Origin: Gillisia sp.
Lineage (GTDB): Bacteria; Bacteroidota; Bacteroidia; Flavobacteriales; Flavobacteriaceae
DNA: 45,004 nucleotides
Direction: 5' to 3'
Assembly (NCBI GenBank): GCA_024635715.1
Contig: JAGXIK010000178.1
Location: 1-45,004, forward strand
A program made the position numbers and the translations under genes. The notes below the pieces were generated by a model. The model searched no databases. It saw only the letters and a program-made list of their open reading frames with translations, and was not told the DNA's origin. Positions within the stretch are counted from its first letter, which is position 1, and each line of letters begins with the position of its first letter. This document shows positions 1-45,004 of the stretch, piece by piece.

Positions 1-65
1 ATAAAAATGCTTGTGGAGTAGGAGGCAATTACATAAATTTGCGCCCTCATTACACCTATTGAGCC

Positions 66-139
66 GGTCCTATAGCTCAGCTGGTTAGAGCACCTGACTC
101 ATAATCAGGTGGTCCCTGGTTCGAGTCCAGGTGGGACCA
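66..139 (+). tRNA. tRNA with CAU anticodon (tRNA-Met, or tRNA-Ile2 if lysidine-modified)
   Basis: GGTCCTATAGCTCAGCTGGTTAGAGCACCTGACTCATAATCAGGTGGTCCCTGGTTCGAGTCCAGGTGGGACCA; acceptor GGTCCTA pairs with TGGGACC, anticodon stem CTGA/TCAG with CAT, T-arm GGTTCGAGTCC; discriminator A139. Confidence 0.95.
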
Positions 140-140
140 C
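98..140 (+). repeat. att core copy 1 (inside the intact tRNA)
   Basis: 43-bp exact direct repeat ctcataatcaggtggtccctggttcgagtccaggtgggaccac. Confidence 0.9.
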
Positions 141-150
141 GAGTAAAATC

Positions 151-180
151 AAGCCTTTCACGATGTGAGAGGCTTTTTTT
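151..180 (+). terminator. Rho-independent terminator downstream of tRNA, carried by element 1
   Basis: aagcctttcacgatgtgagaggcttttttt hairpin plus T-run; near-identical copy at the element 2 left end. Confidence 0.75.
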
Positions 181-187
181 ATTTCTC

Positions 188-209
188 GGGACTAACATAG
201 GACCAACAA
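188..209 (+). repeat. Putative integrase arm-type site, element 1 left
   Basis: gggactaacataggaccaacaa; starts 48 nt after the core end; counterpart at 29631-29652. Confidence 0.6.
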
Positions 210-257
210 CTTCTTTTTTCTTTTAGGTTCTATTCCTTTCCTTTTCTACATTTACAT

Positions 258-1091
258 ATGGCTAATACCGTTTATACCTATAGAATTTTTCAAGATAATT
301 CTTTCACCACTCCAAGCAGTGAAATATTAGAAATCTCAACTGAGCCATACAAACTTCTAAAAAATTCATTATTTGATTCTATAAGAGATTTTCCAACAAC
401 TTTTAATAAAATTCGTATTCCTGCAGAAACTCACCAGTTCTTAATAAAATTACTGGTCAATTATAATTTAAGTGCATTTTTGGGAGAGTTTGCCACTTTT
501 GTGTCTGCGGTACAACAGCAGTATATTACATATATGGAGGTTGATTTTGATAATGTACTCTTTAAAGATTTTCAAGATGAACGATTGGACTTAGTGAAAC
601 TACTTGAGGTCCTGGAGAAGTATGTTTTTGAAGAAAATAAACTTTGGATTGGATCACTTAAATTAAACATTATTAAGGAAGAAGAGATCTCGGGTCAGCT
701 CAAATGGATGCCTGGAGGTTCTGTAAACATAGATAACTTCTTCGTTGTTGATACGATCTTGTCTGCTATCTGTGATGGTCTGGAATTGAAAAGGGACAAT
801 TTTGAAGAAAAAAAACTACAGTTGCTTGAGGGATCCAACTCTTTTCTCTACCAGCAAGCTTCCCAGACACTTAAGAAAAATGTTGCGACATTCCTTTATA
901 ATTTACTGCGAGATAGTTCCATTAAAGGTCACAACGAGCTTTGCAAATTCATAGGATTAATTTTACACCTATGCCAAATCCCAATCAAGATAAAGGATGA
1001 ATCTATTGAAATTGATTTTGAGCAGGACGTGAAGTATAATTTACGATCCATTCCATTCAGGAATATTTCTCACCTCATCAAAAAAATCTAA
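258..1091 (+). CDS. Hypothetical protein adjacent to the element 1 left end
   Basis: 277-aa ORF, coding-like composition; positional counterpart of 29890-30792 in element 2. Confidence 0.75.
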   Translation: MANTVYTYRIFQDNSFTTPSSEILEISTEPYKLLKNSLFDSIRDFPTTFNKIRIPAETHQFLIKLLVNYNLSAFLGEFATFVSAVQQQYITYMEVDFDNVLFKDFQDERLDLVKLLEVLEKYVFEENKLWIGSLKLNIIKEEEISGQLKWMPGGSVNIDNFFVVDTILSAICDGLELKRDNFEEKKLQLLEGSNSFLYQQASQTLKKNVATFLYNLLRDSSIKGHNELCKFIGLILHLCQIPIKIKDESIEIDFEQDVKYNLRSIPFRNISHLIKKI

Positions 1092-1247
1092 CTCCGCCTA
1101 CCCAAATTATTAAAATTTAACTGGAAAAAAATCGAAGTTTTTTTTGTGTTCGAAATTTCCACCTTACTTCTTTACCTATTCTAATCTTTGCTTTCATAAA
1201 CCTGGTGCTTACCTATAGGAAGGCTGCAGCAAAGCGCCATTAATTAA

Positions 1248-1508
1248 ATGAAAATGAAAGTAAATAAATTATTAGAAGAGATTAAAGAAATCCTTCTTAG
1301 GCAGAACATAACCACGAAGGGAATGTTGAGTTTTAATGAAGCTACCATCTATCTTGATGTATCAGCTTCCTACCTTTATAAGTGCACTTCTCAGGGAAGA
1401 ATTACACACTTTAAACCCAATAATAAACTTATCTACTTCCGTAAAGAAGATTTAGATCTGTTTTTACAGCGAAATAAGTTTGAATCTGGTAACATCAATC
1501 AATTATGA
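1248..1508 (+). CDS. Helix-turn-helix (HTH_17/excisionase-like) protein
   Basis: MLSFNEATIYLDVSASYLYKCTSQGRITHFKPNNKLIYFRKEDLDLFL, typical MerR/Xis-like HTH_17 motif. Confidence 0.85.
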   Translation: MKMKVNKLLEEIKEILLRQNITTKGMLSFNEATIYLDVSASYLYKCTSQGRITHFKPNNKLIYFRKEDLDLFLQRNKFESGNINQL

Positions 1509-2782
1509 AGAATCCTATGATAAATGAGGAGGTATATGAGAAACTTCCAATTGCCATTAAGAATGTTACAGACAGGTTTATAGGTAGAGAGAGAGATATG
1601 GTTTTACTATCTCTTCTTGGGGCTTTAAGTAGTTGTTTTCCCAAATTACATGGTATTTATGATGGGAAAACAGTTTACCCTAACCTTTATGTAATGGTCA
1701 TTGCACCTCCGGCCTCAGGTAAGGGAGTCATGACTTTTGCTTTAGAAGTATTACAACCAATACATGAGCAAGTATTCAATGCGAGCCTTAATGATTTACA
1801 AGATTGTGAGGATGCTAAGAAAAGTAAAAAGAATAAAAATGATGATTGTCCACCCTTAGAAATGAAGATAATTCCTGGAAACATAAGCGCGGCAGAAATG
1901 TATCCAACTATTAAACACGCACATTTTGGTGGGGTGATAATTGAATCTGAAGCAGATACTCTATCCCTTATGTTAAATCAGGATTGGGGGAACTTTTCAG
2001 ATGTATTAAGAAAAGCTTTCCATCATGAAAGAATTTCGATTAGTCGTAAGATTGATAGGCTGCATTTGGATATACCGGAGCCCCAATTATCCCTTGTTCT
2101 TTCTGGTACGCCAAACCAGCTTCAACCGTTGGTTAAAACTCAAGAGAACGGCTTGTTTAGTAGGATGATGTTTTACTATTTCAAAGAGTCAGCGGGTTGG
2201 AAAAGTCCATTTTTGAAGGAAAGTAAAAATATAAAGGATGTATTTCAGGCTTTGGGTAATCAGATTTATGAGATCTATGGAGCTTTAGGATTAAAAACGA
2301 ATATGATAGAATTTCAATTTACCAGGGAGCAGGAGGAGAGATTTAATGGGGAAATGGAGAATATACATTCAATAGTATTAAAGGAATATCCCGAAGCTTT
2401 CTCATCAACGGTAAAAAGACATGGTTTAATTTTCTTCAGGCTGGGCATGATTTTCTCTGCATTAAGGTATGGAAAAGAGCTAAAGAAATTGGAAGTAATA
2501 ATTTGCTCAGAGACCGATTTTGAAATCGCACTTACTTTGGTCAAGCAGCTTCTTTACCATGCCGAAGCAGTTACTCAAGATATTAATTTAGGTTTTCTTT
2601 CTGAAAATGATGATCAGTTTCTTTTTAATCTGAAAGAAACTTTTACAAGGAAGGAAGCTATTGATCTTGGAAAATCCCATGAAATGTCTGAAAGATCAGT
2701 TGATGAGAAGCTCAAGAAGTGGCGTTTTAGTAATATTCTGAAAAAGCTTTCCCATGGAAAGTATAAACGAATGATCGGATAA
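1505..2782 (+). CDS. DUF3987-like P-loop protein (replication/primase-associated)
   Basis: 425 aa; APPASGKG Walker A; 4-bp overlap with the upstream HTH gene; DUF3987-like layout. Confidence 0.7.
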   Translation: MKNPMINEEVYEKLPIAIKNVTDRFIGRERDMVLLSLLGALSSCFPKLHGIYDGKTVYPNLYVMVIAPPASGKGVMTFALEVLQPIHEQVFNASLNDLQDCEDAKKSKKNKNDDCPPLEMKIIPGNISAAEMYPTIKHAHFGGVIIESEADTLSLMLNQDWGNFSDVLRKAFHHERISISRKIDRLHLDIPEPQLSLVLSGTPNQLQPLVKTQENGLFSRMMFYYFKESAGWKSPFLKESKNIKDVFQALGNQIYEIYGALGLKTNMIEFQFTREQEERFNGEMENIHSIVLKEYPEAFSSTVKRHGLIFFRLGMIFSALRYGKELKKLEVIICSETDFEIALTLVKQLLYHAEAVTQDINLGFLSENDDQFLFNLKETFTRKEAIDLGKSHEMSERSVDEKLKKWRFSNILKKLSHGKYKRMIG

Positions 2783-2887
2783 ATACAAATTCTGCAATAC
2801 CTGCAGTTTCCGCAAAATCAGCAAATTTTAAATAAATATTAATGATAGGAAACCTATTACAGGAACTCCTATGCAAAAAATCAAATT

Positions 2888-4090
2888 ATGTTTTCAGTAA
2901 AAATTGTAACCAGGAAGAAAAAACTAAAGGATGGGAAATATCCAGTAATGCTTCGTGTAACCAAGGATAGAAAATCAAAATTAATACACTTGGGACTTAG
3001 AGTTGAGAAAGATGAATTCGATGATGAACGGTTTTTAAAGAACCATCCAAATTATAGGAAGAGAAACATCTTTATTACGAACCAAAGATTATATGCCGAA
3101 AAAATTATAGATCAGCTTCTGGAAAGGGGTAGGGATTTTACGGTTGATGATATCGCCAATGCCTTTATTAATAAAAATAATACCAATGTAGACGTATGGA
3201 ATTTTTTTAGGCAAAAGGTGGATATGCTACAAGAATCGGAAAAAATGGGTACTGCAAAAGCTTATGAAGATACGCGAGCAGCATTAAAAAAGTTCCACCC
3301 AGGGCCTTTAAACTTCAAAGATATAAATGTGTCATTTTTAGAGATGTTTGAATTATTCATGAGGAATAGAGGGAATCAGGAAGGTGGGATAGCATTTAAA
3401 ATGCGGCACCTCAGAGCGGTTTTCAATCAAGCCATACGCAAAGATGTTGTGGGGCAAAATTACTATCCCTTTAAAAAATATTTGGTTTCCAAATTGAAGA
3501 AAAGGGAACACAAAATAGCACTTTCCATTTCCGAAATGAAAACTCTTGAAAATGCAGACCTGTCAGATCAACCTCATCTAATAAATGCGCATCATTTCTT
3601 TATGTTTTCTTTTTACTGCCGGGGGATGAACTTTGCAGATATGGCTTTTTTAAGATGGAGTGATATTAGAAATAATAAGATCACATATTCAAGACAAAAA
3701 ACTCAGAAGCTATTTGTGATTGAGATATTACCACCTGTAGAAAAGATTTTGAATTGCTTTGAGGAACAAAGAATCACCTCCCCATATGTTTTTCCAATTC
3801 TTCTTCGGGAAGGGATGAATGCTCGCCAAATCGCAAATAGGAGGCATAAGGTACTGAGCTGGTATAATAACAAATTAAAGGAAATAGCTACGTTAGTTGG
3901 AATTGAGAATAGTATAACTTCTTATGTTGCTCGACATTCCTATGCAACAATTATGATGTATAAAGGTGTCTCTGTTGAGGTAATTTCAGAGTCCCTCGGA
4001 CATTCAAATGTGCAAATTACAGGTGCTTATTTAAAGAAGTTTGATAATAAAATAATTGATAATGAAAATAAAAAACTTTTAGACTTATGA
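2888..4090 (+). CDS. Tyrosine recombinase/integrase (element 1)
   Basis: C-terminal catalytic signature ARHSYATIMMYKGVSVEVISESLGHSNVQITGAYLKKF; N-terminal ARM-binding plus SAM-like domain. Confidence 0.93.
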   Translation: MFSVKIVTRKKKLKDGKYPVMLRVTKDRKSKLIHLGLRVEKDEFDDERFLKNHPNYRKRNIFITNQRLYAEKIIDQLLERGRDFTVDDIANAFINKNNTNVDVWNFFRQKVDMLQESEKMGTAKAYEDTRAALKKFHPGPLNFKDINVSFLEMFELFMRNRGNQEGGIAFKMRHLRAVFNQAIRKDVVGQNYYPFKKYLVSKLKKREHKIALSISEMKTLENADLSDQPHLINAHHFFMFSFYCRGMNFADMAFLRWSDIRNNKITYSRQKTQKLFVIEILPPVEKILNCFEEQRITSPYVFPILLREGMNARQIANRRHKVLSWYNNKLKEIATLVGIENSITSYVARHSYATIMMYKGVSVEVISESLGHSNVQITGAYLKKFDNKIIDNENKKLLDL

Positions 4091-4395
4091 TCACTTATTT
4101 TAATGAAGCGAAAAGGCACAAAAATATCCGGGGATTTAAGTACGGTGCAATTTATACCCTTGAAGAGGTTGCTGTTAAATTAGGATTTACCACCGAGAAA
4201 AGGAAAATTCTTTTCTTTAAAACCTTAATTAAACATGGAATCGTCGACACTAATCTTGAACCTTCCTATTTATCTTTCATATCAGGCTTTATTGAAAGGA
4301 GGGATCATTTTTTAGGTGATAGAATAGTGAATTATGCAGGGACAATGATGATCGGAGATCTAATAGAGGCAAATAAGGGTTTGCCTCCCAAATAG
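4087..4395 (+). CDS. Small hypothetical protein
   Basis: 102-aa ORF overlapping the integrase stop by 4 nt. Confidence 0.55.
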   Translation: MITYFNEAKRHKNIRGFKYGAIYTLEEVAVKLGFTTEKRKILFFKTLIKHGIVDTNLEPSYLSFISGFIERRDHFLGDRIVNYAGTMMIGDLIEANKGLPPK

Positions 4396-4425
4396 AATCG
4401 AGGATTGATAAATCAGATTTTTTTC

Positions 4426-4459
4426 AAAAGAGGCGAATAATGTTATTATCGCCTCTTTT
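4426..4459 (+). terminator. Rho-independent-type hairpin
   Basis: aaaagaggcgaataatgttattatcgcctctttt. Confidence 0.65.
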
Positions 4460-4507
4460 CATTTTCAAATGTATGTGTATTCAATATTAACTTAAAACTT
4501 TATAATT

Positions 4508-5365
4508 ATGAAATTAAGAAAATCAAGTAGGAGACAGGCCAGAATTAAAATGGCGCTCCAAGGACCAGCCGGAAGTGGGAAGACTTATAGTTCGCTGCTT
4601 ATCGCGAAGGGTCTTTTAAACGGAAAATTTGAAAAGGTAGCAGTCATTGACAGTGAGAAGGGGAGTAGTGATCTTTACGCAGATCTTGGTAATTACAATG
4701 TAGTGGCCTTGGATAACTTTAGTCCTGAAACTTACATTCAGGCTATTGAACTTTGCGAAAGGGAAGGTATGGAGGTAATAATAATTGATTCTATCACCCA
4801 CGCCTGGGAGTTTCTGTTAGATTATCACGGATCTCTTTCCGGGAATTCATTTACCAATTGGAATAAAATAACTCCCCGTCAGCGAGCTTTTATGGATAAG
4901 ATCATAAGTAGTAACGTCCATATCATTGCAACTATGAGAACCAAACAGGACTATGTGCTGAATCAAAAGGATGGTAAGTATGTTCCTGAAAAGGTTGGTT
5001 TGAAAGCTGTTCAGCGCGATGGAGTAGAATATGAATTTACTTTAATACTGGATCTCGACATCAAGCACTTTGCTAAGTCCAGTAAGGATAGGACAGGATT
5101 ATTTATGGATAAACCTGAATTTAAAATAACAACAGGAGTAGGAAAACAGCTCTATGATTGGTGTAATTCCGGAGTAAGCTTAGACCAGATGAAAGAGCAG
5201 GTGAAGAACTGCCATACCAATAGACAATTAAATGAGCTATATGCGAAGTTTTCAGACTTTGCAGAGGATTTAAACCCGGATTTTGTTCAGCAGCAAGATC
5301 TTATTAAAAATAGAAATTTGATCAACCTTCAAAATCATAGTAAAAATGGAACTGCAAGTAATTAA
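4508..5365 (+). CDS. AAA/RecA-fold ATPase, Sak4-like phage nucleotide-binding protein
   Basis: MALQGPAGSGKTYSSLLIAKGL Walker A, VIIIDSITHAWE Walker B; close homolog at 32539-33396. Confidence 0.8.
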   Translation: MKLRKSSRRQARIKMALQGPAGSGKTYSSLLIAKGLLNGKFEKVAVIDSEKGSSDLYADLGNYNVVALDNFSPETYIQAIELCEREGMEVIIIDSITHAWEFLLDYHGSLSGNSFTNWNKITPRQRAFMDKIISSNVHIIATMRTKQDYVLNQKDGKYVPEKVGLKAVQRDGVEYEFTLILDLDIKHFAKSSKDRTGLFMDKPEFKITTGVGKQLYDWCNSGVSLDQMKEQVKNCHTNRQLNELYAKFSDFAEDLNPDFVQQQDLIKNRNLINLQNHSKNGTASN

Positions 5366-6359
5366 TAACAAACCTCAACTGAGTGAAAAAATAACATTAG
5401 CTAATTCCCTCCCTTTCCCCGGTACCAGGGAGAGAAAGGAAAACAATACACCCTTTATAGAGGCTAACACAACAAATGTTAGCCTTTCTCATTTAAAGGA
5501 AGATTGTATAATTCCGGTATTCGCAAAAGACAATGAACAAACCATAGCTCATCAGGAATTTATAGATGTAGCAATGGAGTGTGTTGCATCAATATTTAAA
5601 AATGAAGTTATTGAGGAACCTGAAGTGAGAGTGAGTCACCAAATAAAAGGTAGAACTCCAGATGCTATTCATATACCGGTAAAGGAACTACTGAACCATC
5701 AGAAAACCGTTTACTATGAGAGAATGGCATTTCTGGTGAGGTTACCAGGGATAAGCAGGAATATCAACGGAAATGAATTGTCTCTTTCCATAGGAGGTGT
5801 AAGAGCTTATAATAAGGAAAACCTTTTCAGCAAAAAGAAAATGGAGAGCTTTAAATTTTTCATTGGTTTTCAGAATATGGTTTGCTGTAATATGTGCATT
5901 TCCACTGACGGATTTAAGGGAGATGCAAGAGCCTCATCCCACCAGGAGTTGAAAAAGATTATGCTTGAATCCATTCAGACTTATAGCATTGAGGAACACC
6001 TAAAGGGAATGGAAAATCTTGTCAATGAGAGTTTAAATGAAAAGCAATTCGCACAACTTTTGGGAAAGGTCAAACTCTATAATTTCCTGCCTAAAGCGGA
6101 GAAGTCTCAACTACCTGAGTTGTTATTAAATGACAATCATTTTACGACAGTTGCAAAGGATTATTATCAGGATAAAAGCTTTTGTAAAGATGCTTCTGGT
6201 AATATAAGCTTGTGGAATGCTTATAATCTCCTCACAGCAGCTAATAAGAGCAGCTACATTGACACTTTCCTTGACAGGGGAGAAAATGCCTATGCATTTG
6301 CACAAGGCATCTCTAAAGCAATCAATGGTGATTCTCAATACCGTTGGTTTTTGAGTTGA
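5346..6359 (+). CDS. DUF3871 family protein
   Basis: Recognisable DUF3871 segments: IPVFAKDNEQTIAHQEF, RVSHQIKGRTPDAIH, FKFFIGFQNMVCCNMCISTDG, FAQLLGKVKLYNFLP. Confidence 0.85.
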   Translation: MELQVINNKPQLSEKITLANSLPFPGTRERKENNTPFIEANTTNVSLSHLKEDCIIPVFAKDNEQTIAHQEFIDVAMECVASIFKNEVIEEPEVRVSHQIKGRTPDAIHIPVKELLNHQKTVYYERMAFLVRLPGISRNINGNELSLSIGGVRAYNKENLFSKKKMESFKFFIGFQNMVCCNMCISTDGFKGDARASSHQELKKIMLESIQTYSIEEHLKGMENLVNESLNEKQFAQLLGKVKLYNFLPKAEKSQLPELLLNDNHFTTVAKDYYQDKSFCKDASGNISLWNAYNLLTAANKSSYIDTFLDRGENAYAFAQGISKAINGDSQYRWFLS

Positions 6360-6363
6360 TGAG

Positions 6364-6392
6364 AAATCCCGTCTCATTTGAGACGGGATTTT
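6364..6392 (+). terminator. Rho-independent-type terminator
   Basis: aaatcccgtctcatttgagacgggatttt. Confidence 0.75.
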
Positions 6393-6404
6393 ATCACTTT
6401 AAAA

Positions 6405-6438
6405 TGGTAAATATTAGTTAATATTAAAATTTTTACCA
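6405..6438. promoter_or_regulatory. Candidate TA-operon operator
   Basis: TGGTAAA...TTTACCA outer inverted repeat enclosing AATATTA-GT-TAATATT; followed by TAGATTTG (6454-6461), matching the Bacteroidetes -7 consensus TAnnTTTG. Confidence 0.45.
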
Positions 6439-6493
6439 CTTTATAGTTTAAATTAGATTTGTAATGTTATTTTTGCAGTGTCAAAACTAAGTA

Positions 6494-6838
6494 ATGACCC
6501 AAAAGGATGAAGTAAAGTTGTTTTTGAATGATTTCCACCAAAAGCTTAAAATATGGGGAATCTTTTTTGTAGGTAGGGATAAAAACACTCAAACACTTGC
6601 AGACCTTGAAATTACCCCCCTTTATAGAGAATCTGTTCTACAAGATTTAAAAATTGATGATTATTGTGAAGGCCCCATTCCCAATACTCAATATGGTACA
6701 AAAGATATGTGGGTCTTCGGAAAAACCGTAAGGCAAAAGGAAATTTATATTAAGATAACTCTAAATTCAGAAGGCTTAAAAAGTATTTGTATTTCATTTC
6801 ATATTGCTGAATTCCCATTAAAATACCCTTTAAAATAG
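6494..6838 (+). CDS. MqsR/RelE-like toxin of a type II TA pair
   Basis: 114 aa; YIKITLNSEGLKSICISFHIAEFPLKYP C-terminus resembles MqsR-family toxins; directly followed by an antitoxin-like HTH/Panacea gene. Confidence 0.6.
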   Translation: MTQKDEVKLFLNDFHQKLKIWGIFFVGRDKNTQTLADLEITPLYRESVLQDLKIDDYCEGPIPNTQYGTKDMWVFGKTVRQKEIYIKITLNSEGLKSICISFHIAEFPLKYPLK

Positions 6839-6844
6839 TTGATT

Positions 6845-7858
6845 ATGAAAAGTCCAATCACAGGTAAGGAAATGAAACTGATAGTTGAGGAAAAACATCT
6901 GTTATTCAGGAAAGAAAGATTTAAATATGCCCATCTGAGTTATTACTGTGAAGAATCAAATGAATTTTTTACAGATACCGATTTAGACACATTAAATATT
7001 AATCAAGTTTACAATCAGTATCGAGAAAAATACAATGTACCCTTTCCGGAAGAAATTCAGGAAATAAGGATTAAATATGGGCTGTCTGGAGTAAAGATGT
7101 CAAAGGTATTAGGATTTGGCGTAAATTCTTATAATCAATATGAGAAAGGAGAAATCCCCAGTATTTCAAATGGGAAATTGATTATGTTAGCACAAGACCC
7201 AAAGCAGTTTCGGAAGTTAATTGAAGAATCAACAGATATCTTCAATACTTCACAGCTTCAGGATTTGCTAAAAAAAGTTGATAAGCTCGTCCGGGAGGAT
7301 GAACAAAACCGGTTTAAATTCCAATTAAAGAACTATTTATTAGGAGAAAGGAATCCAGATATTTTTACAGGTTATAAAATTCCTAGGTTAGAAAAGCTAT
7401 CCGAAATGGTGTTCTATTTCGCAAAAATGTTACAACCTGGAACCACTGTTTTAAACAAATTGTTATTTTACTCAGATTTTTTGAATTTTAAACAAACAGC
7501 CTATTCTATAAGTGGTAGCAGATATAGGGCTATTGATTATGGTCCAGTTCCAGTGAAGTATGACAGTATTTTTGAACATATAAGTGAGAATAATTTAATT
7601 CAAATCGTACACGTCGAATATGGGAGAGGATTTGTAGGAAAAGAGTTCCGACCTACCCCAGGCAGAGAATTTAATGCAGACCTTTTTTCCCCAATTGAAT
7701 TACAATCAATGGAAACAGTTGTTAGTTTTTTTAAAGGTAAGTCACGAAAGGAAATAGTGAATTTTAGTCATAAGGAAAAGGCATGGGAAATTAATTTTAA
7801 AAATGGAAAAGACCTTATTCCATATGATTACGGCTTTTATTTGAACGATATTCATTGA
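6845..7858 (+). CDS. MqsA-like HTH antitoxin fused to Panacea (DUF4065/SocA-like) domain
   Basis: HTH (IRIKYGLSGVKMSKVLGFGVNSYNQYEKGEIP) plus LSEMVFYFAKMLQPGTTVLNKLLFYSDFLNFKQTAYSISGSRYRAIDYGPVP, characteristic of DUF4065. ATG at 6845 preferred to the track TTG at 6839. Confidence 0.8.
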   Translation: MKSPITGKEMKLIVEEKHLLFRKERFKYAHLSYYCEESNEFFTDTDLDTLNINQVYNQYREKYNVPFPEEIQEIRIKYGLSGVKMSKVLGFGVNSYNQYEKGEIPSISNGKLIMLAQDPKQFRKLIEESTDIFNTSQLQDLLKKVDKLVREDEQNRFKFQLKNYLLGERNPDIFTGYKIPRLEKLSEMVFYFAKMLQPGTTVLNKLLFYSDFLNFKQTAYSISGSRYRAIDYGPVPVKYDSIFEHISENNLIQIVHVEYGRGFVGKEFRPTPGREFNADLFSPIELQSMETVVSFFKGKSRKEIVNFSHKEKAWEINFKNGKDLIPYDYGFYLNDIH

Positions 7859-7995
7859 AGAAAAAGACATTCCTAACCATTACCTGCCAATAAGATTTTT
7901 ACACCTTTAAGCAATTCGAGGAAGGCAGAAATTATAAGTTTAATAGATCTCGACGAATTTAGCCATGTTAGATAGTCAAAGTAATCTACCAAGGT

Positions 7996-10900
7996 TTAAA
8001 GCTCAAGATTAACGGGATGAGCCCTTAAAAGCCCTTCTTTCCATTTTTTAATGGGATTTTTAATTTGAGTAACTCGAGGATTATGGCTCAGTACGTCTTT
8101 TACCACATAAAAGTAATATTTATTCCCCTCACCTCTTTTATAGGTCTTTTGCGCTAAAGCCCATTGATATCCGTTAACTGGAAAAAGTTCTTTATCAGAC
8201 AGCTTTGAACTTTTCACTTCTATGTATTCAAGGATAGTTTCCTCATTCTTTATTAAAATATCACATCCAATACCTGTTTTGCCTTCTTCGTTAAGAAGTG
8301 AAATATTATAAAGATGTCCTTCACCGTCTTTAAACTGCATTTCACTTTCTGACTCGTCAACTAATTCTGCTTTTTTTCTCCATTCCTTTTTGAGGAATTT
8401 GAAAACAATCTTTTCTCCCCGGTCACCAATTTTGTTCTTCATATCCTGAGTCATTCCAGAAGAACTATGATTTTTCACCTTATGGGAGGCTTGGTTTCCT
8501 GTTTCACCGGAATTCTCACTATTTCTTTCATCAACTTCCACCTTAGAATCATCAAACCCTTGGAAATCCTCCTCTTCTAAGTCTACTTCATTTAATTCAG
8601 GAGCATTGTTTAACTCCTCCTCCTCTTCTTCCTTTTTTGCCTGTGAAGCTAGTTCATTTAAAGCAGTCATTAAGTCTATTCCTTTTTCTTCACACAGCTT
8701 CACTGCAGCTAGGAATTGAGCATAAGCCTCTCTTTTTTCTGGAGTTAATTGATCGATTAATTGCTGTTCAACTTCAGTCTTAAATCGTAGATACTTCAGT
8801 AAAAACTGAGCTTCTTCACTGGTCTTATCATATTCTGGGGATAATTCTGAAAGCTTAATATTGCCAGGTTTCTGTGGTTTTGAAGAGTCTAAATTAGTGT
8901 ATAACCAATTTTTCTTCTCAATTAAGCTTAAAAATGAACTAATAAAATGCGTTTGGTATTTGTAACGATAAAACCATTGGTAACTTCCCCGGAATAAGTC
9001 CTGATCAAAATCAGTCTTCTTGATAGTTGTCAAAATAATTTTCCAAAGCAGAAGAGAATTTTGTTTTAAAATAACTTGCTGATCCAAAAATTCCGGTATC
9101 CCTTCAAGCTGATAATCAGAAAGTCCTATTTGATAAGTAATTTTCTTTTCTCCACCATTTTCCCTTAATTGAAGTAATTTCTTATCATCTAAATCCGGAT
9201 CCTCATTATGAATTTTCCAAGGGTAATCTTTAATGCCACATTTTCTTAAAAATTCGCACCCCATATCAGGACCAATTTTCTGGTAAAAAGTCTGTTTGAC
9301 ATATTTTGTTTCGGGTGAAAAAGAAAAATACTGCTTTAAGTCTTGGACTGGCATGTATACTTCCTGGTAATTTTCATAGGTTTCTTTATCTGTGAGAGAT
9401 GAGATTGCTCTAAAAAAGTCTACCTCTGTATCTTCAAATAGACTTGTTAATTCTTCTTTTCGATTTTCTGGCAGGTTATCATATACTTGAAGTACAAGCC
9501 TTACATGTCTAGCATGTTCAACTTTTGAAGGTTTCTTTTTCTTCTTGTATAATGGAATTATTAATTGTTTTACCTGATCAAATATATCTGGTTCATGAAT
9601 GCCTAATTTATTTTTAATAAATTCCAAGGAGCCTTTGCTATTAATAATTGATGGCTTCACCGTGTCATAATTCACTTTTCCGCTTTTTATTGGAAGAAAT
9701 ACTCTCGGCTCTCCATCTTCACCAAAAGGATATGTCTGCTCATTATTATCAAGTCTTATAATCGGTTTAGTTCTTAGCACCCCTTTTTCTCTTCCACCAC
9801 TTCGCCAAAGTGATTCCTGTTTTCCATTCAAAAATTCATAGAACCTCCTTATCCAATTATCCTTTTTGGTTAATAGAAATTCTTCAGTAATATTCCTGGC
9901 AAAATCTTCGGGTGTATATTCTTCGATTTCCAGCTCCATCATTAAATATTCTCGCAGATCAGGTGTTCTATCGACAGTTATTTTCGTATCCATCCAATAC
10001 CTTACTCCAAAAAGCATTTCTAAATCACCTATACTGGATATGATAGAAGTTAACTCTCTACCACGAACAATTGCAAGATCCTTAGCGGCTTGGTATTGAT
10101 TACTAAACATAGTTGGGAGATACTTCTTATCAGAACGAAACTCATTTCTCACAGTTTCAAAGAACTTATGATAAACCACCTTATTTTCGTTTACATCAAG
10201 ATCTATAGGCAACTGATTTAAGAAATTCACAGTTATTAATTTTTTGTCCCTGTGATATTCCATAATATCTACCATAAGGTCACCCAATTCATCCAGTAAA
10301 TCCTGATTTACTTCTAGTTTAAAATCAATATTGTCTCGTGCAGGAGTTGTTGAAAAAGGAGCTTGAACAATAAAATTTAAAAAAGTTTCATGGCCGGTTT
10401 CAAAAAAGGCGAAAATGTTTCCTGTCTCTGCATTTTCAAAAACCTCCTCTTCATTTTTTGTAGTTCGTTTAAAGGCAATGGTTATTTTTGGCTTATTCTT
10501 TAAATGAGAAAATCTTTCATTTTTTACACTCTTTTTAAAAAGCAAATATCTAAACCTTTCTTTTCCTACTTTTACCGAAGTATCGAAAGCAATTGTGCTG
10601 TTTTCAAACTTTTGTTCTTGCTTCCTAAATATCCGTTCATTATCATCCCACCTAAAGGTAATTGAATGAAGGTGAGTTAGAAACAAAAGATTGTAAGGTT
10701 CAAAACTTTGAAATTTTTCAGTAATAAGACGAAATGTTCTTTGGATGTCCTTAGATGAACTAAATGGAAGAAGTATTACGGTTTGATCAAAATCATTATT
10801 TTCTGAAAAGTTTACAGGAAGAAGATAATTTTCAATTTCAAATGCATATTTGCCAGATTGGATCTTTGGAATGTCTGTTATTGCGTAAACCGATTTAAAA

Positions 10901-11208
10901 CCTATACCAAATTTCCCTATTTTCTCCTGATCGCTTCTTTTGTCATTGTTCTTTCCTGCAACATTGGTTATTCCTTCAATGTCCCCAATACTAAATGGAA
11001 CTCCGTTATGCTTTATTAGCAGTCCCTCTTTAGATAATTCAAATAAAATGGTAGTAGCTTTGGCATCCTCTGCATTTTGCAGAATTTCATAAATAAAGTG
11101 AGTAATATCTGAATATAGATCCTGAACGAGTTCAAGAAGACCTGATTCATTTTCTAATAATGCATCGTGTAATCTTTTTCTTTTATTATATATTTTATCG
11201 AAATTCAT
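7996..11208 (-). CDS. Sacsin-like GHKL ATPase with C-terminal DUF3883-like (NOV/PD-(D/E)XK-like) domain
   Basis: N-terminal EILQNAEDAKA and GKFGIGFKSVYAITD GHKL boxes; C-terminal RGEKIVFKFL...GIGCDILIKNEETILEYIEVKSS. ATG at 11208 lies just after the upstream gene's stop; the track start at 11244 is upstream. Confidence 0.85.
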   Translation of the reverse strand: MNFDKIYNKRKRLHDALLENESGLLELVQDLYSDITHFIYEILQNAEDAKATTILFELSKEGLLIKHNGVPFSIGDIEGITNVAGKNNDKRSDQEKIGKFGIGFKSVYAITDIPKIQSGKYAFEIENYLLPVNFSENNDFDQTVILLPFSSSKDIQRTFRLITEKFQSFEPYNLLFLTHLHSITFRWDDNERIFRKQEQKFENSTIAFDTSVKVGKERFRYLLFKKSVKNERFSHLKNKPKITIAFKRTTKNEEEVFENAETGNIFAFFETGHETFLNFIVQAPFSTTPARDNIDFKLEVNQDLLDELGDLMVDIMEYHRDKKLITVNFLNQLPIDLDVNENKVVYHKFFETVRNEFRSDKKYLPTMFSNQYQAAKDLAIVRGRELTSIISSIGDLEMLFGVRYWMDTKITVDRTPDLREYLMMELEIEEYTPEDFARNITEEFLLTKKDNWIRRFYEFLNGKQESLWRSGGREKGVLRTKPIIRLDNNEQTYPFGEDGEPRVFLPIKSGKVNYDTVKPSIINSKGSLEFIKNKLGIHEPDIFDQVKQLIIPLYKKKKKPSKVEHARHVRLVLQVYDNLPENRKEELTSLFEDTEVDFFRAISSLTDKETYENYQEVYMPVQDLKQYFSFSPETKYVKQTFYQKIGPDMGCEFLRKCGIKDYPWKIHNEDPDLDDKKLLQLRENGGEKKITYQIGLSDYQLEGIPEFLDQQVILKQNSLLLWKIILTTIKKTDFDQDLFRGSYQWFYRYKYQTHFISSFLSLIEKKNWLYTNLDSSKPQKPGNIKLSELSPEYDKTSEEAQFLLKYLRFKTEVEQQLIDQLTPEKREAYAQFLAAVKLCEEKGIDLMTALNELASQAKKEEEEEELNNAPELNEVDLEEEDFQGFDDSKVEVDERNSENSGETGNQASHKVKNHSSSGMTQDMKNKIGDRGEKIVFKFLKKEWRKKAELVDESESEMQFKDGEGHLYNISLLNEEGKTGIGCDILIKNEETILEYIEVKSSKLSDKELFPVNGYQWALAQKTYKRGEGNKYYFYVVKDVLSHNPRVTQIKNPIKKWKEGLLRAHPVNLEL

Positions 11209-11209
11209 G

Positions 11210-13978
11210 TTATATGGATTGAGGACAAATTGAACTCCAGTCACAATTTGAACAGTTATTTTTCATCGGTTTTCTTGGAAATTTATTGGAGGTTATACCA
11301 TCTATGGCCATATGAAGTTTTTGCTTTGTTTCTTTAATTTTTTCCGGTGTAATATCAATTTCTATCCGCTCAGCTTTTTTAGCATCGAGATAGTGCAAAT
11401 GGGCTTTATCAATCTGCTTTTTTAAAGTTTCTGTTGCTGCTATGGTGTATAAAACAACTTGATGAGCATATTTTTCTTCAAATTGGCTCTGAACCTTGCC
11501 TGTTTTAAAATCAATTATTTCTAGGGTATTTTCTTTCGCAGGTGATCTACTAAGCATATCTATAGACCCATTAATAAGAGCCTTGTTTTCAAAGTCCATT
11601 TCGAAATTTTGTTCCGTCTTTACAGCTAAAGAGAAATCCTGTCTCCAAAGTGCAATATAGTTTTGTAGACTTTTTAAGCATGAATTTTTTAATCTCTGCT
11701 CCTGCTTTGTCGCAGCATAACGCATATAAAAATGCTCATCTACAATTTTCGTCAGAAGTTTCTGGTCAGGAATGGTCTGGGTTCTTTCGTACTCCTTGTG
11801 TAAAAGGTTTATTAGATTATGGACCTGCTTTCCATACCCCAGGGCTTGGACCAACTCAGGATTAAACCCGTAGATAAAGCGCATCCTATAATCATAACTA
11901 CAGGATAGGTAGTACGAGAGTTCACTATAATTCGTAGGAAAACGTAAGTCACTGTCAAATCTCTCCACATCAGAAGCAGCTCGAGGAGTTGGGTCCTCCA
12001 TGGGAGTAGTTAGAAAATAAGCATCATTTATTTCGGACCAAAATTGATGTAAACCTGTCTTCCTTTTACCATTCAATTTTAAATTACAAGTAGTTAGGAA
12101 CAAATATTTTTTAGCTCGAGTTATTGCTACGTAGTACAACCTTCTTTCGTCTTCTATACTTCCACCATATCGAGAAAAATCAATGACCTCTTTGTCAAGA
12201 AAAGTAATTCTGTCTTTAGAATGACTTCGGGTTTCCTTTAAGTGAGGCATGAAAACTACCGGGAACCCCAATCCTTTCGTACCATGCAAGGTCATAATTT
12301 TTACAGCATCAATTAATCCCTCCTGAGCGTTGGTTGAACCCTCATCATAGGCATTGGAAACATAGGTTCGTACGTAGTCGATAAAACGATTGATGTCATT
12401 CTTACTCAAATAGGTTCTGGAACCTTCGAAGTCAGAAATTACCATACTAAGTTTCCCCAGATTGTACAGTAGCATATCATCCGCATTTTCTCGATGGAAA
12501 CTTATATCTGCCAGTCCCAAACCAGCGAGCAATCTATAATACAAACCTTGGAAATTAAGTCTTTTTTGATTTTCTACCCAGCCAACATTCGCTTCCACCA
12601 AGGCCTTGAAATCATCATAATGAATATCGAATAAATTACCAACCCTTTCATAAATGTCGAGTAAACTGTGATTAGACTCTCCTTCTTTTATTGTTTCACC
12701 TATGTACTGGAATAGCTGTAATAGAAGAGAAACTTCCTCTGTCTCTAATAAACCACCCATACCGGAATAAACCACATTTATTCCGACTTCTTCTAAAGCA
12801 TTTTTATAGGAGTGGGCATCACTACGTCTTCTGAATAACAGAACCATATCAGAATACATAAGTTTCCGAGGATGTCCTTTATCCAGATATTCTTTTCCGT
12901 GAAGATTTTGAATTTTATTTACAATCCAATCAATTTCCTCCTCCTGCTTCTCAAAACAAATCTTATACAGATCTCCTTCCTGGCTCTTTGCATCATTAGT
13001 TTGAATAGCTTTTTTAAATCTATTACTGTTTTGAGAAATAAATTCTGCTGCACATTTCACTATTGAGTCATGGGAACGTCTATTTATTTGAAGAAAATGT
13101 TTTGTGATTCCCTTATATCTTTTATCAAACGTCAAAATATTCTCGACATCTGCACCTCTCCATTGGTAAATGGATTGGTCATCGTCCCCTACTACACAAA
13201 CATTCCGTCTACCAGAAACAAGACTAATTAATTCCTCCTGAATAGGATTTATATCTTGATATTCATCAATTGTAAAAAACTTATAGCGACTCCTGATTTC
13301 CTTTAAAGCATATGGATCAGTTTTAAGGCTATCCACAGCTAATCGAAGAATGCCTGAAAAGTCTAAAAATCTTCGCTCATCAAGCTTCTCCTTATATTTC
13401 TCGATCGCAACCTTAAATGTCCCACTATCAATCTCGTTTTCCGTCAAACTCTCCTCTCTAAAGAAATCTACATCATTAAGAAAAGTTTCCAGCGTCCAGT
13501 TTTTCCAATATCCTGGGTTATTTTTTGCGAAATAGGGAATGTATTTATATCCTCTTCGTTTTAATCCATTGTAGAGAGCAGAAAGATTAATGCCATCTTC
13601 CCACTGCAAAGAAACTGCAAAAGCTTTCCGACTATTTTCGTCTAACATGTCATAAGCTCTATACTGAGGTACAAACTCCTGGAGAATCATAAAGGCAAAG
13701 GCATGAATGGTCCCAATGTAAATCTCACCTATATCCGGCTGCTTTCCAAGAAGGAATTTTATTTTATCCCTTACCCTAAATTTTAATTCTTCTGCAGCGG
13801 CATCATTAAAAGTTAGCGCAGCAATCTCAGAAGACTTAGCTATACCATGCGCTATTTGTGTAGCAATCCTTTCAGAAACAAATTCTGTTTTACCTGAACC
13901 TGCACTAGCGATTATTTGAACATTCCCTTTTAGAATTTTGGGCTTCTTACTAAATGTAGCTTTATTATGAATAGGCAT
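11210..13978 (-). CDS. UvrD/Rep-family SF1 helicase with C-terminal RecB/AddB-like Fe-S nuclease domain
   Basis: ASAGSGKT (motif I), FFTIDEYQDINPIQ (II), VVGDDDQSIYQWRGA (III), RRLYYVAITRAKKYL (VI); GSIDML...LEIIDFKTGK...HQVVLYT nuclease signature; LSCSYDYR plus C-x2-C-x5-C near the C-terminus. Confidence 0.9.
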   Translation of the reverse strand: MPIHNKATFSKKPKILKGNVQIIASAGSGKTEFVSERIATQIAHGIAKSSEIAALTFNDAAAEELKFRVRDKIKFLLGKQPDIGEIYIGTIHAFAFMILQEFVPQYRAYDMLDENSRKAFAVSLQWEDGINLSALYNGLKRRGYKYIPYFAKNNPGYWKNWTLETFLNDVDFFREESLTENEIDSGTFKVAIEKYKEKLDERRFLDFSGILRLAVDSLKTDPYALKEIRSRYKFFTIDEYQDINPIQEELISLVSGRRNVCVVGDDDQSIYQWRGADVENILTFDKRYKGITKHFLQINRRSHDSIVKCAAEFISQNSNRFKKAIQTNDAKSQEGDLYKICFEKQEEEIDWIVNKIQNLHGKEYLDKGHPRKLMYSDMVLLFRRRSDAHSYKNALEEVGINVVYSGMGGLLETEEVSLLLQLFQYIGETIKEGESNHSLLDIYERVGNLFDIHYDDFKALVEANVGWVENQKRLNFQGLYYRLLAGLGLADISFHRENADDMLLYNLGKLSMVISDFEGSRTYLSKNDINRFIDYVRTYVSNAYDEGSTNAQEGLIDAVKIMTLHGTKGLGFPVVFMPHLKETRSHSKDRITFLDKEVIDFSRYGGSIEDERRLYYVAITRAKKYLFLTTCNLKLNGKRKTGLHQFWSEINDAYFLTTPMEDPTPRAASDVERFDSDLRFPTNYSELSYYLSCSYDYRMRFIYGFNPELVQALGYGKQVHNLINLLHKEYERTQTIPDQKLLTKIVDEHFYMRYAATKQEQRLKNSCLKSLQNYIALWRQDFSLAVKTEQNFEMDFENKALINGSIDMLSRSPAKENTLEIIDFKTGKVQSQFEEKYAHQVVLYTIAATETLKKQIDKAHLHYLDAKKAERIEIDITPEKIKETKQKLHMAIDGITSNKFPRKPMKNNCSNCDWSSICPQSI

Positions 13979-14018
13979 ATTTCCTGGTTAAAAGTTGAAA
14001 TAATATTTCCTTTCTTTT

Positions 14019-16274
14019 TCAATTCCTTAATTCAAAAAAACGACTTAAGCTTTTTCTCAATAAAGCTCGACATTCATCTGCAGATTTCAAATCTAAGGTG
14101 CTAACATGTGCAGCCTTATTTCTAAAATCTTGTTGTATTCTTTTTACCTGATCTAAAAACTCTCGACTGGTAAGTTCTTCTTCAAAATACTTGGACAGGA
14201 ATGCCATAAAATGCTGGAGTAGGGGACTGTTTTCATAAGTACTTCCAGTGGGCTTAAGAAGGTTTAAAATCCAATGCATATCACCTAATGGATATTTACA
14301 ATTATCTCTCCGGACATGCTGAGCAAACTTCATTGCCTTAGTCCCATTTTTAATATCATAAGCCGTTAATTCTTTTGTGTTCTGGTTTAAAAGGCCTTCA
14401 TTATGGTAATGGTGAAAGAGCTTGAAAAGAATTTCATTTTCTAAAGTTCTACAATATTGCAGGATAAAAGGTGAGAAATCAGCATCTTGTAAGCTAGAAA
14501 GTTCATCGTATAAATACTCGGCCAGGGGTAGAAATTGTTTGGAAGATGGATGAAGTTCATCCCAATAGATTAACCATCTTTTAGTTAATTCTTCATACTC
14601 TTCAATTGTCTCCCTTTTTTCATCAAGAACCGATTTCATTCGTCTATCCAAAGAAGAAAGCATTCTCAATATTTTTTCTTCATCCTCTCTACTGGTATTC
14701 TTTATTTTGGTAAAGTCATCTTGTAAGACCTGAATTTTTTGAATAATAATATTCAACTTCTCATTTGTTGTGTCGAGCTTTTCATTTGTATTCTGAAGCC
14801 CTTCTAATATTTCATCTATTTTTTTATCTCTATTCTCCAGTAACTCTCTTAAACCTCTATTCTCTGCCAGTTTTTTATTTTTTTTGGCTAATTCCCCTTT
14901 ATAGAATTGGATTTTAGCTCTTAATTCTTCCAGTTCATTTTGGTCAGCTAATTCGATAGATTTATCACCAAGGCGATTGAGATTGTCTAAAGGCAAAACT
15001 GGTATCTGAATTCTCTTCAAACTGCTAATAGACAGGTTTGGTATTACGCTACCAGTGGATAAATCCCCTGCCTGTAGATTAAAAATTCTTTTCCCTTCTT
15101 CTGTATTCAGATAAACCTGTAAATATTCACTTTCCGCACTCCGAAGTATTACGAGGTTATTAGAAACCAAAACCGAAGGATCATCTTCCTTGACAACATA
15201 AATTTTTGCTTGATTAAAGAAGGTTGAAATTAAAATGTCCCCTGGTTGAGCTACTGCTTTCAGATTGTTTGGATCCTCAATAATGTTCAAAAAGCTAGAG
15301 TTCTCAGTTACTGTAATTTTATTGTCATTTATTTCAGATGGTTTTAAAATAAGGAATTTCCCTTTAGATTTCTTTTCTTCCTTTTTAATGTATGCCCCTC
15401 TTATAATTTTAGCAAAGTCAGTAAGACTTTTTGTTTCAAATTCTTTCAGAAATTCATATTTATCAGATTGTCTACTGATATAATATTCTGGCAGAAGCCG
15501 ATCTTCAAGTTGAGATTTAGGTATTGTGACTAACAGGTTCTCATTTAAAGTTGGCTTTAGATCATGCAAGTGCTGAACGCTTCCAAAACTGATATTATCT
15601 ATTTCAGATTTTGTTAAGTGGATTAAATATTTCCTGAGATTGGTATTGGAGTTTTCTAATTTAGGTAGTGTTGTCACACTTTTTAAATGGGGTATAATAC
15701 CTTCTTTTGTATCATCATTAGAATTACTTAGAAAATCATAACTGGCTATAAAGAATGCCTCACCATCATCCTCAAGTAGCTCTATAGCTCGCATTAAAAA
15801 TGCTTCCTCTATTTTCCTTTTTTTCCCGTTAAGATTAATTCTTGGTCCTGATGGAAGGGTGCCTACTATAAGGTCATATTTTGTCTCGGAATAGAATTGA
15901 AAGAAATCTGCATTAATAATATTACTGTCAGGGACTAAATATTTTGCTATTGAGGAAATTCCTTTATTGATCTCTATACCTGTTAAATTTGCCCCAGTTG
16001 TATTCGATAGACAGTAAAGTATATTTGCTAAGCCACAGCATGGATCCAGAACATTCTTAGGCATCTTACCAATCGAATTAACAATTAATGAAGCGAATGG
16101 ATTAGGAGTATAATGATCCAGTATCCTGGGATCCCTGTTTAAGTTCTCTTCAAATTTTTGCCTATCTATATTAAATTCACCTTTCGCGTCTTTGGAAATC
16201 AACCTGTGATAATCTTCAAAAGAGGATTTATATTTCGTTTTATTCGAGATAAAATCAATTAAAGCTCCTAACAT
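14019..16274 (-). CDS. HsdM-like methyltransferase fold with degenerate catalytic motifs + HsdS-like TRD + coiled coil + C-terminal HEPN-like domain
   Basis: HYTPNPFASLIVNSI, VLDPCCGLANILYCL (motif I-like), YDLIVGTLPSG where NPPY/F is expected; TRD-like PGDILIS...VSNNLVILR...STGSVIPNLSISSLKRIQIPV; long Lys/Glu coiled coil; C-terminal RNKAAH (R-x4-H). Confidence 0.8.
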   Translation of the reverse strand: MLGALIDFISNKTKYKSSFEDYHRLISKDAKGEFNIDRQKFEENLNRDPRILDHYTPNPFASLIVNSIGKMPKNVLDPCCGLANILYCLSNTTGANLTGIEINKGISSIAKYLVPDSNIINADFFQFYSETKYDLIVGTLPSGPRINLNGKKRKIEEAFLMRAIELLEDDGEAFFIASYDFLSNSNDDTKEGIIPHLKSVTTLPKLENSNTNLRKYLIHLTKSEIDNISFGSVQHLHDLKPTLNENLLVTIPKSQLEDRLLPEYYISRQSDKYEFLKEFETKSLTDFAKIIRGAYIKKEEKKSKGKFLILKPSEINDNKITVTENSSFLNIIEDPNNLKAVAQPGDILISTFFNQAKIYVVKEDDPSVLVSNNLVILRSAESEYLQVYLNTEEGKRIFNLQAGDLSTGSVIPNLSISSLKRIQIPVLPLDNLNRLGDKSIELADQNELEELRAKIQFYKGELAKKNKKLAENRGLRELLENRDKKIDEILEGLQNTNEKLDTTNEKLNIIIQKIQVLQDDFTKIKNTSREDEEKILRMLSSLDRRMKSVLDEKRETIEEYEELTKRWLIYWDELHPSSKQFLPLAEYLYDELSSLQDADFSPFILQYCRTLENEILFKLFHHYHNEGLLNQNTKELTAYDIKNGTKAMKFAQHVRRDNCKYPLGDMHWILNLLKPTGSTYENSPLLQHFMAFLSKYFEEELTSREFLDQVKRIQQDFRNKAAHVSTLDLKSADECRALLRKSLSRFFELRN

Positions 16275-16306
16275 CCGTAAATTATCTTTTTAAGGTGAAA
16301 TTCATA

Positions 16307-17575
16307 TTAATTTTCTCTTCCCACTAAATAGTTCTTTTCTTCGAGGACACTAACCTGCCCATTCATAAGCATCGGCAATAACCAATCTCGCAACTCAGTG
16401 AGCCTTTGGTTTTCACTCTTATTTAATATTTGTTTGTTCAAGAAAGGCGAGACCATTTTTTGAAAATTACTGAAAATTGAGTCGGGCGGCATACAATCCA
16501 TAATTTGATTTAAATGTGTCGGACCAAAATTCTTTTGAATACTACCTGTTGCAAGCTGTGTTAATTTTCCTAAAAAGTATTGAGATTTAAGATAGATAAC
16601 CATAAAAGAATGATAATAAGATTTTATGGGCCTAAATCTTATAACACTTGTATTTAACAAAAGAGGTAAATGTTCCTTTCTAACAACAGCAGACCGCCCT
16701 AAACTGCCTGATGTCGAGACAACAACATCATTTTCTTCTAATAAAAAATGAGAGAGGTTATTAATTAATTCATTTTTAATTTTTGTGGCATTCGAAACAT
16801 CTAAATCACCTTCTTTAATACATCGTATATTAATGAAGTTATGCCCATCATCTGAATAATTAAACTTTCTAATACCAGGCCCTTCCAAATAATCAAAATA
16901 ATTTCCAATTAATTTCAACTCCCACCCCTCAGGAATCTCCCTTTTTAACTCCTCATTATATACCATCTTCCCTCCAGAAGATTTATAAGGATTTCCATTA
17001 GTATCAGGAAAATCAAACTGCACAAACCAATAGTCATAAAGCGTTCTGGCCATCGTTTCCAACTCTTGGTTGATTTTGTTGTTGACTTCTATTTTGGCAT
17101 CTAAACCGGAAAGGACTTTGGCTATTTGTTTTTGGGTTGAAATATCTGGATAGGTTACTTTTAAACTTCTAATATTTTCATTATAAAGTCTGTTAATAGT
17201 ACTACCTTTTGTTGCTATCCAAGGCTCTGTTTGATAATAATAATATAGGAAACCATTTATAACTTTCTTCTCATCATTCGCTATCCAAACTATATTTGAA
17301 TCTTGAAAATATGATGGTTCACCATTAAAAATTACTGTTTTTCCAATTGTACCAGCTGCAGAAATTAAAATATCGCCAATTTTAGGATAGGAATATTTTT
17401 CGCGAAATGATTGATACAACTTATTTGAAATAAACGTATCAGATATTCCTCCGAAAGTAGAAATTTTATAGAATGGAATATCACCACTGTCAGAAGTCTG
17501 ATGTTTCATTACACGTTTACACATTGAAACTTTACCAAGTTCTCCAAGCCTGCTCGTTTTGAATATATCACTCAT
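16307..17575 (-). CDS. hsdS: Type I restriction-modification specificity subunit
   Basis: Two TRDs and central conserved QKQIAKVLSGLDAKIEVNNKINQELETMARTLYDYWFVQFDFP. Confidence 0.95.
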   Translation of the reverse strand: MSDIFKTSRLGELGKVSMCKRVMKHQTSDSGDIPFYKISTFGGISDTFISNKLYQSFREKYSYPKIGDILISAAGTIGKTVIFNGEPSYFQDSNIVWIANDEKKVINGFLYYYYQTEPWIATKGSTINRLYNENIRSLKVTYPDISTQKQIAKVLSGLDAKIEVNNKINQELETMARTLYDYWFVQFDFPDTNGNPYKSSGGKMVYNEELKREIPEGWELKLIGNYFDYLEGPGIRKFNYSDDGHNFINIRCIKEGDLDVSNATKIKNELINNLSHFLLEENDVVVSTSGSLGRSAVVRKEHLPLLLNTSVIRFRPIKSYYHSFMVIYLKSQYFLGKLTQLATGSIQKNFGPTHLNQIMDCMPPDSIFSNFQKMVSPFLNKQILNKSENQRLTELRDWLLPMLMNGQVSVLEEKNYLVGREN

Positions 17576-19199
17576 ACTTCAACCCTTTCAAATTATCTTG
17601 AATCTCTTTTTCCAGACTTTTCGATTCAGCAAAAAGTATTTCCAAATTACTTTCAAAACTGTTCATTTTCGTTTTAAATTCTTCCGCAGTAATATCTATA
17701 TAGTCTATTTTTACTTCAAAATATTGTCCTGCACTTAGGCTATAGTTCTTGGCTTTTATATCGTCATAACTCACTACTACAGAGAAATCGTCTTTTGCTT
17801 CTTTATTTACAAAAGTGTTGATGATTTTGTCTTCTTCATTATCCGATAACAAGGTCTTTTGATTTTTTCCTTCTTTAACTGTGGTTCCTAAATTAGAGGC
17901 ATCTAACAAAACTACATCACCTTTATTGGCGGCATCTAAAAATATGATAGACACATTAGTGCCTGTAGTGGCAAAAATATTAGAAGGCATACTCACTACA
18001 CCTGCCAACATTTTACTGTCCACAATTTTCTCGCGTATCTTTTTTTCAATACCAGATTGTGCAGTAATAAAACCTGTTGGTACTACAATGGCGGCCTTTC
18101 CTGTTCCATCTTTAAGTGAATAAATAATATGTTGTAAAAACAAGGTATAGATGGACATACTTTCCTTTTTCTTGGTAGGTACGTTTGGAATTCCTGCAAA
18201 AAAACGGGCTTTGTTTTCTTTTTTATTCAGTGTGTCTACATCATCTGCAAAATCTAACTTAAACGGTGGATTACTTACGATGTAGTCAAAATGGCGCAAT
18301 TTGCCATCCTTTTTGTGATATGGGTCGGTCATGGTATTGCCCTGTATCACATTCTCAATACTATGTACCAAGTTGTTCAAGACCAAATTTAAACGTAAGA
18401 GGTTAGAGGATTTCTGTGAGATATCTTGTGAATATACCGTACATTTTTCAGGACCAATGGCGTGTGCCAAATTCATTAATAATGTTCCAGAACCTGCACT
18501 TGGGTCGTAAATAGTCACGTTACTAGTTGGTTCTGGCACCAAAATATTGGCTATGATTTTTGACACGGCATGTGGTGTGTAATACTCGGCATATTTTCCA
18601 CCAGCATCGGAGTTGTAGTCTTTAATTAAGTATTCAAATATGGTAGAGAAAAAGTCAAACCCTTCTCCCATAATATTTTCAAAATTGAAAATCACCAACT
18701 TATTAAATAAGGCTACTGCAAAACCATCGCGCTTACTACTTACGTATTCCGTAAGACGGTCAAAGAGTTGTATTTTTTGTCCGTCTTCTGTCTTTACAGC
18801 AAATAAATCGTTATTAAGTACTGCAATATCAATTAAAGTGTCATCTACCATTTTAGCAAAATCAGGTTCGTTTTGTCTGTCAAACAAATACCCAATTAAA
18901 TGGTGTGGTTTTAAAAAGGCAGTGTCTTCACCCAATTGAAATTGTAACATATTATAGTCCCCATCTTTCATTTTGGCAAGTTCGGCTTCCCAATTTTCAC
19001 TTGTTGCCAGTTCTGGTTTTAACTTTTTTACTTCATAAGCAAACTTGTCGTTTAAAAACTTATATAAAAAGATTTGGCTTATAATTTTAAATTCATTCCC
19101 ATCATTTCCTAATCCATAACTTGCACAAACAGCTTTAAGCTCGTCTATAAGTGTTTTTGTTTTGGTAACAAAGGGTTGCTTGTTAATGTCTTTTGTCAT
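17568..19199 (-). CDS. hsdM: Type I restriction-modification DNA methyltransferase subunit
   Basis: GGKYAEYYTPHAVSKII, YDPSAGSGTLLMNLA (motif I), FDYIVSNPPFKLDF (motif IV). Confidence 0.96.
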   Translation of the reverse strand: MTKDINKQPFVTKTKTLIDELKAVCASYGLGNDGNEFKIISQIFLYKFLNDKFAYEVKKLKPELATSENWEAELAKMKDGDYNMLQFQLGEDTAFLKPHHLIGYLFDRQNEPDFAKMVDDTLIDIAVLNNDLFAVKTEDGQKIQLFDRLTEYVSSKRDGFAVALFNKLVIFNFENIMGEGFDFFSTIFEYLIKDYNSDAGGKYAEYYTPHAVSKIIANILVPEPTSNVTIYDPSAGSGTLLMNLAHAIGPEKCTVYSQDISQKSSNLLRLNLVLNNLVHSIENVIQGNTMTDPYHKKDGKLRHFDYIVSNPPFKLDFADDVDTLNKKENKARFFAGIPNVPTKKKESMSIYTLFLQHIIYSLKDGTGKAAIVVPTGFITAQSGIEKKIREKIVDSKMLAGVVSMPSNIFATTGTNVSIIFLDAANKGDVVLLDASNLGTTVKEGKNQKTLLSDNEEDKIINTFVNKEAKDDFSVVVSYDDIKAKNYSLSAGQYFEVKIDYIDITAEEFKTKMNSFESNLEILFAESKSLEKEIQDNLKGLKYE

Positions 19200-22100
19200 G
19201 CGATTTTACCGTGGTATTCGTTAAGATATTCCTCTACTATCAGGTCGCGTATAAATTCAACGGTTTCAAAATCCAATTGGGTATCATTGGTTTTTTGAAA
19301 TTCGTTAAAAACTAGTTTAGCCACCACACGTGCAAAATAACTTTCATTATTTAAACTATCGTTTCTATCGAGTACAGCAATATCGGTTTGTTCTTTAATT
19401 TTTTGTAAGGCTTCAATAATGGCAGTTTTTAATTGAGAAGGTCTGCCAGCTTCTACTAATCGTTTTTGAACACGTGCATATTTGGCATCGCCTTCATATT
19501 TATCTTTTAATAAATCATTTCGTCTGTTTAGTTCTTTAATTTTTTCATGAATGGATTTTAATGAGGTGATGTTGGTTTGCATCTCGTCTTGAGACACTTC
19601 ATTCAGGTTTTTATTATCGAATAAGCGACGTAGTTCTTCATACAAACTTATCCATTCTGGGTCTTTCGAATCGAAATTACCACCTAATGCTTCCCTGGTT
19701 TTCTTGAGAATATCTTTTAATTCACCTGCGAGTACTAACTCGCTTTCACCAATTTTTTTAAAACCAAAAACAATATCTTCTAAGGCTATGTTTAGTAGAT
19801 TACCAACCTCTTCATTTTGCTCTAATGCATCTTTGGCGTTAATCAATGCTAAATGATTGGTAGCCTCAATACGAAGCTCTCCAAGTTTTCTAAAATCGAT
19901 ACGTTCTAGCAATTCATATTCACCAACCAAACGGATGATATTATACAAAACACGAGCATCTTCCAAGGATTTTTTGATGCGTTGCATTTCGCCTTGGTCA
20001 CTTATTTGAGAAATTTGAGAAGAGAAGTTTTCGGCATTTTTCAAATCAAAATCAGCCAATGCTTCCTTAATATCTCGAATAGATATTTCCATTTCTTCAC
20101 GCGACATAAAGAGGTTAGAATAACTTTCCATTTCATCACCTAAAACTCCTTGAAGCTCATCAAAATAGGCGCGATTGGTTTTATCAAACTCATTAGAGAT
20201 ATCTGCAAAATCAACGACGTGTCCGTATTTATAATTTTTATATTTGCGATTCACACGTGTGAGGGCTTGTAATAAGTTATGCGCTTTAATCACACGTCCT
20301 AAATAGATTTTTTTTAAGCGTTTAGCATCAAAACCAGTTAATAGCATGTTATACACAAACAGGATGTCAATTTTGCCAGCTTTAAAATCGTCTCGCCATG
20401 TGCCAAGTTCATCTTTACTTCCAGAATCATAAAGAATAAGCGCAGCTTTTTTAATACGATATTCTTCTTTGAGAATGGTTTTATATTTTGCACCAGGTTC
20501 GGCAGCCATTGGTAGGGACTCTGCTATTTCTGGGCTAGTATAAACTTTATTGAAAATACTGAATAGCTCTTGTGCTTGTTCACTACTAGCGCAAATAACC
20601 ATTGCTCCAATAGACCCATCACTATTGCGTTGCCTGAAATCTTGAAAATCTTTAACAATGTAATCAAGCATTGGTGCCACAAACGAAGGATGTGCGTACA
20701 CTTGCTTTTTTTGAGCGTCCCCTTTTTTGATTTCTAAATCATCCAGAATTTTTTTGAACTTAACCTTATACTCGGTTTCAATTTCCTCTCGGATAAGTTT
20801 AAGCGTATAACCATCAGCAATCGATTTGTTGTAATAGTATTTATGGATATAATCACCAAAAAGATGTTTAGATTTTAAACTGTCGCCAATTAATGGTGTT
20901 CCAGTCAACCCTATTTTTATTGCGTTACGATCTGATTGCTCCAAATTTGCTAAAAAACTACCCTCTGGATTATAGCTACGATGTACTTCATCTAGAATGT
21001 AAACACGTTGTATGTTGATGTTATAATCTGTGGTGGTACTCACACTTGGGTCATCTTCAAACTTCTGAATGTTCACCACCGTGATTTCACGTTTGCCTTT
21101 GTCATTGTTAACAGCCGTTGTTTTCTTTAAATCTGCCACAAACTCATCTCTGGAGTTTACGGTGTGTACTTTTAAGCCACGTGCTGTAAATTCATCTCTC
21201 GCTTGCGAGAGTAAATCCAAACGGTCTACAATAAAATAGAACTTTGGAATAATGTGTTGTTTCTGGTAGTAGTCTGTGAGGAAATGAACGTTGTAATACG
21301 CCAAAGCAGTTTTTCCACTTCCTTGAGTATGCCAAATAATCCCCTTACGAATACCATTATTTAGTTTTTCTTCAATTGCTTTTGTGGCAAACAATTGTGG
21401 GTAACGCATGATATGTTTTTCCAGCCCATTATGTTCTTTAACATATGCTAAACTGTATTGCAAAATAAATTTAAGTCTGTCTTTGGAAAGCATCGAGGTT
21501 AAAATGCCATTGGTTGCAGAATTTGGGTTCTTGTTTGTAATATATTCTGCGCTATTTTTTATCGCTTGATAATTAGTGTCTTTTAACAAGAACTCTTCAA
21601 CGTCTATATCTATAGGCTTTAATTCTTTTGATAAATTAAATCCAATTTCTTCTCTAAAATAGTTGAAGTGCAAATTGTGGTAAGATGCAGAAGCATAGTA
21701 AGCACCTTGCCATGGTTCAATTTCGTTATCATCATAGTCCATATTATTGGAAAAGATCATAAACTGGGTCAAGTTGACAAACTTTCTAAATTTCTTATTT
21801 TTAAAACGACTATTAATTCTGTCCCTTTCAGCAATAACACCATTTCGGTTATTTGGTTTTTTTACCTCTATAAATGCCAAAGGCATTCCATTTATCAATG
21901 TAATAATATCCGGTCTAAAATTATCCTCGCCATTTTTATAAGGCAACTCTGTCACAACATGGAACTCGTTATTTTCAAATTTTTCGAAATCAATAAGCTT
22001 AATACCAGACCTGTTGGTTAACATTTCAAAAAATACTTTACCTAAATCTTCGTTTTCAAGCGTCAAGCTAACTTCTTGGTATAACCTATCAATATCGTCT

Positions 22101-22267
22101 TTAGATATTCCTTTATTTATTTTAGCAATAGCCTCATTAAAGATATCTCGGAAAATGTTTGTTTCCTCATCCCACACTTCATTTTTAAGAGATAGGTATT
22201 TATAGCCCAAGCGCGTAAGATGTAGAATAGCAGGTAATTTTACTCGGGAGTCTTCGTTGAAAGTCAT
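19196..22267 (-). CDS. hsdR: Type I restriction endonuclease subunit
   Basis: RPDIITLINGMPLAFIEVKKP nuclease motif; IIWHTQGSGKTALAYY; DEVHRS; VYNMLLTGFDAKRLKKIYLGR. Probable ATG at 22267 (MTFNEDSRVKLPAILHLTRLGYKYLS); the 40-aa extension to 22387 is not protein-like. 4-nt overlap with hsdM. Confidence 0.95.
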   Translation of the reverse strand: MTFNEDSRVKLPAILHLTRLGYKYLSLKNEVWDEETNIFRDIFNEAIAKINKGISKDDIDRLYQEVSLTLENEDLGKVFFEMLTNRSGIKLIDFEKFENNEFHVVTELPYKNGEDNFRPDIITLINGMPLAFIEVKKPNNRNGVIAERDRINSRFKNKKFRKFVNLTQFMIFSNNMDYDDNEIEPWQGAYYASASYHNLHFNYFREEIGFNLSKELKPIDIDVEEFLLKDTNYQAIKNSAEYITNKNPNSATNGILTSMLSKDRLKFILQYSLAYVKEHNGLEKHIMRYPQLFATKAIEEKLNNGIRKGIIWHTQGSGKTALAYYNVHFLTDYYQKQHIIPKFYFIVDRLDLLSQARDEFTARGLKVHTVNSRDEFVADLKKTTAVNNDKGKREITVVNIQKFEDDPSVSTTTDYNINIQRVYILDEVHRSYNPEGSFLANLEQSDRNAIKIGLTGTPLIGDSLKSKHLFGDYIHKYYYNKSIADGYTLKLIREEIETEYKVKFKKILDDLEIKKGDAQKKQVYAHPSFVAPMLDYIVKDFQDFRQRNSDGSIGAMVICASSEQAQELFSIFNKVYTSPEIAESLPMAAEPGAKYKTILKEEYRIKKAALILYDSGSKDELGTWRDDFKAGKIDILFVYNMLLTGFDAKRLKKIYLGRVIKAHNLLQALTRVNRKYKNYKYGHVVDFADISNEFDKTNRAYFDELQGVLGDEMESYSNLFMSREEMEISIRDIKEALADFDLKNAENFSSQISQISDQGEMQRIKKSLEDARVLYNIIRLVGEYELLERIDFRKLGELRIEATNHLALINAKDALEQNEEVGNLLNIALEDIVFGFKKIGESELVLAGELKDILKKTREALGGNFDSKDPEWISLYEELRRLFDNKNLNEVSQDEMQTNITSLKSIHEKIKELNRRNDLLKDKYEGDAKYARVQKRLVEAGRPSQLKTAIIEALQKIKEQTDIAVLDRNDSLNNESYFARVVAKLVFNEFQKTNDTQLDFETVEFIRDLIVEEYLNEYHGKIA

Positions 22268-22451
22268 AAATTGGTTAGTTCTAAAGTTTTGGTTGCTCCA
22301 ATAGAAATAACCTGCAGGGGGGTTATTTGTGGGACAATTTAAGAAAAAGAAACTGAAAGTTAAGAAAGCGTGAAGAAGAATATCCATTATGTCGGAAGTA
22401 TAGTCTTTAACAGTTATCTAAATTAAATACTTAATAGAATATTAACTAATA

Positions 22452-23180
22452 TTGGAGAAAAGAAGGGATATTCAGAAAATTAGAAATATGGATTTACAAC
22501 TGATTCAAACAAGTAAACTTTACGACTCTATTAACCGTAATAGTAAAAACCTTCGGAAAAATATTGTCCTACTTAGTTATATAAGAGCAATAAATAAAGA
22601 TACTTTCGAAATAGAGTTAGTTCAAAAGAGGTGTGTGGATAGACGAATATTCACGGGAAGATATGTTTTGCCCGATATCAAACGCGGGCATTATTCTTTG
22701 CTTTTTAACAAGTTAACATTTACATGTGAAGGGCTAATAGAGGCGCTACCTGAACTGAAATTAGATTACCATTTTTTACAAGATATTCTAAAAAAAGGTA
22801 GCCAGTATATTCTTGGAAAGCCCGCGGTATTTGTATCTTTTAATACTATCACCAAATTTTATCGCTCTGATATTGATCAGATTCAAACTCCCATTATTAT
22901 GGTCAAAGAGTATACCCGGGAAGAACTTAAAAATATTGATAATATTAAAGAGCTATGTAGTGAGGGCAGGGGTAGAGACGAATTGTTTAATGAAGAGAAC
23001 ATCCTGAAGGAGGATTATTCACCTGTTATTGATGGCAATACGGGAGAAGTGATCTATAGATTCACCAAAACAAGTTTTGTAGAAGAAAATTTATCTGATC
23101 GAATAATTGAATACAAACTGAATGAACGAGATTATGAAAAGATAAAATCAGGTCAAAATTATTTGAGTTGGGAATGGTGA
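22452..23180 (+). CDS. Hypothetical protein paralogous to the N-terminal half of the 23225 exonuclease gene
   Basis: Shares QKR..., YxLLFxxxTF...EALPELK / SALPDFK, DGNTGEVIYRFTKTSFVEEN / DGSTGERIYRIPRTQFIEDN with 23225-24511. TTG start (22452) or ATG 22488. Confidence 0.7.
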   Translation: MEKRRDIQKIRNMDLQLIQTSKLYDSINRNSKNLRKNIVLLSYIRAINKDTFEIELVQKRCVDRRIFTGRYVLPDIKRGHYSLLFNKLTFTCEGLIEALPELKLDYHFLQDILKKGSQYILGKPAVFVSFNTITKFYRSDIDQIQTPIIMVKEYTREELKNIDNIKELCSEGRGRDELFNEENILKEDYSPVIDGNTGEVIYRFTKTSFVEENLSDRIIEYKLNERDYEKIKSGQNYLSWEW

Positions 23181-23224
23181 AATGAATAATAAAATAGAAA
23201 CGATAAGAACAAATATATCTATTT

Positions 23225-24511
23225 ATGACTTTTAAAAAAATATGGAGAACCGATTTACAAGCGCAAATACTTAGTAAAAAGGATGACCTGAAAAAGGATG
23301 TTGTAATAGTAACCAGTGTAATGAAATGCTATGCCTTTAAAGATCATATAGCTGTCCGGGATCTTTTAGAGGTCGAGATATGTCAAAAGAGGCTTTTAAA
23401 AGATCCGTCACCAATTGGAAGGATTGCTAATAAAGAATACACATTACTCTTTGATCACATAACGTTCGCATCTGGTGAAGAATTATTAAGTGCACTTCCC
23501 GATTTTAAAGCGACAAAAGAAGAACTATTCGAAATTTGGAGAAAGAGTACAGAATCTGGATTAAATGGACCCAAAGTTTATGTAAAAACGCTTTTCACTC
23601 TTCCTTCAATAAAACTTGAAGATGATAATGAGGTAGTTACTCCAGTTATAACCGTGATAGAACTTGTGGAATCCAAGGTGGATAATTACTTAATGTTTAC
23701 TGATAACAGCACTTTTATAAGAAACATGCAGGATTTTGTTTTAAAAATTAACGGGGAATTTGTAGTAGATGGTAGTACTGGAGAAAGGATCTATAGAATT
23801 CCGAGGACTCAATTTATAGAAGATAATCCAAAAGATATTTTTATAAAAAATAAGGTTTTAGAGTCAGAGTTTTCAGAAAGAGTTAATAAAGCAAATACGT
23901 TAGAGAAAGCTACCGAAATTTTTGAAGAGTATAAAAATGGATCATACTTATTTTTTGACACAGAAACTACGGGTCTGCCCAAAAATTGGAATGCTTCAGT
24001 TACAGATTTAGATAATTGGCCACGATTAGTGCAATTAGCATACTTATTTTATGATAAAAACGGTAACAGAATTACTGGGGGAAGTTTTATCATTAAACCC
24101 CAGGGATTCCAAATTTCTGCGGAAGTTTCCAAAGTTCATCGAATTTCTCATTATAAGGCCTTAACCGAGGGGAGAGAGATTAAGGAAGTATTGCAAGAAT
24201 TCTATGGATTGCTTAACAAAGCAGAATTTCTTGTGGCTCATAATATTGCCTTTGATGAGAAAATAATGGGTGCAGAATTTTTAAGAGCAAATTATAAATA
24301 TCCTTTCTCCGAAAAAAAGAAAATATGCACAATGAAAAGTTCTACAGATTATTGTGCGATAAGTGGGGCCTTCGGTTATAAGTATCCGAAACTTTCTGAC
24401 TTGTATTTTAAATTGTTTAGGGAATCATTGAATGAAGCTCACGATGCTTCAGTCGATATTGAAGCTACGGCAAAATGTTTTTGGGCATTGAGAAGACTTG
24501 ACAAAATATAG
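23225..24511 (+). CDS. Protein with uncharacterised N-terminal domain and C-terminal DEDDh 3'-5' exonuclease domain
   Basis: YLFFDTETTGLP (ExoI), LVAHNIAFDEKIMGAEFLR (ExoII), EAHDASVDIEATAKCF (ExoIII). Confidence 0.88.
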   Translation: MTFKKIWRTDLQAQILSKKDDLKKDVVIVTSVMKCYAFKDHIAVRDLLEVEICQKRLLKDPSPIGRIANKEYTLLFDHITFASGEELLSALPDFKATKEELFEIWRKSTESGLNGPKVYVKTLFTLPSIKLEDDNEVVTPVITVIELVESKVDNYLMFTDNSTFIRNMQDFVLKINGEFVVDGSTGERIYRIPRTQFIEDNPKDIFIKNKVLESEFSERVNKANTLEKATEIFEEYKNGSYLFFDTETTGLPKNWNASVTDLDNWPRLVQLAYLFYDKNGNRITGGSFIIKPQGFQISAEVSKVHRISHYKALTEGREIKEVLQEFYGLLNKAEFLVAHNIAFDEKIMGAEFLRANYKYPFSEKKKICTMKSSTDYCAISGAFGYKYPKLSDLYFKLFRESLNEAHDASVDIEATAKCFWALRRLDKI

Positions 24512-24730
24512 ACATTTTTTAGAATTACTATCTAAAAGTCCAAGTTGCAAAATTGGATTTGCTTCATTGGGCATGTTGCACTTGTAATCACTATTATGCT
24601 TTATTATATTTCACTTTATAACCTAATCTTCCATTTTTTCAGTTGCTAATTATAACTGAGTAAATAAATTCACAAAATATTTTTTTTAAATTTTTTCCAG
24701 GTCATAATTGTGTTTATACAAACCACCCTA

Positions 24731-24838
24731 TGGCAAGCCCCCCACTCATTTCTGCGATGGGGATATCCCCCGCCCCTCAAGCATTGTCATCTAAATTCTT
24801 ACCTGTATAAAAAAACCAAGGTGAAAGCTGTGTTTTCT
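24731..24838 (+). repeat. GC-rich conserved leader-like repeat, copy A (orphan)
   Basis: tggcaagccccccactcatttctgcgatggggatatcccccgcccctcaagcattgtcatctaaattcttacctgtataaaaaaaccaaggtgaaagctgtgtttt. Confidence 0.75.
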
Positions 24839-24965
24839 TCTGGTTTACGATAGTGATTAATAAAAATTAATTTTGGTTCAATTTTAAAACTCAAAAACAA
24901 TGGCAAAAACCCTTTACCAAAAAGAAAGACCTATGTAGTTCGAAAAAATTTGTTATTTTAGCTGT

Positions 24966-25175
24966 ATGAATGTTTCAAAAAGAAAGCTAAGCTTTTTAAA
25001 ATCTGATTTACCTCTCACGAGTAAAAGAGCTCGATATATTTTTAGCAAACCTGAGGAATCTAAGAACTTGCTAGACGCCGTTAGGGCTAATCGTAATCTA
25101 GCGAAGGGACAACAGCCTCAAACTATACATTTTGCATCAGAAAAAGTTGCTAAGAATTTAGTGAATATGGGCTAG
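24966..25175 (+). CDS. Small basic hypothetical protein
   Basis: 69-aa ORF directly upstream of 25183 with a short gap. Confidence 0.5.
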   Translation: MNVSKRKLSFLKSDLPLTSKRARYIFSKPEESKNLLDAVRANRNLAKGQQPQTIHFASEKVAKNLVNMG

Positions 25176-25182
25176 GAAGATT

Positions 25183-25962
25183 ATGAATATTGCTCTTTCA
25201 ACTGTATTCATTTTCCTTGTTCTTCTACCAGGAATAGTTTTTCGCAAGTTTTATTATACTGAAGAATTTTCAAAGCAGTATTTTAAACAAAATTTCTTTA
25301 GTGTCTTTTTTTCCTCCTTCGTTCCAAGCGCACTTATACATATACTCCTTTCTGGAGTGGTGGGAATTTTCGGATATATCGTAAGGCTTGATTTGATAGG
25401 CCAGATGTTGACTGCCAAAGACTTTCCTGAAAATGCCTTTTCCAACCTACAAGATAATAGAATTGAAGTAGCAAGTTATTTTATAGCTTCCGTTTTAATA
25501 GGATTAATTAGCGGGTATTTCTCAAAAAAAATAGTGAGACATTTTTTATGGGACACAAAGTACAAACTATTTAGATTTAGAAATGCCTGGCATTATATAT
25601 TTTCCGGGGAATTTTTTGATTTTCCTCGCGCATCATTTGATCTTCTTGAGGATGAGGTTGAGAATATAGATTTTGTGTATGTGGATGCTTTAATTGAAAG
25701 TCCAGAGGGATCTATTATTTATGATGGCGCTCTTGTAGATTATGAACTTTCTAACGATGGTGGCTTGGAGAGTATTACCCTAAAGAATGCCCAACGACGT
25801 ATGATGAATGATGATGATAAAAAAAACTATTATGATATTCCTGGCCATATTCTTATCATTCCTTATAAATCAATCATTAACTTGAATTTTTCCTATTATC
25901 GATTGAGAGAAATCGAAGGTAATGAGGATGAGATAGAGATTATTCCAGAGCTTGTTAAATAA
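25183..25962 (+). CDS. Hypothetical membrane protein (DUF6338-like, tentative)
   Basis: N-terminal hydrophobic segments (MNIALSTVFIFLVLLPGIVF; FVPSALIHILLSGVVGIFGYIV; YFIASVLIGLISGYF) then an acidic soluble domain. Confidence 0.65.
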   Translation: MNIALSTVFIFLVLLPGIVFRKFYYTEEFSKQYFKQNFFSVFFSSFVPSALIHILLSGVVGIFGYIVRLDLIGQMLTAKDFPENAFSNLQDNRIEVASYFIASVLIGLISGYFSKKIVRHFLWDTKYKLFRFRNAWHYIFSGEFFDFPRASFDLLEDEVENIDFVYVDALIESPEGSIIYDGALVDYELSNDGGLESITLKNAQRRMMNDDDKKNYYDIPGHILIIPYKSIINLNFSYYRLREIEGNEDEIEIIPELVK

Positions 25963-26310
25963 GAAATTCAAGAAACGTGAATTTTACTGTTCATAACCCT
26001 CTTCCTCTCTAGGTTATCAGTTTTTATCGCTGACATTATCCAAGATTGAAACCTGAATTTTATATGATAGTGATTATCTTCACCTTCGATATCAATAATA
26101 ATTGAGCTTGCTCTTATTTTTTAAAATCGGTGAGGGATTATGTAATTCTCCTTTTCTGCCTCTTCTTGTTTATCCTCCAATCAGCAGCATTATTTATCAT
26201 TTTGCAACATTCAATAATCCGTATTTTTTTAGAGTCTGTCAATAGAACTAATAAAAAGGATTAGTGATATGCAAAATTTTTTTAAAAATAATGCTTGCCT
26301 ATACCTCCTT

Positions 26311-26418
26311 GTGGCAAGCCCCCCACTCATTTCCGCGAAGGGGATACCCCCCCGCCCTTCAAACATTGTCATCTAAATTCTTACCAGTATAAAAAAACCA
26401 AGGTGAAAGCTGTGTTTT
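26311..26418 (+). repeat. GC-rich conserved leader-like repeat, copy B (upstream of 26479 ORF)
   Basis: tggcaagccccccactcatttccgcgaaggggataccccccc...aaggtgaaagctgtg; near-identical to copy A. Confidence 0.75.
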
Positions 26419-26478
26419 TCTATGGGTGGAAAATGATGTTCTGCAGGAAGGATTTATTTCAACTCAAAAACAATTATT

Positions 26479-26874
26479 ATGGTAAGAATCATTAACTACA
26501 AGGAAAGAGTAAGGGAGGATGGTGAATCCTTTTTCGTACTTGAACTTCAGGGCGGGATCCAAATGGTAAAATCCCAACAGACTGACAAATTTTATGTTAC
26601 AGCTAAGAAAGCAACCATCCCATCAACTTTTGATGAGACAACTTGCAAAGCTTTAATTGGCACAGAACTTCCCGGAAATATAGAGAGGGTTGAGTGTGAT
26701 CAATATGACTACACTATTAAGGATACCGGTGAAATCATTCAGCTTGATTACAGGTATGAGTACTCTGAAGAAGCCAAACCCCAAGCAAAACAACCTGTGG
26801 ATAAATCGAGAGCCACAGTTGAAGACATAATGAAAATGAGCCAACGCAACTTCTCTGCGAATGGAGTACAATAA
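26479..26874 (+). CDS. Conserved mobile-element hypothetical protein (MVRIINYKERVREDGESFF family)
   Basis: Near-identical paralog at 41583-41978. Confidence 0.8.
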   Translation: MVRIINYKERVREDGESFFVLELQGGIQMVKSQQTDKFYVTAKKATIPSTFDETTCKALIGTELPGNIERVECDQYDYTIKDTGEIIQLDYRYEYSEEAKPQAKQPVDKSRATVEDIMKMSQRNFSANGVQ

Positions 26875-27375
26875 TTGGGAAGGATTGGCAGGGAAATTCC
26901 TGCTGATCCTTTCTTTTCAAAAACCAGAGAGATGAGAGAGCTTACAATTAGTGAAATAAGGGTTTCATATTCCGCTGAAAACAGACAGAAACCACATATA
27001 AGTAGCAGCGAATCTGCTTTTAAAATCCTATTATCCTGTTGGGATAAATCTATTATTGAGCTTCAGGAAGAATTTAAAGTATTGTTATTAAACAGGGCAA
27101 ATAAAGTACTGGGTATATATCCTGTTTCAAAAGGAGGTGTATCAGGAACATTGGTAGACCCAAAATTGATTTTTAGTGTTGCATTAAAATGTAATGCATC
27201 ATCAATTATTTTGGCACATAACCATCCCAGTGGCAACTTATTTCCAAGTGAGAATGACAAGGAACTTACTCAAAAGCTTAAAAGTGCAGGTAATTTTTTA
27301 GATATAAAAGTATTAGATCATTTGATTATTACACCTGAGGGTTATTTTAGCTTTGCAGATGAAGGTTTGTTGTAA
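26875..27375 (+). CDS. radC: RadC-like JAB/MPN-domain protein (element 1)
   Basis: ILAHNHPSGNLFPSENDKELTQKLKSAGNFLDIKVLDHLIITPEGYFSFADEG; JAMM-like H-x-H...D. Start at 26875 is TTG; an internal ATG (MRELTISEIRVSYS) is possible. Confidence 0.88.
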   Translation: MGRIGREIPADPFFSKTREMRELTISEIRVSYSAENRQKPHISSSESAFKILLSCWDKSIIELQEEFKVLLLNRANKVLGIYPVSKGGVSGTLVDPKLIFSVALKCNASSIILAHNHPSGNLFPSENDKELTQKLKSAGNFLDIKVLDHLIITPEGYFSFADEGLL

Positions 27376-27677
27376 AAAATTGACGTGTACGAGTGAACTA
27401 AAATGAGTGATATTTTTGGGATAAATTTCGGGGAATCTTTTTGCGATATTATTATAATAGCCTTTTCTTGAACTGTGGGAAGAATTAGGGGTACCAGGGA
27501 GAGAGAGGAGATATATAATTTCGTAGATTATTCGGATTTATCCCTTTTTATTTAATCGAATTTTAAACTTTACATTTGAATAAGTGATAAACTTAAAATC
27601 TACCAACTACTTATAATAGCGGAAATATTAAAAACTCAAAAAATATATCAACCAGTAAATCTCCTGAAATAAGAGAA

Positions 27678-28205
27678 TTGCTAAAGCTCACAGTAGATGA
27701 TTTACCATTGTCTATGGATAAAGTTTATTGGTGGCTATTAAAATATAGAGATAATTTCCTGTTACTTTATGAGACAGAACAAAAAAAGCATCGTTATCAG
27801 TTAAGTGATGGTTCTGTGGTTAGGCTTCCACCCTTTAATAAGCCAAATGAAGACCAACTCTTTTTATCACTATATGAAGCTTTAGAAAAAATAGCTGATT
27901 TTCACAAGAATGAGAGTTATTTTAAAAGTGAATTAAATGGATTAAAACAGATAGATGTTATTGATCCAGATGCCTTGGTTAAATGGATTGAAAAAAACGA
28001 GCAAATAGGTGGAGATGAATTTGTATGTTTTCTTTTAGATTACCTGGATTATGCTGATAATGCAGAACATTTAAAAGTATTTGTATTGAATGCCCGAGAG
28101 TTTGACATATATATAGATAAAACAGATTTCCAAAATACTCTTGAATTCCTTGAGATATTTAATAAGTTGTATTGGGAGGAGGATATTCTTCAGAAATTTG
28201 ATTGA
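27678..28205 (+). CDS. Hypothetical protein (paralog of 42692-43255)
   Basis: Shared WWLLKYRD, IGGDEFVCFLLDYLDYADNAEHL, LEFLEIFNKLYWEEDIL. Confidence 0.65.
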   Translation: MLKLTVDDLPLSMDKVYWWLLKYRDNFLLLYETEQKKHRYQLSDGSVVRLPPFNKPNEDQLFLSLYEALEKIADFHKNESYFKSELNGLKQIDVIDPDALVKWIEKNEQIGGDEFVCFLLDYLDYADNAEHLKVFVLNAREFDIYIDKTDFQNTLEFLEIFNKLYWEEDILQKFD

Positions 28206-28218
28206 TTTTCCCGATAAA

Positions 28219-28437
28219 CTATTGAAATTTAAAAAGTTCTATTATATTTACTTCCAGTCCCTTGGCAATTTTGTTTAACGTAGCCAATGTGGAATTAACC
28301 CTACCAGATTCCAAACGGGACATATTTGATTTTTCCAAATTACACATAGCAGCTAATTCTTGTTGAGAGATATTCTTGAGTTCACGGATCTCCTGAATAC
28401 GTATACCTACTTTTTTCTGTAAGGTTTCATCTCTCAT
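28219..28437 (-). CDS. XRE-family HTH regulator (element 1)
   Basis: VGIRIQEIRELKNISQQELAAMCNLEKSNMSRLESGRVNSTLATLNKIAKGLEV. Confidence 0.9.
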   Translation of the reverse strand: MRDETLQKKVGIRIQEIRELKNISQQELAAMCNLEKSNMSRLESGRVNSTLATLNKIAKGLEVNIIELFKFQ

Positions 28438-28440
28438 TTA

Positions 28441-28506
28441 GTTGTCATTTAAGACAACTCAAATTTTGTTATATATTTGGTTTAACTGGTTATCATATAT
28501 GATAAC
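28441..28506. promoter_or_regulatory. Double palindromic operator upstream of XRE gene (element 1)
   Basis: GTTGTCATTTAAGACAAC (28441-28458) and GTTATCATATATGATAAC (28489-28506), consensus GTTRTC-N6-GAYAAC. Confidence 0.65.
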
Positions 28507-28523
28507 ATCAAATTTCCCTTCTT

Positions 28524-29033
28524 ATGGTGCATAAATTTTTACTCCTATTTTTAATGAGCTGGACTGTTGGCTTTTCACAAACTGGAAACAATATTAGAGA
28601 CATAGATATTGCTTTAATTAAAGTTTTCACAGAATATGAATTAAATGTATTGGACAAGGATACTGATCCTGAATCTGGGCATATTATTTACACCATAACT
28701 GGTATAGGGAACAAGATGCCAGCATTTGAGAAGGATGACAAGACCGAAATAGATATTTTAATTTTTCAAGAACGTGCTAATAAAAATTTCTCCTATGTGG
28801 TAATGGAAACGTTGATCACTACCCCAAATTTAACTACTGAAGAGCAATACAATTTGATTAATAAATGGTCGGAGCCACCTGCAAGAGCACACATTTCTTG
28901 GATAAACAAAAACAAGATCAACTTATCAATTACTGATGTCTTGATTACCAAAGGTGATAACTACCCACGTCTTCAAGATGCTATGATTTCACTTTTTGGA
29001 GGATTGTATGATATAAAAAAGAAATTGCAATGA
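28524..29033 (+). CDS. Probable secreted hypothetical protein
   Basis: Signal-peptide-like MVHKFLLLFLMSWTVGFSQ. Confidence 0.6.
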   Translation: MVHKFLLLFLMSWTVGFSQTGNNIRDIDIALIKVFTEYELNVLDKDTDPESGHIIYTITGIGNKMPAFEKDDKTEIDILIFQERANKNFSYVVMETLITTPNLTTEEQYNLINKWSEPPARAHISWINKNKINLSITDVLITKGDNYPRLQDAMISLFGGLYDIKKKLQ

Positions 29034-29527
29034 AAAAAATAATACTCCTATCGCTATCAATTATGATGTTTTCCTGCCATAATAAGGATATTGAAATGAT
29101 AGTAGAGCAAAATGATTGTGGCTGTATACAGGAAGTTTTTACTCGATTTGATACGACCTGGACAACTTACTGCTATGACCACTTTCAGGACTGTAATAAA
29201 TTGAGAAAAGATTCAAATGTAATGATGGCTTTGCGGGGAACCAATCCCGTGTTTATAAGGAATATTTCAAAAACAAAGGTTTATGATATTTTAATTCAAA
29301 AGGAAGTTAACGGAGTAGTGTCTTATAAATCATATAAAATTGAACCAACTGGGATGTGGTATGTTGGTTGTAATCGAGATTTCAAAGTACAAATCAATAG
29401 TTTTGAATATAATAGAAGCGGAGTTGCTATGAATAATTCTTGTGAAGATAGGGTGAAAGTGTTAGAAATGGTAAGTAATGAAGTCACGTATCAAATTCAT
29501 AAGATTGATTTATTAAGCGAATATTAG
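29030..29527 (+). CDS. Probable lipoprotein
   Basis: MKKIILLSLSIMMFSC lipobox; 4-nt overlap with upstream gene. Confidence 0.6.
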   Translation: MKKIILLSLSIMMFSCHNKDIEMIVEQNDCGCIQEVFTRFDTTWTTYCYDHFQDCNKLRKDSNVMMALRGTNPVFIRNISKTKVYDILIQKEVNGVVSYKSYKIEPTGMWYVGCNRDFKVQINSFEYNRSGVAMNNSCEDRVKVLEMVSNEVTYQIHKIDLLSEY

Positions 29528-29630
29528 CCATATTAACCTTTAATTAAAATGACATGAATTTCACTTTGATTTTTAAAATGCAGAAACTGCAGAAACTGCA
29601 GGTTTTGTATAATTCGCAGCTGTTATTTTT

Positions 29631-29652
29631 GGGACTAACATAGGACTAACAA
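29631..29652 (+). repeat. Putative integrase arm-type site, element 1 right
   Basis: gggactaacataggactaacaa; starts 136 nt before the core start. Confidence 0.6.
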
Positions 29653-29766
29653 ATTGGAGAAAAAGAGAAAAAATAAGAAAGAACCATAACTGTTTAATTT
29701 CTTTAATCCCTGTAATAATCAACAAATGATAGCGGGTGCAAATAAAAGTAATAAAGATCATTCGGT

Positions 29767-29809
29767 CTCATAATCAGGTGGTCCCTGGTTCGAGTCCAGG
29801 TGGGACCAC
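29767..29809 (+). repeat. att core copy 2 (element 1/element 2 junction; partial tRNA)
   Basis: Exact copy of the 43-bp core. Confidence 0.9.
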
Positions 29810-29819
29810 TAATAAAATC

Positions 29820-29849
29820 AAGCCTTTCACGATGTGAGGGGCTTTTTTT
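29820..29849 (+). terminator. Same terminator carried at the left end of element 2
   Basis: aagcctttcacgatgtgaggggcttttttt. Confidence 0.7.
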
Positions 29850-29856
29850 ATTTTTT

Positions 29857-29879
29857 GGGTCAAACACAGGTCAAACATT
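29857..29879 (+). repeat. Putative integrase arm-type site, element 2 left
   Basis: gggtcaaacacaggtcaaacatt; starts 48 nt after the core end; exact copy at 44599-44621. Confidence 0.6.
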
Positions 29880-29889
29880 CTAACTAAAT

Positions 29890-30792
29890 TTGATAATGAA
29901 CTTGTATAAACCTTCAACTGAAAAACAACCACTTCTCTTCTTTAAGACCTTTCTTAGCAGAGAGCGATTAGAAGCATATGAAAATCATTTTTATGAACCA
30001 CCTACCAATGATTATGAACTGCCTTTCAATCGCAGTCTGCAGAATAACAAGGGTGAAGGGTATATAGAATACCATAAAGATTTTTATGAAGATGGTGAAG
30101 CGCCCTTGGTTAGAATATATTTTGTCGACAACCTACAAATGTTGTTACGCACCCAAGCCAATATCACACTTCGATTCCTTTCAGAACGAAGATTACAAAA
30201 AGAATTTGATGAGGTTTTTGAAAACGGCTTCGTACAAAGGCAATTAAAGGAACTTCACGAAATTAATGAAAGTACCCAAAGCTTACCTCATAATAGGGTA
30301 ATTCAGGTTGTACTTTTTGATTTAAAGGATAAAATTACTGCATTTCTTTATGCCCAGGGCAAGGAGAGACCAACGGAAAAATTTAAAAGGCCCCAAAAAG
30401 AAAGTAACCCCTTCTTCGGCAATAAACAAAAAACAACTTTTTTTAGGCTTAAGAAGCTTTATGACGAAATTTTGGATATTGGATTAATTGATGAAGAACA
30501 AGTAACCGAAGAAGCTTTTACAAATGTCTTTACCTCAAAAACACCAGAACGTAAAATCTTCTTTAATAGGGATAATTATGAAGTGGTTTACTTTCTGGAT
30601 GTGTTATCTGCGTATTTTGATGACTTAACACCTGTCCAAATTGGTAGAAGTAAATCTTTTATTACTAAAGGCGATACTGTCATTACTGCCGGCCTAATTA
30701 ACACTTATAACAGTCGCCTGCAAAATAAAGATAAAAGTAAATATGATAAAATAAGGCAAGCGGTTACAAAGGCTATACCTTCGCAAGAATAA
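29890..30792 (+). CDS. Hypothetical protein adjacent to the element 2 left end
   Basis: 300-aa ORF, coding-like; internal ATG at 29896 also possible. Confidence 0.75.
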   Translation: MIMNLYKPSTEKQPLLFFKTFLSRERLEAYENHFYEPPTNDYELPFNRSLQNNKGEGYIEYHKDFYEDGEAPLVRIYFVDNLQMLLRTQANITLRFLSERRLQKEFDEVFENGFVQRQLKELHEINESTQSLPHNRVIQVVLFDLKDKITAFLYAQGKERPTEKFKRPQKESNPFFGNKQKTTFFRLKKLYDEILDIGLIDEEQVTEEAFTNVFTSKTPERKIFFNRDNYEVVYFLDVLSAYFDDLTPVQIGRSKSFITKGDTVITAGLINTYNSRLQNKDKSKYDKIRQAVTKAIPSQE

Positions 30793-30831
30793 ACCTTACA
30801 CTTTACCTTACACTTTGCCTCAACCCTTCAT

Positions 30832-30857
30832 TACACTTTAGTATTGAAGGGTTTTTT
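30832..30857 (+). terminator. Rho-independent terminator
   Basis: aacccttca...ttgaagggttttttt hairpin, preceded by tandem ACCTTACACTTT repeats. Confidence 0.7.
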
Positions 30858-30887
30858 TGTGTTGTTTTTTTGCCTGAATATTAACCA

Positions 30888-31223
30888 ATGATATGTGCAT
30901 ATCTCAAAAGTAAAATAAGTATGGATCAGTTAAATCAGATATTAGAAAGAATTGAAAGCCTCCTCTCAAACCACAATTATGAAGGGAAAGATTATATAGA
31001 TGTTAAAGAGGCTGCGTCATATTTAAATATATCTAAATCTGCGATCTATAAAATGACAAGCAATAGGCAATTACCATTTTATAATCCAGGTGGAAAAAAG
31101 ATTTATTTCAAGAAAAGTGAACTCAATCACTGGATTGAGTCAGCAAAACAAGGTTCCATTGAAGATTATGCATTGGAGGTTGATAGCTATTTAAATCGGC
31201 CCCCAGGCTTTAAAAATGTTTAA
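30888..31223 (+). CDS. Helix-turn-helix (HTH_17/excisionase-like) protein (element 2)
   Basis: IDVKEAASYLNISKSAIYKMTSNRQLPFYNPGGKKIYFKKSELNHWI. Confidence 0.9.
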   Translation: MICAYLKSKISMDQLNQILERIESLLSNHNYEGKDYIDVKEAASYLNISKSAIYKMTSNRQLPFYNPGGKKIYFKKSELNHWIESAKQGSIEDYALEVDSYLNRPPGFKNV

Positions 31224-31243
31224 TAGATGTAATTAAAAGAACT

Positions 31244-32479
31244 ATGAAACCATATAAAATTCTATTAAGGCGTAAGCAAAACAATCAAGGATCATATCCA
31301 ATAATCCTCCGAATAAACAAGAACAGGAGGAGTAAGATTATTTCCCTTGGTATATTTTGTAAAAAAGAGTATTGGGATGAGGAAAATTGTATTATCAGAA
31401 AAGGTGACAAAGGACACCTTGCAAAAAATCATAAGGTATTGGAATTGCAGAAGAAAGCTGATGACATATTGAATGACTTTGCTTACAATAACTATGATTT
31501 TTCCCTTATCGATTTTGAAAGAAAATTCAGAGGCAATCCCGGAAACCTGTATAAAGTTGAGGCTTATTTTCAGAAAAAGATTGATGAACTATATGCGGCA
31601 GATAATATAGGAGGGGCTGGCCCCTACATTACAACAAAGCGTAGTCTGTTTAAGTTTGCTAAACATACAATTACCTTCAAGGACTTATCTCCTTCTTTTT
31701 TGAAAGACTATGAAATTCACCTAAGGCAGGAAGGAAAAGGTGAAGGTGGTATAGCTTTCAATATGAGACATATTCGTGCTCTCTACAATCTCGCAATTAA
31801 TAATGAGGTTGCATCTGCCGATTCCTATCCATTCCGGAAATATAAAATATCAAAATTAAAGGGTATTAAAAGGAAAATAGCCTTGTCACAGGAAGAGTGG
31901 GAAAAGTTTAAAAATGTAGATCTATCTGATTACCCAAATTTAATACAAGCTCATAAAATATTTCTGTTTTCATATTATACCCGGGGAATAAATTATACCG
32001 ATATAATTCAATTGAAATGGAGTGATATACATAACGGTAATATCTATTACACCCGGTCTAAAACTCATCGGGATTTTGTAATAGGGTTGCGTTTACCAAT
32101 TAATGAAATCTTGGAATATTTCAAAAGTCAAAATAAAGGTTCAATGTATATTTTCCCTATTATTTTACAAGATGATTTATCACCTCAGCAATTTCAAAAT
32201 AGGAAACATAAAACACTATCAAAACTGAATAAGAAGCTAAACAAAATTGCGGAACTCGCGGGACTCACCAAAAATATTACAACCTATGTAGCGAGACATT
32301 CTTATGCAACACATCTCAAACAAAAAGGAGTTTCTGTATCCGTTATAAGTGAATTATTAGGACATTCAAGTGTAGATGTTACTATGTCATATTTGAAAGA
32401 GTTTGAAAATGATTATTTAGATAGTATAAATGACATCCTATTTGAAGAACCTATAACACCTTATTTGAAAGCCTCTTAG
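31244..32479 (+). CDS. Tyrosine recombinase/integrase (element 2)
   Basis: ARHSYATHLKQKGVSVSVISELLGHSSVDVTMSYLKEF catalytic region. Confidence 0.94.
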   Translation: MKPYKILLRRKQNNQGSYPIILRINKNRRSKIISLGIFCKKEYWDEENCIIRKGDKGHLAKNHKVLELQKKADDILNDFAYNNYDFSLIDFERKFRGNPGNLYKVEAYFQKKIDELYAADNIGGAGPYITTKRSLFKFAKHTITFKDLSPSFLKDYEIHLRQEGKGEGGIAFNMRHIRALYNLAINNEVASADSYPFRKYKISKLKGIKRKIALSQEEWEKFKNVDLSDYPNLIQAHKIFLFSYYTRGINYTDIIQLKWSDIHNGNIYYTRSKTHRDFVIGLRLPINEILEYFKSQNKGSMYIFPIILQDDLSPQQFQNRKHKTLSKLNKKLNKIAELAGLTKNITTYVARHSYATHLKQKGVSVSVISELLGHSSVDVTMSYLKEFENDYLDSINDILFEEPITPYLKAS

Positions 32480-32490
32480 GAGGCTTTTTT
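32468..32490 (+). terminator. Rho-independent terminator after integrase
   Basis: aaagcctcttaggaggctttttt. Confidence 0.7.
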
Positions 32491-32538
32491 CATTATTAAA
32501 TGTAAGAGTTTAAAAATTCAACTTAAAAATGCAACATT

Positions 32539-33396
32539 ATGGAATTAAGAAAATCAAGTAGAAGACAGGCCAGAATTAAAATGGCCCTTCAGGGACCAGC
32601 CGGAAGTGGAAAGACTTATAGCTCACTGCTCATTGCAAAGGGTCTGGTTAATGGGGAATTTGAAAAGGTAGCTGTCATTGATAGTGAAAAGGGAAGTAGT
32701 AATCTTTATGCAAATCTTGGGAACTACAATGTTGTGACTCTGGATAGTTTCAGCCCTGAGACGTACATCCAAGCCATTGAACTTTGTGAAAAGGAAGGTA
32801 TGGAGGTGATAATTATTGATTCCATTACCCACGCATGGGAATTTCTGTTAGAGTATCACGGATCTCTTTCCGGAAATTCATTTACCAACTGGAATAAAAT
32901 TACTCCACGTCAGCGCGCATTTATGGATAAAATCCTGAGCTCGAAACCTCATATTATTGCAACTATGCGCACAAAGCAGGATTATGTTCTTAATCATAAG
33001 GATGGTAAGTATGTTCCTGAAAAGGTGGGTTTAAAAGCAGTTCAAAGGGATGGAGTGGAATATGAGTTTACACTAATTCTGGATCTCGATATCAAACATT
33101 ATGCTACTTCAAGTAAGGACAGAACAGGATTGTTTATGGACAGACCCGAGTTTAAAATTACTCCTGGGGTAGGAAAACAGCTTTATGATTGGTGTTATTC
33201 AGGAGTGGACTTAGAAGAGATGGCTGAACAGATAAAGAACTGTACTACCCAAAAACAGTTGAATGATCTTTATGCAAAGTCGTCAAACTTCAAGGGTGAA
33301 TTAAACCAGGAATTTGTACAACAGCAAGACACAATTAAAAACAGAAATTTTATAAACCTTCAAAATCACAGTAAAAATGGAACTACAAGTAATTAA
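32539..33396 (+). CDS. AAA/RecA-fold ATPase, Sak4-like (element 2)
   Basis: MALQGPAGSGKTYSSLLIAKGL; highly similar to 4508-5365. Confidence 0.8.
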   Translation: MELRKSSRRQARIKMALQGPAGSGKTYSSLLIAKGLVNGEFEKVAVIDSEKGSSNLYANLGNYNVVTLDSFSPETYIQAIELCEKEGMEVIIIDSITHAWEFLLEYHGSLSGNSFTNWNKITPRQRAFMDKILSSKPHIIATMRTKQDYVLNHKDGKYVPEKVGLKAVQRDGVEYEFTLILDLDIKHYATSSKDRTGLFMDRPEFKITPGVGKQLYDWCYSGVDLEEMAEQIKNCTTQKQLNDLYAKSSNFKGELNQEFVQQQDTIKNRNFINLQNHSKNGTTSN

Positions 33397-34393
33397 TAAC
33401 AAACCTCAACTGAGAGAAAATTTAATTGTAACCAATAGCCTCTCTTCCCCCGGTACCGGGGAGAAGAGGGAAACCCGGATTACCCCATTTATTGAAGCAA
33501 ATACAAATGAAATTGCCTTGTCTCATTTAAAGGGAGATTGTATAATTCCCGTATTTGCAAAAGATAATGAACAGGTCATAGCCCATCAAGAGTTTATAGA
33601 AGTAGCTATGGAGTGTGCGGGAAGTGTCTTTCCTAATGAATGTATAGAGCAACCGGAAATTCGTGTAAGTCACCAAATTAAGGGTAGAACTCCAGATGCA
33701 ATTCATATCCCAGCAAAAGACCTTCTTGATTATCAAAAGACGATCTATTATGAAAGAATGGCCTTTATTATCAGGATTCCCAGTATAACCACAACGATTA
33801 ATGGAAATAATCTTTCACTTACCATAGGGGGTGTCAGATCCTATAATAAGGAAAACTTGTTTAGCAAAAAGAAACTGGAAAGCTTTAAGTTCTTTATAGG
33901 TTTTCAGAATATGGTCTGCTGCAATATGTGCATATCCACCGATGGCTATAAGAATGATGCAAAGGCTTCTTCTGCTCCAGAATTAAATAGATCAATATTG
34001 AAGACTTTAAGGACCTATAAGCTAAATGAGCACATATATGGAATGGAGGAACTTGTAAATAATAGTTTAAGTGAGACCCAGTTTGCTCAATTATTAGGTA
34101 AAGTTAAATTGTACCATTTCCTGCCTAAAGCTGAGAAAACACAGCTTCCTACTTTGCTGTTGAATGACAACCATTTTACTACAGTTGCCAGAGACTTTTA
34201 TCAAGATAAAAGCTTTTGTAGAGCTGAATCCGGAGAAATCAGTCTTTGGAATGCTTACAACTTGCTCACTGGCGCAAATAAGAGTAGCTACATTGACACT
34301 TTCCTTGACAGGAGTGAAAATGCCTATGCTTTCGCAAAAGGCATCTCCAAAGCAATCAATGGTGATTCTAATTATCGTTGGTATTTGAGTTGA
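33377..34393 (+). CDS. DUF3871 family protein (element 2)
   Basis: Homolog of 5346-6359, with the same conserved segments. Confidence 0.85.
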   Translation: MELQVINNKPQLRENLIVTNSLSSPGTGEKRETRITPFIEANTNEIALSHLKGDCIIPVFAKDNEQVIAHQEFIEVAMECAGSVFPNECIEQPEIRVSHQIKGRTPDAIHIPAKDLLDYQKTIYYERMAFIIRIPSITTTINGNNLSLTIGGVRSYNKENLFSKKKLESFKFFIGFQNMVCCNMCISTDGYKNDAKASSAPELNRSILKTLRTYKLNEHIYGMEELVNNSLSETQFAQLLGKVKLYHFLPKAEKTQLPTLLLNDNHFTTVARDFYQDKSFCRAESGEISLWNAYNLLTGANKSSYIDTFLDRSENAYAFAKGISKAINGDSNYRWYLS

Positions 34394-34398
34394 GGTGT

Positions 34399-34423
34399 AT
34401 GCCCATCATATTTTGGTGGGCAT
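34399..34423 (+). terminator. Terminator-like hairpin
   Basis: atgcccatcatattttggtgggcat followed by T-rich sequence. Confidence 0.5.
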
Positions 34424-34553
34424 ATTTTAATTTATATAACTAAATAATATGTTATAAAACATTGTTAAACAATCTGTTACGCGGGTAACTTTTGCACTTT
34501 TTTCCAAAAAATGGGGAAACTAAGGATAAAAGTGCCATTTTAAAGATTTTTTT

Positions 34554-35030
34554 ATGTCTAAAAATCCATTTCTATCAGATCCAATTAAGGGATTAATTAT
34601 ATATACCGGATATGAGTTTAAAAGAATTAAAACCGGAGCAAAAAGGTCCAGTTTTGATGATGTGTATATAATTGATAAGGATCAGAAAACATCCATATAT
34701 CAACTTAAATCCTTAGAACAGAGCCTATATAAATTAAGCCCGACTGCCAATAAAATATACCATTATATAACCCATCATTTGGGGAAGGACAAAGATAAAA
34801 TTAGCCTTCCTTCGAAAAAGATCTGTGAAATTGCGGATATTAATGCTCACGGGACATTTTATAATGGTGTGAGGGCGTTAATAAAAATTGGTTTAATAGC
34901 TAGATCTCAGGGTAGAGCCAATATGTACTGGATTAATCCTCATTTTATATTTAATGGTTCCCGGATAGATTTCATTAAAAACCAATATGGTGAAGAAGCT
35001 CTTAAGATTGTAAGTACAATCAAAAATTAG
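34554..35030 (+). CDS. Winged-helix replication protein-like (RepL-like)
   Basis: ISLPSKKICEIADINAHGTFYNGVRALIKIGLIARSQGRANMYWINPHFIFNGSRIDF resembles RepL-type plasmid replication proteins. Confidence 0.55.
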   Translation: MSKNPFLSDPIKGLIIYTGYEFKRIKTGAKRSSFDDVYIIDKDQKTSIYQLKSLEQSLYKLSPTANKIYHYITHHLGKDKDKISLPSKKICEIADINAHGTFYNGVRALIKIGLIARSQGRANMYWINPHFIFNGSRIDFIKNQYGEEALKIVSTIKN

Positions 35031-35826
35031 TATAAAACTAAGACATAATAAATTACATTTATAGTTTGAAATTACCCAGATTATGGCAATTAGGATAGCA
35101 GCTTTTGATGTTTATCAATTAGTCCGGGTGTATAACCCATTCTCTGTGTTTGGATTTATCTACTCTAAAATTATCAATAATTGCCCTTACCAACATTATA
35201 CCGACACCCAGGTCCGTAAGATGTTGAAATATGTGGTCCCTTACTTTAATCTTCCAACCATCATGATGCCCCAGATATCTACAGGTTCTGTAGTATATAT
35301 TATTATCCCAATCGTTAAGAATTGAGGCTATGCTTAGTTCTATTTGACCTACACTTCCCACCCTTTGACCCGAAAAATGATAGTCAAAGGTTAATCCCTT
35401 CATAGAATCATGAATATCCTCGTGAGGGTGATGATCAACCCGGCCAATTTCTCTTAACTGCGTCTTCAAGCTATTGGAATCTTTCAAACACAATGAATTT
35501 GGAAACTTTCCTGTTTAATTATTAACAGACCGAACTTTTATGGAAAATCATAGCCATCTTCAACTGTTGAGTGAGAATCACCGATATCAAATTTTACAAT
35601 AACCACATTAATTTGGAAAAAGAGAATTCAAAACGATCTACTTTAGTTGCATTCCCTATATTTATACTCTTAAATTTTTTAACAAAAAACATTATTTAAG
35701 TATAACTGAAAGAATTAAAGCATCTACAGTCGTACATAAATTACGTAGGAACAAGTTTGTAATTTTTATGGGGCTTCGAAAGAGGTAGCAAATAAATATT
35801 AATTAATAAACCAGGTAAAATATAAT

Positions 35827-37587
35827 ATGCCAACACTCAATTGGATAGGTAAGGATAAAGTTGTAAATCACCATCAAAATGTACCTTACAGAATTTTAGA
35901 ACATAAATATGGTTATACCCAAAGTGGCGAACAACTAATGCCAACAAATAATGGCAATAAAATAATTCACGGTGATAATCTTGAAGCTTTAAAAAGCCTA
36001 TTACCCGAGTACGAAGGAAAAATAGATGTTATATATATAGATCCTCCTTATAATACAGGTAAAGAAAAATGGATTTATAATGACAACGTAAACCATCCAT
36101 CCATCCAAAAATGGTTAGGAGAGGTTGTAGGTACTGATGGTGAAGATTTAACTCGTCATGATAAATGGTTATGTATGATGTATCCACGAGTTAAATTGCT
36201 TCATAAATTACTAAAACATGATGGAATTTTTTACTGTTCTATTGATGACTATGAGCAGGGAAATTTGAAACCAATGCTTGACGCTATATTTGGCCCTAAT
36301 AATTTTTTGAACAACATTATTTGGCAAAGAGCTTATGCCCCAATAAATACTAAGAAACGTTTTTCTGCTAATCACGATTTTGTGATTGCATTCGCCAAAG
36401 ATAAAAAAAAGGTGGTGTTAAAATTGCCGAGATCTGAAGGAGCAGATAGTAAATATCAAAACATTGATAATGATCCACGGGGTCTATGGAGAACGGATAA
36501 CTTTACGGTGGGGCCAAGAGTAGAAGATAATGTTTATGAGATAATTACTCCCTCAGGGAGAAAATGTTTACCACCATCTGGAAGGAGTTGGTTGCTTTCT
36601 GAAAAACGATTTGAAGAAGCAATTGAAGACAATCGTATTTGGTTTGGTCAAAATGGTAGTAATATACCTGCTACCAAAAGATTTATGTCTGAAGTTAAGG
36701 ATGGTATCACTCCGATGACTGTTTGGCCTTATTCAGAAGTTGGCCATACTCAGGATGCAAAAAGAGAGATTAAACAGCTGTTTCCAAAATCCAAACTACC
36801 TTTCGAAACCCCCAAGCCAACCTCATTGATGGAAAAGATTCTTAGCTTACGTAATGATCCTAATGCTATTGTTTTGGATTCATTTGCAGGTACTGCATCT
36901 ACTGCTCACGCGGTTCTTAATCTTAATAAAAAGGATGGAGGGAATCGTAAATTTATAATGGTTGAACTTGAGGATTATGCGGACACCATCACTGCAACAA
37001 GAATTAAAAAAGTAATTAATGGTTATGATTTTAAGGGGAAACAAAAGGAAACATTGAATGAGTATTCCGTTAATATTACTAATCTTAAAAGATCTGATAA
37101 AATTATAAAGCAATATGAAGCCTATAAAGCTGACCCCCAATATTCAAAAGTCAAAATTGAAGAAAGCAATGGTAATATTGTTATTGTTGGGGAAAAGGTA
37201 ATTAAAGGAAAGACTGAAGGTATTGGGGGCTCTTTTGATTACTACGTTTTAGGAAAAGCGATGTTTAATGCCGACGATAATTTAAATGAAGAAGTTGGTG
37301 AAGATGAAATAAGGGAATACCTATACTATAGTGAAACCAAGGAAGCCTTGAAAAGGAAAAGGAATAACGAAACCAAGTATCTTCTGGATAATTTCCAAGG
37401 CACCGGTTATTATCTTTATTATGAAAAAGAAATCCCCACAACTTTAGACTTAAATACACTTAACATAGTTGTAGAAAAACAAGAGCAATATGTGATTTAC
37501 GCAGACATATGTTTGCTTGATCCAGAATATATGCTGGATAAAAATATAATATTCCGAAAAATACCAAGAGATATAAAAAGATTCTAA
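35827..37587 (+). CDS. mod: Type III restriction-modification DNA methyltransferase (Mod)
   Basis: VIYIDPPYNTGKEKWIYND (motif IV), DSFAGTASTAHAVLNLN (motif I), MVELEDYADTITATRIKKVI. Confidence 0.93.
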   Translation: MPTLNWIGKDKVVNHHQNVPYRILEHKYGYTQSGEQLMPTNNGNKIIHGDNLEALKSLLPEYEGKIDVIYIDPPYNTGKEKWIYNDNVNHPSIQKWLGEVVGTDGEDLTRHDKWLCMMYPRVKLLHKLLKHDGIFYCSIDDYEQGNLKPMLDAIFGPNNFLNNIIWQRAYAPINTKKRFSANHDFVIAFAKDKKKVVLKLPRSEGADSKYQNIDNDPRGLWRTDNFTVGPRVEDNVYEIITPSGRKCLPPSGRSWLLSEKRFEEAIEDNRIWFGQNGSNIPATKRFMSEVKDGITPMTVWPYSEVGHTQDAKREIKQLFPKSKLPFETPKPTSLMEKILSLRNDPNAIVLDSFAGTASTAHAVLNLNKKDGGNRKFIMVELEDYADTITATRIKKVINGYDFKGKQKETLNEYSVNITNLKRSDKIIKQYEAYKADPQYSKVKIEESNGNIVIVGEKVIKGKTEGIGGSFDYYVLGKAMFNADDNLNEEVGEDEIREYLYYSETKEALKRKRNNETKYLLDNFQGTGYYLYYEKEIPTTLDLNTLNIVVEKQEQYVIYADICLLDPEYMLDKNIIFRKIPRDIKRF

Positions 37588-37589
37588 AA

Positions 37590-40232
37590 ATGGAATTAAA
37601 AAAATACCAGCAAGAAGTAATTAATGACTTAATTCTATATTTAGAAGAAGTTGAAAAAACCAATAATATAAACCAGGCCTTTTCAAACCTATGGGAGAAG
37701 AAGGGATTTCCAATAAATGATATTGAGAATGATTATTTGCAACCATACGACAATTCCATTGTTGGAGTCCCCAGGGTAACAGTTAAAGTACCTACCGCCG
37801 GCGGAAAAACTTTTATAGCCTGCAACGCTTTAAAACCTATTTTTGAATTTTTCCCTTCAGAAAAACCAAAGGTTGTTGTTTGGTTTGTTCCATCAGATAC
37901 TATTTTGAAACAAACTTTCAATTCTCTTAATGACCCCTCTCACCCTTACCGTCAACGAATTGATTCTCATTTCAGAAATTCTGTGAAAGTTTATGATAAG
38001 GAAGCGTTACTATTTGGTCAAGGATTTAATCCAACTGAAGTTAAAGAACAATTAAGCATTCTCGTTTTAAGTGTCCAATCATTCGTAGAAACTGTCCGCA
38101 ATAATAAACCACGAGCCTATAGAGAAAATGAAAATCTCGCAGAATTCGTTACTCATTTTCATGATCTTAAAGCAAATCTTACAGATGTTGATAATACTGC
38201 GTTAATTCAAGTTATAGCCTATCTTAACCCCGTTATAGTTATTGATGAGAGCCACAATTTTGAAGCTGATTTAAGAATTGACATGCTGAATAATATAAAC
38301 CCAAGCTTCATCTTTGATCTTACCGCCACACCCAGAAATAAGAGTAATATAATTAGTTTTGTTGACGCCCATAAGCTTAAGAAAAGCAATATGGTTAAGC
38401 TTCCGGTGATTGTTTATAACCATCAAGACACCAACGAAGTTATAAATAGCGCAATCCAAATGCAGAAGACTTTAGAAAACAAAGCTAAAGAGCAAGAACT
38501 TCTTGGCGGAAAGTATATTAGACCCATTGTTCTATTCCAAGCTCAACCGAAATCTGCTGATGATAATATTACCTTCGAGAAAATTAAAGAGAATCTAATC
38601 GAGATAGGGATTCCAGAAACCCAAATAAGGATCAAAACTGCCAATAAAAATGAACTTAAAAATGAAGACCTACTTAGTAAAAGTTGTGAAGTACGTTTTA
38701 TTATAACCGTTAACGCATTAAAAGAAGGGTGGGATTGTCCTTTTGCCTATATCCTTGCCTCCTTAGCAAATAAATCGTCAGCCGTAGATGTAGAACAAAT
38801 TTTAGGTAGAGTACTCCGATTACCACATGTAACTAAGCACCAAGATGAGTTGCTTAATTATTCTTATGTTTTTACTTCTTCTAGTGATTTCTTGGACACT
38901 TTGGGAAAAATAGTAAAGGGATTAAATAACTCGGGTTTCAGCGCAAAAAATTTTAGAGCCCCCCAACTGGAAAAGAAAGAGCAATCTGAAGAAGTAAAGA
39001 AGAAATCTTTATTAGGTGGTTTATTTGGTGGGGGCTCTGAAGGTAATTCTACTTTAGAGGATGGAGATAAGGACGATATTGAAATTGATACTGAGGAAGT
39101 AAAAAAACTTACCACCTCTCCAGATCAGAAAAAACACATAGATGAGTTACTTAAAACCAGTAAAGAGGCAGGACAAGCTTATGATAAGCAGCTCGAAAAA
39201 CTGGAAAATGATGACAGTTTAATACCAGCAGAATTGAGAGATCAAGTTAACACCTACCCTATTAAAGAGGGTTTCAAAACAGAAGCAGTTAAAACAAGGC
39301 TCCCTTCTTTTCATATAAGGACCACACCATCTCTTTTGGAGGAAGAAAGGATTGTTCCTCTAACTAAAGGTCTTTTGCTTAAGGGATTTGAATTGGATAA
39401 GCAAGATATTATCATAGATCTTACACGTACATCCTCCAAAATGGCAGCGGTGGATTTGGAGGAAGGCAGAAAGGATGAGTTTACACCTAAATATAAATAT
39501 GTAAATGCTCAAGTGAAGGAGCAGTTCTCAGAATATATTGCAACTCTTTCTCCTGAAGGGAAGGTGAATCAAATAGCAGGGAAATTGGCAGCTAAAATTC
39601 GTAAAATAGATGAGATTTCCGAACAACAAATATTAAAGTATATTAAGAAAATTCTCTCTAACCTCAACTCCGAAAAGCTTGCTGAAATTGCTGCTAATGA
39701 AGGGTTTTACACTTCTGTTATTAAGAAAAAAATTAATAGGCTTTCTAGTAACTATGCAGAGGACCAGTTCAGTAAAATGCTGGATAAAGGAACAATTATT
39801 TGTAGAGAATCATTCTCGTTCCCAGATAAAATCCAACCGAAGAATACCCACTCGGGGATTACTAAAAATCTTTATGTAGAAGAGGGGGAAATGAATGGTT
39901 TTGAAATGAGGGTCATAAATGAAATCGCTAATTTAAATAATGTCCTTTTCTGGCATCGAAATTTAGAAAGAGGTAAGGGCTTTTTGCTCAATGGATTTAT
40001 AAATCATTATCCTGATTTTATCGTTAAACTTAAAAATGGAATTACCGTTTTAATTGAGACAAAAGGTGAAGATCGTGATGGTTCCGATAGCCAAAGCAAG
40101 TTAAAATTGGGTAAAATTTGGGAAGCAAAGGCAGGTCAGAGCTACCGTTATTTCATGGTATATGAGACAGAAAAATTGGAAGAGGCAAGAACAGTTGCAG
40201 AGTTATTAGATATCTTAGAGAATATAAAATAG
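37590..40232 (+). CDS. res: Type III restriction enzyme Res subunit
   Basis: VPTAGGKTFIACNAL Walker A, VIDESHNFE, LTATPRNKS, ALKEGWDCPFAYILA; C-terminal GITVLIETKGEDRDG nuclease motif. Confidence 0.93.
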   Translation: MELKKYQQEVINDLILYLEEVEKTNNINQAFSNLWEKKGFPINDIENDYLQPYDNSIVGVPRVTVKVPTAGGKTFIACNALKPIFEFFPSEKPKVVVWFVPSDTILKQTFNSLNDPSHPYRQRIDSHFRNSVKVYDKEALLFGQGFNPTEVKEQLSILVLSVQSFVETVRNNKPRAYRENENLAEFVTHFHDLKANLTDVDNTALIQVIAYLNPVIVIDESHNFEADLRIDMLNNINPSFIFDLTATPRNKSNIISFVDAHKLKKSNMVKLPVIVYNHQDTNEVINSAIQMQKTLENKAKEQELLGGKYIRPIVLFQAQPKSADDNITFEKIKENLIEIGIPETQIRIKTANKNELKNEDLLSKSCEVRFIITVNALKEGWDCPFAYILASLANKSSAVDVEQILGRVLRLPHVTKHQDELLNYSYVFTSSSDFLDTLGKIVKGLNNSGFSAKNFRAPQLEKKEQSEEVKKKSLLGGLFGGGSEGNSTLEDGDKDDIEIDTEEVKKLTTSPDQKKHIDELLKTSKEAGQAYDKQLEKLENDDSLIPAELRDQVNTYPIKEGFKTEAVKTRLPSFHIRTTPSLLEEERIVPLTKGLLLKGFELDKQDIIIDLTRTSSKMAAVDLEEGRKDEFTPKYKYVNAQVKEQFSEYIATLSPEGKVNQIAGKLAAKIRKIDEISEQQILKYIKKILSNLNSEKLAEIAANEGFYTSVIKKKINRLSSNYAEDQFSKMLDKGTIICRESFSFPDKIQPKNTHSGITKNLYVEEGEMNGFEMRVINEIANLNNVLFWHRNLERGKGFLLNGFINHYPDFIVKLKNGITVLIETKGEDRDGSDSQSKLKLGKIWEAKAGQSYRYFMVYETEKLEEARTVAELLDILENIK

Positions 40233-40234
40233 TA

Positions 40235-41110
40235 ATGACAAAGAAGGCGACAAGTGTTGACGAGCAGATTGCTAAATTACGCGATAGGGGGATGGATTTA
40301 GACTTGGAAGAGAATAAGATCAAAGAAATTTTATTAGATATTGGCTATTATCGCTTAGGATTTTATTGGCATCCATTTGAAAAGGATTCGGACCACAATT
40401 TTTTTGAAGGCACCAAGATATCCGATGTGATTGAATTATACTATTTAGATGTAGATCTCAGATATCTTTTGATTAAATATATTAATAGATTAGAATTGAA
40501 TTTCAGGACAAATCTGATTTATTGGACTTCGAGATATTATAATGATAATCCCATCTGGTACAGCGATTCTACAGTCATGGATGCTGAATATTTAAAGGAT
40601 ATTAAAAGTCATTACAATAAGAACTTCATTAGAAAAAACATTCAAATTAACCGGCATCATATAAAATATCCTGATGACAAGTTTGCTCCTTGCTGGAAAA
40701 CTTTTGAATACTATACCTTCGGATCAATAGTAAAAGTTTATGAAAACATCCTTGATCAGGGTGTTAGAAAGGAGATATGTCTGCAGTATAACTTAAAGAA
40801 ACCTCACATCCTTCAAAATTTACTGGACACACTCGTGTTTGTCAGAAATGGATGTGCTCATAGTGGCGTTATATTTGATTTACATATAGATGAAGGAGTA
40901 AAGGAGCCTCCAGGGGTTAAGTTTAACAAGGATTACGGCCACAATTTAGACGCAGCTATCAAAGCACTATTGTATTTATTAACCAATATCTCAACAAATC
41001 GCAAATTAGATTTAGAAACTAAATTGGCCAAACTTTTTAATAAATATGAAGACAATAAAGTAGTCAAAGAAGTAATCGAAAAAAAATTAGGTTATTCTTA
41101 TGATGCTTGA
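40235..41110 (+). CDS. Abi_2/AbiD-AbiF-like abortive infection protein (HEPN)
   Basis: IGYYRLGFYWHPF, LDVDLRYLLIKYINRLELNFRTNL, FVRNGCAHSG (R-x4-H); starts 2 nt after the res stop. Confidence 0.85.
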   Translation: MTKKATSVDEQIAKLRDRGMDLDLEENKIKEILLDIGYYRLGFYWHPFEKDSDHNFFEGTKISDVIELYYLDVDLRYLLIKYINRLELNFRTNLIYWTSRYYNDNPIWYSDSTVMDAEYLKDIKSHYNKNFIRKNIQINRHHIKYPDDKFAPCWKTFEYYTFGSIVKVYENILDQGVRKEICLQYNLKKPHILQNLLDTLVFVRNGCAHSGVIFDLHIDEGVKEPPGVKFNKDYGHNLDAAIKALLYLLTNISTNRKLDLETKLAKLFNKYEDNKVVKEVIEKKLGYSYDA

Positions 41111-41190
41111 TTCATACTTATTTGTATATTTGCTTTATCAAAGTGTCCTGTTATCCAATGGCGATAGTGGTGCACTATAAAAAAATAAAC

Positions 41191-41218
41191 AACCCTGGAT
41201 ACTGTCCAGGGTTTTTTT
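41191..41218 (+). terminator. Rho-independent terminator after the type III R-M/Abi operon
   Basis: aaccctggatactgtccagggttttttt. Confidence 0.8.
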
Positions 41219-41411
41219 ATGCCCTCTTTTTTAGACCTTAAACAAGAAAATCTACCCATTGATAATATGTACATTACTTTGTCTGTTTTGTCTTTTTTTA
41301 CTAAGTCAATAAATAATCAATTTCATTTATAAGGTAAAATGGATATTATAAAGTTTTCTTATTTACTTTTTTTAAAAAAAATATGGTTATTTCTACACAC
41401 ATAAACCTCCC

Positions 41412-41518
41412 TCATGTCAAGCCCCTAACCAATGTTGAGCAGGGGAACACCCCCCGCCCTTTCCTTTTACACATTTGAAATTTCGCCAGTGTTTATAGTC
41501 AAGGTGATAGTTGTGCTA
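41412..41518 (+). repeat. GC-rich conserved leader-like repeat, copy C (diverged, element 2)
   Basis: catgtcaagcccctaaccaatgttgagcaggggaacaccccccgccct...caaggtgatagttgtgct; same position relative to the 41583 ORF. Confidence 0.55.
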
Positions 41519-41582
41519 TATGTTAACTTGTGTAAAACGATGTTTTTTAAGGAAAGATTATTTCAACTCAAAAACAATTATT

Positions 41583-41978
41583 ATGGTAAGAATCATTAAC
41601 TACAAGGAAAGAGTAAGGGAGGATGGTGAATCCTTTTTCGTACTTGAACTTCAGGGCGGGATCCAAATGGTAAAATCCCAACAAACTGACAAATTTTATG
41701 TTACAGCTAAGAAAGCAACCATCCCATCAACTTTTGATGAGACAACTTGCAAAGCTTTAATTGGTACAGAATTACCCGGGAATGTGGAAAAGGTGGAGTG
41801 TGAACCTTATGACTATACAATTAAGGATACCGGAGAAATCATTCAGCTTGATTACAGGTATGAGTACTCTGAAGAAGCCAAACCCCAAGTAAAACAACAT
41901 GTGGATAAATCGAGAGCCACAGTTGAAGATATAATGAAAATGAGCCAACGCAACTTCTCTGCGAATGGAGTACAATAA
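41583..41978 (+). CDS. Conserved mobile-element hypothetical protein (MVRIINYKERVREDGESFF family), element 2
   Basis: Near-identical to 26479-26874. The ATG matching the element 1 copy is at 41583; the track ORF starts at 41511. Confidence 0.8.
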   Translation: MVRIINYKERVREDGESFFVLELQGGIQMVKSQQTDKFYVTAKKATIPSTFDETTCKALIGTELPGNVEKVECEPYDYTIKDTGEIIQLDYRYEYSEEAKPQVKQHVDKSRATVEDIMKMSQRNFSANGVQ

Positions 41979-42479
41979 TTGGGAAGGATTGGCGGGGAAA
42001 TTCCTGCTGATCCTTTCTTTTCAAAAACCAGAGAGATGAGAGAGCTTACAATTAGTGAAATAAGGGTTTCATATTCCACTGAAAACAGACAGAAACCACA
42101 TATAAGTAGCAGCGAATCTGCTTATAAAATCCTATTATCCTGTTGGGATAAATCAATTATAGAGCTTCAGGAAGAATTCAAAGTATTGTTATTAAACAGG
42201 GCAAATAAAGTACTGGGTATATATCCTGTTTCAAAAGGAGGTGTATCAGGAACATTGGTAGACCCAAAATTGATTTTTAGTGTTGCATTAAAATGTAATG
42301 CATCATCAATTATTCTGGCACATAACCATCCCAGTGGCAACTTATTTCCAAGTGAGAATGACAAGGATCTAACTCAAAAGCTTAAAAGTGCAGGTAATTT
42401 TTTAGACATAAAAGTACTGGATCATTTAATCGTTACTTCTGAAGGTTATTTCAGTTTTGCCGATGAAGGAATATTATAG
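41979..42479 (+). CDS. radC: RadC-like JAB/MPN-domain protein (element 2)
   Basis: ILAHNHPSGNLFPSENDKDLTQKLKSAGNFLDIKVLDHLIVTSEGYFSFADEG. Confidence 0.88.
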   Translation: MGRIGGEIPADPFFSKTREMRELTISEIRVSYSTENRQKPHISSSESAYKILLSCWDKSIIELQEEFKVLLLNRANKVLGIYPVSKGGVSGTLVDPKLIFSVALKCNASSIILAHNHPSGNLFPSENDKDLTQKLKSAGNFLDIKVLDHLIVTSEGYFSFADEGIL

Positions 42480-42691
42480 TGTATACGCGTAGGAGTCTGT
42501 ATGAGTAAAGTTTAGGCATAAATCCGGAAAGAAGTAAATTCACACATTATTATAATAGCGTTTCTTTATTATTGTGAAGTCAAGCTAATACCAGGGGAGG
42601 GAGAGGAATGTGGAATTAAAATTTCTGGAAGGGTTTATTCCTTTTTTATTAATATACTTTAGAAGTACAATATTTAATTACCAATATAATT

Positions 42692-43255
42692 GTGGGTAAA
42701 TCAAAAGCAGTCTTTAACATCGCTTCAATCCAAGATCTAATAGGTTTAGGTGAAAATGACATTTTTAGGATGGATAGAATTCAATGGTGGCTTTTGAAAT
42801 ACAGGGATTATATTTTGGAGCTAAAAGCAATTGAAGAAAATAAACATTTATTTAAACAAAATGATGGTGGTTATGCTCGACTCCCATCTTGCTCAATAAA
42901 TAAAGCAAATATAATTCAGATATCAGTATTTGATTCACTGGAGATCATTGCCGATTTGCATAAAAATGAAGTTTATTTTAAAGGGGAATTAATTGATTTT
43001 AAAGACATAGGGAATAAAGCTCAGTTAATCAATTGGATAAGTAGAAATGAGAAGATTGGTGGTGATGATTATGTATGTTTTCTTTTAGATTACCTTGATT
43101 ATGCTGAAAATGCTGAACATTTAAGTGTATTCTGTTTATATGCTAAGACCCTTAATATTTACATTAATAAGTTCGATTTTCAATACACCTTACAGTTTCT
43201 GGAAATATTTAATAAGTATTATTGGGAAGATGATATTTTGGGAAAATTTCAGTGA
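42692..43255 (+). CDS. Hypothetical protein (paralog of 27678-28205)
   Basis: IQWWLLKYRD, IGGDDYVCFLLDYLDYAENAEHL, LQFLEIFNKYYWEDDIL; GTG start in the track. Confidence 0.65.
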   Translation: MGKSKAVFNIASIQDLIGLGENDIFRMDRIQWWLLKYRDYILELKAIEENKHLFKQNDGGYARLPSCSINKANIIQISVFDSLEIIADLHKNEVYFKGELIDFKDIGNKAQLINWISRNEKIGGDDYVCFLLDYLDYAENAEHLSVFCLYAKTLNIYINKFDFQYTLQFLEIFNKYYWEDDILGKFQ

Positions 43256-43268
43256 TTTTCCAGTTGCA

Positions 43269-43487
43269 TTACCGAAATCTAAAAAGTTCTATTATATTTA
43301 CTTCTAATCCCTGGGCAATTTTATTTAAAGTGGCCAATGTGGAATTAACCCTACCAGATTCCAAACGGGACATATTTGATTTTTCCAAATTACACATAGC
43401 AGCTAATTCTTGTTGAGAGATATTCTTGAGTTCACGGATCTCCTGAATACGCATACCTACTTTTTTCTGTAAGGTTTCATCTCTCAT
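43269..43487 (-). CDS. XRE-family HTH regulator (element 2)
   Basis: Nearly identical to 28219-28437. Confidence 0.9.
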   Translation of the reverse strand: MRDETLQKKVGMRIQEIRELKNISQQELAAMCNLEKSNMSRLESGRVNSTLATLNKIAQGLEVNIIELFRFR

Positions 43488-43490
43488 TTA

Positions 43491-43556
43491 GTTGTCATTT
43501 AAGACAACTCAAATTTTGTTATATATTTGAATTAACTGGTTATCATATATGATAAC
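43491..43556. promoter_or_regulatory. Double palindromic operator upstream of XRE gene (element 2)
   Basis: GTTGTCATTTAAGACAAC (43491-43508) and GTTATCATATATGATAAC (43539-43556), same 48-nt spacing as element 1. Confidence 0.65.
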
Positions 43557-43571
43557 ATCAAATTATATTAT

Positions 43572-43895
43572 ATGGATCTTACTACTAAAAAAATTCCAGT
43601 ATTAGTTTTACTTACTTCTGTGTTATTCTTAGTGTTTTCATTATTCGTGAAGAGTTATGATTTTTCATCCTCTACTTTAATCGGAGGCTTAAATAAAAGA
43701 GGGCTCGATATCCCACTCAACTTATATGAGGTAGATTTTTTTCTATTCAGTTTAAATTTCGCTACAGTTTTACTATTAATTCTAATATCTACCGGGGTTG
43801 GTATTTATACATTAATCTATAAAGAAGATGAGGAGATTAAACAGTGGGTTAAAAAGCTATCTCCTAAGAAACTATTTTCATTAAAGAAGAGATAA
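43572..43895 (+). CDS. Small membrane protein, two predicted TM segments
   Basis: PVLVLLTSVLFLVFSLFV and FLFSLNFATVLLLILISTGVGIYTLIY. Confidence 0.6.
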   Translation: MDLTTKKIPVLVLLTSVLFLVFSLFVKSYDFSSSTLIGGLNKRGLDIPLNLYEVDFFLFSLNFATVLLLILISTGVGIYTLIYKEDEEIKQWVKKLSPKKLFSLKKR

Positions 43896-43991
43896 TCTAT
43901 TTAATAGTTATGTTTTTGATTTCCCTTCCCCTTTCAAGAGTATAAAACTTAAAAATTATTACCATAAAAATTTAATCCATAAAACAGCAAT

Positions 43992-44582
43992 ATGAAAAAA
44001 ATTCTACTACTACTATTATGCTTTACGTTTACTACTTCTTGTTCAGAAGACGAGGATCTAAAAACCTCTACCGAAAGTTATATTTCTATTAATGGGGATA
44101 AGAGATTATTAGATGACTCTAAAATGGTTGAGTTGGGACTGTCTTCTTATATCTTTAATGAAGATAATTATGAACCTCCAGGCATTCAATTTGTTTTAGA
44201 TGCATATGATCCTAATGAAAATTCCATCAGTAACATTGGTGGTTTTTTAAATAATGAAATAGAATTGTTCATTGACTTATATTCCCCATATGTAAATCGA
44301 AGTCACATAACTTTTCATGAAAATCAAACTTTTTCTATGTCCAGAGCTGAAAGAAAAGAATTTATGAGGGAAAAAGCCTGGATTTCTGTTAGGTTGAAGA
44401 AAGACGATAGGGTGACGATTTATGCAGATGCTTTACAAGATCAGAATTTCACTGTGAATAAAGAAGATGGTATCTATTATATTATATTAGATAATATGAA
44501 ATTCTTATCTAATGAAAATCAAAATAACACAAATCAGCCTGTTACATATACCCTCTCTTCAAGGTTTAAAATTGTTCAATAG
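43992..44582 (+). CDS. Probable lipoprotein
   Basis: MKKILLLLLCFTFTTSC lipobox followed by acidic mature region. Confidence 0.65.
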   Translation: MKKILLLLLCFTFTTSCSEDEDLKTSTESYISINGDKRLLDDSKMVELGLSSYIFNEDNYEPPGIQFVLDAYDPNENSISNIGGFLNNEIELFIDLYSPYVNRSHITFHENQTFSMSRAERKEFMREKAWISVRLKKDDRVTIYADALQDQNFTVNKEDGIYYIILDNMKFLSNENQNNTNQPVTYTLSSRFKIVQ

Positions 44583-44598
44583 CTTCTTCATAACATAC

Positions 44599-44621
44599 GG
44601 GTCAAACACAGGTCAAACATT
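44599..44621 (+). repeat. Putative integrase arm-type site, element 2 right
   Basis: gggtcaaacacaggtcaaacatt; starts 136 nt before the core start. Confidence 0.6.
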
Positions 44622-44734
44622 TGGGATAATATATATTTGAAAATGAAAAAATATGTAAGCAAAATTTATAGCAATGCTTTAATTTTCAACCATATGATAA
44701 GAAAAGAAAATATAAGTTAAAGAGACCATTAAGA

Positions 44735-44777
44735 CTCATAATCAGGTGGTCCCTGGTTCGAGTCCAGGTGGGACCAC
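44735..44777 (+). repeat. att core copy 3 (distal attachment site; partial tRNA)
   Basis: Exact copy of the 43-bp core. Confidence 0.9.
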
Positions 44778-44782
44778 GGAAA

Positions 44783-44809
44783 AAACCTTGCCTACGGCAG
44801 GGTTTTTTT
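44783..44809 (+). terminator. Terminator after the distal att site (probable native tRNA terminator)
   Basis: aaccttgcctacggcagggttttttt. Confidence 0.65.
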
Positions 44810-44892
44810 GTTTCCCACCTGGACGAGAAGCCTGTCCTGAGCGAAGCCTTTTCAGGCAGAGTAGAAGGGAGGAAAGGTGGGACCACATAACG

Positions 44893-44934
44893 AATCCGTA
44901 AGCGCCTGTAAAAAAAGGGCTTACGGATTTTTTT
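44893..44934 (+). terminator. Rho-independent-type hairpin
   Basis: aatccgtaagc...gcttacggatttttttt. Confidence 0.65.
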
Positions 44935-45004
44935 ATGCTTTTGTACCGCCCGTTGTGTGGCCGGAATTTGAATGGTGAATTAAAATCAGCCTCTTATTTA
45001 AGTC

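Follow-up and report, generated by a model that had tools for sequence, protein, structure and literature searches.

Three adjacent genes from Gillisia sp., encoding a methylase-like protein (gene 1), a UvrD helicase-nuclease (gene 2) and a GHKL ATPase (gene 3), form, judged by gene order and spacing, the last part of a type I restriction-modification (R-M) run of six genes, hsdR-hsdM-hsdS-gene1-uvrD-ghkl. We think it probable that this triad serves a mobile type I R-M operon as its accessory cassette for second-line defence, in a variable slot after hsdS. The unusual part of the locus is gene 1, in which a dead methylase with DNA-reading domains is joined to a possible RNA-cutting toxin domain.

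Layout of the six-gene run

The window, by which we mean the whole stretch of 45,004 nucleotides that was analysed, contains the following genes of the run:

19196..22387, minus strand: hsdR, type I restriction subunit (PADLOC/Pfam, motifs and homologues)
17568..19199, minus strand: hsdM, type I methylase, 543 aa, NPPF intact (PADLOC/Pfam and motifs)
16307..17575, minus strand: hsdS, type I specificity subunit, two TRDs, 422 aa (PADLOC/Pfam)
14019..16274, minus strand: gene 1, 751 aa
11210..13978, minus strand: gene 2 (UvrD-nuclease), 922 aa
7996..11208, minus strand: gene 3 (GHKL), 1070 aa when read from the ATG; a GTG at 11244 opens the longest reading frame

The contiguous genes hsdR, hsdM and hsdS, with the motifs NPPF, DPSAGSG, GSGKT and DEVHR all intact, constitute a type I R-M system. 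Homologues suggest that hsdR starts further in, at ~22267. The preliminary description had given the minus-strand reading frames and the 40-nt and 1-nt gaps of the triad correctly, and its coordinates are confirmed, but its premise of a triad without hsdRMS fails at this locus, where the three hsd genes (16307-22387), also on the minus strand, immediately precede gene 1 with a gap of 32 nt. From hsdR to ghkl the spacing is -4, -8, 32, 40 and 1 nt on one strand, from which we infer that all six genes may form a single operon. At the last junction the UvrD stop codon TAA (11212-11210) precedes the GHKL ATG at 11208, a 1-nt gap consistent with translational coupling. Promoter and terminator scans at the locus returned signals at or below shuffled expectation and were uninformative.

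Gene 1 combines a dead methylase and TRD with a conserved helical domain

In gene 1 a gamma-class N6-methylase fold is joined to a single TRD, a coiled coil and a C-terminal helical domain. The protein has Pfam matches to Methylase_S (E=1.8e-7) and N6_Mtase (E=2.4e-4), and Foldseek searches with its AF2 model return CamA and M.TaqI. The (N/D/S)PP(Y/F/W) motif of active gamma-class methylases is absent from gene 1, and an alignment of the family shows another residue in place of the catalytic Asn of NPP(Y/F) in each of its ten members, bearing out the degenerate catalytic motif proposed earlier. The gene-1 family is a rare one, with proteins of ~750 aa and a methylase fold that this loss marks as inactive. 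We rejected the idea that gene 1 reads the site of the adjacent HsdS, as the two TRDs are just 25% identical across 118 aa (E=0.005); the gene 1 TRD resembles that of the adjacent HsdS less than it does unrelated HsdS proteins.

Conservation within gene 1 is highest in the C-terminal domain, which is modelled as all-helical (pLDDT 89.6). Residues 718-723, RNKAAH, agree with the HEPN R-x4-6-H motif, and the R and H of this R718-x4-H723 are invariant in 12 aligned sequences. Domains of the same type also occur on apparently intact methylases and RecD-like helicases. Neither Foldseek against PDB and BFVD nor hmmsearch against PDB gave a significant HEPN fold or profile match; a Pfam scan of 12 members for HEPN likewise returned nothing significant, and hhalign found no significant match to the AbiD of the window. 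The best BFVD row was nevertheless a HEPN protein, weakly matched at E=0.72. Together, motif and all-helical model suggest that the domain is possibly HEPN-like; for the HEPN-like call in the preliminary description, the R-x4-H motif stands, and Foldseek gave no significant match.

A tentative reading, possible rather than probable, is that gene 1 stands for a so far undescribed family of RNase toxins that read sequence, in which the dead methylase and TRD switch on a HEPN-type RNase; it would then sense the modification state or the occupancy of a specific DNA site. Gene 1 defines a compact family, a dead methylase-TRD reader fused to a candidate RNase domain, and, if the RNase activity is real, would tie the reading of DNA sequence or methylation to growth arrest within one polypeptide. 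The main HEPN survey generalises that the HEPN domains of R-M systems have nucleases, helicases and ATPases as fusion partners, methylases not being among them (PMC3710099). The gene 1 architecture is absent from R-M systems in that survey, and the RNase-toxin reading, if true, would be an exception to the rule.

Genes 2 and 3 retain intact helicase, nuclease and ATPase motifs

Gene 2 combines a UvrD/Rep SF1 helicase with a Cas4/AddB-like PD-(D/E)XK nuclease and a C-terminal Cys cluster. Its Pfam matches (UvrD-helicase, E=5e-54; UvrD_C; PDDEXK_1, E=5e-27) uphold the original call of a UvrD helicase with a nuclease, and both helicase and nuclease motifs are intact. Gene 3 is a sacsin-type GHKL ATPase (SACS, E=9e-18) with a nuclease-like NOV_C domain (E=5e-8), NOV_C being the present Pfam name of DUF3883; these matches sustain the sacsin-like GHKL and DUF3883-like assignment, and the GHKL-NOV_C motifs are intact. 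Gene 3 also scores E=9.3e-72 to PADLOC TmtA over residues 34-784, the models being ~1300-1780 positions long. Our literature search found no publication that defines TmtA.

The three genes travel separately, and the slot after hsdS is variable

The preliminary description had proposed an undescribed three-gene defence system and had named rare co-occurrence of the homologues elsewhere as grounds for giving it up; rare co-occurrence is what we found. A UvrD or GHKL gene was present in 0/13 loci of gene-1 relatives, and the three genes stood together in none of the UvrD-relative or GHKL-relative loci examined. Close relatives of the hsdRMS genes (18 loci, HsdM identity 66-89%) held no triad gene in any case (0/18). 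The contexts of gene-1, UvrD, GHKL and hsdM relatives thus led us to reject the triad as a conserved unit, and viral contigs yielded no relatives of any of the three proteins. Contiguity with hsdRMS, together with the separate travel of each gene's family, argues against a self-contained triad. The defence context of the three genes is supported.

Gene-1 relatives adjoin type I R-M genes at two loci (L019 and L014), but the gene is mostly found without hsdRMS (loci L008-L013), so that its tie to R-M may be loose; many relatives stand alone as a single gene. UvrD-PDDEXK relatives have DNA methylase genes next to them or close by in 9/9 loci examined, and several sacsin-GHKL relatives adjoin helicase genes, among them a three-gene set in Ensifer that consists of an SNF2 helicase, a sacsin-GHKL protein and an SF1 helicase-nuclease. 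As far as the evidence goes, gene 1 is one module and the uvrD-ghkl pair another, separable from it.

Most of the 18 hsdRMS relatives carry other genes closely 3' of hsdS, many of them defence-like: Septu-like AAA/HNH pairs fill this slot in 5 of the 18 loci, and Schlafen/AlbA, PDC-S26, PDC-M33A and LRR-Roc-COR-TIR genes are found there elsewhere. The slot 3' of this hsdRMS takes different cassettes in different flavobacteria, so that it can be mined for genes of a second line which may cooperate with type I restriction.

Relation to known systems

The block had not been recognised as BREX, DISARM, Gabija or Zorya, and the core partners of these systems are indeed missing: PglZ/BrxC, DrmA/DrmB and ZorA/ZorB are absent among the window genes scanned, and PADLOC found no GajA among the block and its neighbours. 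The UvrD helicase part of gene 2 does score E=4e-53 to GajB models, but gene 2 has no adjoining GajA (OLD/TOPRIM) and has an added PDDEXK nuclease domain.

Type I R-M operons with extra genes offer closer parallels. In PrrC-PrrI, a type Ic R-M operon encodes a HEPN anticodon nuclease (PMC3710099); here too a HEPN-like R-x4-H domain is encoded in an hsdMSR neighbourhood, as a proposed second line after restriction, although gene 1 has no ABC ATPase by Pfam, has a dead methylase and TRD as its sensor part and is HEPN-like by motif. TgvAB and RloF are GmrSD-type genes inside type I R-M operons (PMC11411939) and likewise show that an hsd operon can carry additional defence genes; they belong to other protein families and lie between hsd genes, whereas the triad closes the run, 3' of hsdS. 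The GHKL (MORC/paraMORC) ATPases that occur with helicases in R-M operons (PMC2292703) resemble gene 3 in that R-M operons bring a GHKL ATPase together with helicases and nucleases, but gene 3 is sacsin-type with NOV_C, and its partner is an SF1 UvrD-nuclease rather than the SF2 helicases described there. DndH contains an inactive DAM-TRD-REase module (PMC10853773), a dead gamma-class methylase and TRD that, as in gene 1, act as DNA reader next to an effector domain; the attached domain of gene 1 is instead all-helical with R-x4-H rather than a REase, and a HerA/FtsK ATPase is lacking.

Proposed role and alternatives

The precedents of PrrC, TgvAB and RloF favour the second-line cassette view. 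HsdRMS would act as the first line of defence, while gene 1 would bind DNA through its TRD and dead methylase fold without modifying it and signal the state of the DNA, by way of the coiled coil, to the R-x4-H domain, which is probably an RNase and would halt growth if restriction fails. The UvrD-PDDEXK protein may unwind and degrade DNA that HsdR has cut or that is exposed in some other way, with the sacsin-like GHKL-NOV_C protein as its putative ATP-driven partner.

A somewhat unlikely alternative is that the genes are independent and merely parked in a defence island, gene 1 being a single-gene system and UvrD and GHKL separate R-M accessories, with none of the three cooperating with HsdRMS. 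The two tandem elements of the window hold hsdRMS, type III R-M, AbiD and an MqsRA-like pair, slot content varies by genome and many gene-1 relatives are solitary, all of which suit this reading; the 1-nt UvrD-GHKL spacing, consistent with translational coupling, and the recurrence of helicase plus sacsin-GHKL and UvrD plus methylase pairs do not. The close spacing of the triad, with gaps of 40 and 1 nt, and the compatible activities could also point to one self-contained system in which gene 1 senses DNA and the UvrD-nuclease and GHKL-NOV_C proteins are the effectors, and the Ensifer set indicates that such sets can form; yet co-occurrence is lacking in every group of loci compared (13 of gene 1, those of UvrD and GHKL, 18 of hsdRMS), and gene 1 is frequently a lone gene, which makes this reading quite improbable.

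For gene 1 itself, the dead methylase of DndH has been proposed to occupy sites and so block protective methylation by invader methylases (PMC10853773). By analogy, gene 1 might be a dominant-negative methylase of this kind, its C-terminal domain being structural only, an option that the shared dead gamma-class methylase and TRD and the lack of a HEPN fold match in our searches favour, and that we nevertheless regard as quite improbable. The conservation of the C-terminal domain, its invariant R and H and its sharing with intact methylases and RecD-like helicases are better explained by an effector than by a spacer.

A mobile island at tRNA-Met

Two tandem elements in the window are integrated at tRNA-Met, and one of them carries hsdRMS and the triad:

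98..140: attL-like core, 3' half of tRNA-Met
2888..4090, plus strand: tyrosine integrase of the triad-bearing element
29767..29810: second att-like core copy, right end of the hsdRMS/triad element

Beside hsdRMS, the two elements also hold a type III R-M system, AbiD and an MqsRA-like pair.

Gene run downstream of hsdS

The preliminary description of the three genes at 7996–16274 had presented them as a candidate undescribed three-gene defence system. The gene sizes and gaps it stated were borne out; it had overlooked, however, same-strand hsdS, hsdM and hsdR genes with intact motifs directly upstream (16307–22387). Gene 1 follows the end of hsdS by 32 nt, and the six genes are contiguous, probably as one operon, in a single run from hsdR to gene 3 with successive gaps or overlaps of −4, −8, 32, 40 and 1 nt.

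19196–22387, minus strand, hsdR
17568–19199, minus strand, hsdM
16307–17575, minus strand, hsdS
14019–16274, minus strand, gene 1, 751 aa: N6_Mtase and Methylase_S matches, coiled coil, C-terminal helical domain with RNKAAH
11210–13978, minus strand, gene 2, 922 aa: UvrD and Cas4/AddB-like PD-(D/E)XK nuclease
7996–11208, minus strand, gene 3, 1070 aa counted from ATG: sacsin-type GHKL ATPase and NOV_C (DUF3883)

None of the loci of 18 close relatives of this hsdM (66–89% identity, drawn from 301 sampled family genomes) contained any gene of the triad. A different same-strand gene begins within about 80 nt of hsdS in 12–13 of the 18, the occupants including a Septu-like AAA and HNH-like pair within the run (five loci), a two-gene module with a Schlafen/AlbA protein last (two loci), PDC-S26, PDC-M33A, an LRR-Roc-COR-TIR protein and genes of unknown function. 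This changing content indicates a cassette slot downstream of hsdS, with the triad as one of its occupants, a reading that we hold with considerable confidence. The slot adds to the documented tendency of type I R-M operons to take in extra defence genes, such as TgvAB and RloF (PMC11411939) and PrrC (PMC3710099). The Septu-like pair corresponds to PDC-M62, and some slot genes lack any family match, e.g. in two of the hsdM-relative loci (L062:10344–12092, L075:7959–8672).

The three genes were not recovered as a conserved system in these 18 loci or around gene-1 relatives. Scanning one genome per species yielded 13 loci encoding gene-1 relatives, nine essentially full length and four with the C-terminal domain alone in common, and the UvrD or GHKL gene was present in 0/13, some loci ending early at contig ends. 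Neighbours included DruE-, DpdE/DrmD- and DrmMI-like genes (L015, Zeaxanthinibacter), hsdR and a fused hsdM-S (L019), hsdS (L014) and a GmrSD-type gene (L009). Gene 1 was found in 2/395 sampled genomes of the class, including the 65%-complete Gillisia assembly. Because genome sampling was partial (1934 genomes summed across searches, plus one pattern-based scan detecting only relatives with short conserved peptides in common), we consider the apparent absence of the triad well supported among close relatives and less so among distant ones.

Gene 1 resembles a dead methylase-TRD reader

Ten gene-1 family sequences align across about 750 aa, with L014 ending early at a contig end. The degenerate methylase motif noted earlier held throughout: none of the ten keeps the catalytic Asn of NPP(Y/F)G, the motif reading for example GTLPSG, SYFPFG, SHFPYG, GSLPFG, TFPPLG, TGLPFG, GCLPFG or AFPPFG, while the SAM-binding region is retained in about seven. 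Since the full structural model (mean pLDDT 69) matches CamA and M.TaqI in Foldseek (E about 1e-15 to 1e-12), residues 1 to ~450 are a gamma-class methylase with a TRD. A dead methylase-TRD reader of this kind has a precedent in DndH (PMC10853773).

The last ~200 residues were confidently modelled as all-helical (pLDDT 89.6, pTM 0.83). Their R-x4-H motif agrees with the HEPN signature, R-x4-6-H (PMC3710099), and its R and H are invariant in 12/12 sequences spanning three domain arrangements: the dead methylase-TRD, N6_N4 methylases of Microcoleus, Prolixibacteraceae and Phormidium (DPPW in 2/3, a DPFxGxGTT stretch in 3/3), and a RecD-like PDC-S68 helicase. The motif part of the earlier HEPN-like assignment stands, but structural and profile searches gave no confirmation of the fold, and for this reason we keep HEPN as a hypothesis. 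If correct, it would contradict the published view that the fusion partners of R-M-associated HEPN domains are limited to nucleases, helicases and ATPases and do not include methylases (PMC3710099). The N6_N4 methylases lie at L016:8954–10771, L017:8801–10591 and L018:8783–10612, the first two with motifs that look intact; RecD-like helicases ending in the domain are seen in L020:6263–15651 (PDC-S68) and L007:8341–12822, and the next genes in L020 encode a DrmD-like SNF2 helicase and a protein whose N-terminus is Hsp70-like.

Helicase-nuclease and GHKL partners

Near full-length UvrD-PDDEXK relatives have a DNA methylase gene adjoining or within a few kb in 9/9 loci, immediately adjacent in seven (Athalassotoga, Enterococcus, B. 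cereus, Haloferax and genomes G362, G386 and G139) and less closely placed in Priestia and Vibrio; by neighbourhood, UvrD-PDDEXK is an R-M-associated helicase-nuclease. Sacsin-GHKL relatives adjoin a helicase gene (SNF2 or another type) in Methanomethylovorans, Rhizobium, Ensifer and genome G340, precede qatABCD in Sulfuricurvum, and on a Chryseobacterium plasmid occur in the order Mod, small gene, Res, sacsin GHKL, UvrD/exonuclease. These neighbourhoods echo the GHKL-helicase-R-M theme (PMC2292703) and show that a UvrD gene adjoining a sacsin-like GHKL gene occurs elsewhere at domain level, not as orthologues. The plasmid, pA2BH1 (L082:3032–15409), encodes type III Mod-Res and then a sacsin/SF1 fusion protein, its UvrD helicase carrying an inserted RNase_T exonuclease domain.

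Motif inspection shows that gene 1 has lost its methylase catalytic residue and that the catalytic motifs of the helicase-nuclease (gene 2) and the ATPase (gene 3) are preserved. Gene 1 may read DNA without modifying it and signal to its own C-terminal domain, while the UvrD-nuclease and GHKL proteins might work together on cut or unprotected DNA, the three forming a second line behind HsdRMS. This detailed mechanism is tentative, and the cassette reading and mechanism combined are somewhat favoured.

Integrative elements

The six-gene run is located on an integrative element. Identical copies of a ~41-nt core, equal to the tRNA-Met 3' half, occur at about 98, 29767 and 44735. A separate tyrosine integrase is present in each interval. 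Two tandem elements (98–29810 and 29767–44777) lie at tRNA-Met, each with AAA_24 and DUF3871-type genes, and diverged repeats near their right ends are common to both. The second encodes a type III R-M system together with AbiD:

35827–37587, mod
37590–40232, res
40235–41110, AbiD/Abi2 gene, directly after res

Convergent with the triad, on the other strand, lies an MqsRA-like toxin-antitoxin pair (6494–7858) whose antitoxin has a C-terminal Panacea (SocA-like) domain.
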